From Methanobacteriota archaeon (lineage in GTDB: Archaea > Halobacteriota > Methanosarcinia > Methanosarcinales > Methanosarcinaceae): a stretch of 60,818 bases of DNA. The stretch is taken from the NCBI GenBank assembly GCA_016841625.1, contig JAENYU010000009.1:65981-126798 (forward strand), written 5' to 3'. The notes beneath the pieces are model-generated. The model was not told where the DNA came from. It ran no database searches and saw only the letters and a list, made by a program, of their open reading frames with translations. Both the position numbers and the translations under genes were made by a program. How positions within the stretch are numbered: the first letter of the stretch is position 1; each line of letters begins with the position of its first letter. This document shows, piece after piece, positions 1 through 60,818 of this stretch.

Positions 1-2
1 AC

Positions 3-383
3 CTTAAAGGAGCTAACCTTGAAGGAGCTGACCTTAAAGGAGTTGACCTTAAAGGAGCTAACCTTGAAGGAGCTGACCTTAAAGGAGTTGACCTTAAAGG
101 AGCTAATCTTGAAGGGGCTAACCTTGAAGGGGCTGACCTTAAAGGAGCTAACCTTGATGGGGCTAACCTTGATGGGGCTGACCTTAAAGGGGCTAACCTT
201 AAAGGAGCTAACCTTGATGAGGCTGACCTTAAAGGGGCTAACCTTAAAAGGGCTTACCATTTATCACTTGACCAACTTTCTAAAGTGAAAACACTTTATG
301 ATACAAAATTAGACGAAGAACTCTTCATACCACTAAAAGAGAAATACCCTGCCCTTTTTGAAGTACCTGATTACGATGAATGA
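3..383 (+). CDS. Pentapeptide-repeat protein, C-terminal part (5' end outside window)
   Basis: The frame that starts at base 3 reads as about 17 pentapeptide units of the A(N/D)LxG type ([15 protein letters not shown] and so on). It is followed by a non-repeat tail with [15 protein letters not shown] and ends at TGA 381-383. Pentapeptide repeats fold as a right-handed quadrilateral beta-helix; the function cannot be deduced from the repeat alone. A second open frame over the same bases (19-288, T-L-K-E-L repeats) is only a shadow, because it lacks the A(N/D)Lxx signature and any plausible ending. The DNA has a perfect 45-bp higher-order duplication (3-47 and 48-92), so the array expanded recently. 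The start codon lies upstream of the window. Confidence 0.85.
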
Positions 384-579
384 CCGGATATTCCCAAAAC
401 TTCCAACATGGTATAGATATCAACCGCTTTAAGACGCGTTTAAAATGTCTCTAATGTTGATAGCCATATTTTAAACGTTCAACAGAGAGCCTGAGAATAA
501 GCTTGAAAAGTAAATTAGTAATAGAATTTCTACAGAGCCGATACATCATTTACCACTACAAATAATGGGAGAGAAATAA

Positions 580-1006
580 TTATTTGGGTGTATATTTGAC
601 ATCTAGAGCCCTTATTATACCCAATGAAAACAGCAATATCGATAGGCCTAAAATAAATTGATAATCAAATCTTTGGGCATATACCCCTGCCGCAATTTCG
701 TGCATGACTATTAAAATCGTAGCATCGGTTACATATGTAATTCTAATTTCTTCATGTTCACGATAATCAACAAAAGTCTTGAAAAGGTCAATAAGAATAA
801 AAATTGTAAGGACACTGGATACTATCTGACCAAAACCGCCCCCAAGAGTCCCGAATAGAATTGATTTGATGTCCAGGAGGATATTTATCACCCCCACAAG
901 TAGCGCCAGTAGCAGTATAATAAAGGATGATAATAGTGACTAAATCAATTGTCATCTTAAATATTTTATTCTGAGATATCATAAATATTTTATAATGAGC
1001 TCTCAT
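580..1006 (-). pseudogene. PsiE-like small membrane protein gene, frameshifted
   Basis: Bases 897-580 encode a hydrophobic protein with three probable membrane helices and the stretch TDATILIVMHEIAAGVYAQR, which resembles the phosphate-starvation-inducible PsiE family. The natural N-terminus lies in a different frame, 1006 to about 925: a methionine, KIFKMTIDLVTIIIL and the first half of a membrane helix. The downstream frame supplies FIILLLALLVGVINILL, which completes that helix. Joining the two near 920-930 gives one continuous four-helix protein of about 140 residues, the usual size for the family. I therefore read this as one gene broken by a single-base indel, or a sequencing error, rather than a short gene starting at 897. 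The family assignment is by pattern and moderate. Confidence 0.6.
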
Positions 1007-1123
1007 TTAATGCCCCCATAAAAAAGATTATGATTTCTTAAATTCCAGTTTGATATATTGGTGCTAATATAAATTGAGTCGATATTATATAATGAGCTGG
1101 TTTCAAAATTCCAACTATTCTTG

Positions 1124-1225
1124 ATGGGGAAAAGAGGAGCAAAACCAAAGTTTACAGACCTCTCAAAACATCAACTTCTTAATGAAGGAGCACCTAAATC
1201 ATCTGTTAGAAATATTATCTATTAG
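1124..1225 (+). pseudogene. Possible transposase N-terminal fragment (33 codons)
   Basis: A short frame begins MGKRGAKPKFTDLS and stops at TAG 1223-1225. MGKRG.KPKFTD is reminiscent of the N-terminus of small insertion-sequence proteins seen in methanosarcinas. No further transposase sequence follows. The rest of 1007-1613 holds no convincing gene, only AT-rich DNA with two small hairpins: 1347-1364 (CTCGAA/TTCGAG) and about 1373-1400 (CACCCC...GGGTG). Confidence 0.25.
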
Positions 1226-1631
1226 TCCTTTTTGAAGAATTTAAAGGATTAAAGATTTCAGATATTATTAGAAAACAGTAACAATTTACTTGCCGGGAGA
1301 AGGAGATTTAATTGGGTTACGTTTAAGGGCGAGATTGCATTAACAGATGACTCGAAATAATTCGAGTAATTCTCCACCCCTTGCCAATGGTAAGGGTGCA
1401 TGGATATTCGCCTGAAATATATATTTTTACCTGTATAGAAGTATATTTTTTCCAGGATTAAGAGCTTAAAAAATACATTCACCTGGCGGAAAACTCTCTG
1501 AATTTCATCTATTGTTATGAGTTCAAACTTATCCTAAATCGTGCATATAAACCTGGCGGCGATCCATCCCCGAGTACGCATACGGAAGGCATTACACCGA
1601 TTCAGGTTCAGGCATGAAAGGATGCGATAAT

Positions 1632-4600
1632 ATGATCAAAAAAAAGGAAGTCACAGGCAAAGAGGAAAAGCTGCATACTACAGAAGAAACTTCCATTAGT
1701 GAACCCCCTGCTCCGGATGCAAACTCAAATAAATCCCCAAAAGAGGACTTTCCCATCGTGGGCATCGGCGCATCGGCTGGTGGGCTGGCTGCGTTCGAAG
1801 CCTTCTTTTCAGCTATACCCAACGACACCAATCCCGGTATGGCGTTTGTCCTGGTGCAGCACCTGGACCCGAACCACAAGAGTATCCTCACGGAACTGAT
1901 AGGGCACTATACACGGATGCCGGTTTACGAGGTCAAGGACGGAATGGTTGTCCAGCCTGACTGCGTCTATGTCATCCCGCCTAACCATGACATGATTTAT
2001 CAGGACAGTAAATTGCAGTTGCTGGAACCGTCTGAGCCTCGCGGCCATCGCCTGCCGATTGATATATTCTTCCGTTCCCTGGCTCAGAGCAAGCAAGAGC
2101 TGGCAATTGGCATCGTACTCTCGGGTACCGGCAGCGACGGCTCACTGGGAGTGCGGGCGGTCAAGGCAGAGGGCGGCATGGTGATGACACAGACCCCAGA
2201 ATCCAGCGAGTACGACGGCATGCCGCGCAGCGCCATTGCCACAGGTCTGGTAGACTACCCCCTGACGCCGGCTGAGATGCCTGCCCAGCTCGTTACCTAT
2301 GTCACCCAGGCTTTTGGAAAAAGACCCCAATTGATCCCCAGGACCGAAGGCGCGATGAAAAAGATATTCAACCTGCTGCGCATCCAGACCGGTCACGACT
2401 TTTCCCATTACAAGCAGAACACCATCAACCGCCGCATCGAGCGGCGCATGGCCGTCCAGAATATCCAGAGTATGGACGAGTATGTGCGTTATTTAGAGCA
2501 AAAACCTGCCGAAGTGGAGGCGCTCTTTTCCGACCTTTTAATCGGCGTCACAAGTTTCTTCCGCAATCCCACGGCGTTCGAGGCACTCCAGAAAAAACTA
2601 ATCCCGGATCTCTTCACCAACAAGCACCCTGACTCAGCGATACGGATCTGGGTGCCCGGCTGCTCCACAGGTGAGGAGGCTTATTCCATCGGCATCCTGC
2701 TCCAGGAGCAGATGGAAATGTTGAAGAAAAATTTCAAGGTACAAATCTTCGCGACCGATATTGACAGCCGGGCCATCGGAGAGGCTCGCAGCGGCGTCTA
2801 TCCCACAAGCATTTCCATCGATATCTCCCCGGAAAGGCTGGATCGCTTCTTTACCCAGGATTCAGGCGGCAACTACCGCATCCGGAAAAATATCCGTGAC
2901 ATGATAGTCTTTTCCGAGCAGGATATTATCAAAGACCCGCCGTTCTCCAAACTTGACATGCTCAGTTGTCGCAACTTGCTAATCTATATGGACAGGGAAC
3001 TGCAGAAGAAGCTCATCCCCCTCTTCCACTACGCATTGAACCCGGGAGGATTTCTCTTCCTTGGCCCTTCCGAGACCCTGGGCGAGTTTGATAACCTTTT
3101 TGACACACTGGACCGCAAGTCGAAGATCTATCTCAAAAAGAATGATAACAGTGGACACCCTCCCATAGGGATATTTAACTCACCGGGACTGGAAAGCAGG
3201 GAGAGGGAGACAAAAAGACTAGCCAGCAAGGCTCTTATCGAAAGCAAACCTCAAATGCGCGAACTGACCGAACAGACGATGCTGCAAAATTATGCCCCGG
3301 TAAGTGTACTCGTCAACCAGCACGGCGACATCCTCTATCTTCATGGACGGACCGGCATGTACCTGGAACCGGCTCCGGGTGAGGCTGGCCTGAATATCCT
3401 GAAGATGGCCCGCGAGGGATTGCGGCAGGAGTTGGCCACGGACCTGTACAAAGCCGCAGTCAATAAAGAGCCGGTATTTCACCCCGGGCTGCGGGTTAAA
3501 ACCAACGGTGATTTCACTACAGTCAATCTGGCGTTACGACCTGTGGCAGCAGACCCTGACACCGCCTCCGAGCCAAACCTATTCCTGGTCACCTTTGAGG
3601 AACCGCCGAAGGAGGAGCAGAGCAAAACCGGGAAAGCCACCGCCATAGGTGCCGGTGAAGGAGCCTTTGAGAGCGCAATGGAAGATGACGCGCGCATCCT
3701 GGAGCTGAAGCGGGAACTGCAGATTAAGGAGGAACATCTCAAAGCTTCCAATGAAGAATTGGAGACCTCCAATGAAGAACTCAAATCCTCCAATGAAGAG
3801 ATGCAGTCAATTAACGAGGAACTGCAATCCACCAACGAAGAGCTGGAGACTTCCAAGGAAGAACTGCAGTCAGTCAACGAGGAGTTGGCTACGGTCAATA
3901 CCGAACTGCATAACAAGGTGACTGATCTGTCGCAGGCAATTAACGACATGAACAACCTTTTGGGCGGCACGGGTATAGGCACCATCTTTGTGGACCATCA
4001 ACTGCGCATCCTGCGTTTCACTCCTTTCGTTACACAGATAATCAATCTGATCCCGACTGATGTGGGAAGGCCGGTTGGGCATATCGTCTCGAACCTGTTG
4101 GGTTATGACCGTCTTGTAATAGATATAAAGGAGGTGCTGGACAGCCTGATACCCAAAGATATTGAAGTCCAGACCCAGGATGGTTTGTGGTACCTGATGC
4201 GCATCCGGCCCTATCGCACCCTTGAAAACGTTATCAAGGGAGCGGTAATCACATTTACTGAGATTTCCGAAATGAAGCGGGCAAGGGATATCCTGAAAAA
4301 ATCCGAGGTCATGCGACGTCTGGCCGCGGTAGTACAGGATGCGGGCGATGCTATAACGTTACAGGATATGGAGGGGCACATCCTGGCCTGGAATCCGAAG
4401 GCTGAGAAGATTTACGGCTGGAGCGAAGCCGAGGCACTGACGATGAACATTAGCAGCCTGATCCCGGCGAGCCGGAAAGAAGGAGAGTTGGCCATACTGA
4501 AGAAGCTTAGCCACTCTGAACTTATGGAACCTTACCGCACCCAGCGGCTCACCAAAGATGGCCGGATAATAGAGGTGTGGCTGACCGCCACCTCATTGGT

Positions 4601-4685
4601 GAATGAAGCCAATGAGATATATGCCATTGCGACTACGGAGAGGGAGATCAAATCAGAAAACACGAAGAAGGAAGGCCAGGAATAA
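1632..4685 (+). CDS. CheB/CheR fusion protein with coiled coil and PAS domains
   Basis: This is a large signalling protein of about 1017 residues. The N-terminal part is a CheB methylesterase domain with its catalytic residues in place: the serine in GIGASAGG, the histidine in VQHLDPNH and the aspartate in GTGSDG. A CheR SAM-dependent methyltransferase domain follows (VTSFFRNP, VPGCSTGEEAYS, IFATDIDSRA, SCRNLLIYMD). Next comes a long heptad-type coiled coil of NEEL/NEEM repeats around 3700-3920, then two PAS-like domains. No receiver or kinase domain follows, so it probably works with separate partners. ATG 1632 is preferred over 1614 because AAGGA lies about 10 bases before it. Fusions of this type are widespread sensors; the substrate receptor is not evident here. 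Confidence 0.85.
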   Translation: MIKKKEVTGKEEKLHTTEETSISEPPAPDANSNKSPKEDFPIVGIGASAGGLAAFEAFFSAIPNDTNPGMAFVLVQHLDPNHKSILTELIGHYTRMPVYEVKDGMVVQPDCVYVIPPNHDMIYQDSKLQLLEPSEPRGHRLPIDIFFRSLAQSKQELAIGIVLSGTGSDGSLGVRAVKAEGGMVMTQTPESSEYDGMPRSAIATGLVDYPLTPAEMPAQLVTYVTQAFGKRPQLIPRTEGAMKKIFNLLRIQTGHDFSHYKQNTINRRIERRMAVQNIQSMDEYVRYLEQKPAEVEALFSDLLIGVTSFFRNPTAFEALQKKLIPDLFTNKHPDSAIRIWVPGCSTGEEAYSIGILLQEQMEMLKKNFKVQIFATDIDSRAIGEARSGVYPTSISIDISPERLDRFFTQDSGGNYRIRKNIRDMIVFSEQDIIKDPPFSKLDMLSCRNLLIYMDRELQKKLIPLFHYALNPGGFLFLGPSETLGEFDNLFDTLDRKSKIYLKKNDNSGHPPIGIFNSPGLESRERETKRLASKALIESKPQMRELTEQTMLQNYAPVSVLVNQHGDILYLHGRTGMYLEPAPGEAGLNILKMAREGLRQELATDLYKAAVNKEPVFHPGLRVKTNGDFTTVNLALRPVAADPDTASEPNLFLVTFEEPPKEEQSKTGKATAIGAGEGAFESAMEDDARILELKRELQIKEEHLKASNEELETSNEELKSSNEEMQSINEELQSTNEELETSKEELQSVNEELATVNTELHNKVTDLSQAINDMNNLLGGTGIGTIFVDHQLRILRFTPFVTQIINLIPTDVGRPVGHIVSNLLGYDRLVIDIKEVLDSLIPKDIEVQTQDGLWYLMRIRPYRTLENVIKGAVITFTEISEMKRARDILKKSEVMRRLAAVVQDAGDAITLQDMEGHILAWNPKAEKIYGWSEAEALTMNISSLIPASRKEGELAILKKLSHSELMEPYRTQRLTKDGRIIEVWLTATSLVNEANEIYAIATTEREIKSENTKKEGQE

Positions 4686-4691
4686 AAAAGG

Positions 4692-4840
4692 GACCTGTTC
4701 GGACCGTTGGCTGACTTTCGCAAGAGGGTAGAGAAGATAGTCCGAATAAAACTACTCAGATGCCGGAAAATCTGGATTCGCTGTCTTTGAAGATAGCGCA
4801 ACAGGTACCCCACGAGCTGCGGGTGCATCAGGTCAAGTTA
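4692..4840 (+). pseudogene. Stump of a second PAS sensor gene, frameshifted and deleted
   Basis: Directly after the CheB/CheR gene, one frame reads DLFGPLADFRKRVEKIVR (4692-4745). After a one-base slip, the next frame reads NKTTQMPENLDSLSLK and then HELRVHQVKLRF to about 4840. PENLDSLS...HELRVHQ(I)ELE is a typical opening of PAS-containing sensor kinases that follow CheB/CheR genes. The match then stops. I infer that a downstream sensor kinase was deleted and left this remnant. Confidence 0.5.
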
Positions 4841-4990
4841 AGGTTTAATGGGCAAATTATTGGGAGCCCATTATCTTTACTTGTTGGCTATTTATTATGT
4901 TTTTCAGTTTTGCGTGAATTGGCAATCGTATGTTTTTGAAAACTCCAAATCACCATCGATAGACTGATTTTGGGTACGCTGAATAGTGAC

Positions 4991-5007
4991 CTTATACCAG
5001 GTATAAG
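4991..5007. promoter_or_regulatory. Perfect palindrome CTTATACC-A-GGTATAAG
   Basis: Two 8-base arms flank a single A. The site is in the 870-bp gene-free stretch before the histidine kinase gene at 5558. It could be an operator, but it lies about 550 bp from the start codon, so the link is weak. Confidence 0.3.
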
Positions 5008-5039
5008 AATGTTGCGTTATATGCAGAGGCAACTATAAG

Positions 5040-5180
5040 TAATTGAGCTGATCCCAAAACCCATTTTTATTCTTAATCCTCAGAATTATTAAGGATTGTT
5101 TTCATGATCTGAAGCTTTATTGGTCACTTAAAATACGATATCCAAAGAAGCAAATTTTGAGTTTTGGGATCGGTTAATTA
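5040..5180. repeat. MITE-like element with GATCCCAAAAC inverted ends
   Basis: The left end (5040-5064) carries TAATTGAGCTGATCCCAAAA. The right end (about 5155-5180) carries its imperfect inverse (GAGTTTTGGGATCGGTTAAT). The element is about 141 bp, AT-rich, without a reading frame. Short size, inverted ends and absence of coding sequence fit a miniature inverted-repeat element. Confidence 0.45.
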
Positions 5181-5200
5181 ATATCTTATGAATGAACTTT

Positions 5201-5232
5201 TATATGCTAAATAACTGTTATATGTTAAATAA
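5201..5232. repeat. Two direct repeats TATATGYTAAATAA, 18 bp apart
   Basis: TATATGCTAAATAA (5201-5214) and TATATGTTAAATAA (5219-5232) are followed by a hairpin with arms AAACTGAA and TTCAGTTT at 5267-5290. Both lie upstream of the kinase gene and may belong to its promoter or leader. No function can be assigned from sequence alone. Confidence 0.3.
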
Positions 5233-5557
5233 GAGTGAACTTAAGATTAAGTACGCATTTAAGCACAAACTGAATGCACTTGTTCAGTTTATGAAGTGTT
5301 GATTTTTATTGCGAGAACTGTAACATACAAAACAGGATCGAGTGGGTGAGTCGTGGATCAAATATGAGAAAACAAGCACATTCCCCCCGTGTTTAGAAAA
5401 AAGTAGAGAGATTCTTATGCTTACGTTTTTCGGTAAATGACTCCCAGGACCAAAACAGCGAAGAGCCGAAATTGTGAAACGTGGAGAAGCAGGGACCGCA
5501 TATCATGGGGACAACGAAATTTTTGCCTTTACATCCTCAAGTCGGAGAAGGTGTAAA

Positions 5558-8377
5558 ATGAGAGAAAGCCTGAGAAAATCTGGCATTGATATTATTGGAG
5601 ATGTACCCTGGGGAACCCATTTCTGCCAATTTTTCCAGACAAAAGAAGATTTGATGGACATGCTGGTCCCATATTTCAAGGCCGGGCTGGAAAATAACGA
5701 ATTTTGTGTGTGGATCGTATCACAACCCTCGGAAGTAGAAGAAGCCAAAGAAGCCCTGAGAAGGGCTGTTCCTGATTTTGATGTTTATCTGGAGCGAGGG
5801 CAAATAGAAATTGTTCCCTACACGCACTGGTATTTAAAAGAGGGTAATTTCGATTCGGAGAGCGTCTTAAATGGCTGGGTTGAAAAACTCAACCAGGCAC
5901 TGACTAATGGCTGTGACGGTCTGAGGTTGGGAAATTCTTTCCGGCTGGAAAATGAGGATTGGAATGATTTTGCTGATTATGAGGAACAGGTAGACAATGT
6001 AATTGGCAATTACCAGATAATTGCTCTCTGCACCTATCCTCTTGACAGGTGCAACGCAGCCGAGATAATAGATGTGGTCATCAACCATCAATTTGCTTTG
6101 GTCAAAAGGGATGGAAAGTGGGAACAGATAGAAAGCTCCAGGCGCAAGAAGGCAGAAGAGAAAATCCAGGATCTGGCGAATATTGTGGAATATTCAAACG
6201 ATGCCATTATAACCAAATCCCTTGATGGCATCATTACCAGCTGGAATAAAGGTGCAGAGCAAATTTATGGTTATTCAGCTGGAGAAGTTATGAGAAAGCC
6301 CATATCCATTCTGGAGCCATCCATATTAGTTGAAGAAGCAGAAGAATTGGCTGAACTGATTAAACAGGGAGATAAAATCCACAATTATGAGACTTTACGT
6401 TTAAGAAAGGATGGTAGGATAATAAATGTCTCATTAACTCTTTCTCCGGTTTTTGATGCATCCGGAAAGCTGACCGATATCTCAGTTATTGCTAGAGATA
6501 TAACCAAAAGTAAAATAGCAGAAGAAAAACTTCGGACAAACGAGGAAAGATACAGGATTGCCACAGAGCAGACAGGACAAGTGGTATATGAGTATGATTT
6601 AAGAACAGATAAGAGCAGCTGGGCAGGTGCCATAGAAGAAGTTACAGGGTATACTTTTGAAGAATTCCAGAAGCTTGGCAAGGAAGTCTGGATTAAAAAC
6701 ATCCATCTCACAGATATGAATCGTGGGGGGCAAAGATTACAGAGAGTGAGAAAGGCCGGAGGCAGATTTAAGGAAGAATTAAGGTTAAGAAGAAAAGATG
6801 GAACCTGTATTCATATAGAAAACCGCGGAGTCTGGCTTACGGATCATGAGGGTCAGCCTTACGGGGCTATAGGAGTACTGAAAGATATTTCTGAGAGAAA
6901 ACTTGCCAGTAAAAATCTTCAAGAAAGTGAAGAAAGATATCGCACAGCAACCGAACAGACCGGGCAGGTTATATTCGATTTCGATTTTGAAACACGTAAA
7001 GTCAGTTGGGCGGGAGCCATAAGGGAAGTAACAGGGTACAGTCCGGAAGAGTTAGAGGATCTGGATAAATCGGTCTGGATGGAACATATTCACCCCGAAG
7101 ACAGGGTGGAACTGCTTGAAAACCTGGAGAAGTCCTTTGAGGAAAAGATTAAATTTCAGGTAAAATTCAGGTTAAGAAAAAAAGATGGGAACTACATCTA
7201 TGCCGAAAACTTTGGAGTCTGGCTAAAAGATGACAACGGGAAGGTATACAGAGCCATCGGAGTAATAAAAAATATTACGGAATGGAAACTTGCAATAAAA
7301 AACATTGCAGAAAGTGAGAGGAAATACCGCTCTTTCGTACAGAATTTCCATGGGATCGCTTTCCAGCTGGATGAAAATTTTGTTCCTGTACTTATGCATG
7401 GTGCTGTTGAAGAGATCACCGGGTATAGCGAAGAGGAGTTTCTGTCCCGGATTAAGTGGGAAGACATAATCCATCCGGAGGACCTGCCTCTCTTGATCAA
7501 AGAAAGGGAAAAGATCCGAAGTTCTCAATCCACTGATTACGAAAAATTTGAAGTTCGTATAAAGCACAGGAACGGAAGAATCAAATGGGTTGAAGAAATC
7601 TACCAGAAAATTCAGGGAATGGATGGAAAGCCGGAATTCTACCAGGGTACTATTTATGATGTGACCGAAAGAAAAGAGACAGAAAAGTTCCTTGCGAGTA
7701 TCGAAACTGCCCGTAAAAAAGAAATTCACCATCGGATCAAGAATAACCTGCAGGTAATCTCCTCCCTTCTCGACCTTCAGGCTGAAAAGTTCAACAACAG
7801 AGAATGTATTAAGGATTCGGAAGTCCTGGAAGCCTTCAGGGAAAGTCAGGACAGAGTAATATCCATGGCTCTTATCCATGAGGAACTGTACAAGGGTGGA
7901 GAGCTCGATACACTGAACTTTTCGTCGTATGTTGAGGAACTCGCTAAGAATCTATTCCAGACATACAGGCTTGGAAATGCAAGTACCAGCTTAAATATGA
8001 ATCTGGAAGAAAACATTTTCCTTGACATGGATACTGCAGTCCCATTAGGTATAATCATCAACGAACTTGTTTCAAACTCTCTCAAGCATGCATTTGTCGA
8101 CAGAGATAATGGGAAAATTCAAATCAAACTTTGTAGAGAAGAATCCCCGGAAAGTAAAGATAATAGAGCAGGGAACAATAATGAGGGCTTAAAGGGCAGC
8201 AGTTTTATTCTGACAGTATCAGATAATGGAATAGGTATGCATGAAAGTTTTGATCTGGAAAATCCTGACAATCTTGGCATACAACTGGTAACTATCCTTG
8301 TAGAACAGTTAGAAGGTGAACTTGAACTGAATAGAGACAATGGGACGGAATTCACTACAAGGTTTACAGCAGCGTAA
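5558..8377 (+). CDS. MEDS/multi-PAS sensor histidine kinase (HisKA_2 type)
   Basis: A cytoplasmic sensor of about 939 residues without membrane helices. The N-terminus (about 1-200) is a MEDS domain, the methanogen/methylotroph DcmR-type sensory module (GDVPWGTHFCQFFQTKEDL, YPLDRCNAAEIIDVVINHQF). Four PAS domains follow (roughly 6160-6500, 6540-6900, 6920-7280 and 7320-7670); the second and third are near copies of each other (ERYRxATEQTGQV, SWAGAIxEVTGY). The kinase core starts at EIHHRIKNNLQVISSLL, a HisKA_2 phospho-acceptor motif, and ends with a HATPase domain (INELVSNSLKHAF, VSDNGIGM). ATG 5558 is chosen over 5474 because GGAGAAGGTG lies just upstream and the MEDS domain starts there. 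No response regulator is adjacent. Confidence 0.88.
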   Translation: MRESLRKSGIDIIGDVPWGTHFCQFFQTKEDLMDMLVPYFKAGLENNEFCVWIVSQPSEVEEAKEALRRAVPDFDVYLERGQIEIVPYTHWYLKEGNFDSESVLNGWVEKLNQALTNGCDGLRLGNSFRLENEDWNDFADYEEQVDNVIGNYQIIALCTYPLDRCNAAEIIDVVINHQFALVKRDGKWEQIESSRRKKAEEKIQDLANIVEYSNDAIITKSLDGIITSWNKGAEQIYGYSAGEVMRKPISILEPSILVEEAEELAELIKQGDKIHNYETLRLRKDGRIINVSLTLSPVFDASGKLTDISVIARDITKSKIAEEKLRTNEERYRIATEQTGQVVYEYDLRTDKSSWAGAIEEVTGYTFEEFQKLGKEVWIKNIHLTDMNRGGQRLQRVRKAGGRFKEELRLRRKDGTCIHIENRGVWLTDHEGQPYGAIGVLKDISERKLASKNLQESEERYRTATEQTGQVIFDFDFETRKVSWAGAIREVTGYSPEELEDLDKSVWMEHIHPEDRVELLENLEKSFEEKIKFQVKFRLRKKDGNYIYAENFGVWLKDDNGKVYRAIGVIKNITEWKLAIKNIAESERKYRSFVQNFHGIAFQLDENFVPVLMHGAVEEITGYSEEEFLSRIKWEDIIHPEDLPLLIKEREKIRSSQSTDYEKFEVRIKHRNGRIKWVEEIYQKIQGMDGKPEFYQGTIYDVTERKETEKFLASIETARKKEIHHRIKNNLQVISSLLDLQAEKFNNRECIKDSEVLEAFRESQDRVISMALIHEELYKGGELDTLNFSSYVEELAKNLFQTYRLGNASTSLNMNLEENIFLDMDTAVPLGIIINELVSNSLKHAFVDRDNGKIQIKLCREESPESKDNRAGNNNEGLKGSSFILTVSDNGIGMHESFDLENPDNLGIQLVTILVEQLEGELELNRDNGTEFTTRFTAA

Positions 8378-8520
8378 AAGGAGCAAGGATAATAAGCATT
8401 TCAAGAGTCGTTCCCGGATGACCTTCTTAAGCTCCAGGTTTTTTGCCACTCTCTTTGCAGTGACTTTTTTCCCCAGCTATTCCTCTCCAGCTATTCATCC
8501 AGACCTTCGATTGCCTCCAC

Positions 8521-9843
8521 TTAACTTATCATTTCTCTCGGTTTCAGTGTCCGCTTTGAAAACTTCCTGTAGGTCCATTCCACCATAAAGCATCCCGCAA
8601 TAACGCCTGCAAGTAAAACCAGGGTCTCCGGGGAGTGTACCAGTTCATAGTATACCAGGACAGCAAAAAAGCCCGCACTGCTGAGCAAAGAAGCCCATAT
8701 CAAAAGGGGTTTTGCACCGGTTTCCCCATAGAGGCGCAGGTGGGCGACATTCACGGCTACATATATTATAAGCAGGGAAGCGCTTGCCAGCATTCCTATG
8801 CGTTCCAGGTTCAGGAAATTCGCGCAGAGGATTACAAGCCCCGAAGTTATAAACAAACCTTCGGTACTTCTTTTCCAGACCTTTCTTTCGAAGAACTCGG
8901 GCAGTTCCCCTTCCTTTGCAATGATATAACATGTATTTGCTCCTCCGTAAAGCGAAGCATTGATCGCAGACGCTGTTGAAAATAAAGCCGCTAATGCCAT
9001 GATCTTGAAGCCCGCAGCCCCCAGGAAAGGTTTTGCGGCTGCTGCGAGAGCATAGTCCTTGCTCTGCTCGATCTCGGGAATAGAGAGGTTCCCGATTACT
9101 GCCAGGCTCACAAGCACGTAGATAAATATGACCAGGACCACGCTCAGATACAGAGCCCTGGGAAGGGTCTTTTCGGGGTTTTCCATATCTTCGGCAGCAT
9201 TGGTGATCAAACCAAAGCCCTGGTAAGCAAGAAAAACCATGCCTGCCCCATAGAGGATATTTGAAGGGGCCGGAAAATTCGAAAGGGCAAGGTTTCCCGG
9301 GGGTACGTAGAACAGCCCCACCAGCCCGAAGAGGATGAGTATGCCAACCTTTATGGAAACGATAAAAAGCTCGGATTTGCCCACAGCCTTTGCCCCTATG
9401 AAGTTCACCCCCGTGAAAAGCAGGATGATTCCCGTGGCAAAAACAGCATCCCAGCCCTGCCCCGATCCCGCAGGCAAAAAGGTCACAGCATAAGAGGAAA
9501 ACCCCCTGGCATAGAGAGCAAGCCCGAATATGTAGCCGACCCAGAGCAATACGTTCAACCCCCCGCTAAGGATCCCGTCCCCGAACCCTCTTACCAGGAA
9601 CTCAACCGGCCCTCCTGCCGAAGGATACTTCGCCCCCAGTTTTGCATAGGAATACGTGCTTAAAAGTGCAACCAGCCCCGCAATGACAAACGAGACGTAC
9701 ACGGCATTTCCCGAAATCCCCGCAGCCAGGCCAAAAATAGAGAAAATCCCAGCCCCCACCATAGCTCCCACCCCGATAGAAGTGGCAGCCCACAACCCCA
9801 TCGACTTACTTTCCTGCCCCATCGACTTAGTTTCCTGCCCCAT
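8521..9843 (-). CDS. APC-family amino-acid permease
   Basis: About 440 residues with roughly 12 membrane helices. The first helix carries the family glycine signature (GVGAMVGAGIFSIFG), as in the amino acid-polyamine-organocation superfamily. It should be a secondary importer of an amino acid or amine in the cytoplasmic membrane; the substrate is not readable. The N-terminus MGQETKSMGQESKSMG comes from a 21-bp tandem duplication, so three in-frame ATGs (9843, 9822, 9801) compete. Each repeat carries an AGGA about 10 bases before the next ATG. The third ATG would already give a full-length family member. It stands alone, convergent with the kinase gene. Confidence 0.85.
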   Translation of the reverse strand: MGQETKSMGQESKSMGLWAATSIGVGAMVGAGIFSIFGLAAGISGNAVYVSFVIAGLVALLSTYSYAKLGAKYPSAGGPVEFLVRGFGDGILSGGLNVLLWVGYIFGLALYARGFSSYAVTFLPAGSGQGWDAVFATGIILLFTGVNFIGAKAVGKSELFIVSIKVGILILFGLVGLFYVPPGNLALSNFPAPSNILYGAGMVFLAYQGFGLITNAAEDMENPEKTLPRALYLSVVLVIFIYVLVSLAVIGNLSIPEIEQSKDYALAAAAKPFLGAAGFKIMALAALFSTASAINASLYGGANTCYIIAKEGELPEFFERKVWKRSTEGLFITSGLVILCANFLNLERIGMLASASLLIIYVAVNVAHLRLYGETGAKPLLIWASLLSSAGFFAVLVYYELVHSPETLVLLAGVIAGCFMVEWTYRKFSKRTLKPREMIS

Positions 9844-10350
9844 CCGAAAAAACCCTGCCGTAGATCCCGTAAAAATTAAACTTAGAGAAGCCCCAATTCT
9901 TCCCGATTTTAATTTTGTCCTTTAAGGGAAATAACTTTTTGCCAGCGTCCCGTATTGGCTTCAATGAACAGCGTTCCTTATCCTCAGGCTCCATCCATTT
10001 TTTGCAGGCTTCATTCAGGCAGATCCCACTCCAAAAGAGCCTTCTCCATCAGTCCTTAATAACCAAGTCACTGGTCCCGAAGTTGTACTCCAAAAAAAAG
10101 TTGAAACCTGGAACCGGATGAGCAAACCTGGTCCATAAAACAACAATAATCCAATCGTTCAGCAGCCCTGAAAACCGTTTTCGATCTGCTTTTCAGGTAC
10201 CGACGCTCTCATCGGCTGCGAAGCAGACGGCCTTCCCCAGACCCTAAAAATTGGAATTTTTTGACTCAACCTTTTTGGCTATTCTTTTTTGCGTAGTTTT
10301 TGCTTTTTTGTGTGCAGTTAAACCTGTATGCAGATGAGTAATCGAAAAGG
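9844..10350. other. Gene-free stretch of about 500 bp
   Basis: No frame here has family character. It contains the upstream region of the permease gene and T-rich DNA near 10260-10310. No riboswitch or RNA gene was recognised. Confidence 0.4.
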
Positions 10351-10656
10351 TTAAGCTTCACCCTTCCACTTCTTCATCTGTTCTTCCCGCCACTTCTCGA
10401 TCGCTCTCCAGATGGGCAAAGGATCTATGCCGTGAACTTTGATGTACTCCTCCCGTGTGTACTCATGCATATTGCCGTCCACAAAGTGCAGGGTAGCCTG
10501 GTCCGCCTGCAGCCTTGCACCTGCCGGTATTGCCGAAGGATTTACGCAGACCTCTGCACAGTAACGCCACCCGTCTCCACCTGTTGGCTCTATCCTGAAC
10601 GGCTTTCCGCAGTTCGGACAGACTCCGATCACAGTTTCATCTTCTTGTTTATCCAT
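10351..10656 (-). CDS. Small zinc-ribbon protein of unknown function
   Basis: A 101-residue soluble protein with CPNCGK near residue 13 and a second cysteine pair (CAEVC, residues 33-37), likely a single zinc site. The C-terminal half contains YTREEYIKVHGIDPLPIWRAIEKWREEQ, rich in charged residues and tryptophan. I do not recognise a characterised family. It stands alone; a MITE-like element lies about 60 bp upstream of its start and may carry or disrupt promoter sequence. Confidence 0.65.
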   Translation of the reverse strand: MDKQEDETVIGVCPNCGKPFRIEPTGGDGWRYCAEVCVNPSAIPAGARLQADQATLHFVDGNMHEYTREEYIKVHGIDPLPIWRAIEKWREEQMKKWKGEA

Positions 10657-10715
10657 AATATTCCCCCCTTATGGATGAAAATACGTCAGTTTAAATGGAT
10701 ATTGTGCAGGATGAC

Positions 10716-10858
10716 ATATAACCCACATTCGGCAGAAACACACAAATGAGACATTTATCTATACAAATGAATCATATTAGGGAGGCTAACTCCTCTATTC
10801 TGGCATTGTTGGGTATTAATATATCCTTATTGTGTCTTAGTGCCGAATGTAGGATATA
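10716..10858. repeat. MITE-like element 1 (ACATTCGGCA ends)
   Basis: The left end reads ATATAACCCACATTCGGCAG. The right end is the inverse of TTATATCCTACATTCGGCA. The match continues inwards as an ACACA-rich segment on both sides. The interior of about 100 bp has no coding potential. The ends resemble those of elements at about 13.7-14.0 and 14.2-14.4 kb. Confidence 0.5.
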
Positions 10859-10942
10859 ACATTGTTTTTATAAATTTATTTCAATGCATTGTCCAACTCT
10901 TTTTTAGCAAATCCTGCAAAAGCATTAGACAAAATCACCTGA

Positions 10943-12274
10943 TTAGACAAAATCACCGGCATTCACCAGATTTACATTGCTACCTTGACCCTCAACATCT
11001 TCTAATATTCTTATCTTTTTATTTCTCCAGATCACCAAAGCTATCATGGAAATCATTAACCCGGAAATTACGAAGATTAAGGCAATTCCCCTGCCTTCTC
11101 CTACTCCGACAATAAAACCGGCTGTTTCAACCAGCAGCCCATCCGGTTCCAGAAGTGGATTGAAAATTCTATCCGCTAAAAAACCTGCGACTGCAAAGGC
11201 TATGATGGAGCCGAGATAGGTAACCATTGAAATAATGGACCACACACGCCCCTGTTTTCTGTTGTCGATATTTTTCCGGATTAAAACTTCAATGGAAGTG
11301 TTAATGAAAGGAAGGGCGGCAAAAAACGTAAACCCTGCCAGAGTAATGAAAAGTATATTTGTTGAGAGTCCCAGGTTGGCAAAAAATATGCCTGAGATAA
11401 ATAGCGAGACCGATAATATTAGTACCTGTTTGTATTTGCTGCCGAATAATCCGATAAACAGGCTTCCGATAAGTATGCCTGTTGCGCAGATAGATTGGGA
11501 GATTCCCACTGTTTTTACTGTTGTTAAACCCAGCAGCATCGGAATAAAAAGTGATTGAAGCAGCCCGACAAAAAAGAGGACGAGCGTGATAGTAAGGACC
11601 AGGTTAACCACGCCCTTATTTTTCGAAAATTCCTGGATACCCTCTCTAAGTTCAGCCATGATGTCCGGTTCCGCCTGCTTTACTGAAATTCCGCCTATTG
11701 CGTTTCTTACCCAGATAACAATGGAACTGGCAATTATGAGAGTGCTGATGTCGATTAAAAAAATATATTCGATATCAATCAGTGTTAGCAAAATCCCGGC
11801 TAAGAAAGGGGAAATTAAATATTGAGCCGAACTTGCCAGCTGCACCAATCCGCTTGCTTTATCATACTGGGCTTCGGGCAGGAGGTCGGTAATCAAGGCT
11901 TTATAGGCTGGTTCCTGGAAAGCTGAAAAAATCGAACTGGCTGCAATCCCGAGATAAATGTGCCAGAGTTCGATATTGCCCCTTACCATCATAAAAAATA
12001 TGAAGAGAAGCCCGAGCGATGCTCCCATGTCCCCGAGAACCATCATCAAGCGCCTGTCGTGACGGTCTGCCAGGACCCCGCCGTAGGGTTTTAACAGGAA
12101 GGGGGGCAAAAACACACACATCAGTATAAATACGTAGCTTGAAGCTGTAGCAGTTTGCTGGAATACGTATATCCCCAGGGAAAAAATAGTAAGGCCGGTA
12201 CCGATTACTGAGATGAACTGCCCGAACCAGATAAAAAGGAATTTGGAATAAAGATCTTCGGATTCAGCTGTCAT
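10943..12274 (-). CDS. MFS transporter
   Basis: A 443-residue integral membrane protein with about 12 hydrophobic helices. It carries the MFS loop-2 signature GGVLADRHDRRLMMVLGD between helices 2 and 3. The arrangement resembles the MefA-like/enterobactin-exporter branch of the major facilitator superfamily, proton-driven exporters of drugs or siderophores. The substrate is unknown. It lies 41 bp downstream of the CPBP protease gene on the same strand, so the two probably form an operon. Confidence 0.8.
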   Translation of the reverse strand: MTAESEDLYSKFLFIWFGQFISVIGTGLTIFSLGIYVFQQTATASSYVFILMCVFLPPFLLKPYGGVLADRHDRRLMMVLGDMGASLGLLFIFFMMVRGNIELWHIYLGIAASSIFSAFQEPAYKALITDLLPEAQYDKASGLVQLASSAQYLISPFLAGILLTLIDIEYIFLIDISTLIIASSIVIWVRNAIGGISVKQAEPDIMAELREGIQEFSKNKGVVNLVLTITLVLFFVGLLQSLFIPMLLGLTTVKTVGISQSICATGILIGSLFIGLFGSKYKQVLILSVSLFISGIFFANLGLSTNILFITLAGFTFFAALPFINTSIEVLIRKNIDNRKQGRVWSIISMVTYLGSIIAFAVAGFLADRIFNPLLEPDGLLVETAGFIVGVGEGRGIALIFVISGLMISMIALVIWRNKKIRILEDVEGQGSNVNLVNAGDFV

Positions 12275-12315
12275 TTATTCAGATCCGGCAGGCATTTTTT
12301 CGGATTTATCCGTCA

Positions 12316-13149
12316 TTAGTGAGCCTCAGAAATAAGGTGCTTTTCGGAAAAAAACAGATCTTTGTCCAGTGCAATAATGACGGCTGCAATAACCAGGAGG
12401 ACCACGGTTTGAATGCACTTTGTCGCCTGAGTCATATCCAGTGCCTCCTGCGAGATATTGACAATAAAGTGAAAGAGAATCGCCGCAGGAATACTTTTCC
12501 CATTTTTTATGCAGATCCAGCTGATGATCATTCCCAGGGGGATGATGCTGACAAAAAAGTTCACACCATACCAGATGTTTTCGTGAAAAATCTCATACTG
12601 GTAGGAGTTATTGACAAAGATCAGCGGAAAGTGCCAGAGGGACCAGAGTATGCTGAAAATAAGCGATGCCTTAAAGTAAGTGTGCCGGCTCTGCAGACTG
12701 TCAAAGGCATACCCTCTCCAGCCAAGCTCTTCAAAACCCGCGGCAAGCATAAGAAGAAACAGCACAGGGACAAAGCCCGTTGAAAAAGAGAAACCTTCGG
12801 CAAGTTGGAACTGCGAAACCGATCCCCCGAACGGAAGCGAAAGAAGGATGGATACCAGAACGGAAAACGGCGCTATTAAGAAAAATACCGGCAGCATTTT
12901 AGGCTCTATCAGCCTTAGATTGATAAGCCGGTTGCCGAAATCTTTTACTAAGTCCGAATTCTTTGACGCAAAGATCATAACAAGTGAGATCAAAAACGGT
13001 GCCATCAGTCCGGGCAGCATAAGTAACATGTACAGCCCGCCTCTACCTTCCTGAAAACTTACATATGCCCCTGCAAACCAGAGAACATAGGTTGCGATAA
13101 AGGTCGCAGCATAATAGATCCCGGGTTTGTATTTGTAGTTAGAAATCAT
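12316..13149 (-). CDS. CPBP-family intramembrane metalloprotease
   Basis: A 277-residue membrane protein with about eight helices and the three CPBP (Abi/CAAX protease) motifs in order: FEELGWRGYAFDSL (EExxxR), a WSLWHFPL motif with the second histidine, and a late LFHFIVNIS motif with the third metal-ligand histidine. The family includes CAAX prenyl endopeptidases and bacteriocin-immunity proteins; the substrate here is unknown. It is the upstream member of a probable operon with the MFS transporter. Confidence 0.82.
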   Translation of the reverse strand: MISNYKYKPGIYYAATFIATYVLWFAGAYVSFQEGRGGLYMLLMLPGLMAPFLISLVMIFASKNSDLVKDFGNRLINLRLIEPKMLPVFFLIAPFSVLVSILLSLPFGGSVSQFQLAEGFSFSTGFVPVLFLLMLAAGFEELGWRGYAFDSLQSRHTYFKASLIFSILWSLWHFPLIFVNNSYQYEIFHENIWYGVNFFVSIIPLGMIISWICIKNGKSIPAAILFHFIVNISQEALDMTQATKCIQTVVLLVIAAVIIALDKDLFFSEKHLISEAH

Positions 13150-13466
13150 TTTTTTCTCCAGGTTTTAACTGCCACGCCCCGTTTTTATTTTTTAACTTAA
13201 CCCGGCTCTGACAGCAAAAAACAATAAGATTGCTCCAGGAATGTTCTTGATTTTCCTGTCTCCGACAAAAATACAAGCAATCATGAAACCCCTGTAAATA
13301 ATTTATAATATATATACATTCCTATTTGGCACTCATATATTTTTCAGGAGCAGTAGAAGGAAAAGTCAAAGGGTGACACTATATAGGATATAAAGTTATT
13401 TGAGGGGGTTAGCTGACCCGAAAGAAGTGAAAAATTCAGTCTTGTTCCCCGCTTCTCTCCCATAAA

Positions 13467-13688
13467 TTATCCACTAGTTTTTACTTTTTTCAGGATCAAC
13501 ATAGAAAAGAATGTCGATATAAAACAGATCGTGGGCATAATAAATATGACCGGGATAACATTGTACCCTGCATCAGCCATGAATAGGATTTTCGAGGTCA
13601 AAGCAGCCATTAATATCGATAAAAAGATGAGATATACGGTTGTGAACAAATATCCGTAACTATTTTTCCTGACCGCAAGCATTCCCAA
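13467..13688 (-). CDS. Small two-helix membrane protein, possibly truncated
   Basis: Seventy-three residues with two hydrophobic helices and a KKVKTSG tail. The reading frame stays open upstream of the first methionine (RPIGIVLG before MLAV) and runs straight into the end of a MITE-like element at 13708. The element may therefore have cut off the original 5' part of a longer membrane protein. No family recognised. Confidence 0.4.
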   Translation of the reverse strand: MGMLAVRKNSYGYLFTTVYLIFLSILMAALTSKILFMADAGYNVIPVIFIMPTICFISTFFSMLILKKVKTSG

Positions 13689-13707
13689 AACAATACCTAT
13701 TGGCCTA

Positions 13708-13977
13708 CTTTCGGCAGGTCGACATTAGGAATTAAAATATTTTTTCCTGATACCGTTTTTGAATATTAGCTAACTATATATTTGGTTCAAAGTTGGTTAA
13801 CTGTGGCTCAAATTCAATGACGTATATAAATACTGAATCATTTTTTCATTAAAGTTTAGTATGAGATATTAATAATTGGTCATATGTAAACCTAAAAACT
13901 ACACTCAATTAGAGGGCATCTTTTCAAAATCGCCATCAACAAAAATTATGAAAAATTAAATGTCGACCTGCCGAAAG
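13708..13977. repeat. MITE-like element 2, perfect 19-bp inverted ends
   Basis: CTTTCGGCAGGTCGACATT at 13708-13726 is repeated as an exact inverse at 13959-13977. The 230-bp interior is AT-rich and non-coding. Its right arm, read inwards, resembles the left arm of the element at 14238, so they belong to one family. Confidence 0.6.
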
Positions 13978-14051
13978 AAAGAATTGGCAAAAGCAGCCCT
14001 TATTTAAAGTCTTTGGCTTGGTTCTCAGTCTCGGATCACGAAATGAAATGA

Positions 14052-14087
14052 GCGGGGTATCCACGGGTTCGAATCTCGCTTCTCCTC
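14052..14087 (+). other. tRNA 3'-end-like fragment
   Basis: The bases ACGGGTTCGAATCTCGCTT look like a T-arm (stem CGGG/CTCG, loop TTCGAAT) followed by TCTCCT as an acceptor 3' strand. No matching D-arm, anticodon arm or 5' acceptor strand was found upstream. It may be the 3' end of a tRNA gene left by integration of an element; chance similarity is possible. Confidence 0.35.
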
Positions 14088-14237
14088 ATTTTTGATCTTC
14101 GGGGATGCATGTATCTCGAAAATTAGTTGATAATAATTTTATTTCTAAGTTCAGATTATTACTATTTTTTAGAAGCTCAAGTTCCATACATTTAAACCAT
14201 TTTAAGTGTATGGTTATTTTGTGTAATTTACAAAGTA

Positions 14238-14371
14238 TATATCCTATATTCGGCAGGTTAACATTAAATTCTCAATTTTACCATCAAATTTGAAAAAATC
14301 AAAACTATGGCAAAAACAGCATCATTAAACATGATCATGGGTTAAAAAATACCTGCCGAAAGCAGGATATA
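14238..14371. repeat. MITE-like element 3, next to a surface-protein gene
   Basis: Its ends read TATATCCT, then three variable bases, then TTCGGCAGGT. The second end at 14351-14371 is the inverse. The 134-bp element ends 17 bp before the ATG at 14389. It therefore supplies the promoter-proximal DNA of that gene, including the A/T-rich stretch at 14342-14350. Confidence 0.55.
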
Positions 14372-14388
14372 TTAATTAGGGGGTTAAC

Positions 14389-16137
14389 ATGAGGTTAATA
14401 AAATTATTTGCAATTGTATTGATGTCAGCTGTTCTTCTTTCAGGAACAGCTTGTGCGGCTGATCCTATAGTTGCTCCATCGGGTGAGCCTAATCGAACTC
14501 TGGATTCATATGTCCTGTTCGCGCTTGATGAATTGAGTTTCAAAGGGGGAGATATCACTGGAGTTAAAGGATATGTTTTAGGAGGTGATGTAGGCGTAAA
14601 TAATCCAGGTCCTCCTCCTGGTGCTGCGGATGCTAACATTAATGTTGGTGCAAATAAACGTTTCTACATGTCGGATGGCACACAGCTTGTTGGGGATTAT
14701 ATAAGGCTTGGATCGGATGCTAGTGTTTATGATGTCTACGGAAATTATGCAGTGGGTGCATACGATGGTGAAGTCCGAAATTCTAACTTTACTTTCACAC
14801 CGCCAATAATCTCGGGTGTATCCAATTCCAGTCAATTAGCCACTTACCTTGGATGCGAAAAAGGAGATTTCACGGCTTCAACCAATCCAGATGATGATAG
14901 GACTGTGGTTGATAGGCCAAGCCGGGTTGACCCTCCCGTAAAGATATTGACTGGAAGTTATCTTCCGCCCGGAACCTACAGGGATCTTCAAGTTCAAGAT
15001 GGAACAACATTGCATTTGGGCGCTGGCACATACACGTTCAGACGGTTCAATACAGGTCAGAATGTAAATGTTTACACGGTGCCCGGGACTATCATCCAAA
15101 TCGAAGGAGATCCAGCTAATGACCCAGACTTTAACCTGGGAGGTAATGGTGCTTACTTCGGCTCAGAGATCGAGGGTGAAGAGAGTGTTGCCTGCATCTG
15201 TCTTCTTGGAGAAAAAGTTCAATTCAGTGATAATGGAGAATTTTGGGGAGTTATAAAAGCTCCATATGCTAATATTAATCTAGGACGAGGTTTTACCCAC
15301 TATGGTCGTTTCATCGGAAATACTATAAGTTCCGACTTCAATGACAATGTTACTGCAAAGGACTGTACTTTAGATTCCGTAACCACTACACTGGAAGTAT
15401 CAAAAACCGCAACCGGCTACTGTGGCAAAACCTACAATTGGACGATCGATAAAACCGTTACGCCCGAAGACTGGATTATTGAGGAAGGAGACACTGTCAC
15501 TTCAGAATACACCATCGAAGTAACAAAGTCTGAAAGCGCAATAAATTGCACGCACGTTGAAGGCAATATTACCGTAACTAACAAAGGCGATTATCCCACC
15601 GAAGGACTGGCAATCGAGGACGAAATCTATGATGACACAACCTTGATGGGTAGTGCGACCGTTGACGTAAGCCCCATGCCTGTTCTGGCTCCAGGCGAAT
15701 CATACGACTACCACTACAGAGTAGATTTCGATGACCCTTGCCTCAACGATACGATTACAACATTCACAAATAAGGCAACCGTCAGCATCGCCAACGGTGA
15801 TTCTGTAGAAGCTTCAGCAGACTTCAACTTGACGGAGCCTGCGCCAGAATGTCCTAACGACGATACGATCCATGTCGAAGACTCAAACATTGCAGATGGT
15901 GAAGAAGGTTCTCAAACGAATCCCTGGGAGTTCAATGTTTCTTCTATTCTAACCTATTTTAAGAGCTTTACCTGGGATGACCTGGGAGCGAACCTTAATA
16001 CGGCAACCATACAGGAAACGGGACAATCGGACACCGCCGCTGTCAACGTAGAACAAATCCCGGAATTCCCCACAATTGCCTTGCCTATGCTTGCAGTGAT
16101 TGGATTGTCATTTGTGTGCATGCGCAGGAAGGAATGA
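14389..16137 (+). CDS. Secreted surface protein with PEF-CTERM sorting signal
   Basis: A 582-residue exported protein. Residues 1-24 are a signal peptide ending ACA-ADP. The middle (about 40-330) is rich in glycine and beta-strand pattern, with a repetitive LGGDVGVN / LHLGAGTYTF / FWGVIKAPYANINLG layout typical of surface-exposed beta folds. Residues about 340-490 resemble a DUF11-like immunoglobulin-type module (VSKTATGYCGKTYNWTIDKT, NKGDYPTEGLAIEDE). The C-terminus has PEFPTIALPMLAVIGLSF followed by MRRKE. This is the PEF-CTERM tripartite signal: PEF motif, membrane helix, basic tail. The family knowledge is that an archaeosortase cleaves such tails and attaches the protein to the cell surface. 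GGGGGTTA before ATG supports the start. Confidence 0.82.
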   Translation: MRLIKLFAIVLMSAVLLSGTACAADPIVAPSGEPNRTLDSYVLFALDELSFKGGDITGVKGYVLGGDVGVNNPGPPPGAADANINVGANKRFYMSDGTQLVGDYIRLGSDASVYDVYGNYAVGAYDGEVRNSNFTFTPPIISGVSNSSQLATYLGCEKGDFTASTNPDDDRTVVDRPSRVDPPVKILTGSYLPPGTYRDLQVQDGTTLHLGAGTYTFRRFNTGQNVNVYTVPGTIIQIEGDPANDPDFNLGGNGAYFGSEIEGEESVACICLLGEKVQFSDNGEFWGVIKAPYANINLGRGFTHYGRFIGNTISSDFNDNVTAKDCTLDSVTTTLEVSKTATGYCGKTYNWTIDKTVTPEDWIIEEGDTVTSEYTIEVTKSESAINCTHVEGNITVTNKGDYPTEGLAIEDEIYDDTTLMGSATVDVSPMPVLAPGESYDYHYRVDFDDPCLNDTITTFTNKATVSIANGDSVEASADFNLTEPAPECPNDDTIHVEDSNIADGEEGSQTNPWEFNVSSILTYFKSFTWDDLGANLNTATIQETGQSDTAAVNVEQIPEFPTIALPMLAVIGLSFVCMRRKE

Positions 16138-16138
16138 T

Positions 16139-16167
16139 TGAGGATTTTAATCCTCATTTATTTTTTT
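16139..16167 (+). terminator. Terminator after the PEF-CTERM gene
   Basis: Perfect 8-bp stem TGAGGATT/AATCCTCA with a TT loop, followed by TTTATTTTTTT, starting two bases after the stop codon. Confidence 0.65.
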
Positions 16168-16221
16168 AATATGAAACGGCCTTTATTGTCGGTTTCACGA
16201 ACTTAAAGCCAATATTCTTAC

Positions 16222-16539
16222 TTACCCACGCCTTCGAAGTCTCCTAACCCTCTTTTTTTGATAAGCCGCTATCTTATCGCTTAAAGGGTGGTCCGGCTTT
16301 ATTATTAGATGAGTTAACGAAATAACAAGTAGCTGCTTTTCATCTCCCCCTATAACGCAAACTATCCCCCCCGTATCTCCGGAATCAAATACATCGACTA
16401 TATCGATCTCCTGGTTAGGATCGAGATGTCTTCCTTCCTGGCTGCTGGCCTTACATATTTCTTTAGTGGGCCGGGCCGGAATAGGCAAATATTGCTTCAT
16501 TTCCTCAAGGAGAGTTCCGCTTTCTTTTTTTGGCTTCAT
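16222..16539 (-). CDS. Hypothetical protein, 105 residues
   Basis: A soluble, charged protein with a proline-containing N-terminus (YLPIPARPTKEIC), an acidic middle (IDIVDVFDSGDTGGIVCVIG) and a very basic end (KKRVRRLRRRG). A hydrophobic beta-like stretch (LLVISLTHLIIK) sits before the tail. No family recognised. It lies 77 bp downstream of the first pRiA4b ORF-3-like gene and is probably co-transcribed with it. Confidence 0.5.
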   Translation of the reverse strand: MKPKKESGTLLEEMKQYLPIPARPTKEICKASSQEGRHLDPNQEIDIVDVFDSGDTGGIVCVIGGDEKQLLVISLTHLIIKPDHPLSDKIAAYQKKRVRRLRRRG

Positions 16540-16596
16540 GTAAGATTGATTTCCCTTGAAAGATTATATTTTTATTCCTTCTGCCTGAAATTCAAA

Positions 16597-17285
16597 CTTC
16601 GAAAGTTTTTGCACCTTTATAAAGAAACGCCCTCCGGGTCAAAGTATTCGGGGTCAAAATCTTCCCCCATCCATTCCACAACGTCCTCATATTCCGGATG
16701 TGAAGGGTCCTCCAGGATCTCCAGCTTGTATAAGTAACCCCATACCCCTCCGCTGTCTTCCGGAACAGCAGCCCTTTTTCCGGCAGTACAGACAGGGTAC
16801 TTCACTCCTTCCTCTCTTGGCAGGATCTTTTCAAGCCGGATTTTCACCTGCCAGTTGTCCCCGAAATCATATCTGTACAGAGCAGCCTTATTTCCCAGCG
16901 TGAAATAATCGGAGATTTTAGCTTTCTTCTCCGGCACAAGCGGCCCATCATAGAAATTTTCAAAATCGCCATCTGTAGCCCCGATCCTTTCAGGGAACCC
17001 TGTCTTCGAGTCTGGCATTTCAAATTCGTGTAGATGGTAATTATCCCAATCCATTGCAGCCTGTATAGCACGATGAAGGTCAAAGAAGGTATAATTTTCC
17101 GGCATCTGGATTCGCCGCCAGATCTGAGGGGTAATGCCCTTCATGGAAAGCTTTAGCTGGTAAACCTTCTCGAAAGTCTGTTTCATAAATTATTCACCCA
17201 GGTAAATATATTTGGATCCACCTATTTCAGGTTTGGGGTTTTTTGTCACAAAATCAACTGATAACACCCGGGAAAGAAGGCGCCT
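16597..17285. repeat. Duplicated unit, copy 1 (about 690 bp)
   Basis: Homologous to 18487-19177. The unit includes the whole pRiA4b ORF-3-like gene, a short downstream stretch (GAAGTTTTTGCA... near the left edge) and about 100 bp upstream, ending with a GGGAAAGAAGGCGC sequence shared by both copies. Confidence 0.7.
16617..17186 (-). CDS. pRiA4b ORF-3-like protein, copy 1
   Basis: A 189-residue protein of the plasmid pRiA4b ORF-3 family. The signature is present: YQLKLSMKGITPQIWRRIQM at the start, then TFFDLHRAIQAAMDW, HLHEFE, LYRYDFGDNWQVKI and CTAGKRAAVPEDSGGVWGY. The family is often found on mobile elements and near transposons; its biochemical role is unknown. The gene is a close paralogue of the one at 18508-19077, and homology extends about 100 bp upstream of both starts. 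The two copies lie in the same direction around a SEC-C gene. Confidence 0.82.
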   Translation of the reverse strand: MKQTFEKVYQLKLSMKGITPQIWRRIQMPENYTFFDLHRAIQAAMDWDNYHLHEFEMPDSKTGFPERIGATDGDFENFYDGPLVPEKKAKISDYFTLGNKAALYRYDFGDNWQVKIRLEKILPREEGVKYPVCTAGKRAAVPEDSGGVWGYLYKLEILEDPSHPEYEDVVEWMGEDFDPEYFDPEGVSL

Positions 17286-17511
17286 TAACCGATGTCATGC
17301 CAATTGATATGCCTTTTTTTGCTGAATCCTGCTAACGAATTGAGTTTGCCTTGAATTGTAGGGAATTTCTCAAGACGTTCAATCCTTGTTTTAGGAATGA
17401 TTCAAATATAGTATCAAGGGTTTTTGTTGCCAAAAATGGATTTAGGGAAATGGAGCTATAGATCAATTCCCAAACTGAAAATTTGAAGTTATATTTTTAT
17501 CATTCCTGAAT

Positions 17512-18402
17512 TTATCCCTGGAATAGTTGCTTTGTTTTTTCCATATCCTCAAGCTCAGTATGTGACTCAGCTTCTGCTCTGAGCATATTCTTTATTATTG
17601 ACTCATCTGAATGAGGGAAAATCCGACAGAAATCCTGGCAGTATTTTATCCTCTTCAGATAAAAAGAGTCATCTTCCGTCCCTGCGTTACCTAATTCAAC
17701 TTCAAAATCCTGACACCAATTAAAAATACTTTGTGTTAGACCGGAAATGAATTTATCAGCATCCGTAACAGATTTTATATGAGGGGGAACAATACTTATT
17801 ATCATGTTCCACGCTTTTTCCCACTTTTCTATTCCATCTCTGCAATTCTGTTTTCCAATGTCTTCATAACCTTCTTGAGTTAAATCGTCAATCATTTCCA
17901 TATTGCATTTTTCTGGAATAATCCGGTTCCATAATTCTATTATTGCTAACCAGATGAAATCTTCGTCCTTACCCTGTGCCTGAAAATTCTGCGTGTAATA
18001 ATGATCTTCTGCTAACTGAATTGCGGAGATATAATTTTGAGCCTGTTTTTTGAAACGTTCTATTTCGAAATCGATATGCATTGATTCCAATTTTTCAAGT
18101 ATTTCCGAAGTGCTCATCTTCCTTACTTTATTGAGATTCCAGCTTTCCAGAATGAAATCTTTGAAGCATATATCCTTATCATTAGAGAATTTTTCAATTT
18201 GTTTGCCCATTTGTTCCAATTTTTCGGGCTTATCCTGCAATTTCTGTTGAAATCTCATAATGGATAACCGACTAACAACTGGTTTTTCGGATTTTGAAGT
18301 GGTTTTATTTACAGAGGCTACTTTGCTACCCAAACAACAATGTTTATATTTTTTGCCTGAACCACATGGGCACGGCTCATTTCTACCAATTTTCTTTGAC
18401 AT
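17512..18402 (-). CDS. SEC-C motif protein
   Basis: About 296 residues. The first 27 contain the SEC-C zinc motif ([19 protein letters not shown]), known from the SecA C-terminus and from many stand-alone proteins as a zinc-binding interaction module. The rest is helical and charged, with no membrane segment and no recognised catalytic motif. The start at 18402 is preferred over 18477 because the zinc motif follows directly and GGAACTGATC precedes the ATG by three bases. It sits between two copies of the pRiA4b ORF-3-like gene, all on one strand; the trio may have moved or duplicated together. Confidence 0.7.
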
Positions 18403-18486
18403 TTTGATCAGTTCCTTTGTTTTATGTGGATTAAAAAACCGATAACCATCAAGCATGAAAACTCCCTGACCGATCACGCATATACA

Positions 18487-19177
18487 GGTTCGGAAGTTTT
18501 TGCAGCTTCAGAAAGAAACGTCCTCAGGGTCAAAGTATTCGGGGTCAAAATCTTCCCCCATCCATTCCACGACGTCTTCATATTCCTCATCCTCAGGGTC
18601 CTTCAGGATCTCCAGCTTGTATAAATATCCCCCTATCCCTCCGCTGTCTTCAGGGACAGCCGCCCTTTTTCCGGCAGTACAGACAGGGTACTCCACTCCT
18701 TCTTTTCTCGGCAGGATTTTTTCAAGCCGGACTTTTACCTCCCAGTTGTCCCCGAAATCATACCTGTACAGAGCAGCCTTATTTTCCAGGGTGAAATAAT
18801 CGGAGATTTTAACTTCTTCCTCCGGCACGACAGTCCTTTCAAAGAAATCTTCAAAATCGTCGCCTTTTTCCCCTATTTTTACAGGAATCCCTATCCTCGG
18901 GTCTGGCATTTCAAATTCGTGAAGATGATAATCGTCCCAATCCATTACAGTCTGGATAGCGTTATGAAGGTCAAGAAATGTGTAATTTTCCGGCACCTGG
19001 ATTCGCCGCCAGATCTGGGGTCTAATGCCTTTTATGTAAAGCTTTAGCTGGTAAACCTTCTCGAAAGTCTGTTTCATGAATTATTCACCCGGATAAAGAT
19101 ATCTGGATTTAGCTATTTCAGGTTTTTGGGGTTTTTGTCTTAGAATTGACTGATAGTACACGGGAAAGAAGGCGCGT
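18487..19177. repeat. Duplicated unit, copy 2
   Basis: Second copy of the 690-bp unit described at 16597-17285. Its upstream edge (near 19160-19177) falls inside a broken glyoxalase-like gene. The duplication or insertion is therefore likely what truncated that gene. Confidence 0.65.
18508..19077 (-). CDS. pRiA4b ORF-3-like protein, copy 2
   Basis: 189 residues, same length as copy 1 and very similar throughout (IRPQIWRRIQVPENYTFLDL, LYRYDFGDNWEVKVRLEKIL, CTAGKRAAVPEDSGGIGGY). The main differences cluster in the middle (KIGEKGDDFEDFFERTVVPE against RIGATDGDFENFYDGPLVPE). Both copies look intact, so they may have distinct roles or be a recent duplication. Function unknown. It is upstream of the SEC-C gene by about 105 bp. 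Confidence 0.82.
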   Translation of the reverse strand: MKQTFEKVYQLKLYIKGIRPQIWRRIQVPENYTFLDLHNAIQTVMDWDDYHLHEFEMPDPRIGIPVKIGEKGDDFEDFFERTVVPEEEVKISDYFTLENKAALYRYDFGDNWEVKVRLEKILPRKEGVEYPVCTAGKRAAVPEDSGGIGGYLYKLEILKDPEDEEYEDVVEWMGEDFDPEYFDPEDVSF

Positions 19178-19370
19178 CTCTGAACAACTTCAGGGCTTCC
19201 TCGGAGCCTGCTATGAGCTAAATATCTCCTACCTGAGCCAGTTCCAGGCCGATCTGCGGGATTTCGAAAAGCATGGCTGCGGGTGTGCAGAGGAGTTTTT
19301 CGTAGAAATCGAGGGTGGGGTTCAGGTCGTTTAAGTGGAGGCGGGAGAGGGTTTGGAGGACTTTCATTTT
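19150..19370 (-). pseudogene. VOC (glyoxalase/bleomycin-resistance-like) gene fragment with in-frame TAG
   Basis: Reading from ATG 19370: MKVLQTLSRLHLNDLNPTLD, then FYEKLLCTPAAMLFEIPQIG and LELAQVGDI. An in-frame TAG follows, and then LIAGSEEALKLFRDAP continues the same family pattern. VOC proteins normally have Leu or Ile where the TAG stands. The family match ends where the duplicated 690-bp unit begins, so only the N-terminal half exists. In Methanosarcina UAG can be read as pyrrolysine, but the missing C-terminal half argues for a dead gene. Confidence 0.6.
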
Positions 19371-19455
19371 GGTCACTATATAGGGTCCTCTAAAAATGAC
19401 CATTTTTTAAGGATTATTGACCCTTATTCATTTCCAAGTTCTATATGAGTGGCTT

Positions 19456-19490
19456 CTTTCAAAAAAAGATAAGGGGTCCTTATTTAAGGA
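19456..19490 (-). terminator. Terminator of the viperin gene cluster
   Basis: On the minus strand, TCCTTA-AA-TAAGGA overlaps the stop codon of the HAD gene and is followed by CCCCTTATCTTTTTTTG. Confidence 0.5.
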
Positions 19491-20007
19491 TTCTGTTCAG
19501 TTTTTCGATTGTGTTTTCAGTTTTGGAATGCAAAACTCCAATTCCTCCGGCTTTTTCCCAGAGTTCGATGTTCTCGGAATTGTCATCTACGAGAATGCAT
19601 TCTGGGCCTGAATACCGCTCTTTTTCGGCACGTCTGCAGATGATAGCTCTATCCGCAAAATCTTTTCCGATTTCTTTTACAAGCCATTCGTATTTTCCTT
19701 TCTTGCTGAATTCAACAACTTCTCCTCTTTTTGGATTTGGATGGGCGGACAGGACCCGTGTGTTATATTTCAACAGATAATTGCAAAGCTCCTTCCCGTC
19801 TTTTTTCCAAGGCATTTTCGCCCAGAAGGGGATTCCCTGCTCTGCGAGTATCCTCCAGAAGTTGTCTCTATCGGTACTGTGCATATTAAATAAACCATCA
19901 AAGACAGTGTTACATGCAAGATTGAAATCAGTAAGTACATTGTCCATGTCAAGGAAAATATTAAAGTTGTTAGATGAATCCGAATATTTTAAATTTATTT
20001 TTGGCAT
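19480..20007 (-). CDS. HAD-superfamily 5'(3')-nucleotidase-like protein
   Basis: About 175 residues from ATG 20007 (MPKINLKYS), which has GAGGT eight bases upstream; a longer start at 20046 is less likely. HAD motif I is present as FLDMDNVLTDFN, with the nucleophile and acid/base aspartates. The last motif, ILVDDNSENIELWEKAGGIG, carries paired aspartates for Mg2+. This layout matches the deoxyribonucleotidase (NT5C-like) group, which dephosphorylates nucleoside monophosphates. It is the third gene on the strand after the viperin and kinase genes, 160 bp from the latter. I infer that it trims nucleoside monophosphates, perhaps removing modified nucleotides or sparing the host pool. The substrate is not proven. 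Confidence 0.72.
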   Translation of the reverse strand: MPKINLKYSDSSNNFNIFLDMDNVLTDFNLACNTVFDGLFNMHSTDRDNFWRILAEQGIPFWAKMPWKKDGKELCNYLLKYNTRVLSAHPNPKRGEVVEFSKKGKYEWLVKEIGKDFADRAIICRRAEKERYSGPECILVDDNSENIELWEKAGGIGVLHSKTENTIEKLNRILK

Positions 20008-20166
20008 TTTAAAACCTCGGTTACTGGCCGGTGTAAAATAATTCATTATCTTTCAATGTGTATAATAATTCTTAATATCATAATTCTGTATCCTCTCAGC
20101 AAGAATGGCAGGAACTTAAAAAATTTATAAAATGAAGATCTTCTCCGGGAGAATATTGGGAGAATA

Positions 20167-20748
20167 TCAAATATCGTTGCAAAGAACCCTACTCAAATTT
20201 TCAACAGCTTTTTCGTTCATCCGGATGATATGGAGGTTGATCCCATGTTCTTTTGCCACCTGAAACGCTGTTTCCCTTTCAACCCCAAGTTCCCGTTCTA
20301 TAATTTCCAGATCGACGATCCTCTTTTTTTTGCTGTCTTTTATCCTGTGCTGATAGACTATTTCCGGCGTTGAGTCCAGTAAAACCAGATCCGTGTAAAA
20401 CTCGTAGTCTCTGTGGGTAAATATGTTATCAATGTCTCCCGTTTTCAGGTTATAGACCGTTAGATGGGAATCCACAAGGAGGTGTTTGTCGGTATCAAGC
20501 TGGATTTTGTTTAATCTTTTATTTATTTTTAATCTGTAGGCGTACTTCTCTTCCTCGGGCAAAAATTCAAAGCCTGAGTAGGCTTCTCCCCCCATTATTT
20601 CCCTCAAGACGTCAGACCCAGAAATACAATGGACTTCGGGATTCTGTGGCTTTACTTTATTCAGCAGGCTTGTCTTTCCTGTTCCCCTTACGCCGGTAAA
20701 GCAAAAACGCCTCAGTGAATTGAAATTTTTATAAGAATTCTCATTCAT
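20167..20748 (-). CDS. Archaeal adenylate-kinase-like P-loop nucleotide kinase
   Basis: 193 residues. The Walker A motif is FTGVRGTGKTSLL at the N-terminus. HLLVDSHLTVYNLKTGDIDN corresponds to the VDTHSTIKTPxGYLPG segment of archaeal AdkA. RIVDLEIIERELGVERETAF corresponds to the following basic and helical region with its R-D-L-E and N/E-x-x-A pattern. This points to a nucleoside-monophosphate kinase fold. It begins 15 bp after the viperin stop, with AGGTGAG as ribosome site, so the two are surely co-transcribed. Viperins use NTPs, and in animals a kinase (CMPK2) is encoded beside viperin. I infer that this kinase supplies or re-phosphorylates the viperin substrate. Base specificity is unknown. 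Confidence 0.75.
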   Translation of the reverse strand: MNENSYKNFNSLRRFCFTGVRGTGKTSLLNKVKPQNPEVHCISGSDVLREIMGGEAYSGFEFLPEEEKYAYRLKINKRLNKIQLDTDKHLLVDSHLTVYNLKTGDIDNIFTHRDYEFYTDLVLLDSTPEIVYQHRIKDSKKKRIVDLEIIERELGVERETAFQVAKEHGINLHIIRMNEKAVENLSRVLCNDI

Positions 20749-20763
20749 TATGTGCTCACCTTC

Positions 20764-21696
20764 TTACATATTTACCCGTAACATTGGAGGGCATTCGGTC
20801 CTAATTTTTTCATTCAGCCCATCTTTTACCCCTTTAGTTGTCTGGTCAGCCCATTTGTACAAACCCCCTCTATTCACGTACTTCTCAACGTTTATTACGC
20901 GGGTCTGTTTTTCCAGAAACTCCTCAAATTCAAAAGTACTGTATGAACCTCCTTCGTTTGAGACCACCTTTCCGGAAGGAGAAAGTATGAAGTAGGACCC
21001 TATCATGTCCTCGTTTGATTCAAAAACAGGTTTTTCTCCCCCTACAAGGCGAATGTGTTCATGTCTCTTAACAAAGTCCTGGAACTCACTGCCTGTAACT
21101 GCAAGCTCGTTCACACATGCATCGTTCTGCCCCTTGATATGAAGCATCTGGAATACTTTCCACCTGTGGGGTTTCATCCATCGGATTAAGGGCTCCATGT
21201 TTTCCTGGAAGGTTGATTTTGTTACCGTGGTATTTACTTTCAACTTGATCCCATATTCGTGGACAAGGTCGGCTACTTCGATTGCATGGCTTACATGCCT
21301 GCCCCTGCCTCTCCCCAGACGGGCTTCTTCAAGGTTGCTTACGGAATCGACTGATACCCCGACCCAGTCAGCATACTTCGCAATTTTGTGGATGTTTTGT
21401 TCGTTAATTAATGACCCATTTGTTACAATAGAAACAACGAACCCCATTTCATGGGCAGCTTGTAAAAGTTCGTAAAAAAGAGGGTGCAAAAAGGGTTCCC
21501 CACCAACAAAATTTATTTTTTCGATTTCCACGTAATCGTTTCTGTTTGTTTTCAGTTTTTCAAGGACAGAGGAAGCCTTCTTTATGTCCAGAATTTCCCT
21601 GTCAAGTTTCTGGACATAGCAGAACCTGCAATTATAGTTGCATTTTGTTGTAATATGCCAGTTAACCGAACGAATTATTTTATCCCCAATCATCAT
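20764..21696 (-). CDS. Prokaryotic viperin homologue (radical SAM, ddhNTP synthase)
   Basis: 310 residues with the radical-SAM cluster motif CNYNCRFC (Cys19, Cys23, Cys26) and the SAM-binding GGEP (65-68) in INFVGGEPFLHP. Viperin-specific blocks follow in order: VSIVTNGSLI, the GRGRGR stretch, LKVNTTV, RWKVFQMLHIKGQND, FVKRHEHI, and YVNRGGLYKW near the C-terminus. These align with animal viperin segments (IVSNGSLI, GRGQGK, FKINSVIN, RWKVFQCLLIEGEN, RGGKYVWS), which include its NTP-contacting Arg and Lys residues. Family knowledge: viperins convert CTP, GTP or UTP to 3'-deoxy-3',4'-didehydro-NTPs, which stop viral RNA synthesis. No ribosome site is visible, and TTAAATACTTATT lies about 25 bp before ATG, so the mRNA may be leaderless. 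A kinase and a HAD nucleotidase follow. Confidence 0.9.
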   Translation of the reverse strand: MMIGDKIIRSVNWHITTKCNYNCRFCYVQKLDREILDIKKASSVLEKLKTNRNDYVEIEKINFVGGEPFLHPLFYELLQAAHEMGFVVSIVTNGSLINEQNIHKIAKYADWVGVSVDSVSNLEEARLGRGRGRHVSHAIEVADLVHEYGIKLKVNTTVTKSTFQENMEPLIRWMKPHRWKVFQMLHIKGQNDACVNELAVTGSEFQDFVKRHEHIRLVGGEKPVFESNEDMIGSYFILSPSGKVVSNEGGSYSTFEFEEFLEKQTRVINVEKYVNRGGLYKWADQTTKGVKDGLNEKIRTECPPMLRVNM

Positions 21697-21733
21697 GTAC
21701 TAAAAAAATCCAATAAGTATTTAATAGATTGCT

Positions 21734-21783
21734 GAAATAAAATCAGTATTGAGAAATAATTTCTTTTATTGAGAAACTATTTC
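21734..21783. promoter_or_regulatory. Tandem operator-like repeats between viperin and regulator genes
   Basis: GAAATAATTTC (21753-21763) and GAAACTATTTC (21773-21783) each follow ATTGA and are 20 bp apart. A weaker third copy, GAAATAAAATC, lies at 21734-21744. The longest direct repeat is TATTGAGAAATAATTTC. Spacing of two helical turns puts the sites on one face of the DNA. They lie in the 108-bp divergent promoter region, so they are the natural binding site for the adjacent winged-helix regulator. Confidence 0.6.
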
Positions 21784-21804
21784 ATGGATTGGGAAGTTGA
21801 GAAG

Positions 21805-22572
21805 ATGTCAGATACCCAGAAAGAACATACTCATTTCATAAGTGCAGGCGAAAGTATTGGAAGTACTTTCAAGAAAACAATAAAAGATTCAGGTTATCCA
21901 ATAACCAGAGTTGTTGTTATTGTTGAAGAGGACATTCTTATCGAAAAAAAAGAAGATGATGAAAACAGAAAAAATATCAAAAAGAAGATTCAAGACGCAA
22001 TAAATGAAGTGAGCCATCTCTGCAAAGATTTTGAAATAGAATTCGAGCTAAAAGAAATCCCCCAGATTTCATCAAACCTCTCACTGAATAATGTAAGAGA
22101 TTCAGTTCTTGAGATTTTGAAGGGCTATCCGGGTTCTAAATATTATTTCAATATATCAGGTGGAGGAAAAATACTTTCAATAGGCCTGTTTTTGATGTCT
22201 TTGTGGGTAGAAGGAATATCATATCATGTTGACCGCTTAAATCATTTCCAGAAATTATCCGTTCCCAAAATTCATGTTAAAGATGTATCTAAAAATCCGA
22301 ATTATGTGCACATCATGGAAATAATCAGTAAATCCTCCAGAAGACCAATTCCCAGAAAGGAGTTACTGGGTAAATTCAAAGCCAAAAAATTAGGTAAGAA
22401 AAATAGTACGGAAAAAGAGTTTGGAGGAACTTTAACAAAGCATGTTGCAAATCTAATTGATTGGGGCCTCGTCAAGGAAAGCTTCGTAAAAGGAAACAAA
22501 AAGGAAAAAGAATATGACCTGACAGATGATGGAGTATTTGCCTTGAATTTCATAAAATTACAGAGCCAATGA
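21805..22572 (+). CDS. CARF-like domain / winged-helix regulator of the viperin cluster
   Basis: About 255 residues from ATG 21805. In-frame starts at 21769 and 21784 would place the operator repeats inside the gene. Residues about 20-150 form a Rossmann-like domain with RVVVIVEED and the loop YFNISGGGKILSIGLFLM. That loop is the glycine-rich N-x-SGG-x-K pattern of CARF domains, as in HFX_2341-like/DUF6293 archaeal regulators. Residues about 165-255 look like a winged helix (VHIMEIISKSSRRPIPRKEL, GGTLTKHVANLIDWGLVKES, EYDLTDDGVFAL). CARF domains bind cyclic oligonucleotides or other nucleotides. I infer a ligand-controlled regulator of the divergent viperin operon and of itself. No CRISPR genes are in the window. 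Confidence 0.7.
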   Translation: MSDTQKEHTHFISAGESIGSTFKKTIKDSGYPITRVVVIVEEDILIEKKEDDENRKNIKKKIQDAINEVSHLCKDFEIEFELKEIPQISSNLSLNNVRDSVLEILKGYPGSKYYFNISGGGKILSIGLFLMSLWVEGISYHVDRLNHFQKLSVPKIHVKDVSKNPNYVHIMEIISKSSRRPIPRKELLGKFKAKKLGKKNSTEKEFGGTLTKHVANLIDWGLVKESFVKGNKKEKEYDLTDDGVFALNFIKLQSQ

Positions 22573-22656
22573 ATTATATGGAATAAATATTAAAACCTGT
22601 TTTACCATTGAGCTCATAACACCCAACCCAAATCCCCCTAAAAAAAGGTTAGAAAA

Positions 22657-23853
22657 ATGATAATCCTCGACCACCCCTACGTCTCCGAATTTTTAATGGA
22701 TACCGTTGCCGAAATGCAGGTCCCTGTTTTGAAAAACGAAATGTCAGCCGGGCTAAGTGCTGAAAATGAAGGACAGAAGTTCAGGCTCCTTGAGGAAGCC
22801 GAATTTATCGAAAGCGTGAAAGAGCAGGGTATCTGCCCGCTTTATTCCAACTCCGAAAACTCCATTGAATGGATAGCCGAAAACCTGGCTTTTACCGGGC
22901 TTCCGGAGAAGATTGAGTTTTTCAAGAACAAGGTCAGGTTCAGGGAATTGCTTGAGAGAATTTACCCTGAGTTCCGCTTCCAGGCCGTGGACTTTGACAG
23001 GCTCGACGAGCTCCGGGTTGAGGAGATAAAAAAGCCCTTCATCATAAAGCCCGCAGTCGGGTTTTTCAGTCTCGGGGTGCACAGGGTCTCAAGCAATGAG
23101 GAATGGGAATCCGTCCTGCAGAGCATAAAGGCAGAGGTGGAGGAGATAAAAGACCTCTATCCGGTACAGGTCCTCAATGTGGGGCAGTTCATTATCGAGG
23201 AGTGTATCGAAGGTGAGGAGTTTGCGGTTGACGCCTATTTTAATGGCGACGGAAAGCCTGTTATCCTCAATATCTTCAAGCACATCTTTTCCTCGGAAAG
23301 CGATGTCAGCGACAGGGTCTACTTTACCTCGAAAGAGGTAATCGAAACTTACCGGGAAGCTGTTGAAGACCTCCTGAAGGAAATAGGGAAACTTGCAGGC
23401 CTGAGGTATTTCCCCCTGCACATCGAACTCAGGATTGGAGAAGACCGGCGGATCCAGCCAATCGAGCTTAACCCCATGCGTTTTGCGGGCTGGTGCACAA
23501 CGGACATCGCACACTTCGCCTACGGGATAAACACCTACAGGTACTTCCTCGAACAGCTTGAACCCGACTGGGAGAAGGTTCTCAAAGGCAGGGAAGGGAA
23601 AAGATACTGCCTCATCGTGCTGGACAAGCCGGCGGACCTCAATATGAAGGACGTAAAAGCCTTCGACTACGAAAAGCTGCTTTCGGATTTCGAAAAGCCC
23701 CTGGAGCTCAGGAAAGTCGATTATGGGAAATTCGGTTTCTTCGGGTTCCTTTTTGCGGAAAACCGTGCGGAGAACTGGGGAGAGATCGAGCGGATTTTGA
23801 AATCGGATTTGAAGAAATATATTGAGATGGAGATTGAGACGAAGACTCCTTAA
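22657..23853 (+). CDS. ATP-grasp domain protein
   Basis: 398 residues. The central part carries the ATP-grasp pattern: KKPFIIKPAVGFFSLGVHRV (lysine and glycine loop), FIIEECIEGEEFAVDAYFNG (adenine-side acidic strand) and a late IELNPMRFAGW, the Mg2+-binding Glu/Asn pair. These enzymes form an acyl phosphate and ligate it to an amine or thiol, usually making a peptide-like bond. The substrate is unknown. The gene lies 84 bp downstream of the regulator on the same strand, with AAGGTTAG before ATG, and could be read through from it; I see no reason to place it in the viperin module. Confidence 0.78.
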   Translation: MIILDHPYVSEFLMDTVAEMQVPVLKNEMSAGLSAENEGQKFRLLEEAEFIESVKEQGICPLYSNSENSIEWIAENLAFTGLPEKIEFFKNKVRFRELLERIYPEFRFQAVDFDRLDELRVEEIKKPFIIKPAVGFFSLGVHRVSSNEEWESVLQSIKAEVEEIKDLYPVQVLNVGQFIIEECIEGEEFAVDAYFNGDGKPVILNIFKHIFSSESDVSDRVYFTSKEVIETYREAVEDLLKEIGKLAGLRYFPLHIELRIGEDRRIQPIELNPMRFAGWCTTDIAHFAYGINTYRYFLEQLEPDWEKVLKGREGKRYCLIVLDKPADLNMKDVKAFDYEKLLSDFEKPLELRKVDYGKFGFFGFLFAENRAENWGEIERILKSDLKKYIEMEIETKTP

Positions 23854-24040
23854 ATGCTACCATTTTCTTTTTTAACCTGAACCGATCGTACTCCAGTCCA
23901 TACTCCAGTCTGTCTTCCAAAATCAGCACATCTTTTCAGAAGCTTAGTTTCCAAAAATATATACCTCCTCCACTCCGAAATTAAATCTGGTTTTAAATAA
24001 AAAATCACTGGATAAAAATGTTCAGGTAAAGGTGATATCA

Positions 24041-24754
24041 ATGACGGAGTTAAGGGGTCAAACAGCCCTGGTAACAGGGGGAGGCAGGGGAATCGGAAGA
24101 GCTGTCTGCCTGGAGCTGGCAAAAGCGGGAGCAAATGTCATCATTGCGGCGAGGCATGAGAGTGAAATCCGGGAAACGGAGAAGATGGTGAAGCAGGTAG
24201 GGGGCAAGGCGATGGCTGTCCAGGCGGACATCCGGAATGAAGAAGATGTCCGGAACCTGGTCTCGAAGACCATGGAGAAGTTCGGGAGGCTGGACATCCT
24301 TGTGAACAACGCAGGGGTAGCATACAGGAAACCGGTTGAGGAGACCTCCGTTGAGGAATATGAGAAGATTATGGATACAAACGTGAAAGGGCTTTTCCTC
24401 TGCACGAAACACGCCATTCCCCACATTTCAAAGAGCAATGATGGAAAGATTATCAATATCTCGTCCGAAGCAGGGCAGCACGGGATATCGGAACTTTCCG
24501 TATACAGTGCATCGAAGTTTGCGGTAAGCGGCTTTACCGAAGCCCTGGCCTCGGAACTGAGCGGGCGGGCAAAGGTCTATTGTCTCTGCCCGGGGGCGGT
24601 TGACACGGAGATGTACAGGTCCATGTTTTCGGACAGGCCGATGCTCAAACCCGAGCACGTTGCAAAAAAGGTCCTTGAGATCTCTCTGCCTGCGTCGAAT
24701 ATGGTTTCAGGGTCCGTAATCGAAGTCTGCGCCCAGCTGATCCCGCAGCTTTAA
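24041..24754 (+). CDS. Short-chain dehydrogenase/reductase, FabG-like, copy 1
   Basis: About 237 residues with the classical SDR layout: TGGGRGIG nucleotide loop, NNAGVAY, catalytic Ser in NISSEAG, YSASKFA as the YxxxK pair, and CPGAVDTEM. The arginine after the second strand (AARHE) suggests NADPH. Such enzymes reduce oxo groups on small or acyl substrates; the natural substrate is unknown. ATG 24041 follows GGTGATATCA, a good ribosome site, so the upstream GTG at 24032 is not used. A close paralogue lies 207 bp downstream. Confidence 0.85.
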   Translation: MTELRGQTALVTGGGRGIGRAVCLELAKAGANVIIAARHESEIRETEKMVKQVGGKAMAVQADIRNEEDVRNLVSKTMEKFGRLDILVNNAGVAYRKPVEETSVEEYEKIMDTNVKGLFLCTKHAIPHISKSNDGKIINISSEAGQHGISELSVYSASKFAVSGFTEALASELSGRAKVYCLCPGAVDTEMYRSMFSDRPMLKPEHVAKKVLEISLPASNMVSGSVIEVCAQLIPQL

Positions 24755-24961
24755 AGTGAATATCCCCACATCATACTTTTTTTTTACTTGCCGCAAAAAA
24801 CACGGAATGAACCCGGAATTCCTTAACTGAAGTTCACTGGCAATAAGGTACTTTTAATTTTCTGGATCAGAAACCCTCATCAGAAACCCTGCTTCCAAAA
24901 ACATATCACTCCTGCACCCCAAGTTTTCAAAGAAGAATGATCAAAAAAAGGAGGGATCTGT

Positions 24962-25678
24962 ATGCGCCTTGAAGGTCAAACAGCAATCGTCACGGGGGGA
25001 GGCAGAGGGATTGGGAGAGCCATCTGCCTGGCACTTGCAAGAGAAGGAGCAAATGTTGTAATTGCGGCAAGGACCTGGAGAGAAATTCGGGAAACGGAAA
25101 GACTGGTCGAAAAAGTCGGGAGTTCGAGCAGGGCTCTTGCAATAAGGACCGATGTGCGGGATGAAGCCGATGTCCGGCACCTTATCGAAAAAGCTATAGA
25201 AGGTTTTGGCAGGCTGGATATTCTTGTGAACAATGCGGGGGTTGCTTACAGGAAGTTTCTTGCGGATACTTCAACTGAAGAATATAATGAGATAATGGAT
25301 ACGAACGTGAAGGGCATATTTCTCTGCGCGAAATACGCTCTTCCCCACCTGCTGAAAAGGGGGAACGGCAGGATCATCAACATCGCTTCCGTGGAAGGAA
25401 AACACGGGGTGCCGAAGCTCTCCGTATACGGGGCTTCGAAATTCGCGGTAATCGGACTTACCGAAGCCCTGGCTTATGAAGTCGGGGGTGGGCTGCAGGT
25501 ATATGCCGTTTGCCCTGCAGGGGTTGATACTGAGATGTACAGCTCCATGTTCAGGGTCGAGCCGGCTCTCAAACCGAACAGTGTGGCGAAACAGGTCATT
25601 GACCTCTGCCTGCCCGGGACCATAATCCCTTCGGGGTCTGCTATAGAGGTCTGCAAGAGTCCAGTCCGGCTGGCCTGA
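24962..25678 (+). CDS. Short-chain dehydrogenase/reductase, FabG-like, copy 2
   Basis: 238 residues, paralogous to the preceding gene over its whole length (TGGGRGIGRAICLALAREG, NNAGVAYRKFLADTSTEEY, YGASKFAVIGLTEALA, CPAGVDTEMYSSMF). All SDR catalytic residues are present. AAGGAGGGATC precedes ATG. The position of the serine (IASVEGKHG) and the substrate-loop sequence differ from copy 1, so substrates may differ. Tandem duplication followed by divergence is the simplest reading. Upstream DNA of both copies shares short AT-rich similarity (CTTCCAAAAA, ATATNCCTCCTNCACYCC). Confidence 0.85.
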   Translation: MRLEGQTAIVTGGGRGIGRAICLALAREGANVVIAARTWREIRETERLVEKVGSSSRALAIRTDVRDEADVRHLIEKAIEGFGRLDILVNNAGVAYRKFLADTSTEEYNEIMDTNVKGIFLCAKYALPHLLKRGNGRIINIASVEGKHGVPKLSVYGASKFAVIGLTEALAYEVGGGLQVYAVCPAGVDTEMYSSMFRVEPALKPNSVAKQVIDLCLPGTIIPSGSAIEVCKSPVRLA

Positions 25679-25840
25679 GGATTACAGGCTGGCATGAGGA
25701 TGCAGACAGGTAGAAGGAAGTAAGCTGGTCTAAGGGGGGAGGACTGGTCGAAGCAGGGAATGCCGGCATGAGGCGAAAAGAGTTGATCGAAGCTGCTTCG
25801 AACTGGCCCGGGATTCAAAGTAAAAACCGGGACTGGGGCA

Positions 25841-26156
25841 ATGGCAGATCAACCTATATTCAGGGATGGAGGAGAAGCCGGAAAGCGGCTTTCTAAGGCT
25901 CTCGAGAAGTACCGTACCGAAGAACCTCTGCTGATTGCAATCCCCGGGGGAGGTACCGGGATAGGTAACCGGGTGGCAAAGCACCCGGAAGCGGACTTTT
26001 CTGTCCTTATCGCAGGGAAACTTCCTTTCCCCGACAACCCTGAAGCCGGGTTTGGGGCGATAGCCGAGGGCGATAGTCGAGGACGGGAGCATCTTCATTT
26101 TTGAAATTTCGGTAAATTGTCAGGCAGTCACCCATTCTATGAAAGAGGAGGAATAA
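25841..26156 (+). pseudogene. Truncated phosphoribosyltransferase gene, frameshifted by a 13-bp duplication
   Basis: The frame from ATG 25841 starts MADQPIFRDGGEAGKRLSKA, then LLIAIPGGGTGIGNRVAKH and IAGKLPFPDNPEAGFGAIAE. That is the N-terminal half of a COG1926-type phosphoribosyltransferase (FRDREEAGxxLA, AIPRGGVPVG, KLxxPxNPExAxGAIAE). GCGATAGCCGAGG (26057-26069) is followed by an almost exact copy (26070-26082); removing one copy restores AIAEDGSIFIFE. The conserved Arg of AIPRGG is Gly here, and the PRPP-binding C-terminal half is missing. The gene is dead. Confidence 0.65.
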
Positions 26157-26408
26157 TGAGGCGAAAAAAGGGAGAGAACGAGAAGAGCGAAAACTCATCT
26201 AATAAAAACCTTTCTGTTTCAACCGGGCTGAACTCCAGGAAACTTTTTAATTAAATGAAGTAAGAAATACGAAAAGTTTGATGAATTTTTGAGAATTCTA
26301 TTCAAAAGAGGAGCGGGAGACTGGATTTAAAATATATACAAACACCGGAAGTATATAAAAAATAGAGAGTATATAGAGCTATTATAGGTATTAGGAGAGG
26401 ATACCCAT

Positions 26409-26504
26409 ATGAAAAGTATAAAATATGATGAAACCTCAGAAAAAACTATAAAAGATATAATATATATGAAATCGATTTATCCCCATAAAATATATAAAAT
26501 TTAA
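26409..26504 (+). CDS. Possible 31-codon leader ORF upstream of the phosphate transporter
   Basis: ATG 26409 follows AGGAGAGG at 8-15 bases and opens MKSIKYDETSEKTIKDIIYM, ending at TAA 26502-26504, 99 bp before the PiT gene. The codons are extremely AT-rich and the protein resembles nothing known. The surrounding 26280-26600 stretch holds several TATA-like boxes. Chance is quite possible; the ribosome site is the only positive sign. Confidence 0.25.
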   Translation: MKSIKYDETSEKTIKDIIYMKSIYPHKIYKI

Positions 26505-26603
26505 TGAAAAAAATCCGAAATATCATAAAAATCTACAGCGAATCAAAGTTCCTGATAATCGTGAAACCTTTAAACGCATAAAATTCTGGAGAAAAGAAAA
26601 AAA

Positions 26604-27632
26604 ATGGACTTACTTGTCATTGCACTCATCCTCGCCGGCCTGTATATGGCCTGGAACATAGGAGCAAACGACCTTGCCAATGCTATGGGGACCTCGGTCG
26701 GGACCGGCGCGTTATCAATCAAACAGGTTATTATTATTGCCGCAATCTTCGAGTTCTTAGGGGCGGTCTTCTTCGGGAAAAGAGTAACTTCAACGATTGC
26801 CAAAGGAATCGTTCCCATCGATATAATCAGCGAGGTCCATCCTAACATCGTGGTGTTCGGGATGCTGGCTGCGATTCTTGCCGCAGGTTTCTGGATTACC
26901 CTTGCAACTTTCTACAACCTTCCTGTTTCTACCAGCCACTCAATCGTCGGCGCCGTACTCGGCTTCGGACTCATCGCTGCTTTCAACGGCACAATCGCTT
27001 TTTCGGACATCCACTGGGTAGTTCTTCTCAAAATCATGGCCAGCTGGATTGTATCCCCGGTTCTTGGAGCGATTTTTGCTTACGTGATATTTTCCGTGAT
27101 CCGCAGTTTGTTCCTGCACAGGGCAGTAGATCTCCCTCTCGTTGAGAAAAAATTCATATCCTTACAGGTCATAACAGCATGTTACATTGCATTTGCGCAC
27201 GGGTCCAATGACGTGGCAAACGCCGTCGGTCCTCTCTCAGCCGGACTCAGAGCACTTGGGCTGGCAGGAAATGAAATCCCAATCTGGGTGCTCATTATGG
27301 GAGGTATTGGCATGGTAGTCGGACTTGCCACCTGGGGCTACAAGGTTATCGAAACCATCGGGTCCAAAATCACGGAACTCACCCCCACCCGCGGCTTTTC
27401 TGCACAGTTTGCGACCGCCACCGTGGTCCTGCTCCACAGCTACAGTTCCCTTCCCATCTCCACCACCCACACCCTCGTGGGCTCCGTCATAGGAGTCGGA
27501 CTGGCAGGCGGGATTGCAGCCGTTGACCTGAGCGTAATCTGGAAGATCATTTCTTCCTGGGTAGCAACCGTCCCCATAGCCGCACTTACATCAGCGCTGA
27601 TCTTTGTGGGACTCGAGGTGATATGGTTATGA
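26604..27632 (+). CDS. PiT-family inorganic phosphate transporter
   Basis: 342 residues with about ten membrane helices and the duplicated PiT signature: [19 protein letters not shown] near the start and [18 protein letters not shown] in the second half. PHO4-type carriers import phosphate by cation symport. TGGAGAAAAG precedes ATG. The next gene, a DUF47 protein, begins inside the last codons, so the two are translationally coupled. Confidence 0.9.
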
Positions 27633-28318
27633 AAGACTACATCCGCTCCGTCTTTGACGTTGTCGCCGAATCTCCTTTTCTCCCCCTGGAGGCGCATGCC
27701 AAAAAAGGAGTACTTGCAGTTGAAAAACTTAACGAAGCCATGGAAGCTTACTGCACGGGGGATAAAGCCCTCGTGGATGAACTAACTGCCGAAATTGATA
27801 AACTGGAACATGAGGCAGACATCATAAAACAAAAAATCCGGGCAGGCGTCCCGGCCTCGGTGAAACTCCCCGTGGACAAAAAGGACCTCCTGTCTTTCTT
27901 AAAACAGCAGGACTCCATAGCTGACTTCGCCCAGGCTTCCGCTTACTGGATGACACTCAGGCCCGGTAAAAACCTTCCCGAAGAAATAAAAGAAGGCTTT
28001 CTCGACCTCACTGCAGCCGCTCTGAAGACGGTAGATATGTATGACGAGGTTATAGATGAGCTGTACAAGCTGCTTGTCACTTCCTTCAGTAAGGAAGAGG
28101 TCAAGGAAACCCTGTCCCTTGTCCCGGAAGTAGAAAAACTGGAACACGAAGTGGACGTGCAGGAAACTGCCCTCTTGAAACTGATCTTCGAAAAAGAAGA
28201 AATCATCGGAGGAGCCGGGGTCTGCCACCTGGTCGGATTGGTGTCCAGGATCGGATCCATTGCCGACAAGTCCGCAAACTCTGCCGACCGCATGAGGACG
28301 ATGATCCTCAGAAGGTAA
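27629..28318 (+). CDS. DUF47/PhoU-like phosphate transport regulator
   Basis: About 229 residues, all-helical, with the PhoU-like repeats ([18 protein letters not shown] and [20 protein letters not shown]). TIGR00153/DUF47 proteins are the regular partners of PiT carriers and are thought to modulate uptake. ATG 27629 overlaps the transporter stop (ATGA), and GAGGTGAT ends six bases before it. ATG 27623 is too close to that ribosome site. A terminator hairpin follows at 28370. Confidence 0.87.
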
Positions 28319-28369
28319 ACATACTGGCTTTATTTTACCGGCTTTTACTGAGTTTCTCTTTTTCAGGTT

Positions 28370-28394
28370 CCCGGGCCTATCCCGGGTCTTTTTT
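28370..28394. terminator. Shared terminator between convergent genes
   Basis: CCCGGG-CCTAT-CCCGGG followed by TCTTTTTT on the plus strand. It lies 51 bp after the DUF47 stop and touches the stop of the convergent EamA gene. Confidence 0.6.
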
Positions 28395-29320
28395 CAACAG
28401 TTCTCCGCAGTTTCCGGCAGTTCGACCTGTAAAATATCCGGTTTCGATGAATCCCTGAAACTGACGATTAAGGATGCTATAAGGACCAGAAGGCATCCGA
28501 GAAGTGTTGTCGAGGATAAGGAAATTCCCAGGACAACCACATCGAAAAAGACCCCTGCAACCGGTTCGATAAGGGCGAGCAGGCTTCCTGTCTGGGATTC
28601 CAGGTTAGCGAAGCCGATGGTGGTAAGGATTCCTCCAAGCCCCACAGAAGCTATCCCGAAAGACATAAGGGCTGGCATATTTTCCGCAATCAGGGGAAGA
28701 GGGGACTCAAAAGCAAAAGGTGTCATAAAAAGGCAACTGATCGCGGTCCCCCAGAAAGCGATAGGAAACTCGGAGTATTCGGATTTCAGGACCCGCACGT
28801 TCATGATGATAGCCGCAAGGACCATCCCCGCAAAAAGCCCTGAAGCAATCCCGATAAAGTAACTGCCGGAAAGCTCAAACTCCGAAAACCCCCCTTCAGG
28901 CCTGATCACCAGGAAAATTCCCGTAATTGCCACGCAGAGGGCAGCTATGCTTTCCTTTCCTATTTTTTCCTTAAGGAGAAAAGGAGACGCCAGCATCACG
29001 TAAATGGGAGCCGTGTATTCGAGTAAAATGGCTATGGAGACACAGGTTTCTTTCACGCAGATAAAATAGAAAAACATGTTAACAACGACAAAGATCCCCT
29101 GCATGAGCAGGGACATTTTCTTTTTCCCGGGTTTCAGTTCCCGGACTTTTCCGGTCCCGAGCACGAAAAGCATGATCAGGAGTAGACCGAAGAATAACCT
29201 GTAAAATATAATGGAAGTTATGGGCATGTCCCGGATGTGTACCAGGAAAAGCCCGGTCATCCCGTAGAAGGTGCAGCCGAGCAGCACTGCCAGATGAGGT
29301 CCTTTTTTCGCAAAAAGCAT
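28394..29320 (-). CDS. EamA/DMT-family transporter
   Basis: 308 residues with ten predicted helices in two five-helix halves, the drug/metabolite transporter layout. Family pattern is seen in the first half as LLEYTAPIYVMLASPFLLKEK and in the second as LLALIEPVAGVFFDVVVLG. These are secondary carriers for metabolites, often exporters; the substrate is not readable. It is convergent with the phosphate genes. Confidence 0.82.
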   Translation of the reverse strand: MLFAKKGPHLAVLLGCTFYGMTGLFLVHIRDMPITSIIFYRLFFGLLLIMLFVLGTGKVRELKPGKKKMSLLMQGIFVVVNMFFYFICVKETCVSIAILLEYTAPIYVMLASPFLLKEKIGKESIAALCVAITGIFLVIRPEGGFSEFELSGSYFIGIASGLFAGMVLAAIIMNVRVLKSEYSEFPIAFWGTAISCLFMTPFAFESPLPLIAENMPALMSFGIASVGLGGILTTIGFANLESQTGSLLALIEPVAGVFFDVVVLGISLSSTTLLGCLLVLIASLIVSFRDSSKPDILQVELPETAENC

Positions 29321-29717
29321 AAGGCAGGTAAAAAGGATTTATACTTAAAAATATGCCGGAACACTCACATAAATGTTTTATTGAGTGCTGCCCCTGGTTT
29401 CCGGGTGCTCCCTTACTTTTCGGTTGATATTGTTTTCGTTAGTTCAGGAAATGGTTAGTTCGAGAAATCCTTAATTTAACCTATTCCACCTGACCCCGGA
29501 AACCGTTTTTTCCCGCGAAGAGATTCGAAAGCCTCTGCCAGCTTGCCTGGAGGCCCTCAAAAAGGGATTATAAAATAAAAAGAGATGAAAATGAATGTTC
29601 TTTTAGTCGTGTTCTTTTAAATTCTCGGTTTTGTCTTTGCCCTTCTTTTTATCCTGTCCAACTTTTATTTTGTAAAGGCCGGGCTCCTTCGTCGCCCGTG
29701 GACAAGAAAGGCATGAT

Positions 29718-29965
29718 ACGGTAATTTTCGGTTGTACGGGAACATAACTCAGGACTTTTTCCGGTCATACTGGGACATAATTCAAGATCTTTTTGGTTGT
29801 ACTGGGTCTCCCTCCAGAATTTAGAGCCAGCCATTGCCTTTATTCGACTTAATAACATCAACTGAATAATGCAGGACTATCGATTTCTGTGAAGGCGTTT
29901 CATTTATTTCTGTGAAGGTATTTTAATTGAAAAGGTGTTTTAACTGAAAGGCAATTTTGAAAACG
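29718..29965. repeat. Degenerate tandem repeats in a gene-free stretch
   Basis: 29718-29812 holds two and a half imperfect units of about 33 bp (TTTTCGGTTGTACGGGAACA type). 29886-29965 holds four imperfect units with TGTGAAGG / TGAAAAGG cores about 17-24 bp apart. The second array runs into the missing 5' end of the following transporter gene. No gene is supported in 29321-29943. Confidence 0.4.
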
Positions 29966-30054
29966 GCAGCCTGCTTGAAATCCATGTAGCAGTCCTCTTA
30001 TTCGGGCTTGCCGGCCTATTCGGGAAACTGATACAACTGCCGCCGGAAATAATC

Positions 30055-30801
30055 GTGCTTGGTAGAGTTTTCTTTGCGGCTCTCTTTCTATCCGCTGTCC
30101 TCCTGTACCGCAGGCAGGGCATAAAACTTGACAGGAGAAGCGATTACTTCTACATGGCCGGCATCGGCCTGCTCCTTGCCATCCACTGGATTTCGTTTTT
30201 CAAATCAATCCAGGTTTCTACGGTAGCAGTGGGACTGCTCACATTTTCAACTTTTCCGGTTTTCACCACATTTCTTGAACCTTATTTTTTCAATGAAAAG
30301 CTGCGGACCCGGAACATAACAATCGCTCTCATTGCGCTTGCCGGAGTATCGCTTGTGGTCCCGGAATTCGAGATCGGAAATAATATCACTCAAGGAGCGC
30401 TCTACGGGATCACTGCGGGGCTGACCTTTGCCGTGCTGTCCATCCTTAACAGGAAATTCGTAAAGAATTATTCCAGCCTTGTCGTTGCCTTCTATCAGGA
30501 CTCCTTTGCCGCCCTTTTCCTTCTTCCTTTCCTTTTTTTACAGGAAACGGTATCGCAGCCGCAGGACGTTTTCCTGCTTGTACTGCTTGGAGTTATTTTT
30601 ACCGGAGTTGCCCATTCCCTGTTTATCAGAGGGCTTGCAAAGACCAGGGCTCAGACTGCAAGCATTATTGCAAGCCTTGAGCCGGTATACGGGATCGTTG
30701 CAGCCGTCCTTTTGCTCGGGGAAATCCCGGAATTCAGGGTGGTTCTGGGAGGAGCCGTTATCCTGGGGGCGGCATGTTACGCGACTTTTAATTCCATGTA
30801 A
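30055..30801 (+). CDS. EamA/DMT-family transporter with a damaged 5' end
   Basis: From GTG 30055 the frame gives 248 residues with nine helices and the DMT pattern, including SIIASLEPVYGIVAAVLLLGE near the end. The same frame stays open upstream to a TAA at 29941. It encodes ENGSLLEIHVAVLLFGLAGL and FGKLI there, which is clearly the missing first helix. No ATG, GTG or TTG exists in that extension (only CTG at 29944 and 29971). Either a rare start is used or the start codon was lost when the adjacent repeat array changed. Starting at 30055 would leave out helix 1. Confidence 0.65.
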   Translation: MLGRVFFAALFLSAVLLYRRQGIKLDRRSDYFYMAGIGLLLAIHWISFFKSIQVSTVAVGLLTFSTFPVFTTFLEPYFFNEKLRTRNITIALIALAGVSLVVPEFEIGNNITQGALYGITAGLTFAVLSILNRKFVKNYSSLVVAFYQDSFAALFLLPFLFLQETVSQPQDVFLLVLLGVIFTGVAHSLFIRGLAKTRAQTASIIASLEPVYGIVAAVLLLGEIPEFRVVLGGAVILGAACYATFNSM

Positions 30802-30913
30802 GTCCCGGATCATGCCAGGGAAGTACAGGTGCAGCGGGAAAAATAGTCAGGGCCGAAGCCCTGTTGCCATAAAAATATAAGTATGGGTTTGGAACAGCGT
30901 TTGAGCAGGATTC

Positions 30914-31756
30914 TTAAAGTTGCCTGCCCTGAACTTTCCTGACTTTCAGGAACCTCATAGAGCGGCGCTCCCCTTCCGTCTCGACAAGCCCGGCTTTTTC
31001 CAGTTCGAGCAGGCGGGAATAGAGATACATATCCCCTGTCTGGTCGTATTCTTCGGAGAGTTTGTTGAGCACTTCTCCGACAACTCTTGCCGCACTGACC
31101 CAGGTCTCAGGCACGGTTTCCCGGATCTTTTCGTCAAAAATATCGGGAGATTCGGCATAAAGCTGCCCTCGCCAGAGAGTGCGAAGCGGCCTCTTATCTT
31201 TTTTTAGTTCTTCCCACCTGCGCAGGTAATAGGCGAGTTCTTCTTCCGTTAAACACCTGGCCGTAGTTTTCCCTGACAGGAGCCACTCCGGCCTTAATTC
31301 CCCGAGGGATCTCGGGACTACACGTACGGGTCCCTCGTTTTCTTTCCCTTCATACACAACGTCAAGGCCTTCGGTAAGATCCACAACAAGGAGCTCGGAA
31401 GGATTTTTTTCCCGGGAAAGCAGTTCCAGGAAGCCCGTATATTCAAAAACGGACCTGCGGGTAAACCATACGATTTTTTTGGCTTCGGTTTCAGAGACCT
31501 GCTTCCAGAAGTCTTTCACCCAGTCCCAGAACTTTTCGGCTTCAGGCGATTTGGTCATATAGTCTTCGTCTTCTATTTCCGCAAAAAGGGATTTGAAATA
31601 CGCTTTTCTCGCTTCCGGGTCATAAGGAGAGATCGGGCCCAAGCCCAGGTTATCGGAAAGGGCCAGGACAGTTTCCCCGGGATTGCCGCGGAGAGCAAAT
31701 TTCAAGGAGCCCCCCGACGAGTCGGTTAAGGTTATATGCACTGTTTTGTTTGTCAT
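30914..31756 (-). CDS. DUF1835 domain protein
   Basis: 280 residues. The N-terminus VHITLTDSSGGSLKFAL and ALSDNLGLGPISPY match the DUF1835 pattern (H-x-SxGGSLK ... D-x-LxxGPI). The C-terminal part, with WRGQLYAESPDIFDEKIRET and a winged-helix-like end (LYSRLLELEKAGLVETEGE), fits the DUF3658 extension common to these proteins. Function unknown. ATG 31756 is preferred because TTGGAGTGTG lies seven bases upstream. The gene stands alone. Confidence 0.75.
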   Translation of the reverse strand: MTNKTVHITLTDSSGGSLKFALRGNPGETVLALSDNLGLGPISPYDPEARKAYFKSLFAEIEDEDYMTKSPEAEKFWDWVKDFWKQVSETEAKKIVWFTRRSVFEYTGFLELLSREKNPSELLVVDLTEGLDVVYEGKENEGPVRVVPRSLGELRPEWLLSGKTTARCLTEEELAYYLRRWEELKKDKRPLRTLWRGQLYAESPDIFDEKIRETVPETWVSAARVVGEVLNKLSEEYDQTGDMYLYSRLLELEKAGLVETEGERRSMRFLKVRKVQGRQL

Positions 31757-31949
31757 TTTCACACTCCAAATTTTTGGGGAATTTTTGAAGGAATTGGAAG
31801 AATAAACAGGATTTTTTTAATAGATAATGGGCATACTTACATAAAAGCCGCTGGTCATCCTGTCTTATTCGCTTGATATTTTAAATAAAAAAGTAATGGT
31901 TTGCTCTGAATCCTTAGTTATGCCCCATACAACCGGAACTGGCACCCCT

Positions 31950-32063
31950 GTCGTTCGTTTTTGTCCTGCGGGAGATATTCCGGAATTGAAGGTTATTCCG
32001 GTAGGAACCGTTATCCCGGGTGCAACAACTTATACGACTTTCAAGTCCGGGGAAACTGCATGA
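31950..32063 (+). pseudogene. Decayed 3' end of an EamA transporter gene
   Basis: The frame gives GDIPELKVIPVGTVIPGATT, then YTTFKSGETA and a stop. The C-terminus of the transporter at 30055 reads GEIPEFRVVLGGAVILGAACYATFNSM. Nucleotide similarity is also clear (GGAATTNNNGTNNTTC, GTTATCC.GGG). A second transporter copy once stood here. The rest of 31763-32367 holds no gene. Confidence 0.55.
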
Positions 32064-32367
32064 ATGCTCCAGCAAAATAATTACGCTTCAGCTCATTATA
32101 TCTCAAGCCTCTGGGACGCCGGATGAATATTTTTGAGGGGGAGAGAGTGGTGCTCGCCCGAGTTGAGGGAAGCAAACTTGTGGGAACGGGCAATTCATAA
32201 ATACATCATTTCAGAAGTAAATGATTGTAAATTTTATCCAATGGTGTTACACTTACTGTTATCACTGAATCGTGGAAATGAGCCGGGTAAAGTCCCTGCT
32301 CCGATAAGGCCCTAACAAACTGATACTTTTTGAGCACCAATATTTATTAGGCGATCAGGGGAGCATA

Positions 32368-32958
32368 ATGAAAACAAAGTGGATCAAAGACGACATATCT
32401 TTCAGTTATTGTATGGAGGCAGACCTGAAGGAGATAGCATCAATGCTTTCAAAAGAAAGCGTATGCAAATACATGTTTTTCGGGCCGAATAAAGAAGAAG
32501 ATACAATGGCTTACTTTTCCCCGCTGGTCAAGTCAATAGAGGACTCTTTAAAGGATGGTAGAACACCGGATTGCCATGTTTTCACCATCAGGGAGAAGAG
32601 TTCTGGCGAATTTATAGGCCAGTGTGCACTGCTTCCGATAGAATTCACTAACGGGAATTATCTGATCGGGTATCAGATAGATGATACTCAGTGGAAAAAA
32701 GGATATGGTACTGCTGCCTGTGATTTCCTGGTACATTATGCTTTCAATGTTATAGGTGCGTTCAGGCTTACAGGTGATTGTGTAAGGGACAATTCGGGAT
32801 CAGAGAGAGTGATGATTAAATCAGGTTTTATGCCTGAAGGCAGACAGAGAAAATACTGGTCTGTTGGCGAAAGGTACTTTGATAGGATACTTTTCTCACT
32901 CCTGAAAGAGGACGTTCCTGAAAGCAGGTTAAAGGAATTGAATGATATTTATAGCTAA
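32368..32958 (+). CDS. GNAT-family N-acetyltransferase
   Basis: 196 residues of the GNAT fold, RimJ/RimL type. IGYQIDDTQWKKGYGTAACD contains the acetyl-CoA loop (Q/R-x-x-G-x-G/A) after the conserved beta strand. RLTGDCVRDNSGSERVMIKS with GFMPEGRQRKYW is the usual N-x-x-S-xx-vxxK-xGF ending. It transfers an acetyl group to an amine of unknown identity. AGGGGAGCATA precedes ATG. It stands alone. Confidence 0.8.
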   Translation: MKTKWIKDDISFSYCMEADLKEIASMLSKESVCKYMFFGPNKEEDTMAYFSPLVKSIEDSLKDGRTPDCHVFTIREKSSGEFIGQCALLPIEFTNGNYLIGYQIDDTQWKKGYGTAACDFLVHYAFNVIGAFRLTGDCVRDNSGSERVMIKSGFMPEGRQRKYWSVGERYFDRILFSLLKEDVPESRLKELNDIYS

Positions 32959-33182
32959 ACTCAAGGAAAGTAATGACTGACTCAAAAGGTCCGGGAATTA
33001 ATCATTAAGATGATACTTTGTGTTTATAGTACCTGAAAACTGAGCGAACGATGAAAAATATGAGGAATAAAGACAATGTAAAAAATGAACACTGTTAAAT
33101 TGTAGGGTCACTTATTTCATTTGTGGATGAAGCTCATACTCAATAATAAAATTTCCAAATAATTTTTCAAAGGAAGCCTGTT

Positions 33183-34646
33183 ATGAACCATAAAACCTTA
33201 GTTTGCTTTTTTCTATCGATTATAATTGTGTCTGCAGCCTGTTCCGGGTGCATTTCAGAAGGTGATAACGTGCCTGAAGAGGAAATTGAAAACATCGAAG
33301 AAATCAAAGGCCTCTGGATGGGAAGCCTGGAGCTCCCGGGCGGGCAGGAAATGAGAATTTTATTCAACATCTCTACCGGTCCAGAGGGTTCACCGATTGC
33401 CACTATGGACAGCCCTGACCAGGGAGTAAGCGACATACCCGTAGAGAAGCTTACTTACAAAAATGGGACCCTGCGCCTTGATATGACAGTTATCAAAGGG
33501 GTTTTTGAAGGAGTGCTTAAAGAGGACGGCACAGCCCTGGAAGGAGAGTGGAAACAGTCCGGGATGGTTTTTCCGCTTGTGCTTACCCGTATTGAGGAAA
33601 AACCTGAAATGCGCAGGGAGCAGGACCCCGTAAAACCCTATCCGTATGATGAAGAAGAAGTAGTTTATGAAAATAAAGAGGCAGGGGTCCAGCTGGCTGG
33701 CACGTTAACCACTCCCGGGTCGGAGGGGCCTTTCCCCGCCGTGCTGCTCATAACAGGCTCCGGCCCGCAAAACCGCAATGAAGAAATTTTAGGGCACAGG
33801 CCGTTCCTTGTGCTCTCGGATTACCTGACACGCCAGGGCATTGCCGTCTTGAGGGTCGATGACCGGGGCATGGGAGGCTCAACCGGGAACTTCTCCCAGG
33901 CCACTACCGAAGATTTCGCAGGGGACGTACTTGCAGGCGTTGAGTACCTGAAGAGCCGCGAAGAGATAGACTCGACCAAGATCGGGCTGATAGGGCATAG
34001 TGAAGGCGGTTTGATTGCCCCAATAGTAGCTGTGCAGTCTCCTGATGTCGCATTCATCGTGCTGATGGCAGGTCCGGGCCTGACAGGGGAGGAAATTATT
34101 CGGCTGCAGAGCAGGCTGATTGCTGAGGCTGAGGGAATACCCAGCGAGACCAGCGCCAAAAATGATGCTCTTCTGAAAGACATATTCTCCGTGCTTAAAG
34201 CGGAAGAGAATGACACGATTGCCGGGGAGGAAATCCGCGGGCTTATAACGGATATGCTGGAAAACCTGAGCGAAGAAGAAAAACAGTATTCCAGCTACAC
34301 CGAAGCTTCTCTGGATGCTGAAGTCCAGGCACTTTTGTCGCCGTGGATGCGCTTTTTCCTGACATACGATCCCAAACCGACATTGATGCAGGTGAAATGC
34401 CCGGTCCTTGCGATAAATGGGGAAAAAGACCTCCAGGTGCCGCCTGAAGAGAACCTCCGGGCCATCGAGGAAGCCCTCAAAGCAGGAGGCAACGAGGACT
34501 ATACCGTAAAAGAGCTGCCGGGTCTTAACCATCTGTTCCAGACCGCTCAAACCGGGTCCCCCTCCGAGTACGTAACGATTGAAGAGACCATGTCACCGGC
34601 TGCCATGGAGCTTATCGGGGACTGGATTTTGGAGCATACCCGGTAA
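33183..34646 (+). CDS. Exported alpha/beta hydrolase
   Basis: 487 residues. The first 20 form a lipoprotein-type signal (FFLSIIIVSAACSGC), so the protein is probably anchored outside the membrane. Residues about 38-140 form a beta-rich domain common in front of such hydrolases (LWMGSLELPGGQEMRILFNI). The hydrolase domain has the nucleophile elbow GLIGHSEGG, the acid in LAINGEKDLQVP and the histidine in LPGLNHLFQ, so the triad is complete. Likely an esterase or peptidase on small substrates. AAAGGAAGCC precedes ATG. Confidence 0.82.
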   Translation: MNHKTLVCFFLSIIIVSAACSGCISEGDNVPEEEIENIEEIKGLWMGSLELPGGQEMRILFNISTGPEGSPIATMDSPDQGVSDIPVEKLTYKNGTLRLDMTVIKGVFEGVLKEDGTALEGEWKQSGMVFPLVLTRIEEKPEMRREQDPVKPYPYDEEEVVYENKEAGVQLAGTLTTPGSEGPFPAVLLITGSGPQNRNEEILGHRPFLVLSDYLTRQGIAVLRVDDRGMGGSTGNFSQATTEDFAGDVLAGVEYLKSREEIDSTKIGLIGHSEGGLIAPIVAVQSPDVAFIVLMAGPGLTGEEIIRLQSRLIAEAEGIPSETSAKNDALLKDIFSVLKAEENDTIAGEEIRGLITDMLENLSEEEKQYSSYTEASLDAEVQALLSPWMRFFLTYDPKPTLMQVKCPVLAINGEKDLQVPPEENLRAIEEALKAGGNEDYTVKELPGLNHLFQTAQTGSPSEYVTIEETMSPAAMELIGDWILEHTR

Positions 34647-34692
34647 AAGTGAACTTCGGAAAAGGAGTGTTAGTGTTCAGGAGGAAATGGCT

Positions 34693-34775
34693 GCACTGTA
34701 TTGTCATGCACTATTGCCATGCACTGTATTGCCATGCACTGTATTGCCATGCACTGTATTGCCATGCAGTGTCAT
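34693..34775. repeat. 15-bp tandem repeat GCACTGTATTGCCAT
   Basis: Five units follow each other (one 13-bp, one with T for C, three perfect), plus a partial sixth. The array lies between the hydrolase and the metallophosphoesterase genes, 85 bp before the latter's start. Confidence 0.85.
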
Positions 34776-34859
34776 TTTTCCTTTAATATTTTCCTCCTCT
34801 ATCCTTATTTCTAGCAATAGAAGGTAAATCTTTAAGGTTGAAATCAATGGGGAATTGAA

Positions 34860-35513
34860 ATGAAAATATATTGCGCATCCGATTTTCATATTGGTTACGA
34901 AAATGCAAATTATCCAAAAATGAAAGAGTTTTTTGAGATAGTGAAAGAAAATGCGGATGAGCTTATCCTCTGCGGAGACGTTCTGGATTTGTGGCGCTGC
35001 CCCATTGAAACAATTCAAAATGAAGAACCGATGAAAAGTACTTATGAAGCTTTACTCGCGATGGCAGAGGAAGTACCTACCACGATCATCTGGGGAAACC
35101 ACGATTATAAGCTCTGGAAAAAAGTGAGCATACCTGTCAGGGTTACTGACAGCTTTGTTTCGAAAAATATTTACTACTGTCACGGTTGGCGGTTTGATTT
35201 ACAGCAGAGATTGGGATACTGGTTGTACGGCTGGCTGGTAAACAAATTCCCCTATCTATATCAAAAATTTTTCAAAACTCCTTTTGAACTGAAGATTAAG
35301 GGCCAGGAATATGAATTACACAATCGGATTATACATGAAAAAGCAAGAGAGTTCATCAAAAAAGAAGGACTTGAGTACCTGATAATGGGACATACGCACG
35401 CCCCGTCAGGCGGAGATGGTAAACTCTTTGATTGCGGGGATATGATTGACAACCTTACTTACGTCATAATTGAGAATGGTAAGCCCAGGCTTGAAAAAAT
35501 GTCACCTGATTGA
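34860..35513 (+). CDS. Metallophosphoesterase
   Basis: 217 residues with the metal-binding motifs of calcineurin-like phosphoesterases in order: ASDFHIG (D-x-H), LILCGDVLDLW (GD), IIWGNHDYKL (GNHD), YYCHGWRFD (H) and IMGHTHAPSGG (GHTH). The overall pattern resembles the LpxH-like group, which acts on nucleotide-sugar or lipid pyrophosphates, but an archaeon lacks lipid A, so the substrate is open. GGGGAATTGA precedes ATG. Confidence 0.82.
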   Translation: MKIYCASDFHIGYENANYPKMKEFFEIVKENADELILCGDVLDLWRCPIETIQNEEPMKSTYEALLAMAEEVPTTIIWGNHDYKLWKKVSIPVRVTDSFVSKNIYYCHGWRFDLQQRLGYWLYGWLVNKFPYLYQKFFKTPFELKIKGQEYELHNRIIHEKAREFIKKEGLEYLIMGHTHAPSGGDGKLFDCGDMIDNLTYVIIENGKPRLEKMSPD

Positions 35514-35622
35514 TCGATAAATAGATGCTGAAAAGAGGGATAGCTTGAGAAAAGAACCGGGACCGAATATCTTCAACAGTACTGGAGCTCTTGCCGCTGA
35601 AAAAAAGGGAGCAGGGGATTTC

Positions 35623-36303
35623 ATGGAAGCCATAAAGGTGCTGGCGGCTTTGGTGCTTGCATTTGCGATGGCAACCGTTATCCTGTTTATACTGGCCCCA
35701 GAGGTCGGGCTTCCGATGATTACAGTTTTCATTACTGTCATCCCTGCGATGATAATGGCAATCGGTGTGCTGGCACTCATTTTTCTGGTAATATATCTTT
35801 ATGAATCCAGGCTAAAGCTGAGGTATGGGGGGCAGCTTGAGGAACTTTTCGCCAGGCTCCAGCAACCTTCCTCGCCCCTCAGGGCTGCAATTATCACGGG
35901 CATGAACCTGATATTTTTCGCAGCGATAAATTTATTCTGCACGAAAGTACCTGTGGTTGTAAACCTCTCGGGAAATAAGCCCCAGGAGATTGTCCCGTTG
36001 TTTTCCCCGGAATTTGCGGGAATCCTTCCGTTCATAAACCTGCTTATCATTTCGACAATTCTTGCGAACCTGCTCTATCCCGTAATTAAGAGCAAATGGG
36101 TAACCTTTGCCATAGAAACAGTTCTCGGCATTGCTTCAGCTGTCCTTATATATGCCGTTATAACGTTTTTCCCTTTCAATCCAGCCTTAAATTCGGGTGT
36201 ACTGCTCGCCATAAAATTAGGCCTTGCATTTGTCCTGGTGATGACGCTGGTCGGAGCGGCAAAGAATCTCCTGAAAACAATAACCCTGTTGCTGCAGAAG
36301 TGA
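35623..36303 (+). CDS. Membrane protein of unknown function
   Basis: About 226 residues from ATG 35623 with six hydrophobic helices (VLAALVLAFAMATVILFIL, PMITVFITVIPAMIMAIGVL and later ones) and a charged loop (YESRLKLRYGGQLEELFARL). No family recognised. A longer frame from 35545 adds 26 polar residues before the first helix and is less likely. Its last 13 codons and stop lie inside a 78-bp sequence that is repeated exactly 8 kb downstream. Confidence 0.6.
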   Translation: MEAIKVLAALVLAFAMATVILFILAPEVGLPMITVFITVIPAMIMAIGVLALIFLVIYLYESRLKLRYGGQLEELFARLQQPSSPLRAAIITGMNLIFFAAINLFCTKVPVVVNLSGNKPQEIVPLFSPEFAGILPFINLLIISTILANLLYPVIKSKWVTFAIETVLGIASAVLIYAVITFFPFNPALNSGVLLAIKLGLAFVLVMTLVGAAKNLLKTITLLLQK

Positions 36304-36339
36304 AATCAGGAAGTATAAAAAGAGAGAAAGAAGAGAGAA
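36262..36339. repeat. 78-bp direct repeat, left copy
   Basis: Identical over all 78 bases to 44337-44414. It covers the 3' end of the membrane protein gene and 36 bp beyond its stop. The two copies bracket an 8.1-kb island. Confidence 0.9.
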
Positions 36340-36349
36340 TAGTGAAAAT

Positions 36350-36373
36350 CAAATTCAGTCTCCGTTTTCCAGA
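36350..36373. repeat. 24-bp fragment of the downstream hydrolase gene at the island's left edge
   Basis: These 24 bases are identical to 44706-44729, which lie inside the serine-hydrolase gene (codons for WKTETEF). They form the last residues (LENGD) of the truncated transposase frame. The left border is therefore a patchwork of sequence from the right side. Confidence 0.8.
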
Positions 36374-36843
36374 TTTTTGATTGTTTTAGAACTTTTATCG
36401 TCAAAAAGCTCATCGTCCAATGGTCTTTGAATTTTTGTGTCAAGTAAGGTTAAACGATATTTTTGACAACGTGCTTCCTTTGGATGCTGTTCATCATAGT
36501 GTACAATGTACACATTACACAAATCTGGAACTTCCTCTTGTTCCATACTCTTGTTGAATTCTCTTAGAATTGTGCTTCTTGACATTGGAAAGATGAAATC
36601 CATAATGGCAGAAATTCCTTCATAAGACACATTATGATACCTGAGCAGTCGAAAGAAATCGTTAAATGAATCAAAAAGAAAAGATTTGAGATCCTCCCAA
36701 AAAGCACGAATTTCTTCCTGGGTATTGTAACAGTTTGAACACTTGTATCTACCGATTTTTACTTCTCCAAGCTCTTTTTTGGTGTACATGTTGTAACCAT
36801 TATGAACCATGTGACTGTTACATATAGAACATAATGGAGACAT
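36357..36843 (-). pseudogene. Transposase gene, 3'-truncated
   Basis: 162 codons remain. The N-terminus has a CSICNSH / CSNC zinc-finger pair. Later, NVYIVHYDEQHPKEARCQKY and RLTLLDTKIQ contain the first aspartate of a DDE-type catalytic core, as in transposases common in methanosarcinas. The frame breaks off after FDDKSSKTIKN and finishes in five residues that come from another gene (the 24-bp fragment), so the catalytic C-terminal half is missing. I cannot name the IS family with certainty. Confidence 0.65.
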
Positions 36844-36954
36844 TTTTCTATGTAAAATTCCTCTTGCAGTATACTCATAATTGTCATCAAAGTTATACCA
36901 AAAATGTCTAAAAGAAGAGGTATCTCAGAAAAGTTATTAAGGTTTATCTCCGAA

Positions 36955-37015
36955 GGCGGGAAGACTCCTTTCTCGGAGGCCGCAGGCCGACAGGTGGGGG
37001 ATGAAAGCCGTCCAC
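36955..37015 (+). mobile_element. IS605-type right-end-like sequence (copy a)
   Basis: GGCGGGAAGACTCCTTTCTC, then a GC-rich stem (GGCCGCAGGCC), CAGGTGGGGG and CGTCCAC. The order matches the other right-end copies in the window (GAAG...CCCTTCCTC, stem, CAGG.GGGGTAGTTCAC), though this copy is more diverged. Confidence 0.45.
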
Positions 37016-37046
37016 TTCCCGACACTACAATAAAATAACTCTCTAT

Positions 37047-37371
37047 AAATTATATAAGAATTTCCTTATATAATTTCAAAACAAATAAGGAATGTCATGA
37101 AAATGAGGAACGTGTACCGGATCTATCCGGATGATGAACAATAAACGCTTATCGAAAAGCATATCGGTAGCAGTCGGTTCATTTTCAATCGCTTCCTCCA
37201 CATCAAAAAGGTTTTCTACGACAAATTCAGGATCAACATTTCCCTGAGTCAACTTGACAAGTACCTTCCCATGTTCAAGGAAATCTATCCCTGGCTCAAA
37301 GAGGTCAATTCACAGTCTCTTCAGGAAGTCCCTTCCTCGCTTTCATCAGAAAGCAGGTGGGGATAGTTCAC
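37047..37371 (+). mobile_element. tnpB-deleted IS200/IS605 derivative (PATE-like)
   Basis: The element opens with a perfect 12-bp hairpin, AAATTATATAAG / CTTATATAATTT (37047-37076), the left-end structure typical of the family. A 5' fragment of tnpB follows, then a right-end sequence (37322-37371) that ends GGGGATAGTTCAC. The tnpB fragment joins the right end directly, so this is an internal-deletion derivative of about 325 bp. Confidence 0.6.
37097..37320 (+). pseudogene. tnpB N-terminal remnant
   Basis: From ATG 37097: MKMRNVYRIYPDDEQ, an in-frame TAA at 37142, then TLIEKHIGSSRFIFNRFLHI and YPWLKEVNSQSLQ. This is the RIYP-x-x-EQ...LIxxxxGxxRFxxN...YPWLKEVNSQSLQ pattern of TnpB N-termini. 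The RuvC core is absent. TnpB proteins are RNA-guided nucleases of IS605 elements. Confidence 0.7.
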
Positions 37372-37506
37372 TACTGTTATGTTTTTGCCATAACAACATT
37401 GCATAAAATCATAATTATATATTTTATATAGTGGTATTACACTTACTAAATCACTTGATTTTGGAACTGAGTCGAAATCCAATATGTTCAATAGTGGTGA
37501 TGGGAT

Positions 37507-40500
37507 TTGCAAATAAGGGCACTTCGTAAAGTACTTATTATTGTTGTATTATTGGCTGCTCAGTTTTATCCAGCTGTCGCAACAAGCAGTGATGATGTGC
37601 TGCAGGATGATATTCCTTCCATTTCAAAGGATACTGTTGCAGCTTTATCTATGGTTTCCCAGATTAAGGCGCACACTCCATCTGATAGTGGATTGGATGT
37701 CCCTCGACTTATAGATGTTTCCACAAATAAAACCGATACTGATAATGATGGATTGCCTGATTCCGTGGAAACAATCCTTGGAACCGACTTTAACAATACC
37801 GATTCTGATTTTGACAGGCTTGATGACTATAATGAATCCGTGGTCTACCTCTCAGATCCGCTTGAGCCGGATTCTAATTATGATGGTTTCCCTGATTATT
37901 TTGAAGTGACTGATGCCCCATCCGATGATGTTGATTCCGATGGGTTTTCCAACATCTGGGATTTTGATAATGATGGTGACGGTATAGAAGACAATATTGA
38001 TTCATCACCGTTTGCCTATTCCATAATGTATGATACTTTCAATTTCAATCTCAAAACAAATGGAAATCCTATTTACATAGACTTCCAGCTTCTTCCCCAG
38101 AATCCTGATAATGTGAGACTTGCCTTACAGGAATGGGACTGGCCCTATGATAACAAGAGTACGATGCAGGATCTTGATAATTCCAGTGATGACCTGCAAA
38201 TTATTCCAATGCTTGAACTTACCATGAGTTCTGTTCCTGAACAATCGGAAGTAGATGATTATGGTATTGGCATTTCTTTAGACAGGGCGTATGTTCCTCT
38301 ATTCCAGGTCCGAGGTCTTGGAGGTGAAGCTGCTCTGGGTGGAAAAATGTTCTATCCTGCATCTGACCCGCTTGATGTCCAGATCAATGCAAGTCTTGTA
38401 TGGTTGGTGAAAGCGAAAACCGATTATCTGGACAATACAACCATCAAATCCGAGGATACTACCCTTGTAACATATCAAGAAAACTTCACCCTGACAGGTT
38501 TCAGTGTTGAGGAAAGCTATGGTAGTGACATTGGTTTGTTCTATAGCGATGATATAAACCAGACCATGGCGGCTAACTTCCTGATGGCATATTCATTTTT
38601 GCGAGATAACCAATCCACTGTTCAGGATATGCCTCTTGAACTTGAAAATCACAATGTAAGTTTGCTATCAAATGTTGATAGTTTTTCGCATCGTGATCAG
38701 ACATTATTGAACGTTACCACTAAAATGACACCTGGTGCTCTGGATGCACTTCCTGCAGATAAGATTCTTCCGATTATTGCAGCATCTGAAAATTCCTTCA
38801 CAAAAACGGAGTTATCTGAACTTAATTCCATATCTCACGTTGTAGGTAATGATCTTTCAATAGATATGAGAAATGAGCCGGTCATAACGTTAAAATTGAT
38901 GAAGACAAACTGGTTCAATACAACCGAAAAAACCCCTGTTAATCTCGAATCTGTTTTAACTGAGACAATGAATTGGGGACAGGTCATGAATGTGGATGAC
39001 GATACTCTCTCATCCATAATGGCCCTGGCAATTGTATGGAACGTGGGTGAGTCAACGGTTACAAAGGTTGGAGATCGTTTTACTATCTTCAATCATGAAG
39101 AAGTAATAAAGGTTGGAGATGAAATTACAAAATGGGTTGGTACTGGCTTCTCTTCGGTTTCCATACCTCTTGATGCAATTTCTATCGCATCTGGAATATT
39201 TGAAAGCTCCCTTGAAGTACTTGATGCTGTGCTCAAGGCTGCTATAACTGCTGGAAAAACTCTCAAAACCGCAATCCCCCTTGTCGAGAAAACGGCCAAG
39301 GTAATTGTAAACATTACCAAAGTTGCAAGCGGAATGAGCAAGGTTCTTAATGTACTTGGTGCTATCACACTGTCGACGGGATTTGTCCTTGAAATTGGTT
39401 TTGCTATCTGGGGTTTATTTAAAATATCAATGAGCGAGGGCTGGTCATCAATCGGTATTTTCCAGGGAGCTGTTTATGCTGCCATCATGACCGCATACGC
39501 GGCCACTCTTTTTGCCATCGGGGTAATTCTTCTGGTATGTGGAGCTATTCCGGTGTATGGCTGGGCAATTGCACTGGCGGGAGGTATTATTTTGGGACTG
39601 ATCGGATTGACCGATTTTATCCTTGGTTTCTTCGGCATTGGATTTTCAGATTTTGTTACATGGATTGTGGGCACATTCCATCAAACCTACCCGCATACTG
39701 AATATTCCCTAGCTGTCCTGAATACGTCACTAGATATGGATGACCATAAAAGTAATGGATTTGATGCGGGTGATCGAATTATTTTTAAAAGTTATATCAA
39801 CAGTACGATTACAAATACCTCCTACGCCCACAGCAGCTGGCAAAATGTCACGGAAAGCTACATTGTTCCCCATTATAAGGTCAGGCGATGGATGCCAGTA
39901 GATACACCATATACTTACTGGAACTCAAATTATGGTGATTATACAAACAACGTATCATATTCTGAATCTCGTCCCGATTCCAAGAACACAACCTATGAGG
40001 TCGGCGTATGGATAGAGCCTGCAGAAGGTGCTGCCAATTTCCCGCTTCCAATTGTGTTTGAAGCGGATTATAAAATAATATATACGGACCGCAGGATTCA
40101 ATGGGAGATCTGGAAAGGTTACAAAGAAACCATCATGACTGAGACCGGTACTGTCACAAGTGAAGTTGACACACTTTACTTCGACATTCTTCCCGGAAAT
40201 GTCAATGATTTTACAAGCTGGTACCAGATTTCACCACTTGATCGCGATGCTGACGGACTTACCAATAATATTGATCCATACCCATGGAGCTGGGATGCTG
40301 ACGGAGACGGGTTAAGCGATAAATTTGAAATTAATACTATTGGATCAGATCCTTCCAGTTCTGATAAGGATGGGGACGGACTAAACGATAGGATGGAGAT
40401 CATCTACGGCACGAACCTGACAAACCCCGATACCGACAGGGATAATCTGTCCGATTACAAGGAAATCAATGGCTGGGATATCAGTTTCAATTACAGTAAC

Positions 40501-43500
40501 CAGACATTTAACATGACTGTCCACTCCAATCCTTTAGTGCAGGATAGCGATGATGACGGTGTGGACGACCAGATGGAATACTGGAGTTACCTGAACCCCA
40601 TGTCAAAAGACACGGACGGGAATGGTATTCCCGATGAGCCGAATCCGCAACATCTGACATATGTTAATTTTGAAACAAAATGGGGAACTGAAGGTGTAGA
40701 AGATGGGCAATTTACTTATCCAGAAGTAGTTGCAGTAGATGATGATGGTTATGTTTATGTTGCAGATTCAGGAAATCAACGCATTCAGAAATTCGATTCC
40801 AGTGGCAATTTCATTACCAAATGGGGAACTGATGGTGAAGGGGATGGAGAGTTCGAATCCATAACGGACCTTGCAGTTGATTCTAATGGTAATATTTATA
40901 CTCTTGAAATGAACCGTATCCAGAAATTCAACTCAGACGGCAATTTCATAACATCATGGAATACAACTTCCCGCCGCACTTTTGCTATTGATGCTAATGA
41001 TTACATTTATGGTACCCCTATTAATGATTACTTTTATGATCATTATCCCCTTCCTAGCAACATCGTCATCCAAAAATTCAATTCAAGTGGAATATTTGTT
41101 GAAAATATAACATTTGTAAACGGGAATGAGGTGTTTGAGGGTCCTTATAAAATGACTATCTCCGATGATGGCAGTTTCTATCTTACCAACGGGATAGATT
41201 TCCCCAATCAGGGTATATTCAAGTTTGACCCAAACGGAACTTTCATAAAACGATGGGGAAGCGAAGGATATCTGAATAAGAGCTTTTCTGCACCTGAAGG
41301 ACTTGCAGTTGATGCTAAGGGATATGTTTACATTGCCGACACGGGTAATAATCACATTCAAAAATTCAGTTCCGACGGATTTTTCGTTACCAGATGGGGT
41401 CAAGATGGTGAAAATAACAGTGAATTTAATGACCCCCACGGAATTGCAATTGATGCAGATGAATATGTCTATGTTGCAGATTCAGGAAACAACCGCATCC
41501 AGAAATTTGCCCAGGTTACAGACATACCACCACGTAATGTATCCAGTACTACAGATACCGATGGAGATGGTTTGACCGATAATAATGAGTCCATTGGGTG
41601 GGATGTGACTTTTACGAATGTGACAGGTGTGTTTGCAATTCATGTAAACAGTGAACCTCTGACCGAAGATACTGATTTTGATAGGTTGACAGATCTTGAA
41701 GAGTATAATCATTCATCCAATCCCCGGGACATAGATTCAGACGATGACGGACTCAGTGATTTTATCGAGAGTATTATTGGAACGAATATCACCAACTATG
41801 ATACCGATGGAGACGGACTGGATGACAACACCGAGATAATTTTTGGCAGTAAGCCTAAAAAAGTAGATAGTGACAACGACGGCCTATCAGATTATGAGGA
41901 GTTCTATTTCAATTCTGATCCGAAAAAGAAAGATACCGATGGAGATGGATTGTCAGATAAGGAAGAGAAGGACTTCAAATCAAACCCGCGAAATCCGGAT
42001 TCGGACGGCGACCTGATGTTTGACAAAGCAGAGAAGAACAGGACTGCCGATCCATGGAATCCGGACTCAGACGGAGATGGTTTGCCTGATGGGTATGAGT
42101 TGTTGTATAATACCAGCGCATTGAACAACGATACTGATAAAGACGGCGTGTTTGACGGAAAAGAAGTTGATAATCATATGAATCCGTTAAACAATGATAC
42201 TGATGGCGATGGGCTGAATGATCTTTTTGAACTCAATAATGGTACAAACCCATTGAATGCTGATACAGACGGAAATGGCTTAAATGATTCAGAAGATCCA
42301 TACACCTTTGCAGCTAATGTAGAGAGGATCTGGGTTAGCTATGACTCCGATGATGATACCCTCCGGTTGGTTGAAGACCTTGGTAAATATACCAATATAA
42401 CCATTTTCAAGCCTGAGGATATTGGAAATTATTCCGATGAGCAAAATATCCTGTTTGTTGGAAGACCGGGAATGGATAATACAACTGCTGGAAACCAGAT
42501 CCAAAATATTATTGGTTCTGTTGCGCCTAATGCTCTTTCAAGAATGCAGGAGTCTGACCATGACAGGTTCTATGTTGAATATAATGTCTGGCAAGAGAAC
42601 CAAACTGTTGTTATGTTATCTCATCCATATCCATTGGATCATTACAGGGTGCTGGAATTATTCAAGACTCTTTCTGAAAATACGGAATATCCAAACGTTG
42701 TAAGTGAGTTCAAAGCAGATGCCATCGATGAGTTGGGATCTTTTGTAATGGTTGAACTTAAAGAACCTGTAAAACCATCCATAGAACTGCAAGTCTATAA
42801 TGAGGAAAACCTGCCGCATGATGCCAAATACAGCTTCTCCGGAAATGGATTGGGTGTCAAATATCTTGATATAAATGTCAGTGAAAACGTTATGAATGCA
42901 AGTTCTAATAATATTGAAAGAGCACTTATTGTTATCTACTATACGGCTCGTGATCTTGACAGGACTGGTGATCTGGATGCGAATGATCCGGGGGATATTA
43001 ATGAGAAAACTCTGGTCATGAATTGGTTCAACGATTCCAGTGGCATGTGGGAAAAGCTCACAACTAATATGGATTGGGTAAATGATGTTGGAATCGATAC
43101 CACAAATGATGTTATTAATGGCAAGGAATATGAGGGATATCTCTGGGCGAATGTGTCCCATTTTAGCATGTATGGGCTTTCCGGAAATGAAATAACCCAA
43201 CAAGCAGAAAGAGGCGGCGATGATGATCATCCGCTCGATTCGGATCTTGATGGTCTGTATGATTTCATGGAACGCAGGATAGGTACCGATCCTTATGATC
43301 CTGACACGGATGACGACGGTATCATTGATTCGGAGGATGATGACCCGTTGCTTCCCGAAGGTATCATTGATTCGGAGGATGATGATCCATTGGTTCTATA
43401 CAGCTCTCCGAGTGAAGTAGAATCGGGAATGCCGAATGAGTCTGGAGATGCAATGGAAAAATATCCTGAACCCAAAAAATTCTCATCAACGTTATTTTGG

Positions 43501-43563
43501 ATATCAGGCATTGCCCTTATTGCATTATTAGCTTATCTGCTGGTATTTCGGAGAAAGGAATAA
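37507..43563 (+). CDS. Giant surface protein: calcium-type repeats, hydrophobic core, NHL repeats, C-terminal anchor
   Basis: 2018 residues from TTG 37507, with GGTGAT just upstream. Residues 1-26 are a signal peptide. Thrombospondin-3-like DxDxDGL repeats occur at about 75-165, 910-1045, 1350-1600 and near 1905-1960; they bind Ca2+ in known families. Residues about 530-725 contain long hydrophobic glycine/alanine helices, unusual for a surface protein. Residues about 1055-1340 are NHL repeats (VYVADSGNxRIQKF), likely a beta-propeller. The C-terminus is a membrane helix plus RRKE. I infer a large adhesin or envelope protein. Its AT-rich codon use differs from neighbouring genes, and it lies in the island between 78-bp repeats, so it was probably acquired. 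The next gene is probably a partner. Confidence 0.8.
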   Translation: MQIRALRKVLIIVVLLAAQFYPAVATSSDDVLQDDIPSISKDTVAALSMVSQIKAHTPSDSGLDVPRLIDVSTNKTDTDNDGLPDSVETILGTDFNNTDSDFDRLDDYNESVVYLSDPLEPDSNYDGFPDYFEVTDAPSDDVDSDGFSNIWDFDNDGDGIEDNIDSSPFAYSIMYDTFNFNLKTNGNPIYIDFQLLPQNPDNVRLALQEWDWPYDNKSTMQDLDNSSDDLQIIPMLELTMSSVPEQSEVDDYGIGISLDRAYVPLFQVRGLGGEAALGGKMFYPASDPLDVQINASLVWLVKAKTDYLDNTTIKSEDTTLVTYQENFTLTGFSVEESYGSDIGLFYSDDINQTMAANFLMAYSFLRDNQSTVQDMPLELENHNVSLLSNVDSFSHRDQTLLNVTTKMTPGALDALPADKILPIIAASENSFTKTELSELNSISHVVGNDLSIDMRNEPVITLKLMKTNWFNTTEKTPVNLESVLTETMNWGQVMNVDDDTLSSIMALAIVWNVGESTVTKVGDRFTIFNHEEVIKVGDEITKWVGTGFSSVSIPLDAISIASGIFESSLEVLDAVLKAAITAGKTLKTAIPLVEKTAKVIVNITKVASGMSKVLNVLGAITLSTGFVLEIGFAIWGLFKISMSEGWSSIGIFQGAVYAAIMTAYAATLFAIGVILLVCGAIPVYGWAIALAGGIILGLIGLTDFILGFFGIGFSDFVTWIVGTFHQTYPHTEYSLAVLNTSLDMDDHKSNGFDAGDRIIFKSYINSTITNTSYAHSSWQNVTESYIVPHYKVRRWMPVDTPYTYWNSNYGDYTNNVSYSESRPDSKNTTYEVGVWIEPAEGAANFPLPIVFEADYKIIYTDRRIQWEIWKGYKETIMTETGTVTSEVDTLYFDILPGNVNDFTSWYQISPLDRDADGLTNNIDPYPWSWDADGDGLSDKFEINTIGSDPSSSDKDGDGLNDRMEIIYGTNLTNPDTDRDNLSDYKEINGWDISFNYSNQTFNMTVHSNPLVQDSDDDGVDDQMEYWSYLNPMSKDTDGNGIPDEPNPQHLTYVNFETKWGTEGVEDGQFTYPEVVAVDDDGYVYVADSGNQRIQKFDSSGNFITKWGTDGEGDGEFESITDLAVDSNGNIYTLEMNRIQKFNSDGNFITSWNTTSRRTFAIDANDYIYGTPINDYFYDHYPLPSNIVIQKFNSSGIFVENITFVNGNEVFEGPYKMTISDDGSFYLTNGIDFPNQGIFKFDPNGTFIKRWGSEGYLNKSFSAPEGLAVDAKGYVYIADTGNNHIQKFSSDGFFVTRWGQDGENNSEFNDPHGIAIDADEYVYVADSGNNRIQKFAQVTDIPPRNVSSTTDTDGDGLTDNNESIGWDVTFTNVTGVFAIHVNSEPLTEDTDFDRLTDLEEYNHSSNPRDIDSDDDGLSDFIESIIGTNITNYDTDGDGLDDNTEIIFGSKPKKVDSDNDGLSDYEEFYFNSDPKKKDTDGDGLSDKEEKDFKSNPRNPDSDGDLMFDKAEKNRTADPWNPDSDGDGLPDGYELLYNTSALNNDTDKDGVFDGKEVDNHMNPLNNDTDGDGLNDLFELNNGTNPLNADTDGNGLNDSEDPYTFAANVERIWVSYDSDDDTLRLVEDLGKYTNITIFKPEDIGNYSDEQNILFVGRPGMDNTTAGNQIQNIIGSVAPNALSRMQESDHDRFYVEYNVWQENQTVVMLSHPYPLDHYRVLELFKTLSENTEYPNVVSEFKADAIDELGSFVMVELKEPVKPSIELQVYNEENLPHDAKYSFSGNGLGVKYLDINVSENVMNASSNNIERALIVIYYTARDLDRTGDLDANDPGDINEKTLVMNWFNDSSGMWEKLTTNMDWVNDVGIDTTNDVINGKEYEGYLWANVSHFSMYGLSGNEITQQAERGGDDDHPLDSDLDGLYDFMERRIGTDPYDPDTDDDGIIDSEDDDPLLPEGIIDSEDDDPLVLYSSPSEVESGMPNESGDAMEKYPEPKKFSSTLFWISGIALIALLAYLLVFRRKE

Positions 43564-43609
43564 GGTATAATTGGGAATAATTTGAGAATCTGCATATAAG
43601 GTGGTTTAA

Positions 43610-44329
43610 TTGCTATCACCAGAAAAGAAAGAGACAAAGAAGAAATTATTTGCTGCATTTGCCATCATTTGTGTTCTAATCATTTTTGCTGTCTATTATG
43701 TTGAGTATCGGGAAATAAATGATGCTTACTCACTTGCAGGCAGAGTTCTTTATGTTTCTAATGATGTTAGTTCCTACCAGTTTGATATCCACAGCAACAT
43801 TTCAATGTTAGGGGAAACTCTTCCGATTATTATAGGAAATGGTTCAGTAGATTATAAAAATGAAAGAATAGCGACAAAATTTGAATCTGTTGAACAATCG
43901 ATAGATCTGATTGTTGTTGATGATTATGCTTATTTTAGAAGCAATAATGGTTCATGGGAAAAAAAGGATCTAAATGAAGAAATGTGGGATAGTTATGATC
44001 AATTAGCCCAACAAAACCTTCTTTTGGACGATACAACAAATCTGAGTATGCAAAAAATAAATTCTCATATAGTACTGACTGCCATTCCAGATAGGAGTGT
44101 ATTAATTCAGGAGGCAAAAAAAGTCGGTCTGGATTTGCAGGGTGATGAACAATTAAATGATTATTATATAACGTACCTGATCGATAAAGACACTTATCGC
44201 ATCATTTCGATTGAAATGCATATCGAATTCCTGATGAATATCCAGGGGTTAATGTCGCCAGTTATCATAAACAACCAGATTGATATTTATAACTACAATA
44301 AGGGACTTGATATTGAAGCACCAATCTAA
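43610..44329 (+). CDS. Membrane-anchored extracellular protein, unknown function
   Basis: 239 residues from TTG 43610, with AAGGTGG eight bases before it, the same start type as the giant gene. One N-terminal membrane helix (LFAAFAIICVLIIFAVYY) is followed by a beta-rich exterior domain (YQFDIHSNISMLGETLPIII, SVDYKNERIATKFE) whose strand pattern resembles LolA-type lipoprotein-carrier folds; this is a weak resemblance. It lies 46 bp after the giant surface protein gene and shares its AT-rich composition, so the two are likely one transcription unit and a functional pair. Confidence 0.6.
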   Translation: MLSPEKKETKKKLFAAFAIICVLIIFAVYYVEYREINDAYSLAGRVLYVSNDVSSYQFDIHSNISMLGETLPIIIGNGSVDYKNERIATKFESVEQSIDLIVVDDYAYFRSNNGSWEKKDLNEEMWDSYDQLAQQNLLLDDTTNLSMQKINSHIVLTAIPDRSVLIQEAKKVGLDLQGDEQLNDYYITYLIDKDTYRIISIEMHIEFLMNIQGLMSPVIINNQIDIYNYNKGLDIEAPI

Positions 44330-44336
44330 ATTCCTG

Positions 44337-44414
44337 AAGAATCTCCTGAAAACAATAACCCTGTTGCTGCAGAAGTGAAATCAGGAAGTATAAAAAGAGA
44401 GAAAGAAGAGAGAA
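44337..44414. repeat. 78-bp direct repeat, right copy
   Basis: Exact copy of 36262-36339, here outside its parent gene and placed just after the end of the gene at 43610-44329. This is the strongest mark of the island's right border. Confidence 0.9.
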
Positions 44415-44451
44415 AGAAGAGAGAAAGGAGTTTTATCTCCCTCTCAAAAAA

Positions 44452-44499
44452 CAGGCTATTGCCCAGGCTATTGCCCAGGCTATTGCCCAAGCAGATGCC
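44452..44499. repeat. 12-bp tandem repeat CAGGCTATTGCC
   Basis: Three perfect units (44452-44487) and one diverged unit (CAAGCAGATGCC), just right of the island border and 60 bp before the hydrolase gene end. The frame across it is not supported as a gene. Confidence 0.8.
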
Positions 44500-44559
44500 G
44501 CTGTCAGGTGCTGGGGCTTCAGTCTCTTCGCTGCTGCAGCCATTTAGCTTATCCAGCCG

Positions 44560-46140
44560 TTAGCTGCTGCCGCTCTCTAGCCTTCCATCAAAGGTTGCAC
44601 CTCCAAGCCCTGTCAGCTCCTGAATTTGAAGTGTAACCTCATCGGCTTCAAAGGTCATGCTAACCTGGTAGTTGTTGATATTGGAGACCTCATTATAATA
44701 AAAAACAAATTCAGTCTCCGTTTTCCAGAACCCCTTAAGTGCCAGAGGTCCGAACTCCCCGCCGGGAGATAGGCGGTAAACATTATCCAGCCCTACCGGC
44801 AGCACCTGCTGGTCCTCTGCCAGGGAGAGGTTGAGAAGGGCTTCCTCCTGTCCCTCAAAACTCAGGGAAATGCTTCCTATGCCATAGGGGTTGGGCTCAA
44901 CTACATACGTTTTACCTGAAATTTCCTCTGCCATTTCCGGTAGGGGAGGAACGGGTTCGGGATCAGGGAGGTTTGAGGCAGCCGTTATTTTCTCCTGAAG
45001 CCGTCCATAGGCTTCCGGGTTTTCAGGCAGGGCCTGATCCGACTGCAGAGATTCAAGAAGGAAAGGAGCAAGATCCTCTGGTTCAAAGCCCCCACCTGTA
45101 ATCACGACTACAATGTTTTTTTCGGGTAAGACAGAAATCCGCTGGCCGCCACGTCCCCTTGCTTCATAAAGCCCGGTGATATCGCCTGAAACCCACCACT
45201 GGTACCCATATCCTTCGCCTTCGTCCAGAGAGACATGTTTTTGCGTCGATTCGTTCACCCACCCTGCCGGCACGATTTGTTCCCCGTCCCAGGCACCTTC
45301 ATTCAGGTAGAGGTACCCCAGTTTTGCCATATCCGGAGGAGCCAAACGCAGGTCACCCCAGCCGTGGTTGTTCCCCTGAGGGTCGGAAGGCCAGCTGACG
45401 TTCCGGATGCCGAGAGGTCCAAAAAGACTTTCATTGGCATAGTCCAGTTCGCTCATGCCGGTTGTCTCCCGGATGATTCCTGAGAGGAGATGTGCGTTAT
45501 TGCTGCAGTAGACGAAACGGGTGCCCGGCTCGTCGGCCATGGGCAGGTCAAGCGTAAACTGGACCCAGTCCGGGCTTTCCCGCATCTGGGTAAGCGTGAT
45601 TTCAGAGGGATCGTTGACACACTCAAAACCCGACCTCATGGTAAGAAGGTCTTCCAGGGTCATTGCCTCTTTCCTGGAATCAAGGTTTTCAACGCTCCGT
45701 TCCGGGAAGAATTCCAGGACTGGCTGCTCGACACCTGCGATGTGCCCCTCGGAAATAGCAATGCCGGTCAGGGTTGACGTGAAACTTTTGGTAACGGAAG
45801 CAGTATCGTGTATGGAACCCTCAGCAAAGGGATAAAAGTAAGCATCTGTCACGACGTAGCCATTTCTTATGAGCAGCAAGCTGTGTATGTTAACGTCCTC
45901 TTCCCGGATGTAATCCAGCGTCTCAGCCAGTTTTTCCGAGTCTATCCCCTGCTGCTCCGGAGTTGATGTCTGCCAGCCCTCAGTGGGCCAGTATATGTTG
46001 GATTCTTCTTCAGACTCTGCACCTGGCTCTGTACCTGTATCTGTACCTGACTCGGGCGTCTCAACGCAACCGGCGGCTGCGAACAGGACCACCAAAAACA
46101 CCAGTAATCTGATAAATTTCGAATTATTTATGTTACCCAT
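44560..46140 (-). CDS. Beta-lactamase-family serine hydrolase, lipoprotein
   Basis: About 526 residues from ATG 46140 (MGNINNSKFIRLL). The signal ends at a lipobox-like LFAAAGC, and GAGGGTGG precedes ATG; a start at 46209 would bury the signal. The class-C beta-lactamase/esterase motifs are present: SVTK in ASVTKSFTSTLTG (catalytic Ser and Lys), YCSNNAHLL (Tyr-x-Asn) and a GRGGQRI element in place of the KTG motif. The C-terminal 130 residues are a beta domain. Likely an exported esterase or peptidase acting on cell-surface material. Its 3' part supplied the 24-bp piece found at 36350. Confidence 0.8.
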   Translation of the reverse strand: MGNINNSKFIRLLVFLVVLFAAAGCVETPESGTDTGTEPGAESEEESNIYWPTEGWQTSTPEQQGIDSEKLAETLDYIREEDVNIHSLLLIRNGYVVTDAYFYPFAEGSIHDTASVTKSFTSTLTGIAISEGHIAGVEQPVLEFFPERSVENLDSRKEAMTLEDLLTMRSGFECVNDPSEITLTQMRESPDWVQFTLDLPMADEPGTRFVYCSNNAHLLSGIIRETTGMSELDYANESLFGPLGIRNVSWPSDPQGNNHGWGDLRLAPPDMAKLGYLYLNEGAWDGEQIVPAGWVNESTQKHVSLDEGEGYGYQWWVSGDITGLYEARGRGGQRISVLPEKNIVVVITGGGFEPEDLAPFLLESLQSDQALPENPEAYGRLQEKITAASNLPDPEPVPPLPEMAEEISGKTYVVEPNPYGIGSISLSFEGQEEALLNLSLAEDQQVLPVGLDNVYRLSPGGEFGPLALKGFWKTETEFVFYYNEVSNINNYQVSMTFEADEVTLQIQELTGLGGATFDGRLESGSS

Positions 46141-46367
46141 AACTTCCACCCTCTCGTAATGAACCTCAAAGCATGATGCCTGATATTCTTTGAATTCAGC
46201 ATCCAGCAAACAGGATTCCCAAAAAAAAATAGCGGCAATATACTTTGAATTTCTGGTAATATATTTCTGAAATATATATTGTGGATTTTATCCATAAAAA
46301 CCAAACCTTTACCCGGGGAAAAGTGAGGCAGTTTATTTAATTTCAGGACGATTAAAGGTTGAGCAAG

Positions 46368-47186
46368 ATGTCAATCGATCAGATCCCAATCGGAAAGTTT
46401 TCCTTCATGACCCGCCTCACGCAAAAAGCGCTCCGCCTCTATGACCGGAAAGGGCTGCTTGTTCCGGAAGCAAAAGATCCCTTTACCGGCTACCGTTACT
46501 ATACGGTTGCCCAGGTCGAGAGGGGGATGACGATCAAAACTCTCACATACCTGGGATTTTCCCTGGACGAGATCACCGGGCTTCTGGACGCAGAAAGCAC
46601 GGGGGACAGTGAGGCCATTGAAGCCTGCTTTCAAAAGAGGCTTGAGGACATCCGGCTGGAGGTCAGGCAGCTGCGAAAAATCGAAGGCATTTTGCAGGGC
46701 GCCTGCAAGCAAGAAGGAAAAATACTGGAGATATTCAAGATGTCAGTAACAGATCCCGTTATCAAGGAAGTCCCCGAAATGCGCGTGATAAGCAAGCGCG
46801 AAAAGGGCATTTATGCCGTAACGATCGGAAAACTCATAGGCGAACTCTGTGCCTGCGTGGACAGCCCCGAAAACCGGCGGAACCGCGTAAAAGTAACAGG
46901 CCCTGTCATGTTCCTCTGCCACGACGAGGAATACAAAGAAGAGGATGCCGATATCGAGGTCGGCCTTCCTGTTTCGGGCAGGATCTCGGTAGAAGACCCG
47001 AAAATGGAAATCAAGACCCTTCCCGGCATCAAAGCTATTTCAGTGGTTTACAGAGGGCCTTACCAGGGCGTCGAAGCAGGCTACAACAGGATCTTTGCCT
47101 ATGCCGCCGAAAAGAACATGGAACCCCTGGGGGCTTTTGGCCCTAGCAGGGAACTGTACTTTAACGACCCTGCCGAAGTCCCGTAA
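46368..47186 (+). CDS. MerR-family regulator with GyrI-like effector domain
   Basis: About 272 residues from ATG 46368, with AAAGGTTGA upstream. The N-terminus is a MerR winged helix (QIPIGKFSFMTRLTQKALRL, YDRKGLLVPEAKDPFTGYRYY). A coiled-coil linker follows (ACFQKRLEDIRLEVRQLRKI). The C-terminal 150 residues are a GyrI/SOUL-type effector-binding domain (LPGIKAISVVYRGPYQGVEA), as in BmrR. Such proteins bind hydrophobic cationic ligands and activate efflux genes. No efflux gene is adjacent; the divergent hydrolase gene is the nearest possible target. Confidence 0.82.
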   Translation: MSIDQIPIGKFSFMTRLTQKALRLYDRKGLLVPEAKDPFTGYRYYTVAQVERGMTIKTLTYLGFSLDEITGLLDAESTGDSEAIEACFQKRLEDIRLEVRQLRKIEGILQGACKQEGKILEIFKMSVTDPVIKEVPEMRVISKREKGIYAVTIGKLIGELCACVDSPENRRNRVKVTGPVMFLCHDEEYKEEDADIEVGLPVSGRISVEDPKMEIKTLPGIKAISVVYRGPYQGVEAGYNRIFAYAAEKNMEPLGAFGPSRELYFNDPAEVP

Positions 47187-47274
47187 GAAGAACTGATGAC
47201 AGAGGTTCAACTCCCGGTGAAACAAACTCTTCCGGCGAAATAAATGAAAAGAATTAAGCTGTGCCAGGCACATT

Positions 47275-48132
47275 TTATCTCTTTTTCTCCAGAAACACTA
47301 TGGTGTTATAGACCGGAGGCTCCGGCCGAACTCTTTCCTGCTCCTCAAAGCCTGCCGGCAGGTCCAGAAGGCAGTTCCCGTTCAGCAGCTTGCGGAGCCC
47401 TTTTTCGTAAATCCTGCATGAGATCCTGCTCCCAACCGGCATGACCTCAAGGAGGTGCTCGAAAATTTCCTTCCTTGATTCGGCCTGGGCAGCTACCATC
47501 AGGGCCCTGAACCCGGAATCGGGACCTGGACCAAAGTCCTTTCCGTCCAGTGAGAAATGGTTTCCGTTGACGATGGTTATATCTTCCGAAAGCCCGAGTT
47601 TTTCAATAAGCCTCCTTGAGAGGTTCGCTCGGGTGGATACCTGTTCTATCCCGATGCTCTTTACCCCATGCTGCCTGAAAAAAACAATCAGGGTAAGGGG
47701 GAGCGGCCCGCTTCCGAGAAAAACAACCCGGTCCCCGGGTTTTAGCCCGAGCCCTTCGTATTCCGTCCGGACGAGCTTCAGGTAATTTCCGTAAAAGGGA
47801 AACTGCTTCAGGACAGCCCAGGGCGATTCGTTTGCAAGGACTTCGTTAGCATGCTCGGTTTCGAGTTTTACGGTGTACAGGTTCCTGAACCTGTTCAGGT
47901 CGGCAAAAACCGGCTCAAGTTCCTCCTTTTGCAAAATCTCCTGGACGGTTTTATCGTCCATCTCCAGAGTAATTAGGGCATCCAGTTTCCTGAACAATGC
48001 TTCATTTCGGTTGGACGGCCCGTACAGGATTTCTTCATCGGACAGATCCCTGATACCCCGGTGCAAACCGAGAATTTCGTCAATAATGTATTCTGGCGAA
48101 AGCGCCAGACCCTCACTAACTGCAATAGCCAT
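47275..48132 (-). CDS. Nicotianamine-synthase-like protein
   Basis: About 285 residues from ATG 48132 (MAIAVSEGLALSPEYIIDEI) with GGGGATTG upstream; ATG 48144 is an alternative. The Rossmann core GDRVVFLGSGPLPLTLIVFF followed by GIEQVSTRANLSRRLIEKLG is the nicotianamine synthase signature (FIGSGPLPLTS). The helical N-terminal region (residues 1-110) also fits. These enzymes condense aminobutyryl groups of SAM into opine-like metal chelators; an archaeal member makes thermonicotianamine. I infer a role in making a metallophore or metal buffer. Convergent with the MerR gene. Confidence 0.75.
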   Translation of the reverse strand: MAIAVSEGLALSPEYIIDEILGLHRGIRDLSDEEILYGPSNRNEALFRKLDALITLEMDDKTVQEILQKEELEPVFADLNRFRNLYTVKLETEHANEVLANESPWAVLKQFPFYGNYLKLVRTEYEGLGLKPGDRVVFLGSGPLPLTLIVFFRQHGVKSIGIEQVSTRANLSRRLIEKLGLSEDITIVNGNHFSLDGKDFGPGPDSGFRALMVAAQAESRKEIFEHLLEVMPVGSRISCRIYEKGLRKLLNGNCLLDLPAGFEEQERVRPEPPVYNTIVFLEKKR

Positions 48133-48506
48133 AACAATCCCCATTAATATTTGGACGCCCTGTGATATATTTCTGCTGAAAATTTCTTCAATAAAATACA
48201 AATGAATGAATTTATTGAGAGCGACGGAGTAGAGCTTATAGACCTGGATCACCCGGAATGCAGGAAATGATGGTAGACTTCATCGGCAAATATCCGGAAA
48301 TCCGGAACGAAGATATCGGGGAATGAGAAAAAGCATACCTGACATTCCGTATTGCATAAAGCTGTTCAAGTTCTCACCCCATTATGATATATTGATGGAG
48401 GTTCCTGTTCTTCCGGAAACTAACTTTGTATTCTTTTCAACCATGCAAGCACTTACCTGGAGCTCAGGTTTAAAGCATTAAAAAAGTAAGTAAAGGGGGT
48501 TAAAGC

Positions 48507-48980
48507 TCAGTAGCCATACCCGCCGCAATAGCCAGCCCCGCGGCCATACCCGCCACCGCCCCTGAACCTTACAGGAGCCGTGTAGCCGCTAAAAACTTCC
48601 CCGGTGTATGCATCAATCCGGGCCTGTTTGTAAACGCCGTTCCCGTCCTCGTAAAAGACAATCCACCAGCGGCCCATCTGATAGATATCTTCTTCGGAGA
48701 CATCGCCGTCAACTTTATCTTTAGCGATTGCAAGCGCCTCAGCAGCTATTTCCACTTTGAGTTTTACAGGTTCCCCTGTGCCGTAGTATCCGTATTCAAT
48801 GCAGTAGCCTGGCCCATAGCCCGCATATGCCTCGCTAGCAGCTGTCTGGGCCCACCTGCATCCGGGACCGTAGAAGGAGGAGGCCGTTTCCGCGTCATCC
48901 GGGGCTACAGCGCTGACTGCCCTCGCCCCAAAAGCACCAACCAGAATACCCAGGAAAAGCAAACCTATAATTTTCTTCAT
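48507..48980 (-). CDS. Secreted PepSY-like protein
   Basis: 157 residues. Signal peptide MKKIIGLLFLGILVGAFGARAVSA. A PepSY-like module follows (AAEALAIAKDKVDGDVSEED, WWIVFYEDGNGVYKQARIDA, TGEVFSGY), the alpha-beta-beta pattern found in small exported proteins. The tail is rich in Gly, Tyr and Arg (GGGGYGRGAGYCGGYGY). Function unknown. It is a single gene with an AT-rich promoter region upstream. Confidence 0.6.
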   Translation of the reverse strand: MKKIIGLLFLGILVGAFGARAVSAVAPDDAETASSFYGPGCRWAQTAASEAYAGYGPGYCIEYGYYGTGEPVKLKVEIAAEALAIAKDKVDGDVSEEDIYQMGRWWIVFYEDGNGVYKQARIDAYTGEVFSGYTAPVRFRGGGGYGRGAGYCGGYGY

Positions 48981-49168
48981 TATTACACCTCATTCCGTTT
49001 TTGCTGGTTTTATTTTTTTGCTGGAAATACTATTCTTTAAGTATTATATTTCATACTAAATTAGCACTCACATATGCAGTTCTTATACTACATGTGTTGG
49101 AAGCTTCCTGATGTAAACCCTGGCTGCGACTGCTATTTATATATAAGTGATTTAGCAGTACTTACCCA

Positions 49169-49891
49169 TCAGCGGTATTTTTCCACATACCACCCGACCA
49201 CCGGCGGGACCCAGCAGAGATTAGCAGCAATGGTCTCAAGGGCGGTGTAGGTCTGTGTGGTCGGGCTAAAACCCAGGAACCTGGCTCCCAGCAGCCCGAG
49301 AGGGACAAGCGTGATAACCGCAAGGCTTGCAAGCATCACGGGATGGCGGAAGTAGCTTCCAAAAGCGGCGTTCCAGGACCCTTCCTTCCTTTTCAGAAAA
49401 AGCATTCCCGAGATGTTAGCCCCGATCTGGTCGCTCAGGGCATAAAAATAGGGGATATAGAAGCCCCGGACTCCGTACACGTCCACTCCTGCCAACCGGC
49501 TTCCCAGGTCTATAAACCAGGGGATTGCAAGCCCGAAGAGTTTTCCCCATCCGTAAGCTTCTGCCATCGTGCCCTCAGCTTTCCGGAAACGTTGCTTTAT
49601 GGAATATATACCTTCGAAAATGCTCTCCCCTTCTCCCGCCAGCGTCCGGACCAGCCACTGCCCTACCGGGCTTCGCTGATAACCCTGCCAGTCCAGGAAA
49701 ATCCCTGCCAGAAGCCCGATGATGTAGCCGGGAAGAGTGTATTTGATAAGTTCGGAGAATTCCTCCCCTTCAAGAGCTTCTTCTCCCGGTTCATTTACCT
49801 CAAGAGCTTCCTCGTCTTCTTTCTCTGGAGATTTTTCACCATACATGGAGACTGCTGCTCCCTCAGAGGTTTTTTCACTTTCAAATCCCAC
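49169..49891 (-). CDS. Membrane protein of unknown function
   Basis: 240 residues. The first 45 are acidic ([20 protein letters not shown]). Four or five hydrophobic segments follow ([74 protein letters not shown]). No family recognised. It is alone; an IS605 right-end copy lies 50 bp upstream of its start. Confidence 0.6.
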
Positions 49892-49941
49892 TCCATTCCT
49901 CCCTCACTTTTTAACTATCCGTAAATTAATTCAGGCGTCCC

Positions 49942-49993
49942 GTGGACTACCCCTCCTGCCTCCTCCGGCTGTCGAGGAAGGGAACTTCCCGCC
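49942..49993 (-). mobile_element. Solitary IS605 right end (copy c)
   Basis: On the minus strand: GGCGGGAAGTTCCCTTCCTC, a GACAGCCGGAGGAGG stem region and AGGAGGGGTAGTCCAC. No tnpA or tnpB lies beside it, so it is an orphan element end. The right ends of IS605 elements encode the scaffold of the TnpB guide (omega) RNA. Confidence 0.6.
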
Positions 49994-50143
49994 TGTAAGG
50001 TTAAAAGCCGATTAGTGAAATTTATGGTACACTGAAATTTATTAAATTTACCCGGCGCATCTCTTTGAAAACGGAAAGTGTTCTTTTCGTCGGGTTCAGG
50101 AAATACATATAAACAGCAGCATCAAATATACTTTGGAGAATAT

Positions 50144-50959
50144 ATGAAAGCTTTTGAGTGCAGGACCATTGACATAGCCCCCACGCTTTCAAAGCTGCTG
50201 GAAATACCCATGGTTCCACCTACTGGCAGACTGATTCCTGAGGTTATTGATTTTACAAAAGAGAAAAGCTGCAAGAGAGCGGTTATAATCATCGTTGACA
50301 GCCTGGGCTACTTCCTGTACAGGCACTTTTCTTCGATAATGAAAAATACAGGGGAGCTTGCCGAAAAAGGGCTTCTTTTCAAATGCAAGTCCCCGGCAAC
50401 CCATACATCCCCGGCGATTGCGTCCATTTTCACAGGATACTTTCCGGAAGAGCACAGGGTCTATTCAACCGGGGACATCTACATTGAAAGAGCAAAAGAA
50501 CCTGAAAATCCCAGACTGAAAAGCATCATGGAGTGGGCGTACCAGGCAGGAAAAAAAGTTTCTGCGGTGATCGAATCCGAAGGAGCCGAAAGTTTCAGGG
50601 GCAGGATAAAAGACTTTTATGGGGTACCCAATTCGGAAGACATCCTGGACTATGACCGGAAAATAACGGAATACGCGGTGCAGTCCCTTCAGGAAAAACC
50701 CGATATCCTGGCCGTACACCTGCGGGCTCTTGACCGTTTTTCCCACAGGGCCGAAAGCTGGGCAGAAATGGAAAAAGCGGCAAAGGCTGTGGACGAAAAT
50801 CTCGGAGAGATTTTTGACGCTTCCGAAAAAGGCAGCATTTTCTTCATCTGCGGGGACCACGCCGTTCATGGGGGGGAAAAATGGTTGAAAAATGCCACAA
50901 GAGAGGAGTTAGAAAACCACCGGGAAAACTTTGTGGCACTTATAGTCGGCTGCTGTTGA
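50144..50959 (+). CDS. Alkaline-phosphatase-superfamily protein
   Basis: About 271 residues from ATG 50144 with TTGGAGAA upstream (the frame is open from 50078). The start of the fold is AVIIIVDSLGYFLYRHF; then THTSPAIASIFTGYFPEEH gives the catalytic Thr region, and LDRFSHRAE and ICGDHAVHG give the metal-binding D..H and GDH. The order matches nucleotide pyrophosphatase/phosphodiesterase-like members, about half the size of typical sulfatases. Substrate unknown. No signal peptide is seen, so it is probably cytoplasmic. Confidence 0.72.
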   Translation: MKAFECRTIDIAPTLSKLLEIPMVPPTGRLIPEVIDFTKEKSCKRAVIIIVDSLGYFLYRHFSSIMKNTGELAEKGLLFKCKSPATHTSPAIASIFTGYFPEEHRVYSTGDIYIERAKEPENPRLKSIMEWAYQAGKKVSAVIESEGAESFRGRIKDFYGVPNSEDILDYDRKITEYAVQSLQEKPDILAVHLRALDRFSHRAESWAEMEKAAKAVDENLGEIFDASEKGSIFFICGDHAVHGGEKWLKNATREELENHRENFVALIVGCC

Positions 50960-51071
50960 AGGCCTTAACTCTTTTTTCATTAACTTTCATTCAGAAAGCT
51001 AATCCACTTTCGGTAAGAAAGCTAATTAACCTTCAGTCAGCATCCCTATTCCCAGTTAATAACTAATTCAT

Positions 51072-51242
51072 TTACCTCTTTTTACCCCTGTTCACCAGGT
51101 AAACTGCGGAAGCAAGCCCGAACACTGCACCTGACAGTACAGTCCAGGGAATATTGCCTCCGCTTTCTTCCTGCTCGGAGCCTGAAGCCTTCACATAATC
51201 CACCATGTCTTTCTGGACATTCAGGGCATGCAGAAAAACCAT
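51072..51242 (-). pseudogene. C-terminal remnant of a membrane-anchored protein, or a 56-codon gene
   Basis: MVFLHALNVQKDMVDYVKAS is followed by an acidic linker (SEQEESGGNIP), a hydrophobic helix (WTVLSGAVFGLASAVYLV) and NRGKKR. This is the pattern of a C-terminal surface-protein anchor. The frame stays open upstream for about 15 codons without a start, which suggests it is the tail of a longer gene that was lost. Confidence 0.4.
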
Positions 51243-51410
51243 AAACTTGCTCAGGTAATTAGTAATTCCGCATGGGAAAACTTTGTTTCAAAACCGGAAT
51301 ATAAGGCAAAAGGCCCGGTAAAACTTTTATCAGGGTAGAGATTTTAGAGCCTTCCACAGAAGCCTATAATGTTTGCAGATACTATGTAGAGGGGGTAACT
51401 CTGGATTTCA

Positions 51411-51610
51411 GGGGGGGAATGTCCAGTTTGTGCTACGTTCCATGATAGAGACATAAACGCTGTTATCAATATCAAAAAGTTTGCACTTGCGACTTAATTC
51501 TAAACACCCGTGGGACACGGGGTAGAGCTTGTGGATTCGTGGAGCTTGCTCCGGGTAATGAAGCCGAAAGCCCTTACCTCTACTCCGAAGGAGGCAGGGA
51601 GGTAGTTCAC
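51411..51610 (+). mobile_element. tnpB 3' remnant plus IS605 right end (copy d)
   Basis: From 51417: ECPVCATFHDRDINAVINIK followed by KFALAT and TAA at 51495-51497, the zinc-finger half and final D-R-D-x-N-A helix of TnpB. After about 60 bp comes GAAGCCGAAAGCCCTTACCT, then CTCCGAAGGAGGCAGGGAGG and TAGTTCAC (51560-51610). The rest of tnpB is gone. Confidence 0.7.
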
Positions 51611-51735
51611 ACTGGTCCTGTCGTAAAGCGTACATCCCTTATCAATGGTGTACAGGTACCCCCCGAAGAGTGCAAAGGTTTTTCAACAATCCTTCATTAA
51701 ACTTCTTATAAATTTAAGCTGGAGAAGATGCTAGT

Positions 51736-52290
51736 ATGCAGGAGAAAATCAAGGAAATCGCAGCCCGTGTCCATGAAATGCGGGAATTGTCCGAGATCTC
51801 GGTAGAAGAAATGGTAGGGTATCTACAGATCCCGGAAGAAACATACAAAAATTACGAAAGTGGAGAAGAGGACATCCCGGCAAGTATCCTCTTTGAAATT
51901 GCACACAAGATGCAGGTTGACATGGCTACCCTTCTGACCGGGGAAGAGCCACGGATGAACATCTTTACCGTTACCCGAAATGACAAAGGGGTCAGTGTGG
52001 AGAGGAGAAAACAGTACAAGTACCAGAACCTCGTCGAGAAATTCATCCACAAAAAGGCGGAGTTTTTCATCGTCACGGTCGAACCCAAACCCGAGGGGAC
52101 AAAGCCCGGGACTAACTCCCACCCCGGGCAGGAGTTCAACTACCTGCTGGAAGGAAGCTTGAAAGTTTATATTCACAACAACGAGATTATCCTGAACGAG
52201 GGGGACTCCATCTTCTATGACTCCAACTACGAACACGCCATGCAAGCCCTGGGAGAAAAACCTGCAAGGTTCCTTGCCGTGATTATCTGA
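51736..52290 (+). CDS. XRE-cupin transcriptional regulator
   Basis: 184 residues. Residues about 5-68 are a helix-turn-helix ([32 protein letters not shown]). Residues about 105-184 are a cupin ([40 protein letters not shown]) with the H/E-type metal ligands. These proteins sense a small metabolite and regulate a nearby gene. It lies 99 bp before the acyl-CoA synthetase gene on the same strand, so it likely controls the acyl-CoA synthetase and perhaps the oxidoreductase genes. GGAGAAGATGC precedes ATG. Confidence 0.83.
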
Positions 52291-52388
52291 AAACGTCCGG
52301 TAATCAAAATTGATTCCGAAGCGTGACCCTGAAAACCACAGCATAGCACGGAAAGCAAGAACAGAAAGAAAGAAGACAGGTGTCCGAA

Positions 52389-54062
52389 ATGACTTCCTTA
52401 CTCAGCCGATTTGTTTCACAAACCGATTTTGAATCCTACGAGGATTTCCAGGAAAACTTCAGGATTATCGTCCCTGAAAATTTCAACTTTGCCTACGATG
52501 TCGTAGACGAATACGCAAAAGACTGCCCTGAAAAGCGCGCCATGGTCTGGTGTGACGATTCCGGGAATGAGAGGTTTTTCACCTTCAAAGACCTTAAATA
52601 CTACAGCGACAAAGCAGCAAACTTCTTCGTAAAACACGGGATAGGCAAAGGCGACTACGTGATGCTGACCCTGAAAAGCCGCTACGAGTTCTGGTACTGC
52701 CTTGTTGCACTTCACAAGATCGGGGCCATTGCAGTGCCTGCCACCCACATGCTAAAAACCCGGGACATCGTATACAGGATCGAAAAAGCCGATCTGAAAA
52801 TGATCGTCTGTGTACCAGAAGAAGGGGTTCCGGAGCAGATGGACGAAGCCCATGCCGAATATGGAGATATCCCCCTCAAGAAAGCCCTTATCGGCGGAGA
52901 AAGCCGTCCAGGCTGGATCAATTTCAGGAAAGAACTTGAGGAGGCTTCTCCTGACTTTGAACGCCCTACCGGGGAAGCCGCAACAAAGAATGAAGACATC
53001 TGCCTGCTCTACTTCTCCTCCGGGACCGCAGGCTTCCCGAAAATGATAGAACAGGACCACACTTACCCCCTGGCACACATCCTGACCGCAAGCTACTGGC
53101 AAAACGTGCAAGATGACGGACTGCACTACACCGTTGCCGACAGCGGCTGGGCCAAATGCGTCTGGGGCAAGATCTACGGGCAGTGGATCGCCGGAGCTGC
53201 GGTTTTTGTTTATGACTACGACATCTTTGATGCCAAAAATATGCTTGAAAAAGCCTCAAAGTATGGGGTCAAAACCTTCTGCGCCCCGCCCACGATCTAC
53301 CGCTTCCTGATCAAAGAAGACCTCTCCCAGTACGACTTTGGAAGCCTGAGCTATGCCGTGGTCGCAGGCGAACCCCTGAACCCCGAAGTGTTTAACCGCT
53401 TCCTGGAGTTTACCGGCATCAAGCTCATGGAAGGCTTCGGGCAGACCGAAACCGTTGTCACCATAGCAACTTTCCCCTGGATGGAACCAAAACCCGGATC
53501 TATCGGGAAGCCAACCCCCGGCTACGAGATCGAAATTATGAATAAGGAAGGCAAGCTCTGCGATGTGGGAGAAGAAGGGGAAATCGTGATCAACACAAAA
53601 GCCGAAATCCCGGTCGGGCTCTTTGTCCACTACGGCAAGGACCCTGAAAAAACCCTGCAGACCTGGCACGACGGCTACTACCACACCGGAGACATGGCCT
53701 GGATGGACGAAGACGGCTACTTCTGGTTCGTGGGAAGGGGCGACGACATCATCAAGACCTCAGGATATAAAGTCGGGCCCTTTGAAGTGGAAAGCGCCCT
53801 GATCCAGCACCCGGCAGTGCTCGAATGTGCGATTACAGGAGCTCCTGATCCTGTAAGGGGACAGGTCATCAAGGCGACAGTTGTGCTTGCAAAAGGCTAC
53901 TCCCCGAGTGAAGAGCTCCGGAAAGAGCTTCAGAACCATGTGAAAAAAGTCACGGCACCTTACAAGTACCCGAGAATCCTGGAATTCGTGGACGAACTCC
54001 CAAAGACCATCAGCGGTAAGATCCGCAGGGTAGAAATCCGCGATAAGGATCAGAACCAATAA
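52389..54062 (+). CDS. AMP-forming acyl-CoA synthetase (medium/branched-chain type)
   Basis: About 557 residues from ATG 52389, with AGGTG upstream; GTG 52380 is the alternative. Adenylation motifs are complete: [17 protein letters not shown] (P-loop), [38 protein letters not shown] and the acylated lysine in [12 protein letters not shown]. The relatives are medium-chain acyl-CoA synthetases; one from Methanosarcina acetivorans is reported to prefer 2-methylbutyrate. Placed before a VOR-type oxidoreductase, it may activate branched acids for reductive carboxylation. Confidence 0.85.
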
Positions 54063-54119
54063 AAATAACAAAGGTTATAATACAGTCAGGAATACAGTCC
54101 ATTTAAGAAGCCCTGCCCG

Positions 54120-54260
54120 GTTTGTCGGATATGCAAAGGGCACCGGGTTATAACCAGGTTTGGGATTTGGAACCGGGTCTGTCAGGTCCATAATCGGGTT
54201 CCGGATTTGAAACCGTATCCACCGGATTTACAACCGGGTTCAGGATATAATCCCGGTGTA
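54120..54260. repeat. Degenerate AACCGGGTT-type repeats in a 570-bp gap
   Basis: The gap 54063-54636 contains six or so copies of ACCGGGTTYxGGATTTG-like segments in both orientations, then small hairpins (GGGACaaaaaaGTCCC at 54482-54497). No gene is supported. The stretch separates the synthetase gene from the ferredoxin gene. Confidence 0.35.
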
Positions 54261-54636
54261 CCCCCGGGGTAATCAGGCATCGTTAAGTCCCCGATCCGGG
54301 AAACTTTCTCGAAGGAAAAAGCATAAGTACCCTGATATCTTCCTCTAAAATATTCTGGCCTCGAAGCTTTTCGGGGCTGTGTTCCCTGACTATAATTAAC
54401 TACCAACTTTTTCCATTTATTTAATCCCGATAAATGACAGGCTCTCCTATTCTGTCACGAAAATTGATGATACCAAAAAAAGGGACAAAAAAGTCCCGTA
54501 TGGGCAAATGAGTCCAATCCAGGACCGAAGGTCCGTGGAAGAAAACGGAAAAAATAGATCTGAGAGCAGAAAAAAGGGCAGAGGGACATCCGGGAGCCCT
54601 GTCAGTATCCAGAAGTAAAACAATATGAGGTCCGCT

Positions 54637-54885
54637 ATGTCAAAAAGTGATAAAAAAGAACCGTACCCTGTTATCAACATCCTTGAATGCAAGGCCTGCG
54701 GGCGCTGCCTCCTTGCATGCCCGAAAGGCGTGCTTTCCATGAGTGAGGAGATAAACGAACGCGGGTACCATTATGTGGAGTATAAAGGGGAAGGCTGCTC
54801 CGGCTGTGCAAACTGTTTCTACACCTGCCCGGAACCCCTGGCAATCGAAATTCACATTCCCCTGAAGGAGAAAGAGGCCGAATAA
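54637..54885 (+). CDS. Ferredoxin-type delta subunit of 2-oxoacid oxidoreductase
   Basis: About 82 residues with two 4Fe-4S motifs: [14 protein letters not shown] and [14 protein letters not shown]. It carries electrons between the TPP subunit and ferredoxin. The gene lies 20 bp before the alpha subunit gene. ATG 54637 is preferred over 54625 because GAGGTCC lies just upstream. Confidence 0.83.
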
Positions 54886-54905
54886 GGCCGGAGGAGGTAC
54901 AAAAG

Positions 54906-55961
54906 ATGGCAACACAACTAGTAAAAGGCAACTCCGCAATTATTATCGGCGCACTCTACGCCGGATGCGACTGTTTCTTCGGATACCCCATCACTCCGGC
55001 AAGCGAAATCCTGCACGATGCGTCCAAATATTTCCCGAAAATAGGCAGGAAATTCGTCCAGGCCGAGTCCGAGGAAGCCGCAATCAACATGGTCTTTGGC
55101 GGGGCATCCGCCGGACACAGGGTTATGACCTCCTCTTCCGGACCAGGAATCAGCCTGATGCAGGAAGGGGTCTCCTACCTGGCAGGTGCGGAACTTCCCT
55201 GCGTGCTCGTGGACATCATGAGGGCAGGCCCGGGACTTGGGAACATCGGCCCCGAACAGGGAGACTACAACCAGGTCGTAAAAGGCGGAGGGCACGGGAA
55301 CTACCGGAACATCGTACTTGCCCCGAACTCCGTGCAGGAAATGTGCGACATGACCATGAAGGCTTTCGAACTTGCCTTCAAGTACCGGAACCCGGCTGTG
55401 GTCCTGGCTGACGGGGTGCTCGGGCAGATGATCGAGTCCCTGGAATTCCCGACAGAAGCCACTGTCCCGGAGATCAACACTTCCTGGGCGGTCAACGGTA
55501 CTGCCGAAACAAGGCCGAACCTGATAACCTCAATCTTCCTGGACTTCACCGAACTCGAGCAGTTCAATGAGAAGCTACAGGCCAAATATGCAGAGATCGA
55601 AAAGAGCGAAATCGACTACGAGGAATACCTGACCGAAGACGCCTCAGTAGTGCTCGTCTCCTACGGGATCAGCAGCCGGATCTGCAGGTCCGCAGTCGAC
55701 CTTGCCCGGCAGGAAGGCATCAAGGTCGGGCTCTTCAGGCCAAAGACCCTCTTCCCGTTCCCGGCAGCCGAGTTGAAGGCCTTGGCCGATAAGGGCTGCT
55801 CCTTCATCTCAGTGGAAATGAGCAACGGGCAGATGATTGACGACGTCAGACTTGCCATCAATTGCTCACGGCCCGTGGAACTTGTAAACCGCATGGGAGG
55901 AAACCTGATTACCCTTGACCAGGTAATGGACAAAATCAGAAAACTTGCAGGGGAGGCATGA
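54906..55961 (+). CDS. 2-oxoacid:ferredoxin oxidoreductase alpha subunit (VOR/KOR type)
   Basis: 351 residues. [20 protein letters not shown] and [20 protein letters not shown] match the pyruvate/2-ketoisovalerate oxidoreductase alpha family (YPITPS, E-S-E-xA-A-xN-xxxGASxAG). [10 protein letters not shown] is also typical of VorB-like subunits. The enzyme oxidises branched 2-oxoacids to acyl-CoA, or runs backwards to make 2-oxoacids from acyl-CoA, CO2 and reduced ferredoxin. GGAGGAGGTAC precedes ATG. It overlaps the next gene in an ATGA. Confidence 0.85.
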
Positions 55962-55963
55962 AA

Positions 55964-57454
<1,491 letters not shown>

Positions 57455-57467
57455 AGAAAGAAGTTAG

Positions 57468-57495
57468 GCGGACGGAATTTTCCGTTCGCTTTTTT
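57468..57495 (+). terminator. Terminator of the oxidoreductase operon
   Basis: Stem GCGGACGGAA/TTCCGTTCGC with a TT loop, followed by six T. Confidence 0.75.
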
Positions 57496-57566
57496 CGAAT
57501 TTACAGCTGCTTTGTCCTTACTTCTTTCTTATTTTTAAATCAGCTTAGCTACCTCTTTTTCCGAAA

Positions 57567-57950
57567 TCATTTCATATTTCCTATGACCCTCTCCAGCCTC
57601 TCCTCGATTTCATCCGCAATTCCTGCCATTTCCTTATTTTCCACAAGCCTGAACATTTCCTTTGGCCTGACAGCCGAGACAACGGTTTCTTCCCCGTCAA
57701 CGTACACGATAACATTGCACGGCAGCAGCAGACCGATATTCATCTCCCCTTCAAGGGCTCGCTTTGCAAACGGGGGGTTGCAGGCCCCAAGGATTACGTA
57801 ATCGGTAAAATCGTAGTCCAGTTTTTTCTTCATTGTGGCCTTTACATCGATTTCGGTGAGAACACCAAAGCCCTCCTTTGTAAGTTCCCCTGTGACCTTT
57901 TCAACCGCTTCCCGGTATCCGAGCTTTGTCCTGACTGTTATATCGTACAA
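57567..57950 (-). CDS. DUF302 protein
   Basis: About 127 residues from TTG 57950. The frame is open to 58052, but only from YDITVRTKLGYREAVEKVTG does family sequence begin (then GFGVLTEIDVKATMKKKLDY, YVILGACNPPFAKRALEGEM, LLPCNVIVYVDGEETVVSA), and AGGGGGTGG stands just before the TTG. DUF302 proteins are small cytosolic proteins of unknown biochemical role. It is convergent with the oxidoreductase operon. Confidence 0.78.
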   Translation of the reverse strand: MYDITVRTKLGYREAVEKVTGELTKEGFGVLTEIDVKATMKKKLDYDFTDYVILGACNPPFAKRALEGEMNIGLLLPCNVIVYVDGEETVVSAVRPKEMFRLVENKEMAGIADEIEERLERVIGNMK

Positions 57951-58294
57951 ACTGTCCACCCCCTGGATGATACCGCTATATTGGAGCCAATGGAATATGC
58001 CGTTATCACAAATCCAGCTTTTGAAGTGGGCAGGAAGCTGTGCATGAAGCAAAAATCCTGAAAAAAATTTAAAGAAGAATCTTTGATCTCAAACCTGAAA
58101 CCCGCAGATACTCAGCAGTTCATTCACCTGTTGGAATTCTTTTTTTATACCCTGTATCCGGCACACATTTTAAACTGCTTTAGAGTATAATTATAGTTTG
58201 TTAAAAATAGAACCCACTGTTTTTCCAGGTAACACGGTTAAGGAAAAGATTAAAATAGATGTGAGAAGTCGTAAAACTGAAAGAACGGCATAAA

Positions 58295-58501
58295 TCATTC
58301 ATCACCTCTCAAACCTTGATTTTTGCCGTTCTTCATCCATTTTATCAGTCCCATGCCTTTTTTCTTGATGGATTTTTTGGATGCAGGGTAGGCTTTTTCC
58401 CACAGGGATCTCAAAAACGAAAAAGGGCGAATAAACCGATTCTTCCGGTTTATCTTCGGGATCAGTAACAAACAAAACCCGGGAGCCATCCAGAAACCCA
58501 A
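58295..58501 (-). CDS. Possible small basic protein
   Basis: Sixty-eight codons, highly basic (KKSIKKKGMGLIKWMKNGKN), with a hydrophobic start (MAPGFCLLLIPK). No family recognised and no neighbour on the same strand. It may be a chance frame. Confidence 0.25.
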   Translation of the reverse strand: MGFWMAPGFCLLLIPKINRKNRFIRPFSFLRSLWEKAYPASKKSIKKKGMGLIKWMKNGKNQGLRGDE

Positions 58502-58750
58502 AGAGAATTTAAAGACCTTAGCCCTTAGCCAATTTTTTCAAAGGTCCATGCCCTTCACCCGATTTTCAAAGAACCCGCTTGCAAAACAGAGAAAAATGTG
58601 AACAAAAAAGCATTTCGTTGAGAACTCTTTATAATTGTTACAATTCGCTCACAAGCTTTATCAATAAACAGAACATTATAAAAAACAGAAGTTTGGAGTT
58701 AAAATAATTCACTAAGTGTTTGAGTTTTAATCGATCAATAGTTAAAAGTG

Positions 58751-58850
58751 ATTGATAGGGGCCGGTTCCCGTCCGGCGTTCCCCTATCAATGATCCAACC
58801 CCACGAGATTGAGAGGAAACCCTTTAACTCTCAATCTACAGCTTTTTTAT
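58751..58850 (+). ncRNA. Candidate structured RNA with two stable hairpins
   Basis: Hairpin 1 (58751-58791): an 11-bp perfect stem ATTGATAGGGG/CCCCTATCAAT with an inner CCGG/CCGG stem and a 7-base loop. Hairpin 2 (58806-58837): a perfect 10-bp stem AGATTGAGAG/CTCTCAATCT with a 12-base loop, followed by ACAGCTTTTTTATT. A TATA-like box (ATTATAAAAAA) lies at about 58675-58685. It could be a small RNA with its own terminator; folded ends of an IS605-type element are an alternative. Confidence 0.4.
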
Positions 58851-59052
58851 TAGGACTTGTCCATATATATCATAACCGATCAAAACTATTTGGCGTTATT
58901 GTAAAATTTGACCCTTTTACCATTTTAGGGATGCATAAAAATCTTGAGTCGGCTTTATTATTTCTCTAGCTTGAAATATTTCAACGACGTCAAAATTTCA
59001 GCGGGGGATATCAGGAATGAAATCGAAGCTGAAACAGGAATGAGAAACAGGG

Positions 59053-59081
59053 ATGAAATAAAAAGGGGAGAATTGTCTCCC
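59053..59081 (-). terminator. Terminator after the decarboxylase gene
   Basis: On the minus strand GGGAGA-CAAT-TCTCCC, then CTTTTTATTTC, directly after the stop codon. Confidence 0.65.
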
Positions 59082-59082
59082 T

Positions 59083-60255
59083 TCAGATCACATACGCTTT
59101 GAGAGGCGGAAAGCCGTTGAAATTCACGGAACTGTAGCTCATGGTGTAGGCGCCGGTGGTGAAAATATAGACCCTGTTTCCCTCTTTCAGGGTATGAGGG
59201 AAGGAGTATTTGTGGTCTTCATAGAGTATGTCCATACTGTCGCAGGTGGGACCTGCCAGGATTACCTCTTCGGCGCAGCCCTTCTTTTCACAGTAGATTG
59301 GGTACTTGATACATTCATCCAGAGTTTCGATTAAACCTCCGAATTTTCCGATGTCAAGAAAGACCCATCTGTACTGGTTGAACCTGGCTTTTTTGGAGAC
59401 CATTACGACTTCACTTACTATGATGCCGGCATCGCCGGTCAGGGAGCGGCCCGGCTCAATCAGGATTTCAGGCAGTTCGTCCCCGAAGTCTTCAGATAAG
59501 AAACGATAGATTTCCCTGGCGTAGGTCTCAAGGTCGTTGGTCGGGGAGAGGTATTTTGCAGGAAAGCCCCCTCCCAGGTTTATCATCTTCAGTTTAATGC
59601 CCTTTGAAGCTGCAGCCTCGAAGAGGTATTTGCACTTGGCAATTGCACTGTCCCATTGCCCGATGTCTCTTTGCTGGGAGCCCACATGGAAGGAAAGCCC
59701 GTATGGTTCAAGCCCCAGTTTTTCAGCCTTCAGGATCATTTTGTAGATCAGGTCAGGGTGCGCCCCAAATTTCCGGGAAAGTGGCCAGTCCGCTCCATCG
59801 CTTTCTGTGAGAATCCGGAAAAAGACCCTGGAACCCGGGGCATACTTTGAAAGCTTCTTCAGGTCGCTTTCGGAATCCGTAACAAAAAGCCGGACCCCTT
59901 TTTCGAAGGCATAGACGATATCCTTTTCCTTTTTTATCGTATTCCCGTAACTTATCCTCTCCGGTTCCACCCCGAGCCTCAACAGCTGATCAAGTTCGTA
60001 GACCGTTGCCACATCAAAGTTGGACCCTTTGTTTTTCAGGGAAAGGACTACCTCATCCAGGGGGTTTGCCTTTACAGCATAATGAATTTTTGCGAAAGGC
60101 ATGTGCCCGATGATTTCATCGAACATCAGCTCTATCTTCCGCAGATCCATGATCAGGAAAGGAGTTTCTTTATCCCGTGAGAATTTTTTGATCTTCTTGA
60201 ACTCTTCCCTCGAAATAAATTCCTCCAGCGGAAACTCATAAGACTCTTTTCTCAT
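59083..60255 (-). CDS. Ornithine/lysine-decarboxylase-type PLP enzyme (fold III)
   Basis: 390 residues. IHYAVKANPLDEVV contains the PLP lysine. SFHVGSQQRDIGQWDSAIA, NLGGGFPAKY and EPGRSLTGDAG bind the cofactor. CDSMDILYEDH near the C-terminus holds the partner-subunit cysteine and aspartate typical of ornithine decarboxylases rather than diaminopimelate decarboxylases. It would make putrescine or cadaverine for polyamines. AAAGGAAGAG precedes ATG. A terminator follows the stop; the upstream 500 bp is AT-rich promoter DNA. Confidence 0.85.
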   Translation of the reverse strand: MRKESYEFPLEEFISREEFKKIKKFSRDKETPFLIMDLRKIELMFDEIIGHMPFAKIHYAVKANPLDEVVLSLKNKGSNFDVATVYELDQLLRLGVEPERISYGNTIKKEKDIVYAFEKGVRLFVTDSESDLKKLSKYAPGSRVFFRILTESDGADWPLSRKFGAHPDLIYKMILKAEKLGLEPYGLSFHVGSQQRDIGQWDSAIAKCKYLFEAAASKGIKLKMINLGGGFPAKYLSPTNDLETYAREIYRFLSEDFGDELPEILIEPGRSLTGDAGIIVSEVVMVSKKARFNQYRWVFLDIGKFGGLIETLDECIKYPIYCEKKGCAEEVILAGPTCDSMDILYEDHKYSFPHTLKEGNRVYIFTTGAYTMSYSSVNFNGFPPLKAYVI

Positions 60256-60765
60256 ATCTCTTCCTTTGCCACCTTTAAACTGACTTGTAATTTTTAGTAC
60301 TTTAGCGCTTTAAATAGATTTTAAAAGGATTAAAACATTTTATTTGGAATAATATGGGAATAAATCGATCCAAATAGCATTTCAGGTATATAAAATTAAT
60401 TATAATGATTTATTAGGATTTTAAAAGCTTTAATTCGATATATATTCATTATAATTCATTATATTTAGAAAATAAAGTCATTTAATCGCTTTAAATACAC
60501 AAATAATTTCCTGAAAGCTCTTTAAATTATCATATATTTGTCAAAATACCCCATATTGCAAAAAAGATCTTTTAAGTCCCATAATAGCCTGGGATAGCAA
60601 ATTAGATCCCCGGCTTTTCAAACTAATTGAGATTTAAAACCGCTGATGTTTTCGGGAGAAGAGATGTCTCCATAGTACATATCGGTCCGGGAACTCAGCA
60701 GAATAGGGACATATCCCGGCAGTTTATCGAATCGAATTTGGGGTGTTACCGAAAATAAGCGCGAG
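60256..60765. other. AT-rich gene-free stretch
   Basis: 60300-60560 is very AT-rich with repeated TTTAA/TTATAAT motifs and is likely the promoter region of the decarboxylase gene. No reading frame is supported. Confidence 0.4.
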
Positions 60766-60818
60766 GTGAACTACCCCTCCCTGTCTCCTTCGGAGCCGAG
60801 GAAGGGGCTTCCTGCTTC
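60766..60818 (-). mobile_element. IS605 right end at the window edge (copy e)
   Basis: On the minus strand: GAAGCAGGAAGCCCCTTCCT, CTCCGAAGGAGACAGGGAGG, GGTAGTTCAC. It ends at 60766 and the sequence is cut by the window; a tnpB gene may lie beyond the right edge on the minus strand. Confidence 0.6.

What the first reader, a model, noticed from the sequence alone, without database searches (positions are those of the whole stretch)
36262..44414. 8.1-kb island between exact 78-bp direct repeats
Bases 36262-36339 and 44337-44414 are identical. The left copy is the natural 3' end of a membrane protein gene, so the right copy is the transplanted one. Between them lie transposase debris, a mini-IS605, a 2018-residue surface protein and a partner gene with AT-rich codons. 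The target site duplication is far too long for ordinary transposition, which suggests a duplication or recombination event that brought in the surface genes.
Basis: partly seen in the sequence, partly recalled or inferred. Interest (0 to 1): 0.72.

Follow-up and report, generated by a model that had tools for sequence, protein, structure and literature searches.

The report
Foreign surface-gene pair between long repeats
A methanogenic archaeon related to Methanosarcina carries a foreign-looking pair of genes for a giant cell-surface protein and its partner, inserted between two neighbouring genes so that 78 bases were duplicated exactly on either side; the pair looks like an acquisition from a related genus, put in place by an untidy DNA-repair-like event and not by a known mobile element.

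Summary
The 78-bp exact direct repeat is real. Between the copies lie a truncated ISL3-like transposase gene containing an internally deleted IS605/TnpB element, a 2018-aa surface protein gene (S2') and a 239-aa partner (P'). Methanosarcina sp. KYL-1 has the flanking genes without the island and no S-family gene. In 186 genomes of the order, P'-type partners (52-60% identity) occur only in two other genera of the family. The partners of this genus are about 30% identical. Trees of both halves of S2' reject vertical orthology with the genus's own S2 (AU p 5e-4 and 3e-6). The pair is therefore most likely an acquired xenolog. Meanwhile the genus's native S1-P1-S2-P2 site, 26 kb away in this window, is empty. 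The left junction also carries a 24-bp exact copy of the interior of the right-flank hydrolase gene, followed directly by the broken end of the IS. No integrase, no second IS and no Ku gene was found. A templated break-repair or template-switching insertion explains the 78-bp duplication and the filler in one event; this mechanism is inferred. One correction: the right copy is probably the native start of the downstream flank, so both copies look native. Ordinary in kind, though unusually legible.

The parts
35545..36303 (+). Membrane-protein gene M (left flank); its last 42 nt form the start of the 78-bp repeat
   Evidence: ORF; 86% nt match to KYL-1 L053 over 33017-36332; degenerate homolog in G033
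36262..36339 (+). 78-bp direct repeat, left copy
36350..36373 (+). 24-bp exact copy of hydrolase-gene interior (35 bp at 91% from 36339), filler-like, at the left junction
36373..37473 (-). ISL3-like IS, right end intact, about 940 bp of the left side missing; truncated transposase ORF 36355-36843 whose C-terminal codons come from the hydrolase fragment
   Evidence: Two full 1624-bp copies in G001, 99.9% identical; copy B has the 8-bp duplication TTCAGCAC; weak NCBIfam ISL3 hit
36943..37375 (+). Internally deleted IS605/TnpB element nested in the IS (about 430 bp; near-full-length copies about 1.4 kb elsewhere in the genome)
   Evidence: HTH_OrfB_IS605 hit; genome copies at 91-94%
37507..43563 (+). 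S2': 2018-aa surface protein (signal-like N-terminus, TSP3 and NHL repeats, C-terminal hydrophobic anchor)
43610..44329 (+). P': 239-aa membrane-anchored partner, type found in genera g5/g6
44337..44414 (+). 78-bp direct repeat, right copy; the 11-bp tract continues past it
44560..46209 (-). Beta-lactamase-fold serine hydrolase (right flank), source of the 24-bp filler
   Evidence: PF00144; orthologs in G001, G003 and KYL-1

Best explanation
A surface-protein/partner pair related to those of another genus of the same family was acquired and now sits between the membrane gene and the serine-hydrolase gene. Shown: foreign affinity of both genes; absence of the island at this site in KYL-1; exact 78-bp duplication; 24-bp fragment of the neighbouring hydrolase gene plus a broken IS at the left junction. 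Inferred: the DNA was joined in one illegitimate, copy-based event (template switching, or repair of a break by templated end joining). Synthesis leaves the left flank at 36339, briefly copies the hydrolase gene about 280 bp beyond the right copy, moves to DNA holding IS-S2'-P', and re-enters 78 bp upstream of where it left, so that 78 bp is duplicated. Inferred role: S2' and P' are an alternative surface protein and membrane partner that take the place of the native S2-P2 pair lost from this genome.
For: 78-bp exact repeat and 24-bp filler. Site without island in KYL-1, which has no S-family gene. P' is 52-60% identical to g5/g6 proteins and about 30% to same-genus ones, none closer in 186 genomes of the order. 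P tree 100/100, S tree 98/97; both halves of S2' reject grouping with the genus's S2, p 5e-4 and 3e-6. GC3 37/30 against 46-47/44 for native S1, S3/P1, P3. IS truncation point coincides with the filler end. No Ku in the genus, so classical NHEJ is unlikely. Alternative end joining has been reported in archaea only for Haloferax volcanii and Sulfolobus islandicus, enzymes unknown (PMC8708640). A comparable junction, with a 145-bp fragment of a right-flank gene, lies left of the S1 cluster in G001 and G003.
Against: The exact donor was not found: the nearest P is 60% and the nearest S about 61-64%. KYL-1 has about 0.7 kb of AT-rich DNA plus a secreted gene between the flanks, so it is not a seam-perfect empty site. 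Duplication by homologous integration of a circle followed by a 280-bp deletion gives the same end state. The last 11 bp before the filler match the hydrolase gene only in part. No reads were available to rule out assembly error at the repeat.
Confidence: 0.6

Rival explanations
1. Campbell-type integration: a circular DNA carrying IS-S2'-P' and a captured 78-bp-to-hydrolase segment recombined with the chromosome, duplicating about 390 bp; the left copy then lost 280 bp.
For: Explains why both the 78 bp and the hydrolase fragment appear in the left junction in the right order.
Against: Needs three steps (capture, integration, deletion); no replication gene, relaxase or integrase is among the island ORFs.
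Confidence: 0.2
2. Remnant of a site-specific integrative element, with the 78 bp as attL and attR at the 3' end of a gene.
For: A direct repeat restoring a gene 3' end is the usual att architecture.
Against: No integrase in the island; a fragment of the host's own hydrolase gene sits just inside the left repeat; the broken IS begins right there; no family member is flanked this way in the other genomes examined.
Confidence: 0.08
3. S2'-P' is an ancient second type, vertically inherited and lost in the other species of the genus; the 78-bp repeat comes from a local rearrangement.
For: Two S-P types exist in the family; the donor is not closely matched.
Against: Type-P' partners are confined to g5/g6 within the family; KYL-1 lacks the island; composition is atypical.
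Confidence: 0.12
4. Assembly artefact at the repeat in a draft genome.
For: Draft of 63 contigs; repeats cause misjoins; several contigs end in IS605 copies.
Against: A misjoin would not create a second 78-bp copy, an 11-bp tract continuing on one side and a 24-bp hydrolase fragment.
Confidence: 0.05

Closest known systems
TSP3/NHL-repeat surface protein plus small membrane partner pairs (S-P) of this archaeal family
   Same: Gene order, domain make-up and sequence family
   Different: The partner is of the g5/g6 type, found in no other genome of this genus; the location is new
Genomic islands and xenologous gene replacement in archaea
   Same: Foreign affinity, atypical composition, insertion at a variable locus
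   Different: No integrase; 78-bp duplication with a filler fragment
Template-switching / templated end-joining insertions (polymerase theta-like or MMBIR signatures)
   Same: Short templated filler copied from nearby DNA, then an ectopic segment, then re-entry upstream giving a short duplication
   Different: Known mainly from eukaryotes (own knowledge); the enzymes in this archaeon are unknown and the event was not observed
ISL3-family insertion sequences
   Same: Terminal repeats, 8-bp duplication in G001 copy B, transposase
   Different: The window copy has lost one end and cannot by itself account for a 78-bp duplication

Membership tests
S-P surface protein pair family | About 2000-aa protein with TSP3 and NHL repeats followed by a partner of about 240 aa | tested here: met
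S-P surface protein pair family | Surface location and partnership of the two proteins | not testable with these tools
   Signal-like N-terminus and C-terminal hydrophobic segment read from the sequence only
Site-specific integrative element | Integrase gene within the island | tested here: not met
   Only S2', P', a truncated transposase and a TnpB remnant are found
Site-specific integrative element | Direct repeats at both ends of the island | tested here: met
   78 bp exact
Composite transposon (ISL3) | Two flanking IS copies | tested here: not met
   One truncated copy only
Composite transposon (ISL3) | 8-bp target duplication at the island ends | tested here: not met
   The duplication is 78 bp; the ISL3-like copy B in G001 shows 8 bp
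Classical NHEJ product | Ku present in the host | tested here: not met
   PF02735 absent in four genus genomes; the control rang in Bacillus subtilis
Template-switch / templated end-joining insertion | Short filler copied from nearby DNA at a junction | tested here: met
   24 bp exact from 44706-44729
Template-switch / templated end-joining insertion | Microhomology at each junction | tested here: inconclusive
   Only 0-2 bp visible in the junction alignments

The most novel reading that the evidence does not exclude
S-P cassettes in this family move repeatedly by one unrecognised copy-based route that leaves a short fragment of the downstream neighbour gene at the upstream junction. Two cases at different loci share this topology: the island here, and the S1 cluster in G001 and G003, with a 145-bp fragment.
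Probability: 0.12. Interest if true: 0.6.

Novelty: new member of a known kind. Interest (0 to 1): 0.36.

Why it matters
It is a legible case of a surface-protein pair being exchanged between archaeal genera. The genus's own S2-P2 pair is gone, and a foreign pair stands 26 kb from the vacated native site. The junctions are intact enough to suggest how DNA is inserted without an integrase in a genus that lacks Ku, where end-joining routes are poorly known. If the second, similar junction in relatives reflects the same process, surface-gene turnover in methanogens would have a testable mechanism.

Tried and rejected
Transposition by ISL3 or IS605: duplication length wrong, only one broken IS. 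Integrative element: no integrase, host gene fragment inside the left end. Seam-perfect empty site in KYL-1: not found, extra gene present. In-genome second copy of the repeat or of S2'-P': none. Fold of P': the no-alignment AlphaFold model was too poor to search (pLDDT 40). P' by Pfam, NCBIfam and PDB profile: only weak DUF6612 and DUF3472-protein hits, not used. Hairpin terminator in the right flank: folding no better than shuffles (z -0.05), so not claimed. Similar flanking direct repeats around S-P pairs of g5/g6: none. Literature: the searches tried returned no paper describing this locus or gene pair; most subscription papers are not held.

Full report
Observation. The 78-bp repeat 36262-36339 / 44337-44414 is exact, found nowhere else in the genome, and is the longest exact repeat in the window. 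The left copy contains the last 42 nt of ORF 35545-36303 (M). Inside the repeat there is an 11-bp tract AGAGAGAAAGA; its third unit continues in register only past the right copy, towards the hydrolase gene. I infer that the left copy is M's own 3' end and the right copy is the native start of the downstream flank, i.e. the duplication was made at the insertion and neither copy was carried in.

Left junction. After the left copy come 10-11 bp of partly matching sequence and then 36350-36373, identical to 44706-44729 inside the hydrolase gene on the other side of the island (35 bp at 91% in all). At 36373 an ISL3-like element begins, already broken: two 99.9% identical 1624-bp copies in relative G001 show that the window copy keeps its right end (37473) but lacks about 940 bp on the left. 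G001 copy B has the 8-bp duplication TTCAGCAC. The truncated transposase ORF 36355-36843 takes its last codons from the hydrolase fragment. A TnpB/IS605 remnant of about 430 bp sits within the IS; near-full-length copies of about 1.4 kb are elsewhere in the genome. The intact IS end lies 33 bp upstream of the TTG start of S2', inside the upstream region conserved in relatives.

Cargo. S2' (2018 aa) has TSP3 and NHL repeats. P' (239 aa) follows after 46 bp. The same S-P order is found in relatives and in genus g5. In the 186 genomes of the order examined, P' is matched at 52-60% only by genera g5 and g6 (next best 37%), and at about 30% by this genus's own partners. The P tree separates the two types at 100/100 and the S tree puts S2' with g5 proteins at 98/97. 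Splitting S2' in halves, each half rejects grouping with the genus's S2 (AU p 0.0005 and 0.000003), so a simple chimera with native S2 is not needed; in the second half the sister of S2' is unresolved. GC3 is 37.5 and 30 for S2' and P', against 46-47 and 44 for the native S1, S3 and P1, P3; the S2 of G001 also has low GC3 (39), so composition alone is weak. The donor itself is not in the set.

Site in relatives. KYL-1 (L053) keeps the alpha/beta hydrolase gene, the phosphoesterase gene, M, about 0.7 kb of AT-rich DNA, a small secreted-protein gene and the hydrolase, without the island, and has no S-family gene. G001 and G003 keep the secreted gene and the hydrolase but lack M; G001 has an unrelated module of about 10 kb there. 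The locus is therefore variable. The secreted gene was not detected in the window's genome (no positive control), so the island may have replaced it or it was lost separately. G033, of another genus, has a degenerate M followed by a repeat-rich beta-propeller-like surface ORF.

Native pair lost. In G001 and G002 the native S1-P1-S2-P2 cluster lies where the window reads straight from 10923 to 10949, and G003 has S1 there up to the contig end. In the window's genome S1-P1 and S3-P3 are together on contig C31 and no native S2 is found. The foreign pair has in effect taken the place of the native S2-P2, 26 kb away.

Mechanism. Ordinary transposition cannot give 78 bp; no integrase or second IS is present; Ku was not found in the genus. 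A single copy-based event explains everything: leave at 36339, copy 24-35 bp of the hydrolase gene, copy or join IS-S2'-P', re-enter 78 bp upstream. Integration of a circle plus a 280-bp deletion is the main rival. The 78-bp identity (0 differences) against about 11% difference of the same stretch from KYL-1 suggests the event is younger than that split, or the copies were homogenised. Alternative end joining in archaea has been reported for two species only (PMC8708640).

A second comparable junction. Left of S1 in G001 and G003 there is a 145-bp fragment (88% to G001's own gene) from inside a gene on the right flank of the S cluster, same orientation. Two cases are a lead and no more: g5/g6 loci show nothing similar.

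Assessment. The finding is real and its core reading (an insertion that brought in surface genes) holds. It is a new member of a known kind: a xenologous surface-gene pair inserted by illegitimate recombination. Steps shown: repeat, filler, broken IS, foreign affinity, island-free relative. Steps inferred: single-event template switching, surface role, functional replacement of S2-P2.

Noticed in passing
window 10923-10949: Junction where the native S1-P1-S2-P2 cluster of about 14.6 kb found in G001 and G002 is missing in this genome.
   Followed up: partly
G001 C1:2258912-2259056 (L035 8912-9056); G003 C52:5930-6075 (L040): 145-bp fragment of the gene 12316-13149 (window) sits at the left junction of the S1 cluster, direct orientation, 86-92% identical.
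   Followed up: partly
G000 contig C31 (L043) 3012, 10000-10193, 17255-17532: S1-P1 and S3-P3 stand in tandem beside a CRISPR-like array; the DNA after both partners is identical for 194 bp and ends inside a CRISPR-like repeat; P1 and P3 proteins are identical.
   Followed up: partly
G001 C1:2292492-2302859 (L037): Module of about 10 kb with 7 or more ORFs (one of 1204 aa) occupies the position of the phosphoesterase and membrane genes at the same locus; function not examined.
   Followed up: no
L044 (G033) 11385-13403: 673-aa repeat-rich ORF (ETNITEP repeats, YVTN-like propeller, PKD-like end) after a degenerate copy of the membrane gene.
   Followed up: no
window 34712-34771, 44452-44499, 57401-57455: Short tandem arrays: 15-bp, 12-bp and AAAT units.
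   Followed up: no
window 16617-17186 and 18508-19077: Two 189-aa ORFs that share long exact stretches (44, 40 and 31 bp), a local duplication with a similar arrangement in G002.
   Followed up: no
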